From Sinohyriopsis cumingii (Eukaryota; Mollusca; Bivalvia; Unionida; Unionidae): 64,000 bases of DNA. The DNA lies in the NCBI GenBank assembly GCA_028554795.2, contig CM068838.1, forward strand, positions 126,177,928 to 126,241,927. Reading direction: 5' to 3'. The position numbers were made by a program, and so were the translations under genes. Shown here piece after piece: positions 1 through 64,000 of this stretch. The notes under the pieces are model-generated. The model was not told the DNA's origin and made no database searches. It worked only from the letters and a program-made list of their open reading frames with translations. Every line of letters starts with the position of its first letter. Within the stretch, counting starts at the first letter, position 1.

Positions 1-1140
1 GATGGTAAACAACTTTAGTGGATACTAGTTTTCCAGGTGGCTAGAGATACGTGCCATTTACTTTCTTGCACATCTGGCAAGAAATATTCTATATTATTAA
101 ATAAATGTCTTTATCTTCTAGGCTTATGCTTTTGCTTTCATTTAATTGTTTTAGGTATTTGAGGAAGAATGTGCCCGTCCCTGCGCAGCACATATGGCTG
201 AGCACCGATATAGGCCCCTCCTGCCTAACAGTGGCCATTCATATGCTTTAAAACGCCATCATTTATCTCCACATCTTATTTTTCCATCTTTAAGAATTGA
301 CGCACTCATATGACCATAGGTGCGTATCAAGTACACATTTGGGTACACATGTACGCCAATAAATTGGATATCTGTTTTTAGGCAACGTTTTATTATTCTT
401 GTTAAGATCTTACGTTTTGCTTGACTAGTGTGTGTTTATCTATTTTGTCTGGTTTTTTATTAGTTTAAATTTGTTTGATTCTTATGATGACTTTAATGAA
501 CTGTCTGTATTTATTGTTGTTTTGGTATTGTTGCCTTTTTAAAACAAAATTGGAATGATATCGCGTCTCTTTCAGACGTCATTGAAAATATGTGCGCGAA
601 TCTTTTTCCTTAGAAAGTGGAATAAAAGTTTGACATGTGCATGTTAGAAAACAGAGCTTCGGTTTTATGCCCAATGTTCAGCTCAAAGTGAAATTGATTT
701 TCGTGAAGCCCTTATTAAAACAACTAATCTCAATGGCCGTGTATTTGTTTGTTTTTGATTTTGCTACCCGTCTGGGTCATTTTATCAAATCTCTTGGATC
801 TTGCATCGATCAAAGTGCATTTTTTTTCAAATTTGATTGACGGTATATTTGACATAGAAATTTATTCCAGATTTTCATTTTTCTTCTAAGTGGCGAAAAA
901 CAAAGTTGAACTTTCATCATTGCAGAAAGTAAGGGCTTTATCGTATATTCATTTGAGTTTCTTTATTCTTTCTTTTGTTCGACCATTGTTTGTAAGTTTT
1001 CATACTCTTCCAATCTCTTCATCATCTTGACGTCGCTATGTTCGCTTGATTTCTTGTGTAAGTATGCTGTTATCCATTTCTTTCTGCGCTGTTTGAATGC
1101 TGTTTTCTGTTATTATTCACGTTTATCTTTGTTTTTCTAT
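1..1140. repeat. Diverged repeat block, copy 1
   Basis: No gene is seen here. The block aligns by eye with 5,840-7,140: both contain the same series of landmarks in the same order (a stretch on gctttcatttaa, then ggtatttgag, then the gccgtctctgcg-type stretch, then the tcgacgtcgctatgttcgc-type stretch near 1,030 and 7,060). The copies differ by many substitutions and small indels, so this is an old interspersed or segmental repeat. Short open frames such as 637-840 show no protein-like conservation. Confidence 0.6.
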
Positions 1141-1549
1141 TGTAATGATTTAATTCACTTGTCTAATTTTGGAAATTGCTTGCTATAGTCTCGTATCCTA
1201 TTCTTTGTATATCAGACATTGTATTAAAGGAATTGTATGACACACAAGCACGTCCAGTAATATCCACATTTCTTGAGAAGATTTGGATCAATAATTCACA
1301 GATTATAAGTTATGATGTTTTTTTTTTAATCTTTGTTTTGTATAAGTTACGTTTAAGTTTGCTTGTTTGAGCAGTGAGTTGGATTTAAATGTTGATTAAC
1401 ATAAAGGAAGCGATGCCTTAGCATCCAATGTGGATCGAAATTATGGTGAATATTTTGAACATTAATCCTTAGATGAAGATAGAATAATACAAAAGGTTTG
1501 TTACCCGCGAAATTGAAGTTGCATATATAACTATGATTTCTTAGTGGTA

Positions 1550-3360
1550 ATCACATTTATAGGCACACCTTTAAGTATTCTAGGTTTCATAAATGTCTTG
1601 TCTAAAGAGCCTTCACACATCTTTATGAGCTAAATATTGGAGACATTAAGAAAGAGATGATGTAAAAATATATGGTTTTCGCCTGGACAGACATTGTTAT
1701 ATTTGGTATAGATTTATATATTTATATAAATATGTCATTGCAGTTGATAAGGCAAACGTTCGTATCTTGCATTTGAAACATGAACTCAAATTGTCTCAGT
1801 TCTCACGAACGTTCTTACTAAATGATCAATTTTGGCCAAACCTCCTTTTTGAAGATCTGTAAACAGGTGAGATCGATTTCTGATTGTGCAAAACAATTGG
1901 AAAATTTGTATAACAGAATTAGTTTTCGCCGAGCAGACTACCGTCTAGACGTTATACACTTTAGAATTTGATTCAAATGGCAGTCATTTTGTGAATAAGG
2001 ATGGGAATCGGCTGATACAGCAGAAATATTCATTTCGTATGGACGTGGGCCACGGTTTTCTTGTGAACAGTAATTGCTGGGTTATACAAATAGCTGCTGG
2101 TATTCTTCCTCTTGTACGAGAAATCATCAATAAATCTTCAGTCTTCAAAATACCGGTGAAATGTAATAAATGTAACAATTCTTGACTTGATAATAATCAC
2201 ACAAATTTTGACTATCTGTCTCGTAAATGCTAATAGGGAAGATGTTGAATATGACCCGAATAAATACTGAAGATACTTTGGTACAGTTCCATGTAGACAT
2301 TTATATACAGGAACTGCCTTTTGAAAATCTGCTCTTTCATAGATTGTAAACCATTGTACTTCTCTCCCTGCATGTTTGCTATCCAGCTGGGCAGGATTCC
2401 TTTCTTCCCTTTTTCTTGAGTTTTTATGCATGCGTGACCTATGCTCTTAAGGTATGGTGATGGTGTTAAGAAGTAATTATTAAGTCTCCTTGAAGCACAT
2501 GGTCCTATTCGTATTTGCATCACATTTGTTTATGATGGGCTTTACCTAAGTCACACTTGTGATAGACAGAGGGAGACACTGGACATTATGCCTTCACACA
2601 TCATTATGAGCTAAATTTTGGAGATGTTAAGACATAGATAATGTCGAAATTTATGATTTTCCACTGAACAGACATCGTAACTTCTGGCCCAGATCACAAT
2701 TAATTTCAAGTCTGCGTGGCATTTGCAATATATTATTAAGTCATTTATAATCCTGCATATATTTTTATAAATATGTAATTACGTTTGACAAGCCAAAGGA
2801 TAGTAACGCATTTTAAAGACGAATTTTAATCGTCTGTTTCCATTACCGTTCGTACTTAATAACCCATATTGGCCAAACCTCCATTTATGTGACACATAAA
2901 CAGGAGACATAGATGTATGATTGTGCAAAAGAATTGGAAGATTTGTATACTGCGATAGAAATTGATTACATTAGCAAGCACTTTGTGAATACGGCTGTTA
3001 ATCGGCTGATACAGCAGAAATATTCATTTCGTATGGACGTGGGTCATGATTTTCTTGTGAAAATTAATTACCGGGTTATATAAATAGCTGCTTGTATTTG
3101 TTTCTTTCGGCATGAGAATGCCTCAATAAAGCTGCAGCCTTGGAAATATCAGTGTCGTGCGATACATGTAACAATGCTTGACTAGTTAACAATAACACCA
3201 ATTTTCACTATCTCTGTCACGTAAATTCTAATGGGGAAGATGTTGAATATGATTCGAATAAATGCTGAAGATACTTTGGTACAGTTCCATGTAGACATTT
3301 ATATACAGGAACTGCCTTGTGAAAATCTGCTCTTTCTTATATTGTGAACAAATTATTTAG
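1550..3360. repeat. Tandem pair of diverged repeat units
   Basis: Two neighbouring units, about 1,560-2,330 and 2,590-3,340, share an ordered set of similar segments: 'cttcacacatc..tatgagctaaat', 'ggacagacat', 'ggccaaacctcc', 'tgattgtgcaaaa', 'cggctgatacagcagaaa' and 'acagttccatgtagacatt'. They look like two copies of one old repeat. Similar stretches recur near 38.3 kb and 49.9 kb. The short open frames here (1,984-2,523, both strands) sit inside the repeat and look incidental. Confidence 0.6.
2340..2590. repeat. Repeat segment shared with 7,590-7,810
   Basis: The stretch from 'gtacttctctccctgcatg' to 'gatgggctttacctaag' recurs at 7,593-7,810 with moderate divergence. In the second copy it runs into an (AG)n microsatellite. 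It is part of an interspersed repeat and no gene is seen in it. Confidence 0.6.
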
Positions 3361-3369
3361 AATTGTCTT

Positions 3370-5840
3370 CCCATGCAATGATAGACATAAATACAATTTT
3401 TAAGGACCAGGTACAGAATCAAACGTGCAGAATGTGGGATAGTTAATAAAGCAAAGCTATATTTTCGTCACTGAACCAATCTATGTCTAACTATCCATAA
3501 TTAAAAGAAATCATCTGCGTTTTAAAAAGAACACAATCATCTTTGTATGGACATACATTTTGATTAGGAAATATGACATCCTGTCATAAACAATAGTCAC
3601 CCAACCGGAACCACTGCATTGTGAAAGATGAGAAATCGCTTATACGCAAAGTGTGGGTCTAAGTTTTGTGAACTTTATTTCTTTATTATATGATGCATGT
3701 CTCGAGTCCTTTACTTCGAAACCTACACAAACCTTAAATGGAAATAAAATGGTATACTAATCTAAACTTCAGCGCATGGTTCCGCATGACTGGAGAGAAT
3801 AGGTTTACTTTTAAAAGATGAAAGCACATCACGTAGACTCGCTAGTGACTGACTGGTTACCTTTAATTTAACTTGTTGTATATATGATCTATATATATTT
3901 ATTTTTATTTGTCTGATACGGGAAACTAAATAATGCTGAGTACAATTTATGACAAAGTAATAGAAGCCAGAAGAATTGTGATATTTTTTCTACTTTTTAT
4001 TGCAAAAGTTTGAAAATAATATCATATTAAATGCATTATATTCTTTTAGTACATTTGTAGAAGTTTATTCAGGATATTCCTTTTTGACGGATAATTATAC
4101 AATTTCCTCGGATAATTATCAGCTTATTTAGGACTGTCCTACTATCGTATGTAATTAATCAGTGCAGACTAATAAATAATGCAGTGGTCCAAGTACAGGT
4201 TTGATAGTTCACTATTGTCCAGATGACACTTTTTCGGCCACAACAGTGTCATATACAGTTGTATCTGACGGTCCCTCCTTTATCATTACCCTGTCCTACA
4301 CCAGTCTCAATTATTTTCTGACAGGTGATAGCCGATTAAAGTAGCAGAGTATAAGTTGCTATTCAAGCCTGGACCTTATAGTTGGAAAATTAGTATCATT
4401 CATTACAGTGTCAAGGGTCAGGGTGACCAATTTTGTAGTCACTTCCTTTGTATTTTGTTTTGCAATGTCGTACCCTATAACTGTAGAAGATGTAAGAGTG
4501 TTTCAATACATTGAAGGGTTAATATGTTGCTCGAGATGTGGTGGTTTGTATCGGTTACTTGTAATCGCGTACAAACATTGAAGATTAAACAAAGCTTCGC
4601 GAGTGCTAGATATTTAGGCGCGTAGAAAAAAGTGTCCTCTATTTCCAACCAAATCTTTGAAAAAGCTCTAAAGATTTGCATTATTAAAGTTATCACCTTG
4701 ATATCCGCGAGATAAGTTATCACCTTGATATCTGCGAGATGCATCAACATAATCTTTGACAAGCCGATCATTTAGAGATGCCAATCCGAGTGCATACGTA
4801 TCTCATGAAATGTCATTGGTTACCTTAGGACACGAAAGTCATACTTCAACATATTTTGATTAAAATATAACTGATATATTAAAATATCAATATTTATTTC
4901 ACATTTGCCTAAACATGCTTTGAATATTACATTCTCACATTATCATGTCTCCATGATAAAAATGCACAATTGAGCTTGGTTTTAACTACAATAATGAAAT
5001 TAAATAGTCTGATAGTACATCATGTGCAATGAAGGAAACAATAGCTGAAAGAAATTGCGGGTAGTTATACAATCAAAGCACGCCGTACATATAAACGCGG
5101 AATAAAGTTTCCGATAGATGTACCGCGTAGAGATCGCAGGTTATAATGGAGAGTATCTGATCTGGACATGATCCCTCACAATATTTTGGACATGTCCGCA
5201 AGTATAGTACTTTGTAATCTCGAAGCTGACCTAGCCGTAATTGATCTTGTCCCGAGATTATTATAGTACGTCACTGAACCGTCATGATGAGAAATAATAT
5301 GTTAAAAAATGTATCCACATGAGTATGATCAATACTATATTTTTTGTGGACATCAGCCAGTCACTTCTAAGGATATATATCTGGTTGGAGAATTGAAGAT
5401 TCCCCCTTCCTCATTGTTACGACTCTATGGTCTTAAACTAAGTAACATACAATGGCGGAAACCAATTGGTTTAGGAAATCCTACAAATAAGTTAGTTACG
5501 TAAAATACATTCAGAAAATATAAACAGAATATACAGTAAAAGTTCTCTCTCAAACGTGAAGTACAGAGTGTTCCGAATTAATTATGGAACTGAATATGCT
5601 GATATGCTAGATGATGTACGAATAGTGTTGATGTATCACAATGATTTGTCCGGAATTAAAATGAATGAATTAATAATAATAATCCCCAAATAGCTATTTT
5701 GTACAAAAGTGAATTGGCATTTTTAATTGCAGTTATAATTTAAGCAAATAAATATTCTCAAATTATAATATAACACAACAAAACTTGATTCTACAAAGAC
5801 AGATGTTAAGACAGGAATAGGAATGAATAATGTTTTACTT
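3370..5840. other. Intergenic, nothing recognised
   Basis: AT-rich sequence with no coding signal. Short frames at 4,475-4,771 (minus) and 5,309-5,503 (plus) show no recognisable domain. A short direct repeat, gttatcaccttgatat, occurs twice around 4,688-4,735. Confidence 0.5.
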
Positions 5841-7140
5841 CCATCATATTATATACATCCCCATTCGTATTTGCTTCCATACAAGTACGATATCCTGTTT
5901 GGCAGGTTTCCTTTGTTCCCATTTTATTTCGTTTCTTATCATTAATGATTTTTTCCCTTAAGATATTGAGGTAAGAAGCATTTATGTCCCCGTCAAGTGT
6001 ATGGTTTTATTTACAATGTTGTTACACGTGCTTCTTCATTTATTCTTGTCTTTGGATGTGCTTTTATCTACGTCATATTTGTATTTAATTTCTCCCTTTT
6101 GGCTCCTAAAAGAGAAGTTGTTTAATGATTGTGCGCGTATGCATTTTATCTTTCTTTATTTCGTTTCATATATATTCATTCATTATACAGTCATATGCTT
6201 AGTTATTCGTCCTTATTGTTCTATATTATTAAATACATTTCCATATCTTCTAGCATTATGATTTTGCTTTCATTTAATGTGTCTCTTTAGGTATTTGAGA
6301 GAGAATGTGTCCCGTCTCTGCGTGCCACCTCGGGCTGAGCAGTGATATAGCCACCTCCTGTCTAAGCCATAATTTATCTCCACATATTCTCTAACAATCG
6401 ACACACGCATGTGTCCACATGTGCATATCAATTACACTCTTGAGTGCACATGGACGCCATGAAATTGGATATCTGTCTTAAGAGTAGGTTTTATTATTCA
6501 TCATTCGATCTTACGTTTCCTTTGAGCAGTTTGTGTTTATCTGTTTTGTCTGGGTTTTGATTAGTTTATATTTGTTTGATAATTATTGTGACTTTCATGA
6601 TTTGTCTATATTTGTTATCGTACTGTTGCCTTTTGTTTGTAACGTGGGCACAAATTCGATCTCGTTCAGATATGGATAAAACATATGTACTTATCTTTTT
6701 TCCCCAAAGTGAAATAAAATATTGTTTGACGCGTACGTGATAGAGTGCAGGACTATGACTTTGTGCCCAAGGTTAAGGTCAAAATGACACTGATCTTCGT
6801 GCGGACGCGATTGAAACTGTGTAATCTCAGCAGCTGTGTAGTTGTTGGTTTTTTATTCTGCTGCCCGCTTTGGGTCGTTTTCTAGAAATTTCTGGATTTT
6901 AGCGTAGATGTAGACACACTTTTTAAATTTCATTTTTTGGTTTTATCGGTGCTTGCATTTAACATATTACATAGCTTTGACATATTTAAATATTTATTTC
7001 AGATTTAATTTTTCTTCTAACTGGTGAAAAACGATATGATCTCGTTCTTTCTATCTCTGTATCTCGACGTCGCTATGTTCGCTATATTTCTCATGTAAGT
7101 CTGATGTTATCCATTTCTTTTTACGCTATTTCGAATGTTG
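5840..7140. repeat. Diverged repeat block, copy 2
   Basis: Second copy of the block at 1-1,140, aligned along its length by eye. It contains the same ordered landmarks with many substitutions. No gene is seen in it. Confidence 0.6.
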
Positions 7141-7807
7141 TTTTCAGTCCTTAATAACGTTTTCGTTTGTCTTTCTCTTGCAATGTTTCAATTCACTTTT
7201 CCCATTTTGGAATATGTTGCCTGTGGTCTAAACAATCTACATTAGAGCGGAAAAATGAAAAATGAAACAAATAATTTAGAAAATTGATCTGCAATGATGT
7301 TACTCTATTTTTGGATTCTTTTGTGTTGTTTTCTTATTTTCGTTAAAGTAGTATGAAATTTGTGCATGTTGTATTTTTATGTATGTTGACACAGTCCACT
7401 GAGTTCAGTGTATATTACATTTGCCCTAAAATAAAAAACAAAACAATGAAAAAAGTACGAAACATAAAACAAAACGGCACAAAAAAGGACAAACGAAGCA
7501 ATTTAGAAAAATCATTTGCAATGTTGTTACTCTCTTTTGCAGATTTTATTATGTTAGTTACTTTTTCTATCCAAAGGTGGACTCCTAGGCCTGTACTTCC
7601 CTCCCTGCAGGCTTGCTATCCAGTTGGGCAGGTTTACTTACCTGTCTTCCCTTTGTTGAATTTTCATTCACGAGTGACCTTTGCCCTTAAGGTAAGATGT
7701 TAAGAAGTAATTTTCAGGCCTCCTTGAAGTCCAAGGTCTTATTTGTATTTGCATTATTTTTGGTTCGTGCTACTTACCTTGTAGGTGTCTTGTGATGGGC
7801 TTTAACC

Positions 7808-7810
<3 letters not shown>

Positions 7811-7858
<48 letters not shown>
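7811..7858. repeat. (AG)n microsatellite
   Basis: Uninterrupted AG dinucleotide run directly after the repeat segment shared with 2.34-2.59 kb. Confidence 0.95.
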
Positions 7859-7861
<3 letters not shown>

Positions 7862-8329
7862 GAAGTATTAGCTATTATGATACTATTCGGAACTATGCTT
7901 TGTCTTAAAATAATTTTGTTCGGAACGTTTTATCAGACAACATGTTTTCTTTAATGTTTAAGATATTTGCTGTTTGATTTGCTTGTGGTATTTCCGAAGA
8001 TTTTATTTACAGTTAAAGCGCATAAAAATTACATTTGTTCACGTTCTAAAGAAAAAAGGTATACATGGAATTACTAATATTATAGTTCTATGTTTACAAC
8101 AACAACTCTAGAGTCTGAATGAGAACTAGAAGGATTTATACCCAGATGTCCATACACAGCAACGTTAGCGGTATAAACATGTTGGATGTTCCTATGCCTA
8201 ACGTGAATGTTTTTATTCAGGTGTGTAAAGGTACATTCAATTCAGATCAACGTTAATGCAAAGATTTAATTTTCTTTAGTTTCATTAAAATTGTTTTAAT
8301 TTTTACAATATATAGCTTTTTAATATGTG

Positions 8330-8900
8330 TATGTGGCTATGATGAAAATGCAGGTCCAAATGTTAATTAGTGTATTTGAATGTTAAAGACTTGTATATAG
8401 TGTCGTTTGGTGATTTACTGCATGATCTCTTCGTCCTGATGATTTGGTATTTGAATTAATTAGAAAGTACATGACTGGTTCAGTAATAAAATTCTGCATT
8501 GATGCAAGTAGTCCGGGAGATTTTTTAAAACCAATTATAATACAGATCCTTGTCTAAATAAATATAAATTCCCTAGCCTAGAGATAATCCAATCGTATTT
8601 TATATTCCTTCAAGCAGATACAGCAAGATGAAAACAGGGTGATCAGTTATTTGAAGAGAAAACGTGGACACAACTGTGTAAGTATAATAAGATGATCCTA
8701 TTTTCTGAACTTTATTTGAATTATGTTGTCTTCATTATCAGCAACATGTGATGTATCAATAGAAACACACAATTCACTTTCGTGAAATGAAACTCGGAGT
8801 CGAGAGATGACTGATATCATTGTATTACATTCTGTAGTTTACTAGTTAGCCAGTTGGTGCTGGGTTTTGAAACCTTCGTTGAAAAGGCATGCCCTGTGTC
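8330..8900. repeat. Dispersed repeat family A, copy 1
   Basis: Shares ordered landmarks with 17,470-17,940 and 49,190-49,880: 'cagatacagcaaga.gaaaacagg.ggatca', 'gcaacatgtgat', 'tttcgtgaaa.gaaac' and 'agttggtgctggg.tt.gaaac'. The flank 'gtgtcgtttggtgattt' (8,400) is also found near 49,300. No coding sequence is seen. Confidence 0.6.
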
Positions 8901-11520
8901 AAAAAGATATTTTGTTTATCAAGTAAAGTGAACTGTAAGCCAGTTTCGGGGTTATTGGTGTAGACTAAGCAAGTATAACTTTGATAAATGACAACAGCTG
9001 TTCATGACTAGAATTGAGATACAATCAGGCAAATATAATTTTAACTGAAACAGATGAGGTTTTAGTGTAGTGTCTAAATCTAATCGATCATATTCAGGAC
9101 ATAAGGAAATCAAATTTGTTTATTTATTTTGTTAGTGAATTTGCAATTAACTTTCGATACGTCATTCACACATTGCTGGTTTTTTAATTCTTCTAGAAAG
9201 TCCGCTGTAAGTTTGGTGATATCTTTCCTGATTACATATGTACAGCAGTGGAAATACTTTCCGGATTTGAATGACTGCAATGTTTTCTTCTGGATTTGCA
9301 AATGACTGGTCTATCCGCCTACTTGTCATATTTAACTTGACGGTTCGTAATGTCGTTCTGAGCGAGGTCTATTTTAACGTTAGTTTTCTTAAACGCGACA
9401 ACATTTTTTGTGCACCCTTCTGGTGTTGTTTTCAGTGTTCTCTGTTGTCTACGCGGTACATTATGATATCAGTTGTTGTGTATTGCTCCAGCTTAACAGT
9501 CCTTTGTTGATTCTCATTTACAGCTCTGTGGTATATGACGGATTATTGTATTTTTTGAGATAACTTTATCCAATTTATGCATTTTCCTTCCAACCTGTAA
9601 TTTGCTACTAATTGACAGAATTGGTTCCCACCTTCCTTGTTTATCTCTGTTCTCAGATCCGCGACTTTTTTTCTTAGTCTGTGTACAAATATAATACACA
9701 TTGTATATTCTTAGACTTTTGAACTTGTGATTGGACATTTAGTTCACAATATTGTAAGTGTTGCGTTTAAATGTTCACCTTATAAAACAGAGAAAGAAAT
9801 TATTTGTTGCTTTTGTTAAAGTTTCCATGCGCTCTGTTACATAGTTTAATAACTATGTTCGTAACTCGAAAACAAAACGTGTTCTCTTAAGTTTCTATGA
9901 AATTATACTGAAGGTATTCTCTGCTACATAACTACATGCAGATAAGGCAAGCCAGTAAACAAATAGTTGCAATACGGACGTAAGCTGTATCAGGTTAGAG
10001 CTACTGCCAGGAAATTGAAAGTTTTCTTTTCATAAACATTCAATCTTCATTGATAAACACTTCAGCTTAGTTCTACTTTTCACCTATAAGTTAACTTATG
10101 TTCCATTTACTTGAACACATCTCAAGTTAGTTGATACCTAAATCTATTGATGCACACACTCTTAATCTGAATGACCTGTCCTTAATACTCTAGGGTAACA
10201 AGTATTTGTATTGCAGCAAGTCTTTGCCTTTACACGTTATGTGAAATTGTTGGAATACTTTTTTGTATGATGTATGAACTAGAAATATGTATGTACTAGT
10301 CCAGTAATTGTACACGTTTCCATGTGGAAACTGCTATTCCTCTTATAGTTTGATGCTTACAAACCTTATACTACCCTCCATCATTTGTATGTGTGACAAA
10401 CTGATATCATACTGTGACCCCTTTTTATGTATTCATTCCATACATGTTCATGTTTTGTCTCTTTCAGTAATTGTTGCACCTTCCGGTACATAACCCTATC
10501 ACGGAAGATTTTCTACTCTTTGCATCTAAATGTATGATATCTTATATTGTTTTATTTTCTGTTGTCTTCACACTTTGATTTTACTTTTCTTACACTTACT
10601 ATTTATTTAAACGTCAAGCCAGCTTCCTTTGTTTCTGACTTTGATGTTACTGTAGCAAGACGCTCTGCAATATTGGTTGGCGTACCAGGTCACTATAAAC
10701 TTTATATAACAATATTCTTGATATTTTACGATGCACTGCATTGTTGTTCAATGTCATTATTGATTTTGTTTTTTGTTTACAAAATATGCCTTATGCAAAT
10801 TCGTTTGGGATTCAGCACGCAAATATAATGAAAGTATTATAAACTTTCTTAACTTTTATATTTGAGGCAATAAATAATGCAACACTGAGCTGTCGAGGGT
10901 TGGGGGATCACAAAATGAGATGTGTCTAATGAATACTTTCTTCAATACACGACCTTCATAGAAAAAGTGGGGACGCTTTATTCATGGTAGATGAAAATAT
11001 GAATGTTTCTTAAGTTCATGTTCTACCGATTGATATTGTGTAGTTATACTACTAAATAAACATTTCCAGGTCAATGTCTAATGAATTAAAGACAATAATA
11101 CTCGTAATTATCTGATCATTGATATAACCATTTATAATTACAGGCTTAAACTTATCAATATTTATGGACAAAATATAGAAACTTGAGTCTTTTTTAAGAT
11201 ATTTATAAGATAAATTGCATTTTAAAAACAATTTTCTTTACTTGGTGTAATAAATGTCAGCTTTTTATGTATCCAAATATATATAATTTTAAAGCTCTTT
11301 TTGGCAAGGTTATAAAACACAGTTTAGCAGATCTATGGAGAGAACCTAATATAATTTTACATAGACTTTTTAACAGATGATCTCTTAATTAAAAATAAAA
11401 ATACAAAAACGTTGTAACATTTGTAATTTGGCGAATTACGGAGTGACTAGAAGATTTGAAAATTAATCCAATGCATGGTTCATATAACACATCTCTTCTT
11501 GATATTTTTGTCTTAACTTG
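8900..11520. other. Intergenic, nothing recognised
   Basis: AT-rich sequence. Short frames (9,110-9,738, 10,308-10,828) have no recognisable domain and no neighbouring coding signal. Confidence 0.45.
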
Positions 11521-11526
11521 GTAAAA

Positions 11527-11527
<1 letters not shown>

Positions 11528-11564
<37 letters not shown>

Positions 11565-11602
11565 GTAAAAACCACTGCTCATTTGTACTAGGTGCATGCA
11601 CG

Positions 11603-11688
<86 letters not shown>
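11528..11688. repeat. Two (TA)n microsatellites around a short duplicated segment
   Basis: TA runs at about 11,528-11,560 and 11,605-11,688 flank a segment of about 45 bp ('gcacgtaaaaaccactgct' onwards) that recurs almost identically at 12,250-12,297. That segment therefore looks like an inserted or copied repeat unit. Confidence 0.85.
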
Positions 11689-11693
<5 letters not shown>

Positions 11694-12884
11694 CATAAAA
11701 TGTGCCACCAGTTTTGCTTTATTGCTTCATGAGACTGAATTCAAATGTATTTTAATACATTCTGTTTCTAAGTGATCAATGATATAAAGAACATGATATA
11801 AACAAGATGACGTCAGAGCTTAAATTGTTACAATGGATTATAGAATCTATCCTGGTTTTTGCACCGAAACAAGGAAATCCCAGTCAAGTGGCTACATTAT
11901 TTGTCTCCCTTCTAGGCTTGCCTAGGGGGAAACATGGAATGTAACCCCGCGACTGGGATTTCCTGGTCTTGTCTCGTCAATAATTTGCTTTAAAGTAAAA
12001 TAGATCTTCTCAGTTGTGCCTTACACATTTCTGGAAGTTACTAAGTTTTATGTAGTTGTTGAGAGAGTGGGGATGTTTGTCGCCATTGATGTTTATTGCC
12101 TGAGTGCCTGGAACATTGTTTTCTATTAATTTATGACAAAGATATTTCTCACGCTAGAGTTTGTCATGCGTTTAGGAGCCAAGTCTGACAAGTTTATTTT
12201 CATAGTCAATTTTTTCATTACGAATTAAGTTTTCGGGCACCAACTGGTGCACGTAAAAACCACTGCTCATTTGTACCAGGTGCATGCACGTATTTTACAG
12301 GTTCACGGTAAAATGGATGGCCAGGGTTTCACTTGGACCTTTGTTCATGAAACATTTGTAGGTGGTTACCGGACATCTATCTGGAAATATTGCGTTAGCG
12401 TATATCCTTAGTTTTTCATTTCTCGTGTTTGTATGTCCTCCCCTGTCCTCGTCTTCGTCTGTCTCTCGTTAAACTCTAAATATTCTAGTTTAAGTTCGCA
12501 ATCTTGCTTTAATGATATGTCTCCCCAGGTCATATTTCTGTGTTCTTTTCCCCCTTGTTACACCCCAAAGTGCTAAGTATTATTAAACCATAGAGTGATC
12601 AGCAAACTTGACGTGTGCTGGGGTCAAAAACCGAGTATTCATACAGTCTTATTTAATGTCATCATCAGTTAAGGCATCAGCAGTTTGGGGTTTGTTTCTT
12701 TTTCATTTCTTCTTCAGATCTTTCTGTTTACTTTATACATCCTCTCTTGCTTGATAAAATTAAGGGCCATAAACCAAGCTGTAATTGTATCTGTTTCGTC
12801 TGAGATGTCGTTCAAAACTTCCCATCATACCTATAATAAATAATAATTAATTATAAAAAGCCTTATACCTAAGGTTACAAATCT

Positions 12885-12904
12885 CTCTCTCTCTCTCTCT
12901 CTCT
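12885..12904. repeat. (CT)n microsatellite
   Basis: Short uninterrupted CT run. Confidence 0.9.
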
Positions 12905-12909
12905 TGTTT

Positions 12910-14280
12910 AATCATTTGTCATCCGCGATAGGGAGCGCCTAAGTCACGTTCTTTAATTTATAAGGTAATTTACCTTTTAACTATAAATAAATTCTTGTTC
13001 ATTACATAATATATTTGGGTAATTAGTTATTCTTTTTTGAACTCATTCAAGAGTTCATTTCTGTTTTCATAAACTAAAACTATATCATTAAGGCTATGCA
13101 TCATTTAATTTGCTTAATAAATTATTCTTTCTATTCAATTGTGTGTTATCAGTCAATATGTAGGCCCGTTTTTACCTTTCAATTTTGTTGGTTGGTATTC
13201 ACTTCCATCATTCTGACGAATTGAATGACAAATTATTGAGAGATTGATGGTCAGGGTAGGTGCCAGCATGTATAGGGCGTGTCTCTCATTGTTTGTCGCA
13301 AGATATTCTTCTAGTAGTTTTATATCTCCAAATGCGTTTGGTACTCACGTTTATAAAACTAAATTTGTGACAACTTCTTTGTCCACTTCTGTAAATATGC
13401 TGTCCTTGACCCTTTCAGTGTTTTTTATTTCCACTCCGGACTTTGTTATTTTCTCCGACGAAAGTTGGTTCTGTTTCAGAGACACATTTATTTCATTTAT
13501 CTCCCAGTCATCAAAAATGAAGGAAAGATCCCCAGACTTCTGCTTTGGTGACTTTTTTGAAATTACTAGTTCATGTCAAGCATAATTTGTGAAACTTCCA
13601 TCGTCCAAAAAGCGTACTGTATTCATGGAATAGGTAGTACCCAGTGGGTGTTAAACATTTACGATTTTTGTACTCCTACTTTGAAGAGTCAAGATGTTTC
13701 CCAGCTTGTAGTCCATTTCATTTTTGTCTTATCATTATCATTTTCTTTCTAAAACTTCTTTTTGTAAGTTATTGTTTTCTCCTCCAAAATTTATTTTGCA
13801 AAACAGATAGATTCCTCTACTGCTTCGGTGAGAAATATGCATATACAGTACGTATAAATGGCATTTTAATACATAAACCTGGATCTTGAAGATAACTATA
13901 TCTCTTTTGATAACTATATCAGAACCTTATGAAAATAGAAATAGCATATTTTATTAATAATTTTATTATTTTAATATACCTTGAGATAATATTGAACACT
14001 TCAATATTCAATCAGAACTCAGTTTATATAATACAACTTATAATCTGCATAATACTTACAATAATATAAACAGATAGGATTTCTATATATAATTAATCAT
14101 AATATATTGAAGATTTATTTTGTTATACCTGATTTTTTAAATTAATTAGCAATCTTATATTTATCATATTAGTTGGTAAATTCACTAAGTTATTCTGTAT
14201 TGGATCAATATAAATATATTCTCAAATAATTGTATAAAGGGAAGTAATTCAAACACCATTCTTAACATACTTAAAAGATC
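12910..14280. other. Intergenic, nothing recognised
   Basis: AT-rich. Frames at 13,244-13,585 and 13,644-13,889 are open but low-complexity (F/S/L rich) and resemble no domain I know. From about 13,900 the sequence is extremely A+T rich. Confidence 0.45.
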
Positions 14281-14281
14281 A

Positions 14282-14283
<2 letters not shown>

Positions 14284-14325
<42 letters not shown>
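14284..14325. repeat. (CA)n microsatellite
   Basis: Uninterrupted CA run. Confidence 0.95.
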
Positions 14326-14328
<3 letters not shown>

Positions 14329-14813
14329 TATCGTGTCGTATAGAGTTTTGCAGTTTAGACAATTTGGATATAACGTGTTAAGACGGCGAATCCTGTAGGT
14401 TTCTTTTTTTACAGACGTTTCGTCTAAGAATCAGCTATATCAATATATTGTAATGAAAAATCTTGCAAAGAATGGGAACTGTCTTTAAAATGTACGCCAA
14501 CATGAGATGAAAAAAGTTGATCGATAGTATAGTTTATGTCTAACTATGATGGTTCATGCGTTTATGTTTTTGTTGACTGGTTTGTCCAATATATCGGATG
14601 TGACATGTTTTGCACGTGATGAAATAAATAACATTTGACGTTCTACGTTTAGTAGGAGAACATATTTTAAATGTTTCTTTCGTATTATTACTACTGAAAG
14701 AGTAATTTTAATGAAAGAAAAGTGCGAACATCTATGTCTTTTGCGTGTTGTTCATGATCCCTTTTTATTTTTTATCCAGTGTATAATTAATTAGGAAATC
14801 TTTAAGATTGTTA

Positions 14814-14814
<1 letters not shown>

Positions 14815-14873
<59 letters not shown>
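14815..14873. repeat. (TA)n microsatellite
   Basis: Long TA run. Confidence 0.95.
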
Positions 14874-14875
<2 letters not shown>

Positions 14876-15658
14876 TAACTTTCTTGAATATACAGTAGAA
14901 ACTTTTGATGTTAATGCATGATTCCTAAATAAACAGTGTGGCATTTTGGCGTTAATTTAAGTTTCATACAGATCCAATATAATATTTTGGTGTTAATTTC
15001 AGTTTCCTAAAGAATAGGAAGAATATAGTTAGCTCAATAAGGTACAAGCGTGGAATCCAGAAGCGGTAGTAGCTGATGGGTTTATTCAATCACTATGTAC
15101 TGTTTCATATGACAGTTCTCCATAAAATATCAATGCAAATTAAACTAAAATGACACAAGCAAGTCGAATGATGAGGTAATATATACATCAAACGGTGTTT
15201 CAGTGCTAACAAGCCAGGTGTGATAGCACAGAGAGTGGATAATCGTTCGCGCGGCTCATATGAGCTTTCTTTCAAAAACACTGAACATGGATATTTGTTG
15301 TTGCCTACTCTTTAGATTCACTAACTGTCTTTTTACCAGAGTTGAATATCAATATATGCCAAATTTAAAAAATCGGGTAATTCAGACATTATAGGCCTTA
15401 TTTCTTTTTAGTTTCAGTAATATTCGTCTAGATTTTAGCTTACCTGAACAGAACGGAAGTATTGTGGAAATCCAGCCTACTAATTCTCTGCTGCCTGTTG
15501 TCATGGATTACACCATTAGTGTGTCAAAGTAGGTAACAGTGACTTATTTATTGTGGTTTTAAAAATTACATAAATAGAGCTTTCGAGTTCAGGATCATCA
15601 GTTAAATTGCACTGGCAAAACCATTTATGGACATGCACAAAATGTAAGCGTCAAAAAC

Positions 15659-15660
<2 letters not shown>

Positions 15661-15742
<82 letters not shown>
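15661..15742. repeat. (TA)n microsatellite
   Basis: Long TA run. The open frame 15,607-15,837 that crosses it is an artefact of the repeat. Confidence 0.95.
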
Positions 15743-15744
<2 letters not shown>

Positions 15745-16151
15745 GATGTACTGTCGGATTACTTACATTTACGAACTCGTTTCAAGTTATCGTATGCTCA
15801 ATCGCCGTTCATGATTATTATAAACAATTATTTATGATATCTTATTTGGTACTAACACTTACTCCCTACGTTTACATTAGTACTCTGAACTAAAGGATTA
15901 CCAGCATATAATTCAGCTTGTTAGGTGTCAAGTTTTGACACCTCCATTTGGAAAGAGAAAGTTCATTTATGTCAACCAGCTAGGTGATAAAGCATTATGT
16001 AATTCGTTTGTTTTGAAATGCTGTTATTTTGTTAGTATGATATTAGCGATAAGAAAGATGTCTGTTTGGATCTAGATAATTATTGTGATATGTAATAAGT
16101 TAACATGAAGATTGTAATTTATTAATATTTTGCAAACATTATTGTTTACAG

Positions 16152-16541
16152 AAAATCTATATTTAATGGTATTTGCGGGTTAAACCAATACAATCCTACA
16201 TTTAGTGTATGCTGAAGCGGAGTGGTTCAGTCAAAATAAGGGTTACAACCTTCTTGCTGTGGAACACAAGGATATGATGCAAAATTCCACATGTGCTGCT
16301 CGGTAACTATCCAGCCTCTTTCAGGATTGCAACCATCGTGCTGCGGAACAAAAGGATATGACGCAAAGTTCTACATGTGTTGCTCGGGAACTATCCAACC
16401 ACTTTCAGGATTACAACCTTCTTGTTGTGGAACAATATGATATGATGCTTCTTTCAGAAAATGCTGTAATGGTAGATTGTGCAAAGTGGCACTACCAAAG
16501 CAGGTTTTTATGTTCGTTTTCTTCTGCTAACGAAATGTAAT
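16152..16541 (+). pseudogene. Galaxin-like di-cysteine repeat exon, broken
   Basis: One reading frame encodes three regular 28-residue units, starting near 16,252, 16,336 and 16,420, each of the form SCCGT.GYDA.F..CCS..I.PLSGLQP. An older unit precedes them (frame containing NQYNPTFSVC) and a degenerate CCNG unit follows. Paired cysteines with CCGT...Y...CC spacing are the hallmark of galaxin repeats, found in secreted extracellular-matrix and biomineralisation-associated proteins of corals and molluscs. A plausible splice acceptor (ttgtttacag) ends at 16,151, so this reads as an internal or last exon. In-frame stops at 16,213-16,215 (where a cysteine codon is expected), 16,237-16,239 and 16,438-16,440 make it a pseudogene, unless the assembly is wrong. 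The exon end is uncertain. Family assignment is from motif recognition only. Confidence 0.6.
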
Positions 16542-17326
16542 AATAAACACCATCTTTCGATAAAGTTACTTAACATGACTAAAGAAACCGACATCTTTTT
16601 AATTGGCACCCATTATTTAAAAATGAGAATAAGTTTTTCGCACTTGAAAATCACACATTTTATATTCTAGAGAAAGAGAATGAGAAATTCTGGCACATTA
16701 ATTATACTGCTATAAATTACATTCGATGCTATTATGCGTCACAGCCAAGATAACCCTCTGATTGATGTGTTAAAATGAAGTGCAGGTGGTGTCTTCAGTA
16801 TAAATGTACAAACGGATTTAAGAAAGGAAAAGACAGTTGAGTTGGATGTCGACCATATACAAACTTTGCAAACGCAATGCGAAGCAAAAAGTATGACTAC
16901 AAGCCAAAGTGATATTATGTTACAGAGAATTTGGAAAGTAAACGTTTTCTCAATATGGTCACATCAAAAACCAAAATATTGAAATTGATGACAATAAAAT
17001 AATACCTTCTGAAATTGACCGCAGTAATCAATGTTGCATAATAAATCAATGGATCAGGTAAAAAAGATTTTATAATCCAAATCAATAATAGTCAATATTG
17101 AGTAATGGAGCACAATACAATTCACAACACTATTTAGCATCTCTGCCCGGACAAACTATTGAATGATACGTGACGCATGAGTGAGTTGCTAGAGTTGTAG
17201 AGTTGTCCACAAAGATATGATTGCGGACGATAGGTCGAGATATAATGTTATAATCAAATTATGGGAAACTTCAGCAGCATGAACTCACTTGTCTGAAGAA
17301 CTTCATTTAGTTATTTCGCTTTACGA

Positions 17327-17341
17327 GAGAGAGAGAGAGAG
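17327..17341. repeat. (AG)n microsatellite
   Basis: Short AG run. Confidence 0.8.
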
Positions 17342-17469
17342 AATATATTTGAAATTTTAGTTATTATGCTACAAGCTGCAACTATAGTTCATGTCTTAGT
17401 GTTTGCTCCTAACATGCATGAAAATTAGGTCTGTTTACGTTCTGAATATAAACGTTATGCATCTAATCA

Positions 17470-17940
17470 CTAACAACTTTGCAATTTTTTTAAGTTAATA
17501 AAAACAATCCTTGTCTAAGTAGCTATGAATACCCCGTAGAATAGGGATAATCAATTCGTAGTTTCATATTCATTCAAACAGATACAGCAAGACGAAAACA
17601 GGGGGATCATATATTTGGAAGAGAAGACTTGAAACAGTTGCAAGTACTATAAGCTAATAATAGTATATGAATTGTATTTGCATTTTGTTGTATTTAGTAT
17701 AAACAACATGTGATACAATCAATAAAAACCAAACAGGACTCTTTCGTGAAAAGAAACAATGAGTAGAAATATGTATGATGTTCTTTATGGACTCAATTGT
17801 ATTCTATCATTATTATTCTTTCGCGTACATTTCCATTTCCATTTCCATGCTAGCTGATTAGTTGTTCGTGTTTGGGTGGGAGATGCCTTTTTCTCCATGC
17901 ATTACGAATTAGCTAGTTGGTGCTGGGCTTCGAAACATTC
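17470..17940. repeat. Dispersed repeat family A, copy 2
   Basis: Aligns with 8,480-8,900 over several hundred bases: 'cagatacagcaagacgaaaac', 'aaacaacatgtgata', 'actctttcgtgaaaagaaac', 'agctagttggtgctgggctt'. Related but more broken segments continue in 18,290-19,150. Non-coding. Confidence 0.65.
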
Positions 17941-18573
17941 ATTGATGCGGGGATATGACAAGGTTTTGCATTCTTTGCCAATCATGATCCAAATGTCACA
18001 TATCGTCAAGTTCATTTCTGATCCTCTAGATGGTTAGAAATCTCTTTCATCATTCATTCGGAATCCAATCTCAACATCTTTTTGATGCATTCAGGGTATA
18101 AAGAACACTTCTTTACGTTCATATGCATGACCACACTTGTTTGGCTAGTCCTCTTTGAATGAGTAGTTATAATAATAATAATAATATACACTTTCTTAAT
18201 AGAGGTGACTCATTTGAGGCTCTCTTAAGTAAAACCTGAACAATCTGAATCATACAAAATATACATTACAGAGAGATAAAAATTGGGGAATCGCAAATTT
18301 GGAACAGAAAAATGGATATATAAGTATAAAAATCTTATCCTGCTGTATTTACATTTTTGTAGTTGTATTGTCTTCGGTAAAAGCAACTTCTTAGAAACAA
18401 CAACTCCCCACCCCAACAAAAAAAACACATAACTCTCTTGTGAATAGAATCCACGACTCCAAATACAAAACATCATAGCAGGTTCATGAAAGGGAGTGAT
18501 AACAGATTCTTTCAACCTAAAAATAACAACAAAATAACTAAACAAATTAGGAGGAGATAGTTCAAAATACATT

Positions 18574-18660
18574 GTGTGCATACTACTACTACTACTACCA
18601 ATACTGCTACTACTACTACTACTACTACTACTACTAATAATAATAATAATAATAACGATT
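18574..18660. repeat. Trinucleotide (TAC)n/(TAA)n microsatellite
   Basis: ACT/TAC runs followed by AAT/TAA runs. They create long serine, leucine and isoleucine homopolymer frames on both strands, which I do not accept as genes. Confidence 0.9.
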
Positions 18661-19654
18661 ATTAGAGCGCTTGACAGTTTGTTCATCTGTAACTTATTAC
18701 ACCACATCTGGGACTTGATGTCAGAGACGCACGTCACCATGATTTGGATGGTGGATGCAAGTTCGTTTAGAGATCTAGATTTGTAAAGTTCTTTCTCATC
18801 AGCATATACCTGAAGGGACATAGAACGGCTATTAAGAACACTTAATTGTGGCTGTTTGTATATAATAAAGATACCAAAAATATAAAAAAGTAAAAAATAG
18901 TAGAAACATTGGGATGCCGCAGCGAGTTTCGAACACGTAACCTGTTGTTTGGTATCCAAAACATGCACAAAGAAAGACAAATGTAGATGTTCATATATAA
19001 GACATCGTGTTTTTATTGACTCAGTTTTATTCTGGAATTAATTCGTATATTTCCATGTGAACCGAATTGTGGAGCTGGGTTCGGGTTCCTTAGCTGCATG
19101 TGTTACGATATACCCAATTGGTTCTTGGGCTTTGACACCTTCTTTTATAGGTCATATTACAAGCTCTCCATGTTCATTATTACAAGACATGCATCAAGTG
19201 GAATATAATGGAAATAACAGAGTGGGTAGGGGATGGGTGGTGGTGGCCGAATTCTACAACTCTTAGGAAGGTTCCATTTTTTAAATCAACGCTTCTATGA
19301 AAATGACATACCGGGTCCTGAAAGATAAACCGAGGCCTCTAACATGCCAGTTACCTCCGCCGCTGTTTTACACACTGGTGTTTTACACAAAGACCTTTGG
19401 TGTACAATTGTTATGTGTCCTCGTTCACCGACCCGAGGCATCTATGTTGGTCCTCGCCCCCCCCCCCCCCCATCAGCTTTGTGTGTGAGTGTATGTAGTT
19501 AATGTTAAGGTAAGGTTAGTAATTAAATCATTATTATATCATTAGTAATGAGAGATTATGCGCTAACTGTGGAATCTCTTACCTCTGCCTCGCACAACGT
19601 ACAAGAGAATTCAGTGTGATAAAGGTCTAAGACAGCAGGGTATTCTTTGTTAAA

Positions 19655-19830
19655 GCTTTCTATGTCCAATTTGGATTTACTTGATGCTGCTTGGCGATTA
19701 AACATAGAAAAAGTCAGAAGTGTTTTTAGGCGTGATCGATTACCAAAACAACCAAATATCATCGAAACCGGTAGCATTAAGCTCGTTGGAAGTTCTGGTT
19801 CCGGCACTTTTACATTATATATGCAGATCT
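19655..19830 (+). pseudogene. Adenain-type cysteine protease remnant
   Basis: The frame from about 19,661 reads as the N-terminal part of an adenovirus/Polinton-type virion protease: a LDLLDAA..L segment, then VRSVFRRDRLPKQP, then IETGSIKL followed by GSSGSGT. In the family this stretch carries the GV/FxRDxLPxxP and GIVNLDxSxGxGTHW motifs. Here the His expected after GSGT is not in frame (F-T-L follows), so the catalytic residue is lost and the frame stops at 19,835. These proteases cleave capsid precursors in virions. The downstream catalytic Cys region was not recognised. Neighbouring remnants (fibre-like repeats at 20.4 kb) fit a decayed virus-like element. Assignment rests on motif memory. 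Confidence 0.5.
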
Positions 19831-20164
19831 GCTAGCAATCAGACATCAGTCTGGTGTTCAAAATTATCAACACAGACATTAACAGGTCCACCTATATGCG
19901 ATACAAGTGAGTTTGCTGTACTTAACGTTGTGTCAAGGTCATCAGCATTGCCGCATAAAGTCGCACATGAATTCACAAGTGGTCGTTTTGAACGGGCTAA
20001 TAGTTTACAATGGAAGATGTTTATGGACATCTGCAAAAGGCAAGCCCCAGGGTGAGATTGTTTTATCAAAATATGGAACACGAGATGAACTTGCAGATCG
20101 TTTGTGTCTCTCCGATGTTGAAACAAATTAGGTTGTAATTTTTCCGTATCAGCAAGGACGGTTA

Positions 20165-20600
20165 ATGACGAGCAATGACCCGTTGACGGATATTATTCTG
20201 CGCGTTTCAGGCGGAACCGAAGATAACCGAGTGGTGTTTACTAAATCCGGTCAAATTACAAGCTCGGAGGAATCAATTCTAACAATCATTGGAGAGATTA
20301 CTGGACGTATTAGAAGAATTAGAGATATAGTGTATGGTGATCGCAACATGTTCAAAAGTACTAATGTGAGAACAGAAATCAGACGATGATGTGGCAACAA
20401 CAATATACGTGGACAACAAGACGACACAATCAGAACTGCGATCAGCAAGTATGCACCTAAAGCCGGTGATACAATGAAGGGCAGTCTCAGCATAAGCGGG
20501 AATATCATCGGTAAATTCAGAGAATCAGAATCAAACGATGACGCTACAACGAAGAAATACGTGGACAACACCAACATCCCAACGAAGAGGAAATATTCGT
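20165..20600 (+). pseudogene. Fibre/tail-like repeat protein remnant
   Basis: An open segment (DPLTDIILRVSGGTEDN onwards, to 20,389) is followed, across frame changes, by two copies of a motif ending in YVDN: DDVATTIYVDN near 20,385 and DDATTKKYVDN near 20,540. The second is preceded by KAGDTMKGSLSISGN. This KAGDTM.G.L...GN ... DA.TKKYVD pattern is typical of phage tail fibre and virus-like fibre proteins, including those of animal virus-like elements. At least one frameshift separates the two units (around 20,440), so the gene is dead. The exact family cannot be resolved by eye. Confidence 0.5.
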
Positions 20601-21009
20601 AGTGTAACCCGAAGTAAAAACAAGGCTCGGTCGTCTTGTACTATCGGTGTTTTGAATTCGTTGCCCAAGCAATGACGATAATCGGAACATAAACATCCAC
20701 ATACATAACAGCACCAGTAATAGCAAATGCTATTGCCGTTACAGTAGGTGCGGCTGTATTCTTAATATCATCGTAATCAAGCTACCCACGTGTGTGGCTG
20801 ATAAACTTGTTATTAGCTACAACTACTGCACACTCTATATTATCATCTCTGATATCATCTGGGCTCAACGACGGAAATCAGGAATTCGCAGATATGATTA
20901 AGACTGACTATGAATCAACCGTAAATCTACCAAAATTAGAATCGCCTTGATTTAGATCAAGGGTAAATGATAATGACACTACTATGACAAATTTTCGCTA
21001 ATACAACAC

Positions 21010-21400
21010 ACAAGCAACAACTAAGATGATATCAGCAACCTCAACCAATCCAGAGTTTGACATTAGCTTTCATAGTGCAATTCCAGCCAGAGAAATAGCG
21101 CTAGAACAATGAAGAGTATATTACAGCTGGCTAAATATCAATTCAAAATCATATGGGGGTTTGCAAGCAAACATCTCACTAGTATTTGCATATAAAAACA
21201 AACCTGACGGAACATCAAACTGTTCTGTAGTGAGCAATTCTATGGGCAGTTATCAGCTTGGACAAATCAACGACAAATTTAAACGCATAACTGTACGCGA
21301 GCCAACGTTATCTGCCGCATTAGTAATATCAGCGGAAACTTACGTCGTCGATTTTTACCATGGTCGATCAGGCAAGTACTTGGATGGCCACTAGAAATTC
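21010..21400 (+). pseudogene. Virus-like protein remnant, unassigned
   Basis: Reading frames in this stretch give NPEFDISFHSAIPAREIAL and, after a stop, YYSWLNINSKSYGG and YQLGQINDKF. The YxSWxNI pattern after an acidic start resembles structural proteins of Polinton-related elements, where a similar YhSW.Ni motif recurs. There are several stops and frame changes, so no intact gene. The assignment is weak. Confidence 0.3.
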
Positions 21401-21866
21401 AAGTTGAATTATGACATCCAGAACGACCTGATTTTAACGGAGACAAACTAGCATTTATAAACGAACCTGATTACAGAAATGGTCCACACAGGTGTCAACA
21501 GTAGAACTTTCAACGTTGATGGTAAGAATTATATTCTGTGCTGGTTTTATGATGTGCTTTTCAATGAAAAACGCCTTAAAGAGCGAACTGAGAAGGAAAG
21601 TTCCAATATAGAGCAAGCTACAAAATGACACAAGAATACACGCGTGCAAGCAGCAAAGACTCACCAGTACGTATATGAGTTTCCTAATGTGATGAAGACA
21701 GTAATTCTTCATGATATTGGAGTTAGATGGACATACCCTTATCTGCCCTATCCCGATGACGCATCCAGGGTTCAGTTCGTCAGTCATTTTTAAGATTACA
21801 GAGGCAGATCTGCCTATCGTTCAGAGTACACTGGCTTAAAACTGATGATATGCAAAAAGACTTCAA

Positions 21867-22214
21867 TTGTCAATGAATGACTTCCCCAAATCGTCGAGAC
21901 ATGGAAAAATATCACATTCTCCAAGTATTCTCAAACATAATAACGCCCCAAATAATGGTGGTCGTCATGTATCCATGAACCTCGTATGTGATGATGTTGA
22001 TGGTAAGTATCAAGTAGATCTTGAAAAATCCAGAAAGGCACAGCAGGGGGATATCCTTGATTCCTTCACCCCTGAAGTGCAACGTGGACATTTGATTGTG
22101 TTAGTACCTGTTAATCCAGCTTATTTACGATGTCATAATCCGCTGCTGTTACAGATACATTTTAGACTTACTGACCCATTCGGACATCTGCTTGATTTGA
22201 GGGAAGAAAAATAA
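21867..22214 (+). pseudogene. Virus-like protein C-terminal fragment, unassigned
   Basis: A 115-residue frame whose end reads LIVLVPVNPAYLRCHNP, then IHFRLTDPFGHLLDL. The I.FRLTD..G..LDL ending resembles the C-terminus of a conserved structural protein seen in Polinton-like elements of invertebrates (recalled, not checked). It is preceded by decayed sequence and is likely the 3' end of the gene that the 21.0-21.4 kb remnant belongs to. It ends with a natural stop at 22,212-22,214. Confidence 0.35.
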
Positions 22215-22618
22215 AGAATACGTTTGTTTGTACGCAATTCTATCGCAACGTTATAAGATCGTGTAGGGCTCTACTCTCTTCCCCTTGACTTTGTCCCCCC
22301 CCCCAAAAAAAAAGTAAAAAATAAAAAAATCCGTCTTGATTTAGATCAAGGGAAACGGTCCTTCATAGAGCTCTTGACTCTTTCAAGGACATTTCATGTT
22401 CTGCCCAGTAAACGAAATATTTGTTTTTTCTATCCCCTTGATGAAATCATGAACCATTACAAAATATGTCAATGAAACGCGCTTTATTATCAACAAGCAG
22501 AGGTAGGTAAGACACATTCCATTACCTGTTAATGAAATGCGCGTTCTGTTATTAGCGGCATTTCAATACCTCCTAATAAAATCAGAAATCAGTGTCATAA
22601 CTTTCACTTTGACAATCT

Positions 22619-22624
22619 GATTTT
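22619..22624. repeat. 6-bp target site duplication, left
   Basis: GATTTT directly abuts the left end of the transposon. The identical GATTTT follows the right end at 29,265-29,270. Confidence 0.8.
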
Positions 22625-22656
22625 TACGCAGCCCCTTAAGTGACATAGATGCACAT

Positions 22657-23040
22657 ATTTTTTATTTCGTTTAATCGAAATATATTTCGTTATTTCGAAA
22701 CACTATTTCGTTATTTCGAAATACTATTTCGTTTAAACGAAATACTATTTCGTTATTTCGAAATGCTATTTCGTTATTTCGAAATACTATTTCATTATTT
22801 CGAAATGTTATTTCGTTTAAACGAAATACTATTTCGTTATTTCGAAATCCTATTTCGTTATTTCGAAATATTATTTCGTTATTTCGAAATACTATTTCGT
22901 TTAAACGAAATACTATTTCGTTATTTCGAAATACTATTTCGTTTAATCGAAATTCTATTTCGTTATTTCGAAATTCTATTTCGTTAAAACGAAATATTAT
23001 TTCGTTATTTCGAAATAGTATTTCGTCATTTCCAAATATT
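22657..23040. repeat. Palindromic subterminal array, left
   Basis: About 18 short units alternate TTATTTCGAAATA and TTTAAACGAAATA types. Each unit is self-complementary (TTCGAA or TTTAAA centre), so the whole array can fold into serial hairpins. It encodes a spurious RYFEILF repeat frame. Confidence 0.9.
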
Positions 23041-23102
23041 TCGGATTATTTTCGAGATAACAGCATTTCACTGATATTTAGGCGTTTGGTATTGCTTTAA
23101 TT

Positions 23103-23945
23103 GTGAAAATGGATAAGGACCGTTTGGTTCTGATAAAAGTTTATTTTCACTTGCGTTTAAAGTATAAGGAGATTGTGTTGATTCTGAAAGAAAGACATGG
23201 ATATAATCTCAGCATTAGACAGATGATTCGTATTTTGCATGTTCTTGGTCTTTACCGGTATAAAAATCCCACTGATATGATGACTGTTGCCAAATTCATA
23301 ATGAATGAACAGCGGTTCTCCGGTACCATGCACGGTTATAGGTGGATGTATCATAAGCTGAAATGCAGAGGTATACGGGCAAGAAAGGAAGAAGTTCGCC
23401 TTTTGATGAGAGTTATAGATCCTGAAAATGTTGACCTCCGCCAATCACATCGACTTCATAGGCGTATGTACCTATCAAAAGGTTCTAATTACATCTGGCA
23501 TATGGACTCCTATGACAAGTTGCGCCCCAATGGTATTTGCATCAATGGTTGTATTGATGGGTTTTCACGGAAAATGATATGGTTAAATGCATATTGCACA
23601 TGTAGTAACCCTCGCGTTATCAGGGGTTACTATCTCGAAGCTGTGAAAGCCTTCGGTGGTTGTCCCCTTATACTTCGAGCTGGCAGGGGCACATAAAATG
23701 GATATGTTTGTGAATTCCAACGTCTCTTTCGCCGGCATGGAAATGATTCATTATAAGGTGATCGCAGTTTCATGTACGGACGCAGCACAAATAACCAAAG
23801 AATTGAAAGCTGCTGGGGCTTTTTGCGCAGGGAATGTGTAGAGTTCTGGTTGTCACTCTTCGACCAAATAAAAGCTGAGGGTAAATTTGACGGCGGATAT
23901 CTGGACAAGAATCTTGTACTATTTTGTTTTCTTGGTATGATACAG
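23103..23945 (+). pseudogene. DDE transposase/integrase, exon 1 (dead)
   Basis: Starts at ATG 23,109 or upstream in the same frame (MKMDKDRLVLIKVYF). The first part is an HTH-like region (YKEIVLILKERHGYNLSIR), as in the integrase-core proteins of metazoan DNA transposons. The rve core begins near YIWHMDSYDKL (first catalytic Asp), then INGCIDGFSR. The second Asp region reads LRAGRGT where relatives have RADRGTEN, so the catalytic Asp is Gly. The next codon is a stop (23,694-23,696) replacing the expected Glu. A second in-frame stop lies at 23,754-23,756. After it the frame continues through YGRSTNNQRIES (third catalytic residue E intact) to MIQ, ending at a consensus donor CAG|GT at 23,945/23,946. 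The gene is a pseudogene with both a lost active-site residue and two nonsense codons. Confidence 0.85.
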
Positions 23946-23990
23946 GTATGGACAGTATAGCTCTGTCTCTGTATGTTTGTCTTTCTCTCT

Positions 23991-24042
<52 letters not shown>

Positions 24043-24475
24043 CACACGAATATATATTAAATATGCATAATTCATCGTAAGGAAACACAAGTGCTGATTA
24101 CAGATTACAATGTTCAAAGAGCAAATACTATACAATAGAATTATCACATAACGCTCCCTTGAGGAATTTTAATGCAGATTGGGAATATTTGTTTCAAAGT
24201 CTTACCGGTATTATAGATTCCGAACCATTATGTTCCCTATACTAGCTGATGTCACTGATAATAATCACTCTTACATGTTAGAGTTGCGATTTGATACATC
24301 AGTTGTATATTGAACAAAGCTATGTTACCAAATAATATATATTTACAGTGTTTCGTTATGCCTCATAAAGGTCATATGTTCACAGGAAGAAATTCTTTCT
24401 CAGCCTTTCTTTTCTTTTCATCCCTATTATCAAGTATTTCGTGTGTGAACATTTTTTCTTGTCTTTTATTTCCAG
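23946..24475 (+). other. Transposase intron
   Basis: 530 bp, begins GTATGG and ends in a pyrimidine tract plus tttccag. It contains a (CA)n microsatellite at about 23,994-24,038. Joining the exon ends keeps the frame, and relatives show the same protein continuity (MIQ|DELD). Confidence 0.8.
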
Positions 24476-24697
24476 GATGAATTAGACTCAGTAGCCGAAA
24501 TGTGGGATTCCCATGCGATTCGACCATCCAAAAACTTAACTGTTCCAAGTGGTATTCCAAACATCATGTTTTCAGTTCTAGAGTTGTATGAGACGGAGAA
24601 CTACATGTGTCTGACAGATGAGGAAGAATTCCAGTTATGTCAGAATAATGCATGGTACCGTGATGGAATGGCTTCTGACGAAGATGTGTACAAGTGT

Positions 24698-24789
<92 letters not shown>

Positions 24790-24880
24790 GGCTGAGCAAA
24801 GTTTACACATGGCAAAGGATGCATATGAAGCTCTTGATCTATATTTAGAGTTGCGGCAACATATTAATGACATACTGTAA
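24476..24880 (+). pseudogene. DDE transposase, exon 2 with in-frame TA microsatellite
   Basis: Continues exon 1 in phase: DELDSVAEMWDSHAIRPSKN, then VPSGIPNIMF, then DEEEFQLC...DEDVYK. A (TA)n run at about 24,700-24,787 is read in frame as alternating Ile-Tyr. The conserved C-terminus resumes in the same frame (MAEQSLHMAKDAYEALDLY...) to the stop at 24,878-24,880. In relatives, as I recall them, only a handful of residues separate DVY from MAE, so a microsatellite has expanded inside the coding exon. Because exon 1 is already dead, the expansion may have been free of selection. Confidence 0.8.
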
Positions 24881-26860
24881 AGGGCATCCTCCTAATAATA
24901 TATGTACAGTCATTTTATGCGCTTGGTTAATGATCATATTTCTGTTCCAGATGAAATGATCTGAGACCAATATTTAGAAATAAGAGGATATGATATTGAA
25001 TGGAACATTGCCATTTGCTTTTATTATCAGAAAAATATAAATCTCGCACTTAAATCGCTTGACAAATACATACAAAACTAAGTTCCTCGGTCATTCAAGT
25101 TCATTTACATAGCGAGCATCTATTTTAATTGGTATCACGTGTGTTTTTGTCTCTTGATGTCGCAAATTTGACGACATAATTAATCTCTATGATCCGCCAG
25201 TGTTATTAAAACAACGATATCTGACTGTAGTTAAACAAGTGTAAACAGTTTCTTGACTATATTCATTGTGCATCCTTTCCTTCTCTCCAGCCACACGAAT
25301 AAATATTTTAATTAGTATTGGGTTCAATTTAAATTTATTCAATAAGTTTCATAGTAAACATGGAACCAATGCTGTACTTGTAGTTATGCACAAAGCATTT
25401 TAATCTCTGTAGCCTTCCCCCATCCCTCCTCAAATTAAAAAAAATATTTTAAACAATTTTGATTCCCATCATTTTGTACAAAACTAGGGTCAGTATTAGT
25501 CTGAGCTTTTCTTAATCTTGGTTCACCGTTTTTCTTAGAACTGAGAAAGGTGTGTTTATCTCAATTCTTACGACCTGCTGAAACATAAATGTTTGCATTT
25601 CTTGATTAACAATAGCGCCAAATGAGAAGGGAAATATCTGCAACGGAGTAAGTGACCAGCAATACACTTATATCTTATACAAATTAGGGTTCAAGAAAGA
25701 AAAGTATCTGCTAAGAAAACGGAGAACTGTTGCTTGTAATTTAAATTGGTTCTATTTATTATGACTTGCTGAACTAGCAATGTTTACTTCCATAGGCCTA
25801 TCTACTGTGGTGACATGAAGTGCAAATCTGGGAATTGTATCCCTCAGAAAAGATCACAAGGAATATATCCAGCATCAATTTAATATGTTTCAAACAATTT
25901 CTGAATTCAAATAATAAGCTCATATCGGATTTTACAGCAGGCAGTGGAAGCGCGAGGGTTTTAGGCGCCCGGGGGCATTATTGTCTGGTGGATCCCCTAC
26001 TGTCGCTACCGATCCTCCCAGGGGCAATATTATTTAGTGGCAGCCCCCTCCCTTGTCTCTCAGAATAGTTTTATGTCAGTTGCCAACCTCCCTACCCCTC
26101 CTTTTCTTATGAAGAATTGCTCCCGTTTCACAAAAGTGAGGTGAAATACTACGAAAATCTCAGCTGAAAAAAAGATCCCGACAGCCACCCTCCTCTCGCG
26201 CTGTTGTTAACTGTAGAAATCATTGGATTGACCAGATTACCTAAACATTGCATTAAACACCGCATACAAACATTTAATACCTAATGTTATTAACCGTGTG
26301 CATATGTGTGAAATAACATGTCACATAACGCGCAATGTAAAAAATAATTGTTGTCAAGCATTTATCTAACTTTCAGCGTCATTTTCATCCATATAATACT
26401 AAAAAAAATCTGACGTCAACCTTAAGCTGACAGTACAATATAAAAAGAAATTAGTTGGAGTTTAGGATTGTAAATAGCTCAGTTTGAATAAGAATGGAAT
26501 AATGGAACATAGCAAATAAGCGTCGATCTGTATATACAAACATATATACATTCTTATAAATTTGTCCACTAGGATTTGCTTTTCTTTGGCAAGCGTTGGT
26601 AGATAGTAAGACAAATGTACATGTTTATGCGCGGTAGCCGGAATGGAGATGGTTGAAAATCAATCATGTTTTTAGTTAGTACCGTTTCATGTGCTTAAAA
26701 TTAATACAGCAAACATTATATTTGTGTTAGCAGAGGAGACAATGCGATCCCTGAAAAATTCTACCAAAGCTTTTGCATCTTTTCTTTCTTTTGCGCCCCC
26801 CCCCCCATGATTATTTCATTCTGTCACTACCAAAATGTATTTACTTTGTTCATCTCTTAA
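24881..26860. other. Transposon interior, nothing recognised
   Basis: Sequence between the transposase and the SINE. No coding sequence supported. The frame at 25,820-26,068 is short and shows no domain. Confidence 0.5.
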
Positions 26861-26862
26861 AT

Positions 26863-27175
26863 GGTGGCGTAGTGGTTAGAGCGTCCGCCTCGGATGCGGA
26901 AGGTCGCGGGTTCGAACACGGGTCGAGTCATACCAAAGACTTATAAAAATGCTTTTAACGGCTGCCTCGCTAGGCGCTCAGCATTAAAAGGTTAGTGTTA
27001 GGAATGGTCAGCCTAGTGTCAGGAAAGTGTGACTGGGTGGGACATCATGCTACATGTCTGCGGCATGATGCCCCAGTGCTAGACATCACAATAAACTACC
27101 ACACTGCAGACATCGTAGCGGAAAGACTGAAAAATTGTTAAACCTACGTTAAAAATCCAAATCACATACACACAT
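26863..27175 (+). mobile_element. tRNA-derived SINE, copy 1 (complete head)
   Basis: The head is tRNA-like: an A-box-like segment TGGCGTAGTGGTTAGAG at 26,866 and a B-box GGTTCGAAC at about 26,909-26,917, i.e. an internal RNA polymerase III promoter. The body begins GAGTCATACCAAAGACTTAT and includes a conserved GTGACTGGGTGGGACAT segment with an inverted CATGATG/CATCATG pair (26,995-27,080). Two further copies lie at 45.1 kb (minus) and 50.18 kb (plus). The SINE sits inside the IS3EU-like transposon. Confidence 0.8.
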
Positions 27176-29006
27176 CTTTTAAATGACCCTTTTGAAATAA
27201 ATATCAAACAGTTCTAAAGTTAAAACAAAAGAAATAGATAACTTATCCTGGTTAAATGTTTTAGAAATGATTGTGGCTGTAGAACTCGAATTATAAAGAC
27301 TGAACAAATGACACTGAAGACATTTGGAGTACATTTGTTTTTACAGGCGTGCGCTCTTTTACGGTAAGTAAACTGACACTGCAACTTCTGGACCGCTAAG
27401 AAAACGTAGTACACATCTTGCATTTCCCAGTAGAAATCCAGTGGGTGCGTGCATATAGCTAAGTATTAAATTCCTTTTGCCAAAGCGAATGGATTTTCAT
27501 GCAACGTCAGGCCCTTATATTCGACCTTCTTTCATCTTTCTTGTTTCGGGGGGGGGGGGGGCGAGGCAGGTGAGCGCATGGCCGTGTGGGTTTGGACACT
27601 GATGATAGTTGCCGTTACTCGAGGCATGTGTATGATTCATGCCGATATCATAATTGCCAAACGGTCACACCCATTAATCCAAATGAAATACATAAAATTT
27701 TCTCTTTCGAAACTTTGTCACAAAATCAATAGAAATAAGCACACAAACATGTAGCTGAACTAATCAAATTCGTTTTAATTCTTAATTCTAATATGAAAAC
27801 CGTAATACAGTAATTGATATTACCCTTTTTTTTAGAGGCCACCGAGAAAAGGATTTCTCCTTCAAGAATGGATTTGTTCCATGTCATATGGTAGATATAC
27901 AAAGAACACTAAGAACGCCTTGACACGGAGCTGCAAGTGATAGCTTCTAGAATTCTTATTTTAAAGGAAGGACAGACTGCAGAAAGGACAAAAAGGTCTC
28001 ATACAAAAGACACAGTGCACCAAGATAAGCAGCTCAAAGTATTTTAAAAATTTAAGAAAACAAACTTTTCAAAATATGAACACATCAACCAGGAACTAAT
28101 AAATTCTGACTAGAAGCTTCTTTCCTAGCCACGTGGCAAGATAAAGCAATTTAAGCGAGTTGAGGCTCAAACACTTTGGAATGAAGGTCATAAATAACCC
28201 TCATCCATTCTATTGCACAGTATGCATTTGCCATTATTTATATGGAGGGGCTGATCAGACATTTTGTTTGGATTGAGAAGAATGGAGGTAGACTTTGGGC
28301 TTGCATTACCACCCATATCGCGCATGCCTGAAATTTCGGCAAGATACATACAATCTATCATTGCTTCAGGACACAGTGACTTTAATCCCAAGTCTTTGTC
28401 CATCATTTTATCAAGGTTATCTCCTTCGTCACAGGATAGACTTTCTGAAGGTTATTAAAAGTATCTTTTAAGATATTCATCTGCACACAGTCAAGGCAAT
28501 AATAACCTTGAACCACTTCATTCCACAGCTGATACATGTTGTTTTTTTATCCTAAGAGAATGTGAAATTTAGTGCATTATATGCAAACATGTCGGTTCAT
28601 ATAAGTTTTCAAAATTTTCGCCATACGTTCTATCACCCAAGAAGTAGTAACATATGATTTTCTTATCAAACATCGTTTTTATTGGGAGGGGTCCCAGAAT
28701 TAAGTTTTACCAAGGAGACCGAGAGCCAGAACTTCTTACTAAACCACTGTTTAAACTAAAATAATCACCAATTAAATAGGTGGCCCCTGCAAAGAAAATA
28801 AAGGAAATAATGTGGCTTTGAAATGTTGGCTCCTGTAACTGGACATAAAAGAATAATAAATATCCTTTTCTACAATATCAATTTTTGCTGTTGTTTTTGG
28901 GTTTAACAACATTTCTCAGCGTAAGATAGGCTATATACGGCTGCCAGTAAAACTGGTGGAGGAAGAACCCGGGGAAAACACTGGTAAGAACCATATATGA
29001 TTCCAA
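27176..29006. other. Transposon interior, possible second coding remnant
   Basis: Mostly non-coding, with a G run at about 27,548-27,560. A minus-strand frame at 28,188-28,406 (ends PLHINNGKCILCNRMDEGYL) has protein-like composition and a CxxC pair but matches nothing I can name. It could be a decayed accessory gene of the transposon or chance. Confidence 0.3.
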
Positions 29007-29226
29007 TGAACGAAATACTATTTCGAAATAACGAAATACTATTTCGAAATAACGAAATAGTATTTCGTTTAAACGAAATAGCATTTCGAAATAACGAAAT
29101 ACTATTTCGAAATAGCGAAATAGTATTTCGTTTAAACGAAATAGTGTTTCGAAATAACGAAATAATATTTCGAAAGAACGAAATAGTATTTCGTTTAAAC
29201 GAAATATATTTCGATTAAACGAAATG
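29007..29226. repeat. Palindromic subterminal array, right
   Basis: The same family of TTCGAA- and TTTAAA-centred units as at 22,657-23,040, in inverted orientation and fewer in number, next to the right terminus. Confidence 0.9.
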
Positions 29227-29264
29227 AAATATATGTGCATCCATGTCACTTAAGGGGCTCCGTA

Positions 29265-29270
29265 GATTTT
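29265..29270. repeat. 6-bp target site duplication, right
   Basis: GATTTT, identical to 22,619-22,624. Confidence 0.8.
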
Positions 29271-31900
29271 GAACCCCACGCTTGTGAAGGGGGCTGATTA
29301 CAGTAAATCGTTTCATGCATATCATTACTGCGATCCGACTGTTTACAATCATCCATCATTAATGAACCTGTAGTCTTTTGTGTTTCACATTCCTTAGACA
29401 GATCTGACCTGATTCATTTCATTGCAGATGCAAGCTTGACAAAATCATTGATTTGCAAATCATCATTGCTAGCACAAGATAATCCCGTAACATTCTGAAG
29501 CAATTTAATGAGCCATTATTCTGAAATCAGCACACACCATATAGTTTACATGTTGGGAAGGTGTACACAAAGTTTTAGTAATCAGTAATTTTTGTTACTG
29601 AACTTTGAGTTTAGAGCTGGAGACCCCACTTAAATGCATTTATTGCAACCATTGACACATTTGCCAGTCATATGATTCGAAATACAAAGTGCGTAGCGCT
29701 AACCGCTTGGCTACCGAACTTTCTTATTATTATATTTAGAAATTATTATGAAGTTACCCAGCGTAATTGGAATATAATGAATCAAAATACAGTCAAACAC
29801 ATTCGACACATCTCTGGTCTTTTTTTCTATGAGTTTAAACGCCTTTTAATGACAAAATATTAAGTGAATCGGAAGCATTCGACACCAATGGGTGCATAAT
29901 AAAATATAATTTGGGCACGTGGCCAAAATTATGACAAGCACGGCCATCATTATCCATGATCCTTTGACTCTGTCAGGGCTAAGGACTAGGACCCACGTAT
30001 AAGACACACATACACACACGTGATATGCGAAAATGCGTTAAAATCGACGGTAGTAAATATAGACATTTATAACGTCTCAAACCACTAAGCCTACTACTGT
30101 TGGTGGTAATAATACTGACTGCGTTACATCTAAATATACGCTGTGAAGCCGATAGTCCACAGATCAATATTTCTTCTAACACAGATACAAGCGAGGCTAT
30201 TACTGGACTGGAAATGTTTTAATCTTAAAAGAGTTATTCCCCTTGACCCGCTTTGATTAATAAGTCATACTGGGAGTGTTTTCCACGGTACTGAAATGAT
30301 AAATTTTTTGTAGTTGTTGATTATGTCGCTTTGGAAATGTTTAGTCACATGATCTGCAAAACGACCTACCGAAACTCGGCAAATATCGAAGTGTTTGGTA
30401 GCTGCATATATCGATGGAAATAATTTTTCTTCGCCTGTGAGTTGATCCTTAGGTCAAACTGATCGGGATACGTCTCGTTTCATGCTTCACCTCGTACCAA
30501 TATCAGGGTTTTGTAAATAATTATTGTTGCTTTTCCATCAATGTGATTGATAATGTTGCCGATAAGGATCACGTTATCGTAACACTCATACATACATTTG
30601 TACGAGATATACCTTTTTTCCTCAGCAGTGAACATAAGATAACAGGTATTAATAACAGAACCGGCCGTTATTTTAGTCGACAGTTTAGGATTACACCAAC
30701 ACGCGACTACTCATAATTCTTAATTGTGGGATGGGTTTTGAATTCATGGATGGTATTTCTTTGTTCCACTTGTATCCTATATATCTTTTGTCTACATTAT
30801 TACCAAAAACTACATGGACTGCCATTTGATATCAAACAGATTACTCAGAAAATCTAGCGAGATAGTCTCCATCATATTTTATAGCAGATTCACAGGAATC
30901 ATTTTGTATTTTCTACCTCCACATTCTACTTACAACTTCGTTCCCTCTGACCCCCTTGTTGCATTTCAAAAATGGCTTTGGTCCTAGACTTTCCGTTGTA
31001 CACTCTGCAAATGATAGTGTTACATATATTTGATTTAATTTATATTTGCTTTGATTGTTTGTAAGTTTTATAATCTTTTAATTTTCTTTACATGTCAATT
31101 TAATTTAAATTTTCTTACTAGGAATTTAATATTTTCCAGAAAATTCAGTTCGAACTGAATTTTTCCTTAGATACTAATAATATGATCACTTTTTTCTATA
31201 TTTGACTTAGTTTTTGGCCTAAATTGAGGGTCAAGTAAACAACTTTTTTCTATGGGAAAAAATGATTAGTTCTTATCAAGGACATACAGACGCTATGTGA
31301 CATTTACATGTAAACATGATTCCGTCATCCTCTATTTTGCAATTAGGCATTTCCGAAATTGCTAAGTACTTAATATTAATAGTGATGTTTAGAGAGAGAG
31401 AGAGAGAGAGAGAGAGATCGGATTCCGGGCTTTTAAACACTTGATGTCACGTTGTTTCCCTCAGTTGTGACTAGTATTGAAATATTGAAGATTTTGAGTT
31501 TTGAGTTATAAGTTAATTTTTCTTCAGATTATTTTGACCTTGGAAGATTAATTCGTTTCTCTGGAAAAATTATTGTATTCATGCATAAATCTTGAAGAAT
31601 GACTTTTCTTGAAAATTTAGTTTGTATTTCCAAGACCGGATGATTAATTATTATGTTTCTACAAGGAACTGTAGACGTCAACACAGTACAGGCTACATCA
31701 TACGTCATCGCCTTCCATTTTGGACTCTTAGTCGGGACTCGAACATGGAATCATTAGAACATTTCAATATGAGGACTTCAACAATTGTATTCATGGAATA
31801 TTCTTGTGTTTTTTTTTTTTTTACTTGATTCTGGAAAGCGTTCTCATATATTTTCATTTTACAGTATTTGTCGAAGGAAATAAAATCTTTGTTATATTTT
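29271..31900. other. Intergenic, nothing recognised
   Basis: AT-rich. Contains a (GA)n microsatellite at 31,391-31,417. Short frames (29,672-29,863, 31,622-31,828) show no domain. It lies between two decayed virus-like blocks, so it may be eroded element sequence. Confidence 0.4.
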
Positions 31901-31919
31901 TCAGTGCTTGCTGTTTACA

Positions 31920-33840
31920 CTATTTTTTGTGTTACTGTTTATTCAAGCCTAAGCACGTAACAAAAGAATATCAACTGAAATCCGTACACGGAGTTGGAGA
32001 TCCAATCATCAGCAATTTGCAGCTGTTTCTTGCTCATGAAGTCATTATATATTAATAAATTGAAGTTTAATTTAAAGATATATTTGCATTAATTATATGA
32101 TGGAGGAGTTTACAAATTATTTGCTATCAAACCTTATCAAGCAAGATTCGATCTTGACAGATTAACCAAGCACACACCCTATCACGTATTAGTTTATGTA
32201 AATCTGGGATTGATTGACCATATCCGTATGGCTTGTCAACATTCAGAGTAAAACACGTTTTCATCGATGCTTACGATAGTGACCAACGAGCAAGAACAAT
32301 CATTGATTATCTAGCCCTGGATGGTAGACAAATATATTTTATCGGAATAAAATGTATATTTTTCGTCAATGACAACGTTGATCCACACGTGGTTGGCGGC
32401 GACAATGATGTAACCTAGATTATCCATGATGAACGTTATCCTGTTCAATAATCACGAAACCGCCCGACTGATAGCATTCATGGTGTTACCGTGTTAGATA
32501 AAACATTAAGACTAGAAATGTTAACTAGCACTGACAAAACATACTAGGAGCAAGCATATCCTGTGACGACCATTGTATATGCGATATTATTGCACAATTT
32601 CCGATGCGACGCGGTACTAGCACAACTACTAGTGTTATCCTAGATTGTGTCGCCCAAAGAATTATAGAACATTTTTGAAAGCGTTATTAAGAAAGGGTCT
32701 TACAGATCTACAACGCGAAAAATAAACTCCTGGGGAAACGAAGTTAGATTAAGTGGATCCACGATAACGGCATCGCTGAGTTTGAAAAGAGCCAAAGATT
32801 TCCAATAGAAGTATGAACATATAAAGTTTTGTACACAGCTAAATCTGTAGGAAATTAAGATCCGTTAGTAATAATTTACAATAACACTCACGCATGGACG
32901 CCAATTATAAGGATATTTCCACGAGAAAAGTGGGTTTTATATGTTACCAGTTCTTGCAACCCTGATGAACGCATCAGTGGTGATAAATTTGAATATATTC
33001 ATGAGATCCGAAAAACCGATCAAATGTCCGTGTGGTTGTTCCAGAGTGACGAGTTAGAAAGATTTGGCCAATTCGTGCTGCCGTGCGGTGATCTTAATCG
33101 TGCGGCATCTTTTTTTCCACAGATGACCAAGACTGCACTGAAATACACTAACAATGAGGAGGAAATATAAAAATTACTGTGAAAACTGTTTTAATGTTCC
33201 GTCTGTTGTTGCACATTTCGCTCAGAAGAAAAATTCATGGAGACCGATACGTGGATAATTTCTTGATGACGTTCAACGATCGTGTGTCGAGTATGGACAT
33301 GGCGGGTTGTAGAATACGAAATATGATTTAAACGAAGTTATCTCAGGTGAAATAGTTGCATATTATCCAAGAGGTTTTCTTGAGATGGGTAAATGTAAGG
33401 AGTATTTTAAACTATTTGGACGTCCAATATATGAGATGACTAGCGTATCGATAAATGGCCCATTACCAGATTTCGATTTAACTGTATTTACGTGCATCAA
33501 GCAATTTTGAGTTTGCTTAGAATATCCGTCCTATTATTGTTGTTCAGTTTGGCCGTTATTTTAATAAAGCCGACGAATTGCTGTGCGAGGAATAAACTAG
33601 TTTGGGCTCCAACAGTGTTATTACGATATATGCTTTATGCAGAGATGCTGACATCGTTAACCGTAATTGAAGCAATGATCTCGTATCGCCCACAAAAGCA
33701 GGTTTGGGTACCAAAACCTGAGAGTGACAATGGCTACGATATATTGCTTGAAAAAGATTTGGATATAAAAATTATAGGTAAATGTATACAAGGAGCGTCA
33801 TCTGATCATCGACGACGTTGCACACTACTGATCATCTAAG
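31920..33840 (+). pseudogene. Decayed virus-like coding region, unassigned
   Basis: The plus strand shows successive protein-like frames separated by stops and frame changes: 31,804-32,055; 32,233-32,418 (HVFIDAYDSDQRARTIIDYL); about 32,950-33,160 (LFQSDELERFGQFVLP); about 33,330-33,510 (VAYYPRGFLEMGKCKEYF, FGRPIYEMTSVSINGPLPDF); and 33,560-33,840 in alternating frames (VQFGRYFNKADELL, CIQGASSDHRR). Segment order suggests one large protein upstream of, or fused to, the polymerase/helicase remnant that follows. I do not recognise the domain. It is too broken to call a product. Confidence 0.35.
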
Positions 33841-33869
33841 ATGTTGAGCTTGATTTTATAATCACTGAT

Positions 33870-34105
33870 ACAATGAATAAAGGTACATTTGCAAATAAAG
33901 AAAATGTAAATCTTAGTAACTGGACTAAACAAGGTACAACTGTGTGTTATTATGACCATGATTCACCGCAGTACACCCATTTAAGATCTTCGCTGCTAGC
34001 ATATGCTTCCATAAATAAAATATCAATGAAACATTTCATGATACCGCAGTTTGAGTCGCCACAGATTCATTTCAATTCAGTCAAGAAAACTGAGGATTGT
34101 TAGAT
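33870..34105 (+). pseudogene. Possible family B DNA polymerase C-terminal remnant
   Basis: A 76-residue frame, MNKGTFANKENVNLSNWTKQ ... HLRSSLLAYASINKIS ... FESPQIHFNSVKK. The H.RS.LLAYA.I..I.. segment followed some 25 residues later by a short beta-like motif resembles the palm region leading to the DTDS motif of protein-primed PolB enzymes of Polinton-type elements. The Asp-rich catalytic motif itself is not intact (HFNSV). Directly downstream lies the helicase remnant. Weak call from pattern memory. Confidence 0.3.
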
Positions 34106-34139
34106 GAACGTATATGTGAATTTTTGATGCGCCATGGGG

Positions 34140-35115
34140 TCGGTGGAGTGTAAAAAACGAAAAGATACTTGATTATTCCGATTTTGCAGATAATAAACCT
34201 GTTAAAATATATTACAAAAATAGTAAAATATGTATACCTACATCAGTACCATCGGCCAGACATAAAACTGTTTATCTTAATGGGCTAGCGGTTCTGGTAA
34301 AACTACACGTGCGATATAATTATTTCGGAACCATGGTTCAGAGGATTTATATATGGTAGTACTAACTCCGACGCGCTGGCTTGTCAGACAGAGGCAACAA
34401 GGAGGTGTTATATTTCATACTTTTTCGGAGGACGGGGGATGCGTGGACACCTGAACGAATGGGTGAGAACTATATTCATAAGATTATTATCTGGGATGAG
34501 ATATTCACGGTATCCGTTGACGAGTTAATACTGTTTTGTGACTGGGTAGTGGCAGAAAATACTGCTGTTATCATATGTGATGATCATGGTCAACCACCAA
34601 ATTTTGTCGGTGAATAACCACATCGCTGGTTTAAAGGTTTGGTAGATTATGATGAAGAAACACTCTATTGATTATTCAAGAATTCAAAATGTTAATCAGG
34701 CTGCAGTCGGATCACATCTAGTGCTTGATAATACGTGAGGTGATTCCAGAGACAACAAGGACGATTTTAGGAATGTATGGCACCCTAGCGATCTGATAGT
34801 AGCTTCTAGAACAATAGTTCGTGATTTGATTTAGTGACAATTATTCATGTTACATAAAGAAAATTTTCTACCTATTCCATTGTGTTATCTTCCAGCAGAT
34901 ACACGTAAACAAAATACTGATTTTGAGATTGCAGGACTCTTGTCAGAGAAACAAAACCTTGTATTGAATGATATCGTTTTAGTTCCGATTGATGTTGTGG
35001 AGAAAGCGTTAGGGGATGAGAAATCGTATCGAATGGTCAAAGTTAGTTTATCTAGTCAGAAGAATGTCTACGTTACGAAGGGTTATTATAGAATGCATAA
35101 TGGAAACTAATCAAA
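34140..35115 (+). pseudogene. SF1 helicase (Pif1/RecD-like) remnant
   Basis: Recognised from ordered motifs across frame changes. Walker A G-S-G-K-T is at 34,290-34,304, preceded by VYLNGLA. Walker B IIIWDE is at 34,483-34,500, then ICDDHGQPPNF (helicase motif III, normally GDxxQxPP, here with CDD) near 34,575. Later come SDLIVASRTIVRDLI-like codons near 34,790 and a 34,847-35,110 frame (PADTRKQNTDFEIAGL, LVLNDIVLVPIDVVEKAL) matching the C-terminal part. Such helicases unwind DNA for replication of the element. At least three frame breaks and several stops are present, so this is a dead copy. Confidence 0.6.
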
Positions 35116-35374
35116 CTCAGGAAATCAACGGTCGGTCGTTTAAATGGTATGTGTTTCTTCGAGATTGCATTGATGGTTTTAATAGAAAGTCAACGTATTA
35201 TTCCATTATAAAACTACCACACTTCGTAGTCCTGCAACCTTTGAAGAGATCTCTTGTCTCGGACCTTAAGGTTGGTGGATATTTCTGAGCATACTGATGT
35301 CCAGACAATAGCTCAGAAAATGTTGAATTGCGGTGTGCCATCGTCTGACTTTAACCTTATGCTGTTGATCAGCG

Positions 35375-35815
35375 ATGGTACTACTCCATGAAATTCTTTG
35401 CCAGGCTCAACCTGTAGCAACTGTGGCTATCGAAGGCCACCAGACGGCCCTGGTCTGCGTTGATAAATTCGTTGAATTGCTAATGCAACTTCACGTTGCA
35501 GTCTTTGTTGATAATAGTTCTGCTTCTTTACACCTACATGCAATGTCAACGACAGTCAGCGCACATTTGTATGTGAGCGATTGACGTCATCAACTTGTAA
35601 TAGTATAATGTGGTAAAAACAAAATATCTGCCTGATAATCTTCATCTGTAGTGCTGACATCAATATGTGCGTACTGAAGAACTTTAGGCTGTTGTAGATA
35701 CATTTGCTCTATTGCCCGTGGTGCTAACCCATCTACAGCAACAGAACGTATGATACCTGCTGAATCAGCAAGTTTACTATTCGTTGCTCTACCTCTTAAA
35801 ATACCCTATTGGGGT
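35375..35815 (-). pseudogene. Polinton-type integrase (rve) remnant
   Basis: Minus-strand reading from about 35,810: residues SVAVDGLAPRAIEQMYLQQP, then YQADILFLPH (first catalytic Asp), then after two stops LTYKCALTVVDIACR.KEAE, then TEV-like region, QRIYQRRPGPS and LQVEPGKEFHG. In relatives the last motif is LQVDPGxEFxG, so the second catalytic Asp reads Glu here. The third-residue region was not recognised. It is oriented opposite to the helicase. Enzymes of this type insert the element into the host genome. Several stops and frame changes, so dead. Confidence 0.6.
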
Positions 35816-35999
35816 ATAATAAATTGACTATATATGATAGTTATCTATTATTAATTTTATGTCCCTAGCACTAGTTTACTTTTCACTGCAGATCTAATAA
35901 AAAAAATTAGCATGCAATTCGCTTAGATTGTTTCACAGAATTTAGAGTGTCAATTAATGTCAAGTCTATAATATGTCGTTGTTGTAGATCTGGATGTTT

Positions 36000-36200
36000 A
36001 TACCCAGGCGTCATGAACAACATACGCTTGATCTACCGCATTTATTGAATAAACTCCTCGTCTTGGTCGATCTTTCTCGTCAAGTCGAATATCAAGTCGG
36101 GTTCCACGACCACAATAATTAAACCAAGAAAGAAGTTTTCTCGCCAGGAAACCAAGCCATGGAGTTCCTGATAGTTTTCCCAGTTAAGCAGCAGTATCAC
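36000..36200 (-). pseudogene. Phospholipase A2-like (parvoviral VP1-type) domain remnant
   Basis: Minus-strand frame reads FNYCGRGTRLDIRLDEKDRP, then SINAVDQAYVVHDAWV. The family signature is YCGPGT (calcium loop) followed by N.VD.AC..HD.AY (catalytic His-Asp). Here the loop has R for P and the Cys before the His-Asp is Tyr-Val, so the site is altered, although HD remains. PLA2-like domains occur in parvovirus capsids and in several Polinton-related elements, where they aid membrane escape. It lies 3' of the integrase remnant's start on the same strand. Confidence 0.55.
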
Positions 36201-36424
36201 CACCACGTTTTGCTTCTAAGATAATTTGTATTTTCTTGAACCACATTTCACACACTTGCCTGTATGTGCACTCTTTTTATTCCTCGTCGTTCTATTTTAA
36301 TCCATAGGTATCAGCGAAGCCCTTGCACCTAACACGATATAAATCCATATAATAATTATAAATGTAATTGACATCTTACAACACGACAGCAAGAGCCAGT
36401 CAAACACCATCCAACATTACCATA

Positions 36425-37065
36425 TTATATCAGAGCAATTATCATAGCTCCATCTGGGTCTGTTAAGACTCAATTGTTACTTATCATGATATTGAGATGA
36501 CTTAAGTTGGATATATTATATTTAGTGGCACCATCTGTAGATGATCAGCGATGCTACGATGTTCTGAAGGATTTTAATGAAAATACTAGGAAGATTGGTG
36601 ACAATGACGTCATTGATTTTATTACTTAGTTTTGTCGTGCCAGTGTAATTGCGATCCTGATGATAATAATATTATCATGCAATATAGCTAGCTAGGTTTC
36701 CATCTTAACGGGGACATCAACAATCCATATAAACGGATGTAATGCTAGACAGATAATTAAATCTAGCTTGGATATTTCCTCGAAGCAGACACAAAAACAC
36801 AGATATTATAGATGTTATTCAGCGACATGTGCAAATACCTAAAGTGTTCAGAGATAACACCATTCTTCTGCTTGTCTTTGATGATGTTGATGATGTTGGA
36901 CGAGTGACTTGCAAGAAAATACTTGGTGTTCTGGTGACATTGATGTAATTAAGTTTAAAAGCTTCTTTTCACTTGCGCAAACAAATCCTCATGGATTTAC
37001 TACGGTACATATACATGATCTTCTGTCTCGATATAGCAGAAGTCCCAAAAAAATGTTTGGTTGAG
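36425..37065 (+). pseudogene. A32/FtsK-like packaging ATPase remnant
   Basis: Walker A-like APSGSVKT at 36,447-36,470 (family: GxxGxGKT; the second Gly is Val), then LVAPSVDDQRCYDVLKDFNE near 36,520, then GDNDVIDFI near 36,600. A Walker B LLLVFDDV is at 36,862-36,885, preceded by a decayed stretch. TNPHGFTTVHIHDLLSRYSR follows near 36,985. The order and spacing match the small genome-packaging ATPases of Polinton-like and adinto-like elements, which translocate DNA into capsids. Frame changes and stops between motifs show decay. Confidence 0.55.
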
Positions 37066-37069
37066 AGGT

Positions 37070-39300
37070 CGGTCACCTGACCGCTACTTCCTAACCCCAC
37101 CACTCACCCATAATATCGGGGGAGGGGTCCGAGGATGAACACTAATATATTGGGTCGGTGAACGAGGAGGTATGAAAATTTTGTACGCAAGGTGCTTGTG
37201 TAAAATACCAGGGTGTAAAACAGCGGCGGGGAAACGGGCACGTTAGAGAGATCGGTTTATCTTTCTTGATCCTGTGAGTCAGTTTCGTAGATTTAAGAAA
37301 ATGGAGCCTTCCTAATAGTTGTAGGATTCACTCCTACTGTGCTGCTGAAAGTACTACACATTTTAGCATTTCTTTACAATTATTGATACAATATGACTCT
37401 GTCATATATTATTAACACATCCACACTCGTGATATTGCTTGATAACTGCTATAATATTTGTAGTGGAGTTTGATTGTTACATAGAACTCTACCAGAGTAT
37501 TGGCAACGTTTCGTGCCTTGCTATATTCTTAGCTGTGGTGGGTGAAGATTATTTTACGAAATATTGATTTCATATCAGGTCTTGAAAATGAATTTCACAA
37601 GCACTCCCTTGGACGAGTGACTTGCAAGATTTGTTCGTCTCTACCTTCATTCTACATAAAACAGTTCACATCTCCGCTGCACATCGTACATCTGTACTAA
37701 ACCAAACATATATCCATGATGCAATAATGATAATAAAATGGGTCAAAGTTATGAAAATATTCGGTTATAATACTTTGTTTCTTAGAAGAACATGCGATAA
37801 TACACAAAATTTTAACTCGAGAAATTGCAGTTGCAAATATAGCCTTGGTCGCTTTCTGGTATTCACGTCTACAGTAATCTGTGTATTGTAAGTTTTCTTT
37901 ATGCAGTGAACTAACATATATGCATGACTGTATGTTGACTTTTTGTTATTGATATGCTTTACAAGTAAGCCAGTTTTAATAGTGGGAGAATAACCACCAC
38001 CACCAACCCACGGGAAGATATTGGCAAGCTTTTTCACGTACCTACGCGCACTGAGGTGAGACGGGATTGTTCCGCAACGGTGAACACTTTAGACCACTGG
38101 AATACCCTGGACTAGTCTTTTATGAGTTAATTATGGGATAAATTGAGAGTCAGATAGTGTCAAAATGTATTTTGTATTTCATCTCATCAGCCATGGAAAC
38201 GTTCACACCAGTTCGTCCAGTATTTTCATGTCTGTATGGTTATTCAAACAAACGGTCAGGACAATTTAGATTCTAGTATGACTTTATGTAAGTATGCAAT
38301 TAAGTTTCAAAAAAGGAAGGTTAGTAAATTACATTCAGAAGAAAAAGTTTAATCGTCTAAGTTTCGATCAACGTACATACTAAATTTGGTGAAACTTCCA
38401 TACACTGGTAACATATAAAGGAAGATTTCTGAAATCATTGTTAAATTCTATATGATTCAAAAAGATTTGACGAATCTGCTCCTCTCTCGAAATATCTGCT
38501 TTGTTAATAGATTACAACATCATGTGTTGTGTGAATACTGACTGGAATTGACTGAGACGCTTAAAATACTCATTTGGTATAAATGTTGGCTACATTTTGC
38601 TTTATCGGCTTACATCCTACATTTGGCAACTTGTGTTAGTGTGTGTGATTTTGACTTTTAACGTAGTTTTAAAAATTGTTCAGTCGCATTAATGAAACTC
38701 CAGTCTTGAAACTACCGGTGAACTGGGGTAACTGCCTGACCATATGAAAAATCACAAAAATTTTAATATTCACTATATTGTTACTTCTAACACGAGACTA
38801 TATAAATCTATTTGCAAACCTGGACAAGTGAATTCTATCATCACACCAAAGACAAACGGAAATGGGAATAAATACAAAACAATAGCGCTCGAAACAGTGT
38901 GTTTATGCGATTTGGATTTTTAGCTTTAAATCTTTTCAGTCATATCGCTACGACGTCTTCAATTCGGCAACCAAACACACAGCTAGTTCAATGGCGATGG
39001 GATTATCATCATGGCCGCGAGAAAATCATTTTCAGTTTGAGCTGAACCTTATGAATAAAAGCGAAGACTTGTTTTATCTTACGCCTGTGTCGCACATAAT
39101 TGAAATCCACTTTAAAAGGAAAACATACGAATATACGTTTCAATAAAATCACTGTGAGATACAATTTTAATCCACTTGATAAACAAAAGACAACAATACG
39201 ATGCAAAAACAAACATATACAGGACATGAAAGCCAACACAAGAATGAAAACATGCTAAACAATACAAAAACGCAAACAAATGAGATCAACACATACTAGC
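37070..39300. other. Intergenic with old repeats
   Basis: No coding sequence supported. The segment 38,170-38,720 contains landmarks of the 1.55-3.36 kb repeat ('atcgtctaagtttcgatcaacgtacatactaaa', 'ggtgaaacttcc', 'acatataaaggaag'). A short phrase, ggacgagtgacttgcaag, at 36,899 recurs at 37,612. Confidence 0.45.
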
Positions 39301-39317
39301 CAAACACAAATTAAAAC

Positions 39318-39435
39318 GCTATTAGTACACTAAGCGATTTGGCTTTAGGGTGTTTGATAGCTGAACATTTAAAGAATTAGTAATAGTAAAAACAAAAAGT
39401 TCACAACGCCTTGTCCCACACTTCACCTATGAATA
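39318..39435. repeat. Direct repeat family C, copy 1
   Basis: About 115 bp beginning 'tagtacactaagcgatttg' and ending near 'cacctatgaatacat'. Nearly identical copies lie at about 40,148-40,264 and, more diverged, 40,272-40,380. Confidence 0.85.
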
Positions 39436-39927
39436 CATGATATACTAACAAACTGTTTCATCTGCAACTTGTTGCTTTCGCACTTTCATCGCACATACAT
39501 GTTAGTGTGAAGATGTACAATTTAAAGCAAATTTATAGAAATAGGAAATACATATTAATGTATTAATTTATTGAGTATATTTTATTCATAGTATGTGAAA
39601 GTATACGATTGACATATCCGTACCTGGACCAATAGCAACTTGTGAGCTTCGAACGATCCAGCAATGCTGACTTTAAATAATTGGCTGTCTGATTCTTCTG
39701 CCATTTTCAAGCTGATAAGTGTTAAGATAGAATTCATATCAATTCTTTGTAGCATGTGAGAAGTTGACCATAAAACCAATGCAAATGCCATAGTCTCTTG
39801 TCTGTCCAACACTTTGCATAAAATATTCTATGAACTTCCATACGTTTGATATAAAGAATAGAAATCAGTAAATATGGGAGTCTTTGAAACGTTTTTACAA
39901 AGGCAATTCTTTAAGAATACCGCCTAT

Positions 39928-39931
<4 letters not shown>

Positions 39932-39975
<44 letters not shown>
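39932..39975. repeat. (TA)n microsatellite
   Basis: TA run between copies 1 and 2 of repeat family C. Confidence 0.95.
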
Positions 39976-39976
<1 letters not shown>

Positions 39977-40147
39977 CATTATATAGTTTGATGTGCCAGA
40001 CAAATAAGTATATAACGATAAAATAGTACCAAAGCATATAACGAAGTACACCAGTCAGTCACTGTCAAGTCTTCGTGATGTGATTTAATCTCATATAGGT
40101 AAATCTATTCCCTTAAGTCATACACATACATGCGCAGAAGCTTAAAT

Positions 40148-40380
40148 TAGTACACTAAGCGATTTGGCTTTAGGGTGTTTGATAGCTGAACATTTAAAGA
40201 ATTAGTAATAGTAAAAACAAAAAGTTCACAACGCCTTGTCCCACACTTCACCTATGAATACATAAACTTAATTTAGTGCACTAAGCGATTTGGCTTTATG
40301 GTGTTTGATAGTTGAACAAATTCATAATATATAATAAAAACAAAAAGTTCACAACGCCTTGTCCCATACTGAACCTATGA
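40148..40380. repeat. Direct repeat family C, copies 2 and 3 in tandem
   Basis: Copy 2 (to about 40,264) is almost identical to 39,318-39,435. Copy 3 begins at about 40,272 with more changes. A distant relative ('ggttttgggtgttggtaagttgaaag ... aacgaaaaggttcaaggattcttgtctcacat') is visible near 44,652-44,750. Confidence 0.8.
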
Positions 40381-41729
40381 AAGGACTTTCATGTCTTTCA
40401 ACTTGTTTACTACGCCCTAAAATATGTTAATACAAAGATGTTTAGGGTCTTTCTAAAAGTACACGATTTCATTTCATTGTTGGTGAAAGACATCGATTTT
40501 GGTGGCAAACAATTTGGTTGATTGTATTAAATATTCTCAAATTTACACGTTATATATTTATCGCCTGTTCGACCCAAATTTTATATATGTCTATCGTTCC
40601 AATCTAAGATGAGTGTAAAAGCATTGTTTACAGAATTAAATGGCTACCGTTCATTTTCGTCAGTCAAAAATCTTCCTTTTTATAGAAATAATTTTTGACA
40701 AGGCAGATCTTGCATTTAATTATTTACATAAAACAACAACATAATATACACATTTATTCAGGCCTTATCCTTAATATTTAGCTATAGTAAAAAGCAATTG
40801 TTACACTGGAAGAAAGGAAAAGGAAATTTTGCAAGCGTTAAATGGGTGAGAATGCAAACCAGCTATACTGCAGCAGGCGATATAAAGGGTGAACCGATTC
40901 CAGTATTACAGCAGTAATAAATAAATGATTATGTACTTTTTGGGGCTGGTTTAGTGTTTTGGTTAAAAATGTCAAACAATATTGAAATGAAACTCGCATT
41001 AAATGTAAAAAGGACAAGGCTAAAACTCAGGTTTGAAGAAGGCCAAACCTAGAATACGTAATGGATGTCGTGGTTCAAAACTAGACGTCGACTACGTCGA
41101 AAATAGTTACAAGATCCATCACGAAAGGTAAACGAATGTACAAGTGATAGTCAAAGGGAGGGTGTGAATTGATGCCTTCTCATTAATATTCTTTAATAAA
41201 ACACTATACCTGCTGTCGCAGAGGGAATGAAACAGTTTGAATATATAGTAGTGTGTTTTGTTAGAAAGTTGATTTTATACAACAATACGTTCCTAGGAAT
41301 TATCTCCTGTTATGGCGATAATATTTACGTTAAGTCACATATCTCGCTCCTTCTATCTCTCCTACATATCTGTCTCACTGCCTCTAGTGCTCGTAAACCA
41401 AAAAAAGGTTAACTACGAGCTCTGTATCTAACTGCTTCTTTCATATATATGTCTGACAGTGATAGGTGTCTAACATGATTTCTATCAACACTGACAAATT
41501 AGACATAAAACATAAAACTGAAAATCGGTTAGATCATGTCTGCGTAAAATAATATTTCAAATCAATTTAACTGCTCCACAAAAGGAAACATAAGCTATTC
41601 TCTGTTGCAAAACTAATGCAGTTTTCCATCACAGCAGGACAAAGCAATACTTTAATGAAAACAATGGATACAATACAGACAATAATATAACGTAACAACT
41701 TTTAATCGGGAATTTAGTTAAGCTAGAAT

Positions 41730-41777
41730 TATCTATCTATCTATCTGCCTACCTACCTACCTATCTATCTACCTATA

Positions 41778-41816
<39 letters not shown>
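41730..41816. repeat. (TCTA)n tetranucleotide repeat
   Basis: Runs of ATCT/ACCT units. Confidence 0.95.
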
Positions 41817-41817
<1 letters not shown>

Positions 41818-41927
41818 CAGCATATTATAACAGCAGTAACAAGCTTAATCTCGGCGATGGAAAATTCAAGATTGCAAGGTGCATGCTTGCAGACAAACCC
41901 AAATCACCGAGAGACAGAAAGACATAT

Positions 41928-41930
<3 letters not shown>

Positions 41931-41971
<41 letters not shown>
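41931..41971. repeat. (GA)n microsatellite
   Basis: GA run. It gives an artefactual RERERE frame. Confidence 0.95.
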
Positions 41972-41973
<2 letters not shown>

Positions 41974-42399
41974 ATTCAGTGCATACTGCTTTATGTTTTC
42001 AGCAATTTATATATTATGCAATCTCTCCACGACATATATACCAGTGAATTTGTTTTGCTCATTTATATATAACGCATTCGTCAATGACAGAACTGCCTGA
42101 GATTGTTTGAAACTATTGATCCTTTATTTTGCTTGATGTACTATAAAACGCTTTCATTCCACCTGATTGTTCATATCAAAGCCAATGTATGTAATTGTTC
42201 CCAACAAAGTGTCTATACTTCTTTCATACCAAGAAAAACGAATGTAAAATCATTGTTTAATAGTTACCTGATTCTTTTCAATAATCAGAAAATTTCTTTT
42301 CAGGGAAATAATTTTCATAAGTTGTTTGGTTGTTCCGAAGTTTAATATCAAACATATTACCCAGGACTACGAAAGTAATTTAAAGTGGGATCAGCTTTG

Positions 42400-42790
42400 G
42401 GGGCGGCAATGCTTTTATTTGTTTAATTTAAAATGTATTATCAATATATATATTTAGAATGTAGATGGGACAAAAATTCAGGATATAATTATAGTGTTTT
42501 TGAGGAGATTAAATTAGGTTGCATTTACAGTGTCGATCGTTACTTTGCTCCATTAATGACCCCATTATGTTTATGATTTATGATTTGGGTTAATTTGAAA
42601 GTACGGTATCGGCTCAGTATTATCAATATGCATTGATGCAAGCACTCAAAGAACTGTTCTTATTCCAACATTTTAACTTCTATGTTTATGTAACTAAATA
42701 ACTTAGTCAAAGGTTTCTCTCTTACTTTATTTGCATCTTGTTTTCAGGCACAGACAGAAACGGTTAGAAATAGTGTCGTTATATTATGTT
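42400..42790. repeat. Dispersed repeat family A, partial copy
   Basis: Shares 'gaggagattaaatta.gttgcatttacagtgtcg' and 'tttgctccattaatgacccc' with 49,265-49,330. Non-coding. Confidence 0.6.
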
Positions 42791-42799
42791 AACCTGGAT

Positions 42800-43670
42800 A
42801 CAGTTTGAGAATATGTATAGATACTGATACACTGTGCCATCATCAACAACAGCGGCTCCTAAATAGTTCAGAAAATTCTCATTCTAACGAAAGAATGGTA
42901 CTAATACAATGCAAACAATTCAAATACTAGTTGAATAGTTAGCACTTAATGAGTGTAAAGGTACCTTCGATAATATTATTTTATTGGTCACTTTTGCTTG
43001 CATGTTACACATTTTGTCACTGTTATCGTTATTGTATCACTCACATTTGCAAGTAATATGTATTGTTTGTTTGCTGTTACTCTACGCATACTTGTAGTCC
43101 CTTGATTCAGTATTTGAATAATTTTAAACGATTCGCTTTCAAGGGATGGTTCTGGACATATAGTATATACACAGGTGTTGTAAATAAACAGAAATAAACA
43201 AAATAAAGAAATAAATGTAATTTTCCAATGAAGCCTTATGATGTATAGGAATAATATTCATTACAAGCCTTTAGAAATAAATTACGTACTTATACATATT
43301 TGGATTCTTGGAAAGAATCAGTTTCAGGAACAAACAGGGTACTAGTTCCTGAAAATAGCACAATTCAGAAATTTTAATCAGAAAATTATACACACATTTT
43401 TGGACAAATGAGAGACTATTCTATTTGCTTTTGACAATTTTCAAGTTCTCCAGGACTGTCAGACAATGGTTTGATAAATGATACATTGGTCTACGCACAG
43501 TATAACATTTCACTAGGGTCCAGATAGCACTGTTCTCTTCGTCCCCATTAATACTTAAAGTTGTATTTCCTGACTAGAGGGTCCTAACTGGCGTAGTAAG
43601 TTGAACATCATTTCCTGACGTTAGTGATGGGGATGGTCAGTAATATATGAAAGTCTATACAAGTGGAACA
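42800..43670. other. Intergenic, nothing recognised
   Basis: AT-rich, no coding signal. Confidence 0.45.
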
Positions 43671-43674
43671 TTGA

Positions 43675-43925
43675 GATTAAATGAACTAAAATGTAAGCAA
43701 TTTAGATCCACTGCAGTATGGAGACTTTCAAACAATACAATCAGGGGTGAGAGTACTCTCCGTATTAAAGGAAGACGAAAAACTGCTACCAGAATTCTTT
43801 TACATCTTAGGCTTTATGCTTAAGACGTGACATCGAGTATTTGAGCATGAGAAAAAGTGTTGTAGATGCCAGATATTAGGGATGCCCCAGCCGCTCCCAG
43901 ACTGCCAAATCCTTTCAATAGAAGT
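43675..43925. repeat. Direct repeat family D, copy 1
   Basis: About 250 bp from 'agattaaatgaactaaaatg' to 'ccaaatcctttcaatagaag'. The same stretch is at 45,710-45,957 with only a few differences, so this is a recent duplication or a young mobile sequence. No obvious protein frame. Confidence 0.9.
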
Positions 43926-43929
43926 CTTG

Positions 43930-44990
43930 TTTACTACTAATGTCAGTGTCAAACATAAATTACATCCATTTTGAAAGGTGAAGTATATACATTTCAGTCA
44001 AGCCTCAGCGAGTTGTAATCTCAATCCACTTGATATGCAAAGGACAGCACTATACGACAATAACAACAATGATAGTATGTGAACACCACAACGAAAGAAA
44101 ATGTAAACAAAATCAAACCAGACAAAATAGATAAACACGAACTGGCTGTATAACAATTTAGGCGCTGTCATGAATAATAAAACCCACAGTTATGACCGAT
44201 ATCCGATACAATGCAGGGTTGTACATGATAACTACCTTTGGGCATATAGGTATATCAAAATAAATATTAAAGCATTAATGTGTGCTTTCTATTTTAACCA
44301 TCGTAAGTGAAAGGATAAATAGATTTGGTGGCTTTCATATTCTTACAGGCCAAGAGAAGTTTGTGACCTCACAATGAACCGTCAATACCGATTGTTAAAT
44401 ATTCGGATTGTCAAACGGTTGTGATGATTCATCTCGCCAATGTCAAGATCATAATTATTAATAATATAATTCATTAGTTTTATTTAATAGTAAGAGAGAA
44501 GCTGAAACTAATGCAAATATCATAGTATTTCCACCCTCAAAATGATTGCGTAGAACATTTGGAATAAACTTATGTTATAAAAGAATATAATTCAACAAAT
44601 ATGCATTTATTTTAACTTGTTGCGAAAAGAAGCATTAACATATATATCCAGTTTGGTTTTGGGTGTTGGTAAGTTGAAAGAAAAGAATTCTTATCTGATA
44701 GCAACAACGAAAAGGTTCAAGGATTCTTGTCTCACATATCACCTATGAACGGACTGTAATTGTTCACATTCCATTGACTGCAGCTTGTTTAGCACAAGAT
44801 CAAATATTAACACCCCCTGTAATTTGGTCCATACGGAGATTTTTATGGTCTTTTCAAACACAGACGATTTCATTTCATTATGGATATAAGAACACAGTGA
44901 TCGTTGTGACAAGTAATAGATACAATGTTCCTCACCAATAATCACATCTGGAGACCAATTATTTGGTAAACATAATCCTAGCAAGATAGA
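43930..44990. other. Intergenic, nothing recognised
   Basis: No coding sequence supported. The minus frame at 44,739-44,984 has no recognisable domain. Confidence 0.4.
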
Positions 44991-44996
44991 GTAAAG

Positions 44997-45020
44997 TGTG
45001 TGTGTGTGTGTGTGTGTGTG
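44997..45020. repeat. (TG)n microsatellite
   Basis: Short TG run. Confidence 0.9.
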
Positions 45021-45104
45021 ATTTGGATTTTTAATGTAGCTTCAACAATTTTTCAGTCATATCACTATGATGTATGCAGTGAGGCAGTTTATAGTGATGT
45101 ATAA

Positions 45105-45292
45105 CACTTGGACATCATGCTGCAGAAAAGTAGCATGATGTCCCACCCAGTCTCATTTATCCGAACACTAGGCCGACCAAGTCTAACACTACCCTCTTAA
45201 TGCTGAACGCGTAGCGAGGCAGCTGTTAGAGCAATTTTGATAAGTCTTTGGTATGACTCGTACGCTCTAACCACTAGACCACTAGAACGGTC
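45105..45292 (-). mobile_element. tRNA-derived SINE, copy 2, B-box lost
   Basis: Minus-strand copy of the 26.86-kb SINE. The reverse complement begins GTGGTCTAGTGGTTAGAGCG and jumps directly to GAGTCATACCAAAGACTTA, so the tRNA-like B-box segment is deleted. The tail with the GGGTGGGACATCATGCTAC region is present. Without a B-box it is probably not transcribed. Confidence 0.75.
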
Positions 45293-45709
45293 GATCGAGA
45301 AAATATTATTTTACTGTGTAGTTCATAAATAGCAACTTATATTAATTTAGCTATAATCTGGAAGGAATATGGGGTCAAAACTCAAACAAAACGTGAAGAG
45401 GATGGTAATTCAAATATTGGTGGCTTATCATCTGCCAAATGTCATTTGACTGATTTTGGAATGATAGATAGATATATATTCTTACTGCCTTAACGTCAAA
45501 AGAACAAAATTTGAAGATATCAGATGCTCTCCAAAATGGAGGACGAGGTAAGTTTACCTACATGCAAAAGAGTAAAAGAAACAATAGTTCCAAAGGTCAG
45601 TGTAACGTTAAGGGGAATGTAGTTACAGTGGGTGACGCATCATCCATTTCATTTATACATCAGGGCTTCCTACAGAAATTGTCACTGGGGAAATAATATA
45701 AAACAGTGA

Positions 45710-45957
45710 GATTAAATGAACTAAAATGTAAGCAATTTAGATCCACTGCATTATGGAGACTTTCAAACAATACAATTAGGGGTGAGAGTACTCTCCGTAT
45801 TAAAGGAAGACGAAAAACTGCTACCAGAATTCTTTTACATCTTAGGCTTTATGCTTAAGACGTGACATCGAGTATTTGAGCATGAGAAAAAGTGTTGTAG
45901 ATGCCAGATATTAGGGATGCCCCAGCCGCTCCCAGACTGCCAAATCCTTTCAATAGA
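45710..45957. repeat. Direct repeat family D, copy 2
   Basis: Near-identical to 43,675-43,925. Confidence 0.9.
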
Positions 45958-45959
45958 GG

Positions 45960-48400
45960 TACTTTATGTGTCTCACGTTGTACCTGAGAATAATGCTTTA
46001 TTAGAATAACCAAAATACGGAGAAAAACTGTCAGAAACAACCACATTAAATTGTGGATGAAGCGAATGTAAGTGGAACCGAGACAGGAGAAAAGAAAATT
46101 GATAAGGGTACTTCGGAAACACTCGATCTAGAAGAAGAAATCTAGGGATTGTGCAGCAAAAGATATTACTCAAGCGCCTAAGATTCAGTGTAGGAAATGT
46201 TATCACAAATATATATTATGTCTTGCAAAATGGACAAAAAATGAATCATATCAGGAACTAGACCCAGATAACCAATTACCTTACTCGAATGACCCATAAA
46301 ACCCAAAGAAAGTACCAATTACTTCCATAAATTTTAATTCCAGCCGCAAAAGGAAAATTAAAAGCTATAGTGAACAGTTTCAAGAAGTGGGTGACGTGGG
46401 GGCGGGCAAAACCCCAAACGAAGGGAAGATGACACTGATTTGCAAATTCCTTAAAGAAAAACCTATTATAGAGCAATACACGCGCAAAAAGGCGCATTAA
46501 CTCTGGCTAGGAAGTAACGGAAAGACTGACAAACACAATTGAAAAATTAACTGAAGTTCTAAAAGTAACGACAATGGACATAATCATAAGGATAGCGAGG
46601 AATCGGACATATAATAAAGCAACGAAGTGGAACTTAATGATGAACCAATTTCAAATCACAGCGAGGACAATGAATTACAGGTCACGACCGAGTATGTCCG
46701 CAGCACCAACACTTAATAAGCGATTAAACAAGACAAACACTATAATCCAAACAATGTCCCCTAACAAAAGCAAGCTAAATTATATTTAAAATCTTATGTA
46801 AAGTAAATTTAAAAAAAATAAATGAAATACAAATCAAAGAAAAATAAGCCAAATGTTTAATGAATCAAAAGACAAAACACTATTATTATAATACGAAAAC
46901 ACATGACAGTGATGATAGTTTTAAAAAGCAATATTACATACTTTTAATATCCTATATTAACTGAATTTAAGGATAATAAAATACCTCCAAATTAAATATT
47001 TAAGAATAATAAAAGTTAAAGGGGAAGAAATTTGAAAGATCATACCAATAAGGGGTGGTAGCTTGATTTTTCATCCTGTAATGATTTTGATTTAACTAGC
47101 TAGTAAACATCTTTATCAAGCATGCATTGTATAGAGAAATGGGAGAACAATTTCTCTCCAAATCACCCTCTTGTTAGAAAGAACAAAACTCTGATCAGCA
47201 ATATACAACACAGAGGGATGAGACAGGATCTAATACAGAACTAATAAAAACACCTAGCTACATTAACGTTGTACATACATGACGCGATGTGAAGTAGACA
47301 GGCATGCGGACGAGGCAGCCAAAACTGCACATGGAAGTATGCATATATACAAAGGGGTATATATGCGCTCTTTATAATTAATATAAAGCATCTCCTGAAG
47401 TAACCAAAAAAGCCGAATATAAACAGATACAAATGGAAAACTATCAATAAATTCATTTTAAGCTTAATATATTCCGTTTTACTTCTTGTTTTGAATTTTG
47501 ACCATTTGCTTTTTGAACAGCGGATATAGGGGTCATATATAAAACAGACAAATAGCCTATGCAACGATATACTGGTCACTTTCTCAGTGCAACAACAAAT
47601 CTATCGATAAGTAATCCTGGCTTTGCAAAGATCAATATTTTGTTTATCACAGACGACAAACCTGAGGAGTCTGTAAAAAAGTACAGTCGAATGTTTGGTT
47701 TTGCGATCAGCTCTACCTTTAACAACCGCACATTTCTTTCCAATTTTGTTAAAATTATTACCTTTATTTTGGCAAGGGATAACATAATCGTGTTCATATT
47801 TCCATGTTGATCATCGACAAAATCCATAATGATTCAAGGTTTGCTTGGAGATTTCATTTAACACAATTGTTCTATCCATATCGATAGTGTTATTATCTAA
47901 GATCATGGTCATCTGACGTAGCAGATGGGACTGACTAAAACTGAACAAGAATGTTGCAAATGAAGGAAATGTGTTGAAAACATGGGTAGCCATTGCCTAA
48001 GATGTAAAGTATAAAGTTTCTGAATAAACCTAACTGTGACAGTAGTCAATATGTTCGTGTGATTCTGTACAGGTTATGTATTAATGGGCGATTTGGAGAG
48101 ACGAATGAAAAGAAGGTACGTGCTACCTATATTTGAATACATCGTTGATGCACTAGGTTGATTTCAAGATCGAATTGACGAAATTGGAATTGTAAGGATT
48201 AAAGGATCATGGTTAGGTATTCATCGATGTGTAAATTTAACGTAATCACTCATAAAAAGTTAACAGAAAGTGCTTCGGACTGTACCATCTTTGTGAGTGA
48301 TTAGGTAAAAGTTACACATCGATAATTACACAGCTATGATCATTTAATCCTATAGAAATTATTAACGTGGTTTCATAAATATATGATAGCCAATCACAAG
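45960..48400. other. Intergenic, possible eroded coding at 46.1-46.8 kb
   Basis: Plus-strand frames between 46,080 and 46,760 have protein-like composition (an ARG/LYS-rich stretch with CRKCYHKY near 46,190), broken by stops. No family recognised. The rest is AT-rich and featureless. Frames at 47,241-47,827 show no domain. Confidence 0.25.
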
Positions 48401-49180
48401 AGTGAGACCAACACTTGCATGAATGAAAGTTATATTTTGTAAATTGTTAATGTTTATGCTTAGAAACTGGACACCTCAGAGAAATGTGATTCTAACGCCA
48501 CTCAAAACAAATACTCGGGAAGGACAAATAAACACCATAGAAAATATACAAGAAAGGTAAACAAAAACGCAAACGAGTGATGATCCACGGTGTGTGTGTG
48601 TGCATATATTTATGCTTTCACATTCATTTATTTTATAACAACTATAATCGCCTGTCAATCACAACAACGGATACAAACAAGATTTCAAGGTACTTGCTTG
48701 CGGGGAAGTCTTAAACATTGATAGAGTGGCAGACACACAGACGAGAGAGTACGAGACAAATCGTATTAAGTCCGCACTGATTTAAATTCAAAAATCTCTC
48801 TACGGCACACATATCAGTACATTTGTTATTCATTTATACGACATTCTTCAATTACATATCTGCGAGCAATTTATTTTAACATTTGATCCTTTATTTCACA
48901 CTATCAGATTGTTTCTCTTGCACAATATAGGTCCTGCTAAGGTCAATTTCTGCGCTTTTCCTAACACAGTGTGTTTATTTCTAGCATACCAAGAAAGACG
49001 ATTGTCAAATTATTGTATACAGACTTAATGGTTGATTGAGTTTCTACGCCTATTAACAAGTTTAGTTTTCTTTAAAAAAATTGACTTTCACATGGTGGCT
49101 GGTTGTTCCGAAATACATTTATCCAGACCTGTTAAGTAATTTAAAGACATATAAACTTTAGTTGACTTGGTTTTATTCAA
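48400..49180. other. Intergenic, nothing recognised
   Basis: AT-rich, no coding signal, one short (TG)n run near 48,591. Confidence 0.4.
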
Positions 49181-49184
49181 AGTT

Positions 49185-50150
49185 TATATCATCAATATAT
49201 TGGTTTGAATATATGTAGCTATAATGAAAATTCAGGGCCAACGTTTCATACATGTCTTTGTATGTTGAAGAGATTAAATTAGCTTGCATTTACAGTGTCG
49301 TTTGGTGATTTGCTCCATTAATGACCCCTTTCATGGTGTTTGATTTAGGATTTGGGTTATGTTGAAAGTATCGATTTGTGTAGTAGTATTGTTCTGTAGT
49401 TTGATGCAAGCTGTCAGCGAATTGTTGATAACAAATAACTACAAACCGCTTTGTTCACTTATCTATAAATACTCTAGTCAAGATGTAGTCTCTTCATATC
49501 TTTCCATCTTGTTTTCAACTAGGTACGAAGAAAGACAACAGAGCGATCACATATTTCGTTGTAAAAAGTTGGACGCATTGATCGGTAAGTATGACAAACT
49601 TATCATGTTTTGTGAAGTCTAATTTAGTTATATTGTCTTTGGTATAAGCAACATGTGCAAAAAGCAACAAAACAACAAAGGATGCTCTCGTCAACAGAAG
49701 CGACGAGTCCAAAGACCTCCGTTATAATATCATTATAGTTTGTTCTTTATTGACTTATTATTATTCTCGCGTTAACATCCCGTCACTTATATTTTCAATG
49801 TTAATTAGACTGGGGGTTAGTTGTTCGATGTTAATTTCATTTAACTGTGCGTTATGAAATAGCCAGTTGGAAGTTGGATTTTGACACAGTGGTTTTTATT
49901 TCCGGGTTTCATATTCTTGACGAAACACATCTCATATGCCATATGTTAGGAACTTCCATTTTCAAGAAGAATTATAATTTCCACAAAGTTTCGAACCAAA
50001 TTATTTATTTTGGCCAAACCTTCCTTTCAGAGAACAACTGACGGCTGCCATCAAATGGAAAATATCTGATTGGTCGAAAGAAAAGGTAGATATCACTGCA
50101 ACAACTAGATTTCGATCAATCAGCTGTCGTATCAACATACCTTTCTTACA
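49185..50150. repeat. Dispersed repeat family A plus downstream segment
   Basis: Contains the landmarks of 8,330-8,900 ('gtgtcgtttggtgatttgc', 'gaaagacaacagagcgatcacatattt', 'gcaacatgtg', 'agccagttggaagttggattttgacac'). It then continues into a part that resembles the 1.55-3.36 kb repeat ('ggccaaaccttcc'). Families A and B may thus be parts of one larger element. Confidence 0.6.
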
Positions 50151-50175
50151 TATATATAACAACAGTATGTGAACC

Positions 50176-50450
50176 GCTCTGGTGGCCTAGTGGTTAGGGA
50201 GTCGCGGGTAAGAGCCCCGGCCGAGTCATACCAAAGACTTATAAAAAATGTTTCTAGTAACTGCTTCGCATGGCGCTTAGAATTAAAAGGATAGTCCTTG
50301 GACTGGTCGGCCTGATATCAGGATAATGTGACTGGGTGGGACATGATCCTACATGTCTGTGGCATGATGACCCAGTGTTAGACATCACTAAAAACTGTCA
50401 CATTGCAGACATCGTAGACATTGTACAAGCAACGTTAAAAATCACTCACA
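50176..50450 (+). mobile_element. tRNA-derived SINE, copy 3, head degraded
   Basis: Begins CTGGTGGCCTAGTGGTTAGG (A-box region kept). The B-box region is altered (GTCGCGGGTAAGAGCCCC, no TTCGAAC). The body GAGTCATACCAAAGACTTAT and GTGACTGGGTGGGACAT follow. Confidence 0.75.
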
Positions 50451-50459
50451 CACCCACAC

Positions 50460-51285
50460 AACAGCCTGAGTTGTGTGAATGTTGATAAAAATCGACTGAG
50501 ACATTTAAAATGCTCGTTTGATAATTTTAGAAATTTGTTTGTGAAAAGTAATCACTTGCATATAGCATCCTTCCATGAATGTATCAATAAATCTTAAGCA
50601 TTGAAAATATTGGTAACCTAATGTTACATATACAAAGTTTGACATTCTTTTCTCAACTTTTAAAAAGCAATGTGCTGAACAAAGACTATAGAGAACTTTG
50701 TACAGTTGCATGTATCAATTAATATATAAGAACTCCCTTGTTAAAATCAGTTCTTTCATATATTCCAAACCAGTTGTGTTCTGTGAAATTTAAAGTTTTG
50801 TATTTACATGGTGTGACAGACAAATACACTTTGAATGAAACACACGTAGAATTTGAATAGTGCACATTCGGGGGTACTATAAGGGGGTAGGGTGGGATTG
50901 ATGCGTTTATTAGATGGGATTTATTTTAGGATAGCTACGGTATGGATCATTCCATTTACTTTTCGTCAAGAAAAGTCTTGGAGCCAAACCACTTGGTGTA
51001 CTAATTTAATATTTCACTCATGGTTGTATCTTGATAGAGATGTTGAATATTCCTAAAAGATTATGAAAGCACGTCACAAAGCCAGCCTTTGAAACACGTG
51101 GTCCTTGCATGTTTTTGATTTAACACAGTACACTCTATAATGCGGTATATATGTTATACCAAAGTATCATAATTCAGAATAATAATAAATCAATAAATCA
51201 ATGCAAATGTTCAGAACATCATCACCATACTCTGAAGTCAGATGAACAATCGTTACCCATTGCCGCGGATTATGGACCTATAAGT
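50460..51285. other. Intergenic, nothing recognised
   Basis: No coding signal. Ends at the start of the 46-bp tandem array. Confidence 0.45.
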
Positions 51286-51297
51286 AGTAAATGGGGG

Positions 51298-51555
51298 CAC
51301 CCTAGCGTCAAGGGGAATTAGCATTACAAGACCCCTTGGGCAACTCTAGCGTCAAGGGAAAATTAGCATGGAGAAAAATCGTGGGTCAGATTAGCGTCAA
51401 GGGAAATTAACATGGAGAAAAATCGTGGGTCACTCTAGCGACAAGGGGAATTTAACATGGAACTATAGTGTGGGTCTGTCTAGCGACAAGGGGAAATTAA
51501 CATGGGAATAGAGTTTGGGTTTGTCTAGGGACAAGGGGAATTGAATATGGGATTT
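51298..51555. repeat. 46-bp tandem array at left end of virus-like element
   Basis: About six copies of a unit of the form CTAGCG(T/A)CAAGGGGAATT.A.CATGG...GTGGGTC, drifting gradually along the array. Followed at 51,551-51,588 by a self-complementary (AAATTT)n stretch. Its position beyond the last gene makes it a candidate terminal or subterminal repeat. No second copy is seen at the right end. Confidence 0.8.
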
Positions 51556-51614
51556 TTTTTTTAAATTTAAATTTAAATTTAAATTTAAAAAAAGGGGTAG
51601 GCAATGGAAAGGCT

Positions 51615-51656
51615 ATCTCTTTTCGAGACATATGGCTGGCCCTGAAAAGGGCCTTT
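51615..51656 (-). terminator. Histone-type mRNA 3' end: stem-loop 1 plus purine element
   Basis: On the minus strand, CCCAAA leads into GGCCCTTTTCAGGGCC (51,653-51,638; perfect 6-bp stem, TTTC loop), then AGCCA, and 13 bases later GAAAAGAGAT (51,624-51,615). This is the layout of metazoan replication-dependent histone mRNA ends: CCAAA-flanked stem-loop bound by SLBP, cleavage a few bases later, and a purine-rich downstream element that pairs with U7 snRNA. It starts 25 bases after the stop of the 51,679-52,065 gene. Its stem differs from stem-loops 2 and 3 at the outer pair (G-C instead of A-T), a compensated change. Resemblance is seen directly; function is inference. Confidence 0.75.
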
Positions 51657-51678
51657 GGGTTTTCTTCTTCTTCTGCTT

Positions 51679-52065
51679 CTAATTTCTTCTTTTTCTCCAC
51701 CAAGTTCTTATTTTATCTCCAACACTCTTTCTCTTCTTCTCTTTCTTTTTCTCCTGCTCTTCTTTCTTCTTCTCTTCCTCCTCTTCTTTCTTCCTCTTCT
51801 CATTTTGTTCTTCTTTTTCAATCTTTTCGTTCCATTTGCTTATTCTTATTCTTTCCTCTTCATCCTCCTTCTCCTCCTTTATCTCTTTCATGACACCACT
51901 AATCTTGTCCTTTACCTTTTTTAAGTTATTAATTTCCATCTTTACACGATGGGGACTATAGGAATAATGGTCTTCAACTAGTCTTATTAACATCTGCTCC
52001 ATCATTCCTAAGTTGTCTAAAACGTCTTGTAATTTTTGTATTTTGTCCATTTGGTTAGAAGCCAT
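51679..52065 (-). CDS. Small coiled-coil protein, early-type unit 1
   Basis: 128 residues, ATG start. The N-terminal third (MDKIQKLQDVLDNLGMMEQM...) is a short helical segment. From about residue 55 it is almost entirely Glu/Lys/Arg, a charged single-helix or coiled-coil region. It ends basic with a Trp pair (RTWWRKRRN). No known domain recognised. The gene sits between its own promoter motif (52,126-52,156, with a TATA-like TATAAGAGCC on the minus strand at 52,122-52,113) and a histone-type stem-loop after the stop, the same organisation as the two genes upstream. The opposite-strand frame (51,655-51,924) is a Leu/Phe/Ser shadow. Charged low-complexity proteins in this position may be regulatory or DNA-associated; the function is unknown. 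Confidence 0.7.
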   Translation of the reverse strand: MASNQMDKIQKLQDVLDNLGMMEQMLIRLVEDHYSYSPHRVKMEINNLKKVKDKISGVMKEIKEEKEDEEERIRISKWNEKIEKEEQNEKRKKEEEEEKKKEEQEKKKEKKRKSVGDKIRTWWRKRRN

Positions 52066-52112
52066 CTTCTTTTTTTATTCTTTGCAGAATGGTTTGAACG
52101 ACGAATACTATA

Positions 52113-52158
52113 GGCTCTTATACTTAAAGCGCGTACGTGAAGGAAAACATCCCCCTAA
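52113..52158 (-). promoter_or_regulatory. Shared promoter motif P1a with TATA-like box
   Basis: The plus strand reads AAAGCGCGTACGTGAAGGAAAACATCCCCC from 52,126. On the minus strand this precedes a TATAAGAGCC box at 52,122-52,113. The ATG follows at 52,065. The motif recurs at 52,195, 53,270 and 54,135, each time upstream of a gene or adjacent to one. Confidence 0.7.
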
Positions 52159-52194
52159 AACGTAAAATTGATCTTACCTAGATCATGACCAAAC

Positions 52195-52226
52195 AACGCG
52201 CGAACGTGAAGGAAAACATCCCCCTA
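52195..52226 (-). promoter_or_regulatory. Second copy of the motif, P1b
   Basis: ACGCGCGAACGTGAAGGAAA...CATCCCCC, about 70 bases upstream of P1a. The spacer contains 'aaaattgatcttacctagatcatgacc', and the same spacer reappears after P2 (53,310), so motif and spacer were duplicated together. Confidence 0.65.
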
Positions 52227-52264
52227 CTTTTTCATTTCATATAATAAAACCCAAACTATACTTT

Positions 52265-52665
52265 CTCATTTCATATAATAAAAACCCAAACTATACTCTC
52301 CACATACGCTAAGAAACAATAAACAAAATCCATAATCTACTATCCACACAATCTTACGTGAGCGCTTACAAAACCCAAACTATACTCTTCACATACGCTA
52401 AGAACAATAAACAAATCCATAATCTACTATTCACACAATCGTACGTGAGCGGGTACAAACACAAACACAAACACACAAACACAAACACACAAACACAAAC
52501 ACAAACACATACGCTAAGAACAATAAACTAATCCATAATCTACTATCCACACAATCGTACGTGAGCGCTTACAGAACCCTAACTATACTCTTCACCTACG
52601 CTAAGAAACAATAAAGAAACCCATAATCTACTATTTCCACAAACATACCTGAGCTCTTACAAGCA
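52265..52665. repeat. Array of about 100-bp units with promoter-like core
   Basis: Four imperfect units, each with 'aaactatactct.cacatacgctaag', 'caataaa', 'ccataatctactat.cacacaatc' and '.tacgtgagcgcttac'. The last piece resembles the GCGCGTACGTGAA core of the promoter motif. Between units 2 and 3 lies an expansion of (ACAAAC)n. No coding sequence. It could be an origin, enhancer or decayed promoter array. Confidence 0.7.
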
Positions 52666-52760
52666 CCAACACACAAACACATACCCTCACACTATCTTAA
52701 AAAAGAGTTAATGTTTATAATCACACTACTCTACCTACACACATTGGCAAATCGATCGTT

Positions 52761-52800
52761 ATTTCTTTTCTAGAGTATTGGGTAGCCCTGAAAAGGGCTG
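52761..52800 (-). terminator. Histone-type mRNA 3' end: stem-loop 2 plus purine element
   Basis: Minus strand: AGCCCTTTTCAGGGCT at 52,799-52,784 (6-bp stem, TTTC loop) followed by ACCCAAT, then after 13 bases GAAAAGAAAT at 52,770-52,761. This matches the histone 3' end consensus (GGCYCUUUUCAGRGCC-ACCCA plus an AAAGAAA-like U7 target). It begins 32 bases after the stop at 52,832. Confidence 0.8.
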
Positions 52801-52831
52801 GGGTTTTTTTTGGAACTTCATGGACACCTGG

Positions 52832-53209
52832 TTAATGGTGGCACCTTCCAGGCCTAGCGCCACATACACATCTTGTCCCCCAGTTACTTTTTACCTTTTT
52901 GGGGGAGAGAGCAGAGGCAGGATATGTCGCTTCAGAATCCCAATTTTCGCTCTCTGGGATTCTGAAATTTCTTCTTCTTCTCTCCTTTTCCTCCTCCTCC
53001 TCTTCTTTGTATCTTCTCTCCTCCTCTTTGTATCTTCTTTCTTCTTCTTCTTTATATCTTCTCTCCTCCTCTTCTTTGTTTCTTCTTTCCTCCTCCTCTC
53101 TTATCCTTCCCTCCTCCACAATGGCTTCCGCGGCCAGTTCATTTAATATGCGCCTGGCATATTCCAGATGCACATGAAGTTCCAACAGTTTCTCCAGTCT
53201 CGTGTTCAT
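52832..53209 (-). CDS. Small coiled-coil protein, early-type unit 2
   Basis: 125 residues, ATG start. N-terminus MNTRLEKLLELHVHLEYARRI... is helical. The middle, about residues 35-80, is made of tandem EEERRYKEEE-type repeats, strongly charged. A less biased tail (residues 80-125) has RIPESENWDSEA and a CVCGARPGRC cysteine pair. Unrecognised family, similar in design to unit 1: helical N-terminus plus a charged coil. Upstream at 53,262-53,300 lie a TATA box and the shared promoter motif; downstream lies histone-type stem-loop 2. Plus-strand frames over it (52,778-53,177) are shadows of the Glu-rich repeats. Confidence 0.7.
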   Translation of the reverse strand: MNTRLEKLLELHVHLEYARRILNELAAEAIVEEGRIREEEERRNKEEEERRYKEEEERRYKEEERRYKEEEEEEKERRRRNFRIPESENWDSEATYPASALSPKKVKSNWGTRCVCGARPGRCHH

Positions 53210-53261
53210 TTTTCGTGTTGATCAATCAACAAGGGTAGCTGGACTGCCGAACGATTTTCAA

Positions 53262-53300
53262 TTTATAGTGAAAGCGCGGACGTGAAGGAAAACATCCCCT
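53262..53300 (-). promoter_or_regulatory. Shared promoter motif P2 with TATA box
   Basis: Plus strand AAAGCGCGGACGTGAAGGAA...CATCCCC from 53,271. On the minus strand it is directly followed by CACTATAAAT (53,270-53,262). A degenerate second copy lies at 53,341-53,365. The ATG of unit 2 is at 53,209. Confidence 0.7.
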
Positions 53301-53559
53301 AAAAACATAAAATTGATCTTACCTAGATCATGACCATAAAACAACGCGCCGACCTAAAAGAAACACTCACTAACTTTTTATGCTACCCATCACTATTTTA
53401 AATTTTTTTATAAATCACTTCAATAGACTATCCACATACGCAAAGCAATCCAATCTAACCCCAAATTTACACCTCAAACACCAAAAAAAAAAAAAAGACA
53501 TCATTTTAATCTACTGTCCATACCAACTTACTTAACCACTTACAAACACAAACACACAA

Positions 53560-53685
53560 ACACATACCCTCACATTTTTTTAAAAAAGAGTTAGTGTTTA
53601 TTTTCACACTACTCTACCTACACACATTGGCAAATCGATTGTTATTTCTTTTCTAGAGTATTGGGTAGCCCTGAAAAGGGCTGTT
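53560..53685. repeat. 125-bp block duplicated from 52,680-52,800
   Basis: The 3' flanks of units 2 and 3 share a long block, from 'aaacacataccctcaca' through 'ttcacactactctacctac' and 'attggcaaatcgat.gttat' to the stem-loop. The copies differ at scattered positions, so units 2 and 3 probably arose by duplication including their 3' ends. Confidence 0.8.
53644..53684 (-). terminator. Histone-type mRNA 3' end: stem-loop 3 plus purine element
   Basis: Minus strand: AGCCCTTTTCAGGGCT at 53,682-53,667, then ACCCAAT, then GAAAAGAAAT at 53,653-53,644. Identical in stem, loop and spacing to stem-loop 2. It lies 33 bases after a stop (53,717-53,719) that closes the same frame as unit 3. Confidence 0.8.
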
Positions 53686-53716
53686 TTTTTTGTTTTGTTT
53701 GCTATGGCATTCTTTT

Positions 53717-54097
53717 CTAGTTTCTAAGAATGCGATGTCCTCTGAGTTTAGACTTTCTGGCGATAGGTCTGCTTCTTCGGAAAGAGAAGAAGAACTCTTT
53801 GGTGTCGATACGACAATCGACAAAGCCTCTGTCAGCTTCAGGCTGCTGCTGCTGCTCTTGTTGTTGTTATTGCTGCTGTCTCTGAAGTCTGTACTTCTCT
53901 GTCCATTCTTCTTTTTCCCTGTTCATTTCTTCTCTGAAGAGCTCTTCTATCAGGTCTTCAGTGATTTTTAACATTCTCACATTCTCTATTTCTTCTGGCT
54001 TCGGTATCAGACTGTGTCTGACCCTATACAAATTCACGTAGGCTTCGTTGAGTTTAGCTAGTTTGGAGCACATCTTCTTAGGAGGATGAGTCGACAA
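53717..54097 (-). pseudogene. Small helical protein, early-type unit 3 (stop in polyQ)
   Basis: ATG at 54,097. The first 76 residues (MSTHPPKKMCSKLAKLNEAY...) are helical and charged, ending in a glutamine run. The run is cut by TAA at 53,867-53,869, a likely CAA-to-TAA change. The same frame then resumes with more glutamines and stays open to 53,717. An alternative frame after the polyQ tract reads TPKSSSSLSEEADLSPESLN, which looks equally protein-like, so a frame slip in the repeat is also possible. Either way the gene is interrupted or shortened in this copy. Promoter motif P3 lies just upstream and stem-loop 3 downstream, as for units 1 and 2. Family unknown. Confidence 0.6.
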
Positions 54098-54123
54098 TGG
54101 ATGGTTAGACTGGAAACAACCCG

Positions 54124-54166
54124 GTTCTTAAAGTCAAAGCGCGGACGTGTAGGAAAACATCCCCCA
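54124..54166 (-). promoter_or_regulatory. Shared promoter motif P3
   Basis: Plus strand AAAGCGCGGACGTGTAGGAA...CATCCCCC from 54,136. The minus strand continues into a TTTAAG box at 54,131-54,126 (weaker TATA-like). The ATG of unit 3 is at 54,097. Confidence 0.65.
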
Positions 54167-54269
54167 CACGGTTTTTGAGTCGCAACGTTTAGTGAGTGTC
54201 ATGAGAGGGATAGTAAGAAATGAAAGAGCATCAATCCAACATTCTTATAGCTAAACAAAAGACAAAGGC

Positions 54270-54447
54270 ATTTTTTTTCAAAACACAACATTTTTTATTC
54301 AAAAATCACTTAACACTAAACAACAACTCTAACATTTTTAACAATAATCCAACAATATAACATCAAACAATTTTTTCAAAACACAACATTTTTTATTCAA
54401 AAATCACTTAACACTAAACAACAACTCTAACATTTTTTAACAACAAT
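54270..54447. repeat. Tandem pair of about 75-bp units carrying poly(A) signals
   Basis: Two nearly identical copies (about 54,272-54,345 and 54,371-54,447). Each has TTTATT on the plus strand, i.e. AATAAA on the minus strand, at 54,294-54,299 and 54,392-54,397. They lie just after the capsid gene stop and probably provide its poly(A) sites. Confidence 0.75.
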
Positions 54448-54502
54448 GCAACACTAAAAGTTTCTCCACTAGGTAAAGAGGGATAACAGTCTTCCATGGT
54501 TT

Positions 54503-55816
54503 CTAGTAATCTAGGATGACTTCTCTCAAACTGTTGATTTCTATGGTATTATCGAATTCTGCATACAGGATGACGTTCACCGTTTCATCAGGGTCTCGGT
54601 CTTTAAACTGAATTTCCACACGAATCTGGCCGGATTTTATAGGGTGGAAATGTCCCTCGTCGCTGCCTTGGTCTGGAGTGAAATCGAAAGCCCACAAAGC
54701 GTAGCCTCCTGCATAATCCTCGTACGTAATACCGTGACTGGTATTGGTTCCTAACTGTCCGGTGGCTTCGTACAGGGACAAGTACGATCTCAAGTAATTC
54801 TTCTTGGTAAAGTCAGGTTCGAAAGGTCGGGTACACAAGGTCTTGCCATCGCGACTGACTTCGATTTTGGACACGCCAAAGTGTTGAAAGTAGAAAGGAT
54901 TTTTTTCGGCAGCTCCGTTGAAGGCTGTATTTTCGACGATACCAACGATCAAACGTTTGGGTAACTGTCCTTGGAACAGATGATCTTCGATCATGGATCG
55001 CTGTCCCTTGGGAATGGTGAAGGTTTTCACTTCCACGCGTCGTATCGGATACTTGGCAGTCGTTCTGTTCAACGTCTGACTGATGTCGTTTCCCACTTTA
55101 GGTAACACTTCCACACGGCGTACGTAGAGTCTGGCTTCTAGGATTTTGGTTTTGTAACCGTCACTATCAGCCATCAAATGGAAAGCGGCACTGCTACGAT
55201 TCAGTCTCAGGCGGACATCCACCCCGTTCAGCAAATACTTTTCTTGCAACCACATGTCCAAATGCAAACGATCCATCAGTTCTAAACTTGTGTCGGCTCC
55301 CGTGATTCTCTTTCTTCGTTCTACAAATCCATCATTGTTGTCTTTCTTTTCATCAGTTTCCAATATTTCAAACTTGGTAGGTTCGTCAGCTTCCCATACC
55401 ACACAGGCATTGAGATGAGTGTTCTTGGCATCTATTCCGTACATCAAGAGATTTTCCAGGTAGGCACGATAAGGGTAAGTATCCATGCTGCTACTGACCA
55501 GTTTGTTATTCAAGTACAAGTCCACTCCACTGAACAAGGAATGCATGAAATTGTTGACGGGAGCTACTGCTTCATCGTCTATAGCACCTCCAGTCTTATC
55601 TAGAATTTTGACTTTCAGGTACAAGTAACTGCTATTCAGATCGATGTAATCTTCGGGCTGTCCCTTGATTTCAAACTCGATGGGAGCGGAATCGGTCAGT
55701 GAGGAGACGGGGTGAAATTCCACCCACTGGGATTCTTGCATCGTCATCATGGTGGGGGGCATGGCAAACAGATCCAGTTCCGTCTTGGAACAAGCGCAAG
55801 ATTCTCGGTGCATCAT
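54503..55816 (-). CDS. Major capsid-like protein (F54H12.2-like)
   Basis: 437 residues, intact, ATG start at 55,816. N-terminal signature CSKTELDLFAMPPTMMTM, then WVEFHPVSSLTDSAPIEFEI, then EDYIDLNSSYLYLKVKI. This is the conserved start of proteins annotated in many invertebrate genomes as 'F54H12.2-like'. The C-terminus ends EIQFKDRDPDETVNVILYAE. I infer a double jelly-roll major capsid protein from its length, beta-rich sequence, and company with penton-like, core-peptide and integrase genes; the name itself carries no function. It is the last gene of the packed block, 16 bases after the small GLG protein, and is followed by two AATAAA sites and no histone-type stem-loop. Frame is fully open, which points to a recent insertion. 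Confidence 0.8.
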   Translation of the reverse strand: MMHRESCACSKTELDLFAMPPTMMTMQESQWVEFHPVSSLTDSAPIEFEIKGQPEDYIDLNSSYLYLKVKILDKTGGAIDDEAVAPVNNFMHSLFSGVDLYLNNKLVSSSMDTYPYRAYLENLLMYGIDAKNTHLNACVVWEADEPTKFEILETDEKKDNNDGFVERRKRITGADTSLELMDRLHLDMWLQEKYLLNGVDVRLRLNRSSAAFHLMADSDGYKTKILEARLYVRRVEVLPKVGNDISQTLNRTTAKYPIRRVEVKTFTIPKGQRSMIEDHLFQGQLPKRLIVGIVENTAFNGAAEKNPFYFQHFGVSKIEVSRDGKTLCTRPFEPDFTKKNYLRSYLSLYEATGQLGTNTSHGITYEDYAGGYALWAFDFTPDQGSDEGHFHPIKSGQIRVEIQFKDRDPDETVNVILYAEFDNTIEINSLREVILDY

Positions 55817-55832
55817 TTTTTTGTCTCTTTTC

Positions 55833-56249
55833 TCAATAATCGAAAACGTCTAAGTCTCGAACGGTTCTTCTTTTCTTGGCCTTTCTAGCTTGAAGTCTGG
55901 TGAAAGGGTGTTTTCTTCGTCGTCTCTTTCTGCCTTGTCCTTGCTGAATGCCTGACTCGGTAGCGTGCAGGGCATTTATAGGTGTTTCTCGGTGACCCAA
56001 AATGTCTTTGCCCGTTTGCAGCAAGACATTTTTGCCTGCCCTCATGAAGGCTTCTTTAGGGTTTTGTTTGTCGATGATGACATTTTGGAGAAATTCTTTG
56101 CCTTGAGTCAGTGCCGCATCTTTCAAGGCGTGCAATCCGCGTGTCACCATCGGTTTCAACACCGGGGACACCGAACGAAAGGCCGATTTTAACATATCTC
56201 CTAAACCGTGTCCTCGCTGTCGTGCAACCCCTCGGTACACTGGATACAT
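55833..56249 (-). CDS. Small basic GLG capsid-associated protein
   Basis: 138 residues, ATG start. N-terminus has RGHGLGDMLKSAFRSVSPVL, a short amphipathic segment after a GLG motif, as in the pVI/pX-type minor proteins of Polinton-like elements. The C-terminus is strongly basic (GRKRRRRKHPF, ARKAKKRRTVRD), like a nuclear-localising or DNA-condensing tail. It lies between the penton-like and capsid genes, with 3 and 16 bases of spacing. I infer a virion membrane-active or DNA-binding protein. No frame breaks. Confidence 0.65.
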   Translation of the reverse strand: MYPVYRGVARQRGHGLGDMLKSAFRSVSPVLKPMVTRGLHALKDAALTQGKEFLQNVIIDKQNPKEAFMRAGKNVLLQTGKDILGHRETPINALHATESGIQQGQGRKRRRRKHPFTRLQARKAKKRRTVRDLDVFDY

Positions 56250-56252
56250 GAC

Positions 56253-57213
56253 TTACGAGTCGTGAGAAAACCGTTTTCGAAAATGGAGTTTCACCGTGAC
56301 TTTTCCTTTGGTGAATGTAATATTTTGTCCCAGATCTCCTTTTATAGCAATGTTGACCGTGTCCAAATACGACTTGCTGACAGGCAAATAGTGAGGATGG
56401 AAAAATTCGCGGGGGGACGTGGTAAGTGTTTCCACCTTCCTCGTCAGTGACCGTGGCAGAATTTACTTTGAAAGGAATGACACGCAGTAACGGCACGGAG
56501 GTGTGTCCCACCACGTTGTACTCCACCACATCGGAGTACACGAACATCAAATTCAGTCCTTGGTTCAGTTCTACCGGGAAACGAAAATACCTTGCAAAAT
56601 GCATGCCGTTGTCAATCTCTGCCATTTTAATTTTTTTGGTCTGCTTATCCGTAACCAAATTGAGGTCTCCACCCAAAATGTCACACAATCCAGGGCAAAA
56701 TTTAATACGTATACTTCTTTCCTCACTATCAAATTTAATGAGTAGACGATGAGACTGTTTGTGGTACTGAATGGTGACACGTTTATCTACTTTGGTCAGA
56801 ACTTTGTCAAAGGTTGCGTAGAATTTGTCAGCGATGGCCTCCACCAGATGTTGACCACTAATATAATGGCCTGAATTAATTTTAAAGTGATAAACGAAAA
56901 GTGGAGGAGAAGAGTCACTGCTGCGTGGTAATAGGTCCTTTGCAAGATGTGAGTTACGTTGAGGACTGCCCGTCATGGTTTGCTGCAGTGCTGGGTCCAA
57001 AATTTCGACGTCAAAAGTGTTTTGAGTTTCAGTGATGTTTTTGATTTGTGTAGGCTGAATCATTTCTACCAAAGCCACTTCCCAATGGGCTTCGTGATCT
57101 AAGGGGATGGCCTGAGGTAATTTGGCCGTGTAACAGCACAACGTGTTGTTGGGAAACACCTCCATGGAACTGTCACTGGGTAAGGTTAAGTAAAATTGGT
57201 TTTGGTGACTCAT
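56253..57213 (-). pseudogene. Penton-like minor capsid protein, one frame break
   Basis: ATG at 57,213 overlaps the stop of the membrane-protein gene (ATGA). N-terminus NQFYLTLPSDSSMEVFPNN, then YTAKLPQAIPLDHE.HWEVALVEM: the usual start of penton/minor-capsid proteins in animal Polinton-like elements (F.LTLPS.SS...F..NT...Y...LP..I.L....EVAL.E). The frame is open to a run of six G on the plus strand at 56,411-56,416. Protein-like sequence continues in another frame (PREFFHPHYLPVSK ... LHFRKRF) to a stop at 56,253, three bases before the next gene's ATG. Total length is therefore about 320 codons. The long 385-residue frame past the break overlaps the next gene and is not real. The break may be a true one-base indel or a homopolymer assembly error. 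Confidence 0.7.
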
Positions 57214-57620
57214 AATTCCAGAGTTCTGTGGCTGTCCGAGGGGTTACTGGACGTCAGAGGCGTGTCTCCGCCCAAAATGGGGTTGTTGTTGTTGGAGTGG
57301 TGACTGGCACTGGCACTGGACACAAGGTTCCCGTGGTTCCCGTTGGAAGAGAATTTCAGGGAGGGATTGCGAAGCAGGTAACCGATGCAACTGCTCAATA
57401 AAATGGTCCACAATTGTTTGTCTCCTTGTTGCAAACTCAAATTGGCAATGGCTGCCCCGATGACACAATACACCACGAAGATTTGGCAGAAAAAGACGAT
57501 TTGCGTTTTAGGCACACGTTCTCCACAACACACCCACAAGGGTTGTTTTTGTAAATCTTGCACAGAAGAACTAGGTGAAGGAGGAGTGGTCGACGTAGCT
57601 GCGTCTGTGTGAAAGGGCAT
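57210..57620 (-). CDS. Small membrane protein of the virus-like element
   Basis: 136 residues from ATG 57,620 (an upstream GTG at 57,629 is in frame, but the ATG lies 5 bases after the integrase stop). Residues about 30-65 include WVCCGERVPKTQIVFFCQIF, then VVYCVIGAAIANL: one clear transmembrane helix. A second hydrophobic stretch (WTILLSSCIGYLL) follows about 10 residues later. The tail is Ser/Asn-rich and polar. A two-helix hairpin protein placed between integrase and penton genes. Similar small hydrophobic proteins occur in related elements. The role is unknown; virion membrane or host-membrane association is a guess. Stop overlaps the next ATG. Confidence 0.65.
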   Translation of the reverse strand: MPFHTDAATSTTPPSPSSSVQDLQKQPLWVCCGERVPKTQIVFFCQIFVVYCVIGAAIANLSLQQGDKQLWTILLSSCIGYLLRNPSLKFSSNGNHGNLVSSASASHHSNNNNPILGGDTPLTSSNPSDSHRTLEL

Positions 57621-57625
57621 GATGG

Positions 57626-58734
57626 TCACTTCTTTTTACAATCGATGACTTGCGAAGCGTCGATCCAAGAATCAAAACTGGGTGGATATCCTTTCCAACG
57701 TACTTTGACTTCTTTGACACGTCGTTTGCCCACTTTACGGGTTCTGCGTTCGAGAATGCTTTCGATGTCGTACACGTCGTCTTCTTTTTTGGTGACACGT
57801 TGTAACTCAGGCAAATAAAACGTTCCTTTGAGCACTTCTCCGTTCATGTCTTCCAATTTATAGACGGCAGGATGACGGCCATGCACTCGTCCAGTGACGC
57901 GAAACAATTCGGTCGTCCAGTTAGGTAAGTAACCTTTGTCGAAAGTGCGTTTGATTTTGCCAATGGGCACCCAATCTCCTACGGCCAACTCTCCACTTTT
58001 CTTGGGGACAGCTCTCGTCGGGGACGTACCAAACAGGCGCTCAAACACCAACACTTCGTTGTCGGGAGTCACTTCTTGCGGGGCACGTCCGATGCTTCGA
58101 TGGTAAGATTGGTTGTACGTTTGCACCAGGTGCGGTAAGATGTTGATGTACTTCAGAGTGTGGTGATGCGTAAAATATTTCCACATGCGTTCTTTCAAAG
58201 TCGTTGAAAACGTTCCACGATGCTGGCTTTGGTTTCGGGATTCTCGGTGGTAAAAAAATGAATGTCACGTTTCTTTAATTCTTTTTGGAAAGCTTGGTTC
58301 AGAAATTCGGTGCCTTTGTCCGTTTGCCATCGAAGAGGATGACGACCGCTTTGTTTCAACACCCGTTGCAGGGCTCGCACTAACTCGCTGCTCGATTTGG
58401 AAGTCAAGGGCACGACCCAGGCAAATTTGGAAAAGACGTCGATGACACAAAACAAATATTTGTAGCCACGATTGTAGCTGGCCAAATGAGAGACATCGGC
58501 TAAATCGGCTTGCCATTGATGATCGATGCCTTCCACTCGGGTGCGACTTCTGGCAAACTTGCGTCGAATGGGTTTGTGTAAAGTGTAGGTAGCTTGTTCT
58601 TGTAACCATCGTTGCACTTGAGGTAAACGGAGACTTTTCAGTCGCGTTTTGGCAGCACGATACAATTTTTGAACTCCTGCGTAACCTGCAGGATGCGAGG
58701 GATCGTAGTAAATGCTGGCTAAGACCTTTTCCAT
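57626..58734 (-). pseudogene. Integrase with C-terminal chromodomain (F54H12.3-like), one frame break
   Basis: ATG at 58,734. N-terminus IYYDPSHPAGYAGVQKLYRA, then TYTLHKPIRRKF (zinc-lacking linker). The rve core has IDHQWQADLADVSHLASYN (first Asp), WQTDKGTEFLN (second Asp) and KASIVERF (Glu, 35 residues after the second Asp). The frame then hits a stop at 58,195-58,197. The protein resumes one frame over with KERMWKYFTHHHTLKYIN, through YNQSYHRSIGRAP and KGYLPNWTTELFRV, to a chromodomain (DVYDIESILERRTRK ... VRWKGYPPSFDSW) ending at 57,626. Such proteins insert the element's DNA, with the chromodomain thought to guide target choice. The break lies within a few bases of 58,200. It could be a real indel or an assembly error. 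Confidence 0.8.
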
Positions 58735-58755
58735 TTTTTTGTGTTGGTTGGTGTG

Positions 58756-59400
58756 TTAATAAGGCACCCACTCTTGGAAGATGCTACTCTTTTTCTCTTG
58801 GGGTATTTTCTTGGATTGCAATGCTTTGCGTGTGCGACCGGCAATAGGTGTTGAAGAGGAGGATGTCTGAGCGGGGGATATCGGTTCTTGTTTCACTTCT
58901 GTCTTCACTTCTGTCTTCACTTTCTTTTTCTCTTGTGATGAAGAAGGGGTGGCCATCATCTTTTTAATCCATCCAATTCTGGAGGTAGGTGGTGTTGTTA
59001 ACTTGCGTACTTTTTCTGGTGGAGTTTGAAACCCTTCTTCTTCTTCTTCTCCTTTTTCTGTCTTGGTCACTGGTAGTGGTGGTACTGGTACTGGTACTGG
59101 TACTGGTGATGGTGCTGAACTTTTCATCAAGGTCTTAAAATCTTTCAGAGTGGGTAGAGCTGTTTCGTCTAAAGCTTTCTGGTGAAAGAGTTGCAGTCGT
59201 TGCAAGAGTTGACCGTACTTTTGCGATTTTTCTGTTTCGGACAAATCTTGGCGATCCATCAAGGACTGCAATTCGTGTTGTAACTGGGACATCTCACTCA
59301 AATGGGGATTGGGAGGTAAATGCGGGGTGCGTTGTTCTTGCCAACGATGGTATTCCATCCATCGTTTGTAAGGCACTAAAGCCAGTTTTCGTCCTTCCAT
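58756..59400 (-). CDS. Conserved basic/proline-rich protein of unknown role
   Basis: 214 residues, ATG start. N-terminus GRKLALVPYKRWMEYHRWQE is the best conserved-looking part (a KLALVPY.RW pattern that recurs, as far as I recall, in relatives of this element). Then a helical Gln/Leu-rich stretch (LQHELQSLMDRQ, residues 40-85), a Pro-Val repeat (PVPVPVPVPPLPV, about 100-110), and a Lys/Glu tail with SUMO-like VKTEV.VKQEP repeats. It sits 21 bases before the integrase and follows the core-peptide gene. Possibly a virion or regulatory protein. Function unknown. Confidence 0.6.
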   Translation of the reverse strand: MEGRKLALVPYKRWMEYHRWQEQRTPHLPPNPHLSEMSQLQHELQSLMDRQDLSETEKSQKYGQLLQRLQLFHQKALDETALPTLKDFKTLMKSSAPSPVPVPVPVPPLPVTKTEKGEEEEEGFQTPPEKVRKLTTPPTSRIGWIKKMMATPSSSQEKKKVKTEVKTEVKQEPISPAQTSSSSTPIAGRTRKALQSKKIPQEKKSSIFQEWVPY

Positions 59401-59449
59401 GGGGTTGTCAGGGGTCGATTCTGAGATCTTGGGACTTCCGAGGGTCTTT

Positions 59450-59836
59450 TTATCTTGCTCCCACCAGTCCTCCCAACATGGTTCCCAAGACTCCTTTCAG
59501 TAAGGGGCCTAACAAGAGAGGCAAAATGCCTCCACGCTGGACCAACATCTTCTTCTTTTGACGAATGGGAATTTTCTTTTGAACCATTTGGCGAAGAACG
59601 TGACGATGTTTGCTTAAGCATTGTTTCTGGTGTTTGGACAAAGGGATCGTGCCTTTCAAGACGTTCAAACAACATTCGCACACGGTATCGATGACCTCTT
59701 TGGAGGCCAATTGAATGAGTTTTTTTCGTAGAGGTGGAGAAGCTTTGGACAGGACAGATAACATGTCCCCATGTTTGACTAAACGTGGTGGTAGTCCTTT
59801 TCTTTTCTTTCCTTGGGGTTTTCTGGAGGGTGACAT
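59450..59836 (-). CDS. Core-peptide-like basic protein with hydrophobic C-terminus
   Basis: 128 residues from ATG 59,836 (the open frame extends to 59,920, but only via a GTG). A central VIDTVCECCLNVLKGTIPLS leads to KHQKQCLSKHRHVLRQMVQK and IPIRQKKKMLVQRGGILPLL, then GPLLKGVLGTMLGGLVGAR. A Cys-x-Cys-Cys cluster, a block of Arg/Lys/His, then QRGG plus a Leu/Gly tail is characteristic of adenovirus pX/pVI-like core or membrane-lytic peptides, and of the corresponding small genes in Polinton-like elements (family recalled). I infer a virion DNA-associated, membrane-active protein. No frame breaks. Confidence 0.65.
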   Translation of the reverse strand: MSPSRKPQGKKRKGLPPRLVKHGDMLSVLSKASPPLRKKLIQLASKEVIDTVCECCLNVLKGTIPLSKHQKQCLSKHRHVLRQMVQKKIPIRQKKKMLVQRGGILPLLLGPLLKGVLGTMLGGLVGAR

Positions 59837-59898
59837 CTTTGAGTCTTCAGGAGCACCAAAAAAAACACTGATACCCCTGACTTGGTCACACACCTTTT

Positions 59899-60534
59899 TT
59901 ATACTGGAACGCGTCGCCACTGATTGTCTTTACGTCGTATTAGTTTGAGGACAGGCATGACACGTCGTGCAGGGGTACGTAACGGACTAAATCGAGTCAG
60001 TTCTTGCTTGGACAAATCCAGTAAACTTTGTAACATGCCCGATCTTTCTTGAACTTTGATTTTGGGAGAAGGTACTTTGTGAGCAGCAGCCACTGCCACT
60101 AAATTAGAGGGTCCTGCCACTGGGGAAGTTCTTTTTGGGGTCATCAACGGGGAAGTTCTTGGTGTGATCAACGTCTCCAAGTACTCTTCAGTTCTTGGTG
60201 TCATCAACGGAGAAGTGGATGAACGTGAGGCTGCCGGAGACACAGTTACCGCCGTGGCAGGTCGTGGTTTGCGAGTGTAAAGTTGCGTCCTGGCCGAAGT
60301 GCCTCTCTTGCGACTAGTTTTCTTCTGTGGACTTTTCTTTTTCTGGGGGCTTCTTTTCTTTTTCCGGGGTGGTGTCTGATAAGAGGAGGGTCCCGCCACT
60401 GGAGAAGTTCTCCTTGGGGACCTGGTCTTTTTCTTTTTCTTCTTGGGGCTTCGTTGGACTTTTTTCTTGGGGATAATTTTGGGGGCATTAGGATCCCATC
60501 TTAAGAGAGAGCGAATGATGACCCCTCCTAGAGT
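59899..60534 (-). CDS. Basic protein, N-terminal gene end missing (partial)
   Basis: 211 codons open, ending at 59,899, with no ATG in frame. The frame runs upstream to a TAA at 60,535-60,537. Near the start it reads GGVIIRSLLRWDPNAPK, then long Lys/Arg/Ser/Pro-rich stretches with repeated SPVAGPS, TPRTSPLMTP and KRTSPVAGPS units. A tail reads RSGMLQSLLDLSKQELTRFS and VMPVLKLIRRKDNQW. A Lys/Arg/Ser protein at the head of a capsid block fits a virion DNA-binding protein, but the family is unrecognised. The lack of an ATG next to a composition change suggests the element is truncated here. A 5' exon upstream is the alternative. An overlapping ATG frame (60,488-60,246) is discounted. Confidence 0.5.
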   Translation of the reverse strand, partial: TLGGVIIRSLLRWDPNAPKIIPKKKVQRSPKKKKKKTRSPRRTSPVAGPSSYQTPPRKKKRSPQKKKSPQKKTSRKRGTSARTQLYTRKPRPATAVTVSPAASRSSTSPLMTPRTEEYLETLITPRTSPLMTPKRTSPVAGPSNLVAVAAAHKVPSPKIKVQERSGMLQSLLDLSKQELTRFSPLRTPARRVMPVLKLIRRKDNQWRRVPV

Positions 60535-60539
60535 TTACG

Positions 60540-61060
60540 AAACATAACGAGCGCGAACCGTGTGAACAATCGTCAATCCTTATCCAGAGTTACGAGTCTA
60601 CTATTACGTCTGGCATTGTTCGCATTAAATCGCCGTTTATATCGTCTTTTCATTGGCTGGCATATGATATACTGGTTTAAGTTGCTTTCTGGATTATACG
60701 ATTGACTGTCAAACAAGAGGTCACATATAGATTGATCCCATCATCCGATTCTAGATCATGTGCTTGTAGCCTATCTAGGTAAATTCATTTTCTCTAGTTA
60801 GGAAACTTCGTGTAAATACTGCCAACAAAAGTAACAATGAAGAAAACGTTGTCTTGCAGTCTGAGAGATACATAACAAGTTGTCTTTCAGTCCAAAGAAT
60901 ATAGAATGTAATAGTATCCACAAACTTCATTCGTAGACCAACCCGCCATTACATAGCATTGGCCACATTTCGCAATACGATAATAGGTTGATTTAAATGA
61001 CAAGCATACATTTACCCATTTCATAGTTTGTGCTTATGTCATACAGTGATTGCTCGTTTT
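60540..61060. other. Intergenic, nothing recognised
   Basis: AT-rich flank beyond the element's right end. No coding signal. Confidence 0.45.
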
Positions 61061-63930
61061 ATTATATACCATGGAATGACGATCGTGCAACAATGTCCCC
61101 GAAGTTATTAATTAAGCCATATCGATTTTCAGCGGATGCTGACTAATCATCCCATGGATAGAGAAAGATATAATACGTTAATACACGAACGGTTTCGAGA
61201 TTTCAATGAAATAGAAAAAAAAGCAACGAAGATTTCTGAAACAACCAAAACGGTTCGAAGAGAGATGCATCATGGTTAATCCAATCGTGTGGTACGTGAA
61301 ATATATGCTTCAATGCAACAGACGGTTGTAAAATACAATCCAGAGCGTGACTTTGATGCTCCCTATCTCATCCGCCAAGCCATTATTCAGAGTGAAGTTT
61401 TCTGCAAATGTGATCACCGGTGACTCACGCACTATTGAGATCGCACTTGACTCGTTGTGAGCGTATTCTAGTTGCCCTTATATTGGATTTCATCAGCTTG
61501 GTGGTCTGTCGGCAAAAATATTCGTCTGTGTTGTCGTCAGATAATGGTACCGCGTGGTACACCATTGAACTTCCCTCTAAGGCATTCGGTACTACGTCAA
61601 TCATTGATGCGGTTCCATGAAGATTTTCAGTGTTGACTGACAAGAACAATACAATTTATATTGGCGAACACAGGCATAAAATCATCTTTGCTACTGTCAT
61701 TGTCTCTACACAATATCTAGTCAGCAATAAACAGCAGCCGTTGAGAGCTGTGTTATCTTGGCTCCAAGGTCTTCACGAAAGTATGCAGGACCTAAAGGGA
61801 CAGGGTATCATATCTGGAGTGACATTGTGAGAATTACCTCAGCAACACAAGTGAATTTAACTTCTGATGTAATTAGTGTGACTTGATCTCGATTACGCTT
61901 GCAGCACCCGTGTATTCGATATGCCATAATAATCGGCTGACACATATTCTTGTTTCCCTAGTGGATCAAGTTGGTCACAAAGTGGTTCTGCAAGGAGAAA
62001 TATTGACGATACAACTGTTCCTAAATATCGGCATTACATTTAATAATTATAACAACACGAATGACTGTCATGCATGGATGTATCAAGCCTATTCGCTTAC
62101 TTAACGCAAGAAAACTCGTGTACGTAAATTATTACGGGCTTGGTACCGTTGTTCGTGGATAATTTGCAAGCGAAATAAAAAATCACGGATCTGACATCGC
62201 ACACTTCTTTCAACCCTATACAAGTGACCATAAGGGTTGTGGATAGTGAGAAACGTACTGCTGTATATCAGTTAAAATAACTTTGTTCGTACGCAGCATA
62301 GACTTCTGAAGATCGATTATAGCTATCACTAGTACTATCACCAAGGACACCTCCAGCTACATTGCCATCGACCAAATCAATACCACCTGCAGTAAGTAAA
62401 ATCAGAAACGAAGCCACTCAACAGCGATTTCCTGATTCAACGTCTGCAAATCTGGCCATGGTGAGTGGATTTGCACGGTATTGAAAACAAATCAATAATG
62501 TAAATCCCATGACCCAATTGAAAGATGTATTTGACCCGGCATTTGATGTGGTAGCAGCGTTTGTAAGTGGATCAAAGCAAACTAGATTTCCAGTATTACT
62601 CATATCCAGCCAGAGATTCCAATCAATTAAACAATGAGTTCCAATTGCAACATGCCTCTTGTTTTATCCTTCCATGTGAAGCTTTATTTGTCAGTGGAGT
62701 GAAAATTGGTACTCGAAAATAATGCCAATTACGAAGCCAATGCCCACGTGGGATTTCTTAGCAATTGCATACTAGCGTTGTTTAAAAAGTGCACCTTACC
62801 CATCGATGGAAAAGAAATCAAAGTCATTCTGAACAGCGGTAATGTTGCAACGACGATTCTCTGAGTCGCCATATATAGCGATGGTTACACTAGAACCGCC
62901 GGCCCAACCATGATGTTTGTCAAAAGATGCAGCTGATTACTTAGACCAATGACCGCTTAAATTTCAGCAAATTGTACAGTATTATATCGTGGAACCACAA
63001 CCTGATGGCATGGATTCCAGACCTGGCACCGGCGCTCCATTGGTGAAAGGTCCTAACCCAAATTAAAATCTTGGGTTTGCGCAGCACTGAGCACAACGTT
63101 GTGGAGCCTCATTACGATTCTCGTGTACCATTCACTTCAGTCAAATCTCTGGTATTTGCAGAGCTGTTCAACATGTGATATTTGAGGCGAAACACACGGT
63201 CACCTTGTGTTGTAAAAACAACTTCATCTATGCCATTTGGAGTGTTGCAGGTGCTGCTGCCGGTAAAGTTGTATTAGTTGCACTGATTTTATGAATGCCA
63301 CTGTTATGTCATTCACTGAAAACAGAATCACGCTTGTTATTGTTATGCAATCAGAACCCACATCAAAGTTGTCGTATCGAGTACATACCACAGACGCACA
63401 CCAACCTAATGGCATTGTGGGTCTGTTTACTTGTCAAATAAGTGCTCAGCATTGGTCTTACTTTACCAAAAACACAAGTGCTCTTGAAGTATTTACTTGC
63501 AGAGTACTCACTCGACATGACACAGAGTAAAATTATACTTGACAACATAGAAGTGATTGAGGTCTCATGGATGAGAAACGGTCATTATAATCCTTCGACA
63601 GAAATACGGCTTGTCTATGCAGAAGCCAATCATACTGTATGGGCATATCACAATAGTTTGTCGTACAAGGACAAACGTCCAATCAGTGATGCACGTCTGC
63701 AAATTTCTCAACAAAGTCATTCGTACGTTTTATCCGATGTATTAAATTTCCTTGGAGCATCTAGAGGTGTTCAGGCAATCCGTTGTAGGTTTGTTGCATA
63801 CATGTGTAGGTAACGCTGGTGATGCTAAGTACAAGAATCGTGTTGAGATACTTTTAGACAAGACGTCGTTGTTGGAGGGTGCTGGTGATCAAATAAAGAT
63901 CATAGATGTACTTGAGGAACATATATAACT
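61060..63930 (+). pseudogene. Decayed virus-like coding sequence, unassigned
   Basis: A string of plus-strand protein-like fragments in changing frames: near 61,130-61,300 (NHPMDRERYNTLIHERF, then KISETTKTVRREM), 62,500-62,640 (DVFDPAFDVVAAFVSGSK, then LNNEFQLQHASCFILPCEAL), 62,720-62,870 (NANYEANAHVGFLSN, then LFKKCTLPIDGKEI), 63,010-63,180 (STEHNVVEPHYDSRVPF) and 63,442-63,813 (ILDNIEVIEVSWMRNGHYNP). The end shows NRVEILLDKTSLLEGAG. The ANAHVGFLSN ... PIDGKEI stretch could belong to a capsid protein of the same kind of element as at 19.6 and 32-37 kb, but I cannot assign it. Many stops and frame changes. Confidence 0.3.
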
Positions 63931-64000
63931 GAACGTTTTATGTATTGGAATAATAATGTTCAATCACAGAACGAGCATATGCTCTTCTCTAAGTCAGCCG

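Follow-up and report, generated by a model that had tools for sequence, protein, structure and literature searches.

Why should three short genes that encode no histone, standing next to the capsid genes of a virus-like element in the bivalve Sinohyriopsis cumingii, end in what look like the 3' signals of replication-dependent histone mRNAs? An earlier note on this DNA had described three stem-loops on the minus strand, each with a 6-bp stem, a TTTC loop, and an ACCCA- or AGCCA-type flank. Within the window (the whole stretch of 64,000 nt that was analyzed), all three were found at the positions described, and the flank reads A[CG]CCA in every case.

51638–51653, minus strand: stem-loop 1 (SL1), 6-bp stem, TTTC loop, flanks CCAAA / AGCCA, matched by RF00032.
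52784–52799, minus strand: stem-loop 2 (SL2), outer pair A-U, flank ACCCA, matched by RF00032, fold z −2.45.
53667–53682, minus strand: stem-loop 3 (SL3), a copy of SL2, matched by RF00032, fold z −2.64.

The Infernal search that the note had proposed, with the Rfam histone 3' stem-loop model (RF00032), matched all three sites on the minus strand when positions 50000–64000 were searched: SL1 at 51613–51658 (33.3 bits, E = 1.9e-6), SL2 at 52759–52804 (27.3 bits, E = 3.2e-4), and SL3 at 53642–53687 (31.0 bits, E = 1.4e-5), the E-values being computed across 4227 Rfam families. None of the three reached the gathering threshold of 34 bits, and a default Rfam scan of the window therefore lists no RF00032 site; by the curators' rule, the sites are not members of the family despite their E-values. 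Positions 1–51000 gave seven Rfam matches at E ≤ 0.5, none of them to RF00032. A rule covering stem, loop, flank, and purine element, fitted to these same three sites, matched the window at SL1–SL3 and nowhere else and had no match in 200 dinucleotide shuffles, with an identical outcome when the purine element was left out. A looser hairpin pattern (up to three mismatches) gave four matches in the window against 0.54 expected; the fourth, at 32778–32793, is not a hairpin. The count of four was reached in 1 of 100 shuffles and the plus-strand hairpins pass a simple bacterial terminator pattern, as would be expected of chance hairpins or of terminator-like signals of the other strand. This explanation is very improbable in view of the full rule (0 of 200 shuffles), the E-values of 1.9e-6 to 3.2e-4, and the animal-like appearance of the DNA. 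Terminators on the plus strand, which account for neither the loop nor the purine element, were considered and dropped. Judged by covariance model, spacing, and shuffles, the three signals look like genuine histone-type signals.

The genes that carry these signals, and the promoter-like repeats in front of them, are as follows.

51679–52065, minus strand: gene 1, an ORF of 128 aa, coiled-coil-like, with a basic C-terminus, pI 9.3.
52832–53209, minus strand: gene 2, an ORF of 125 aa with a charged repeat, coiled-coil-like, pI 5.95.
53717–54073, minus strand: gene 3, with a TAA (53867–53869) in a Gln run, the frame running on to a TAG (53717–53719).
52113–52155, minus strand: promoter-like repeat of gene 1 (family D7), with a further copy at 52182–52224; TATAAG lies 57 nt ahead of the ATG.
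53258–53300, minus strand: promoter-like repeat of gene 2, TATAAA 58 nt before the ATG.
54123–54165, minus strand: promoter-like repeat of gene 3, with TTTAAG as a poor TATA box 59 nt ahead of the ATG.

The three short genes have no visible introns and have a promoter-like motif in common, the 25-mer of which occurs four times in the window and in none of 100 shuffles. The claim that no histone gene is present was confirmed: none of the 31 ORFs of at least 90 aa matched a histone family in Pfam. The Pfam matches of genes 1–3 and of the gene 3 relatives were weak, all under the cut-offs, and included no histone. Gene 1 had a single match, P0121 from Sinanodonta woodiana, a freshwater mussel; it was found with residues 1–72, at 91% identity and with 81% of the query covered. 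The N-terminus of gene 2, judged by eye, is weakly like those of genes 1 and 3. Gene 3 has five relatives (86–119 aa), of which four come from the source jgi and show 77–81% identity. Its frame contains an internal stop, and the piece past this first stop matches the C-termini of P0123–P0125 (69% over 42 residues with P0123).

The purine element, said to lie about 13 bases past the stem, is also present, and AAAAGA starts 14 nt past all three stems.

51614–51624, minus strand: SL1 purine element, contains AAAAGAG, 14 nt past the stem.
52756–52770, minus strand: SL2 purine element, AAAAGAAAT, 14 nt past the stem.
53639–53653, minus strand: SL3 purine element, AAAAGAAAT, 14 nt past the stem.

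The SL1 purine element includes AAAGAG, which an excerpt of PMC7026596 gives as the core of the mouse H2a HDE. The predicted fold of SL1 (56 nt) consists of the SL1 hairpin and a second hairpin over the purine element (joint z −3.14), and the latter could hinder U7. An Rfam search gave no match to U7 snRNA in the window. The distance of 23–33 bases claimed between stop and stem holds for gene 1 (25 nt) and gene 2 (32 nt) and fails for gene 3, whose first stop is 184 nt away; its second in-frame stop, the TAG, is 34 nt from SL3. The stem ends 407–428 nt after the ATG in all three genes, and none has an AATAAA between stop and stem. Past SL3, an AATAAA lies at ~65 nt (53602) and an ATTAAA at ~157 nt (53510). 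The former could give a poly(A) end; the human histone gene H2AC18 uses either 3' end route, according to an excerpt of PMC9756948.

SL2 and SL3 lie inside one duplicated block (188 nt, 87% identity), and their downstream 90 nt are 92% alike. Thus, the three signal sets announced earlier are present as sites, but they represent two independent versions only, because SL2 and SL3 share this block. The outer pair of stem 1 is compensated, as had been noted: SL1 has G-C there, whereas SL2 and SL3 have A-U. SL1 and SL2 are 73% identical over the 44-nt signal and 49% over the following 90 nt, against 54% for shuffled sequence there. Since the flank is no better than shuffled, the signal alone was kept between them, with one compensated pair. 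The hairpins may have been passengers, if the end of a host histone gene was once picked up and spread by duplication with no function of its own; the shared block of SL2 and SL3, with its 92% downstream likeness, and the decay of the element (see below) agree with such a history. However, SL1 kept its signal with the compensated pair while its downstream flank became unalignable, and the signals stand 25–34 nt past the stop (for gene 3, the second stop), on the coding strand and at a constant distance from the purine element, so that we consider this history improbable. For the use of these signals proposed below, the scores under the Rfam gathering value at all three sites and the restriction to a single compensated pair are unfavorable observations. 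The coding DNA of genes 2 and 3 aligned at 0.642 against a shuffle mean of 0.641 (30 shuffles), i.e., no better than shuffled, and the duplication history is therefore unreadable from coding DNA; the other two gene pairs gave 0.722 and 0.636, the shuffle null having been run for genes 2 and 3 only. The common origin of the genes thus rests on the N-terminal likeness, the promoter-like motif, and the SL2/SL3 block.

Upstream of gene 3 lies the neighboring element.

54273–54437, minus strand: a 67-nt exact repeat pair past the capsid gene, with an AATAAA in each copy (54299, 54397).
54503–55816, minus strand: major capsid protein gene, F54H12.2-like, 1010 relatives at E <= 1e-3.
55833–57620, minus strand: minor capsid, penton-like, and membrane protein genes, located by tblastn with proteins of the related element L002.
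57626–58734, minus strand: rve–chromodomain integrase in two frames (Pfam rve 1e-14, Chromo 3.5e-9).

The two AATAAA sites agree with the earlier statement that the capsid block ends in such sites. Among the 120 capsid relatives listed (of 1010), 13 were named F54H12.2-like, all of them bivalve, and the close relative P0003 (81% identity) comes from the source jgi. We take F54H12.2-like proteins to be hexon-like (double jelly-roll); a profile search gave no PDB sequence match for the capsid. From its rve–chromodomain integrase and F54H12.2-type capsid, the element is classed by sequence as Polinton/adintovirus-like. Family B DNA polymerase, packaging ATPase, and protease had no counterpart in the window with the L002 proteins as queries (E 0.01), and the element is for this reason called a Polinton-derived remnant; the missing match to these three beside the capsid block is a point against the proposal below. 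No inverted-repeat pair framing the element was found among the 25 longest of 47 in positions 40000–64000. The penton-like gene has a frame change near 56462–56473 and the integrase a frame break near 58201–58264, and the copy is partly decayed. Because it is damaged, the locus points to a system that worked in the past more than to one expressed today; these frame changes and the stop in gene 3 likewise count against the proposal.

The earlier note had treated the small genes as non-histone genes of this virus-like element. The genuine-looking signals, the absence of a histone, and the Polinton/adintovirus-like element itself all stand, and gene membership is probable. The small genes could instead form a mussel family of replication-coupled non-histone genes that a truncated Polinton adjoins by chance. 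Such an origin would fit the comparison with related elements, a check in which the signal failed to appear: the four examined are distant (26–45% capsid identity), show no histone-type signal, and hold no convincing relatives of genes 1–3, which also tells against the proposal below. L002, which carries polymerase, ATPase, and protease (the protease under the Pfam cut-off), has a protease-like gene past its capsid gene, where the small genes stand here. Furthermore, the match to gene 1 is catalogued with a mussel genome, the capsid block is followed by AATAAA sites of its own ahead of gene 3, and the GC content of 51300–54300 (0.385) falls between that of stretches in 1–51000 (0.33–0.36) and that of the capsid block (0.46), close to 60600–64000 (0.40). 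Nevertheless, the small genes lie on the same strand directly past the capsid block, they have no Pfam domain above cut-off, and four of the five gene 3 relatives come, like the capsid relative P0003, from jgi records at ~80% identity. A host origin is therefore unlikely in our judgment, though it deserves more weight than the passenger history. Searches of IMG/VR with the capsid protein, the capsid alignment, the gene 3 alignment, the L002 polymerase, and the second integrase piece found no relatives of the element, and capsid tblastn in the phage collection gave no match. Two histone-hairpin patterns hit three IMG/VR contigs; judging from their reading frames, these seem to be bacteriophage, and all lack the purine element behind the hairpin.

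We favor, with some confidence, the reading in which the three small genes form one duplicated class belonging to a bivalve Polinton/adintovirus-like element, and in which their mRNAs would be ended by the host histone pathway in S phase. From the arrangement of the signals, we infer the following course. The short, apparently intronless mRNAs would present the hairpin to host SLBP, and U7 snRNP would pair with the AAAAGA element; processing by both is likely, as far as sequence can tell. In the histone pathway, CPSF73 cleaves ~five bases past the stem, and the messages accumulate and are translated in S phase. Here, CPSF73 would cut between the hairpin and the AAAAGA element and leave no poly(A) tail, and accumulation and translation would likewise fall in S phase, at the time when the DNA of the element can replicate. 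The capsid block would use ordinary poly(A) sites instead. The broader idea that a bivalve Polinton/adintovirus lineage co-opted histone 3' end processing to serve as a temporal switch, making small, partly basic coiled-coil proteins from nonpolyadenylated, SLBP-bound S-phase mRNAs apart from its polyadenylated capsid mRNAs, is more tentative. If true, it would be a novel means by which a DNA virus or transposon couples the timing of its genes to DNA synthesis in the host, and poly(A)-selected RNA sequencing would miss such genes. The hairpin plus purine element offers a cheap search rule for further elements.

Excerpts of PMC5706932 and PMC5011920 describe the hairpin-type 3' end as a feature of replication-dependent histone genes. 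A full-text search, judged by titles and abstract openings among the matches listed and with most subscription papers outside it, found no description of histone-type 3' ends on non-histone genes of a virus-like element. The signals here resemble the replication-dependent histone mRNA 3' end (RF00032, SLBP/U7 snRNP) in the 6-bp stem, the UUUC loop, the A[CG]CCA flank, and the purine element 14 nt past the stem, and the genes resemble replication-dependent histone genes in shortness, lack of visible introns, a TATA-like box, and no AATAAA before the hairpin. They differ in encoding no known histone, in bit scores slightly below the Rfam threshold, and in an outer A-U pair at two of three sites, and their processing is putative. 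Among bivalves, PMC6210712 describes histone mRNAs of Lucina pectinata with a palindrome close to the stop, which in H1_A, H2A_X, H3, and H4 has a purine element nearby; by that description only, the arrangement is alike, whereas the Lucina genes are histones. Compared with Polinton/Maverick elements and adintoviruses, the integrase, membrane protein, penton-like, minor capsid, and capsid genes follow the order of L002, whereas the window yielded no polymerase, ATPase, or protease, the integrase and penton-like genes are broken, and a block of small genes with histone-type ends stands alongside.

Histone-type mRNA 3' ends had been claimed in the earlier note at three minus-strand sites, and matches to RF00032 (histone 3' UTR stem-loop) fall exactly there. 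In an Rfam scan of window positions 50000–64000, they were the top three matches of 4227 families, the next having E 0.33. All three are below the RF00032 gathering score of 34, and an E-value threshold was used for this region. The features concerned are as follows.

51638–51653, minus strand: hairpin SL1, 3' of gene 1 (RF00032, 33.3 bits, E 1.9e-6)
52784–52799, minus strand: hairpin SL2, 3' of gene 2 (RF00032, 27.3 bits, E 3.2e-4)
53667–53682, minus strand: hairpin SL3, 3' of gene 3 (RF00032, 31.0 bits, E 1.4e-5)
51679–52065, minus strand: gene 1, 128 amino acids
54503–55816, minus strand: capsid gene (protein search, 1010 relatives at E ≤ 1e-3)

With default settings, Rfam gave zero matches across the entire window, and RF00032 was absent from 1–51000 at E up to 0.5, where seven matches to other families were found. 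A rule fitted after the sites were known (full stem with G-C second pair, loop, A[CG]C flank, and purine element) matched only SL1–SL3 on both strands of the window and nothing in 200 dinucleotide shuffles. Dropping the purine element from the rule left the counts unchanged, at 3 and 0 in 200. A looser hairpin pattern (≤3 mismatches) gave 4 matches versus 0.54 expected, a number attained in 1 of 100 shuffles. The observation of the three hairpins is real, and its chance origin is very unlikely.

Each hairpin consists of six stem pairs and a TTTC loop. SL1 is flanked by CCAAA and AGCCA, and the 3' flank of SL2 and SL3 is ACCCA. AAAAGA, in the purine element that is the candidate U7 target, begins exactly 14 nt past the stem in all three. 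The stem, loop, flank type, and downstream element described from the sequence are all borne out. Predicted RNA folding of 56-nt stretches recovered the expected hairpin in every case (z = −3.14, −2.45, and −2.64 for SL1, SL2, and SL3, respectively). Unlike in SL2 and SL3, the purine element in the SL1 stretch (51610–51665, minus strand) lies inside a second predicted hairpin, which contributes to the z value of SL1 and would argue against easy U7 access.

The three signals do not represent three independent cases. SL2 and SL3 belong to a 188-nt duplication whose copies are 87% alike, their 44-nt signals being 98% and the next 90 nt 92% alike. SL1 has diverged (73% across the signal and 49% across the next 90 nt; shuffled sequence, 54%). 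All three stem-loops are present as claimed, but they amount to two independent versions, and no conserved stretch other than the signal was found between these. The compensated outer base pair separating stem 1 from stems 2 and 3 was confirmed: G-C in SL1 is A-U in SL2/SL3, with both sides altered. Together with the sole conservation of the signal, it suggests selection, for which the evidence is modest because only a single pair is compensated.

Genes 1–3 and the gene 3 relatives matched no Pfam family above its cut-off, and none of the 31 window ORFs of at least 90 amino acids matched a histone family, in keeping with the claimed absence of a histone gene. A search with residues 1–72 of gene 1 yielded a single relative among two candidates, P0121 (91% identity over 81% of the query), from Sinanodonta woodiana, a freshwater mussel that belongs to Unionidae. 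Gene 2 encodes 125 amino acids. Gene 3 has five relatives of 86–119 amino acids (76–81% identity; source "jgi" for four and "lgn" for one), of which P0122 differs from the others in its C-terminal half and P0126 is incomplete. The first stop of gene 3 (TAA, 53867–53869) lies inside a glutamine run, and the frame continues to TAG at 53717–53719. The piece after the first stop matches the C termini of P0123–P0125 (69% over 42 residues with P0123), so gene 3 is a real gene, interrupted in the window copy. The claimed stop-to-stem distance of 23–33 bases holds for genes 1 and 2 (25 and 32 nt), but not for gene 3, where it is 34 nt and counted from the second stop. The tails of gene 1 and P0123–P0125 are basic, and their pI exceeds 9; the pI of gene 2 is 5.95.

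A promoter-like 25-mer occurs in four copies within one mismatch in the window and in none of 100 shuffles. All copies are upstream of genes 1–3 (two for gene 1 and one each for genes 2 and 3), and TATA-like boxes follow downstream of it, at 57 (TATAAG, gene 1), 58 (TATAAA, gene 2), and 59 nt (TTTAAG, gene 3) 5' of the ATG. The stem ends 428, 426, and 407 nt from the ATG start, respectively. Together, these features form the layout of a class of genes of histone size in which no introns are visible. Repeated units occupy 52283–52620 between gene 1 and SL2; gene 2 and SL3 are separated by a much shorter version of this stretch. Just past SL1 (51294–51550), possibly near the element end, lie five to six direct repeats ~45 nt apart.

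In the adjoining capsid block, 13 of the 120 matches listed among the 1010 capsid relatives are named F54H12.2-like, all from bivalves (44–53% identity); the closest among those listed, P0001–P0004 (78–85%), are annotated only as "hypothetical protein." AATAAA follows the block at 54299 and 54397, as expected from the claim that this block ends in such sites. The integrase (rve plus chromodomain) has a frame change near 58201–58264, and the penton-like gene has one near 56462–56473. Another mobile element piece is represented by a 195-aa ORF at 23109–23696 (plus strand; Pfam integrase core rva_4, E 2.3e-9, above cut-off).

A prokaryote-genome scan found four loci resembling animal element DNA within bacterial MAGs: L002 (endosymbiont of Escarpia), L003 (Bathymodiolus symbiont), L004 (Breoghania MAG), and L005 (Rickettsiaceae MAG). 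This Polinton-type DNA, in two cases within MAGs of named animal symbionts, is probably host contamination. L002 encodes DNA_pol_B_2, an Adeno_IVa2-like ATPase, an rve-chromo integrase, and an adenovirus-protease-like protein below the Pfam cut-off. Its polymerase, ATPase, and protease had no counterpart in the window at E 0.01, so the window contains a Polinton-derived remnant, seemingly cut off near 59895–60530. There, upstream of the element genes, lies a long Lys/Arg/Ser/Pro-rich frame (minus strand) with no in-frame ATG near its start, and a 101-aa ORF within it matched no Pfam family.

The hairpins looked for in related elements were not found: RF00032 matched none of L002–L005 at E ≤ 1, and a stem scan gave a single hairpin, which had neither the flank nor the purine element. 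When the N-terminal parts of genes 1–2 and the gene 3 relatives were compared with these loci, the best match had E 0.15. These loci are distant (26–45% capsid identity), and L002 extends only 1.3 kb beyond the capsid gene. Genes 1–3 might thus be host genes adjoining a truncated element, a reading we regard as unlikely: their position and strand favor element membership, and the gene 3 relatives and the close capsid relative P0003 (81%) are both in "jgi" records with similar divergence. A short distance past its capsid gene, the Bathymodiolus-associated element L003 carries a weak type-P1 twister ribozyme match (11734–11798, plus strand; 28.9 bits versus 67.2, E 0.034). The IMG/VR scans run found no element relatives; two hairpin patterns hit three contigs there, with bacteriophage-like reading frames as judged by eye and no purine element behind the hairpin. 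Locus L001, also scanned, gave no match to RF00032 at E ≤ 0.1.

With membership of genes 1–3 in the element preferred, histone-type 3' end processing of these genes is a plausible and unusual interpretation, drawn from a single decayed locus in which the signal exists in two independent versions. Their messages would be non-polyadenylated and produced in S phase, and the capsid messages would be separate and polyadenylated. Among the papers listed by full-text searches, none described such ends on Polintons, adintoviruses, or other virus-like elements, as judged by titles and abstract starts. A survey of animal DNA viruses reports a clam adomavirus with a histone-like gene and does not contain the words stem-loop or polyadenyl- (PMC11071296). 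It is established for animals that the hairpin is bound by SLBP and the downstream element by base pairing with U7, and that CPSF73 cuts between the two, yielding mRNA that has no poly(A) tail and is abundant in S phase (PMC7026596, PMC5706932, PMC5011920). An AATAAA 3' of SL3 could be relevant to the transcript end, because one human histone gene that carries an overlapping AAUAAA is described as using either route (PMC9756948). Histone mRNAs of the bivalve Lucina bear the hairpin and, in some, a purine element (PMC6210712). The purine element of SL1 includes AAAGAG, which is the purine core in the downstream element of mouse H2a (PMC7026596).
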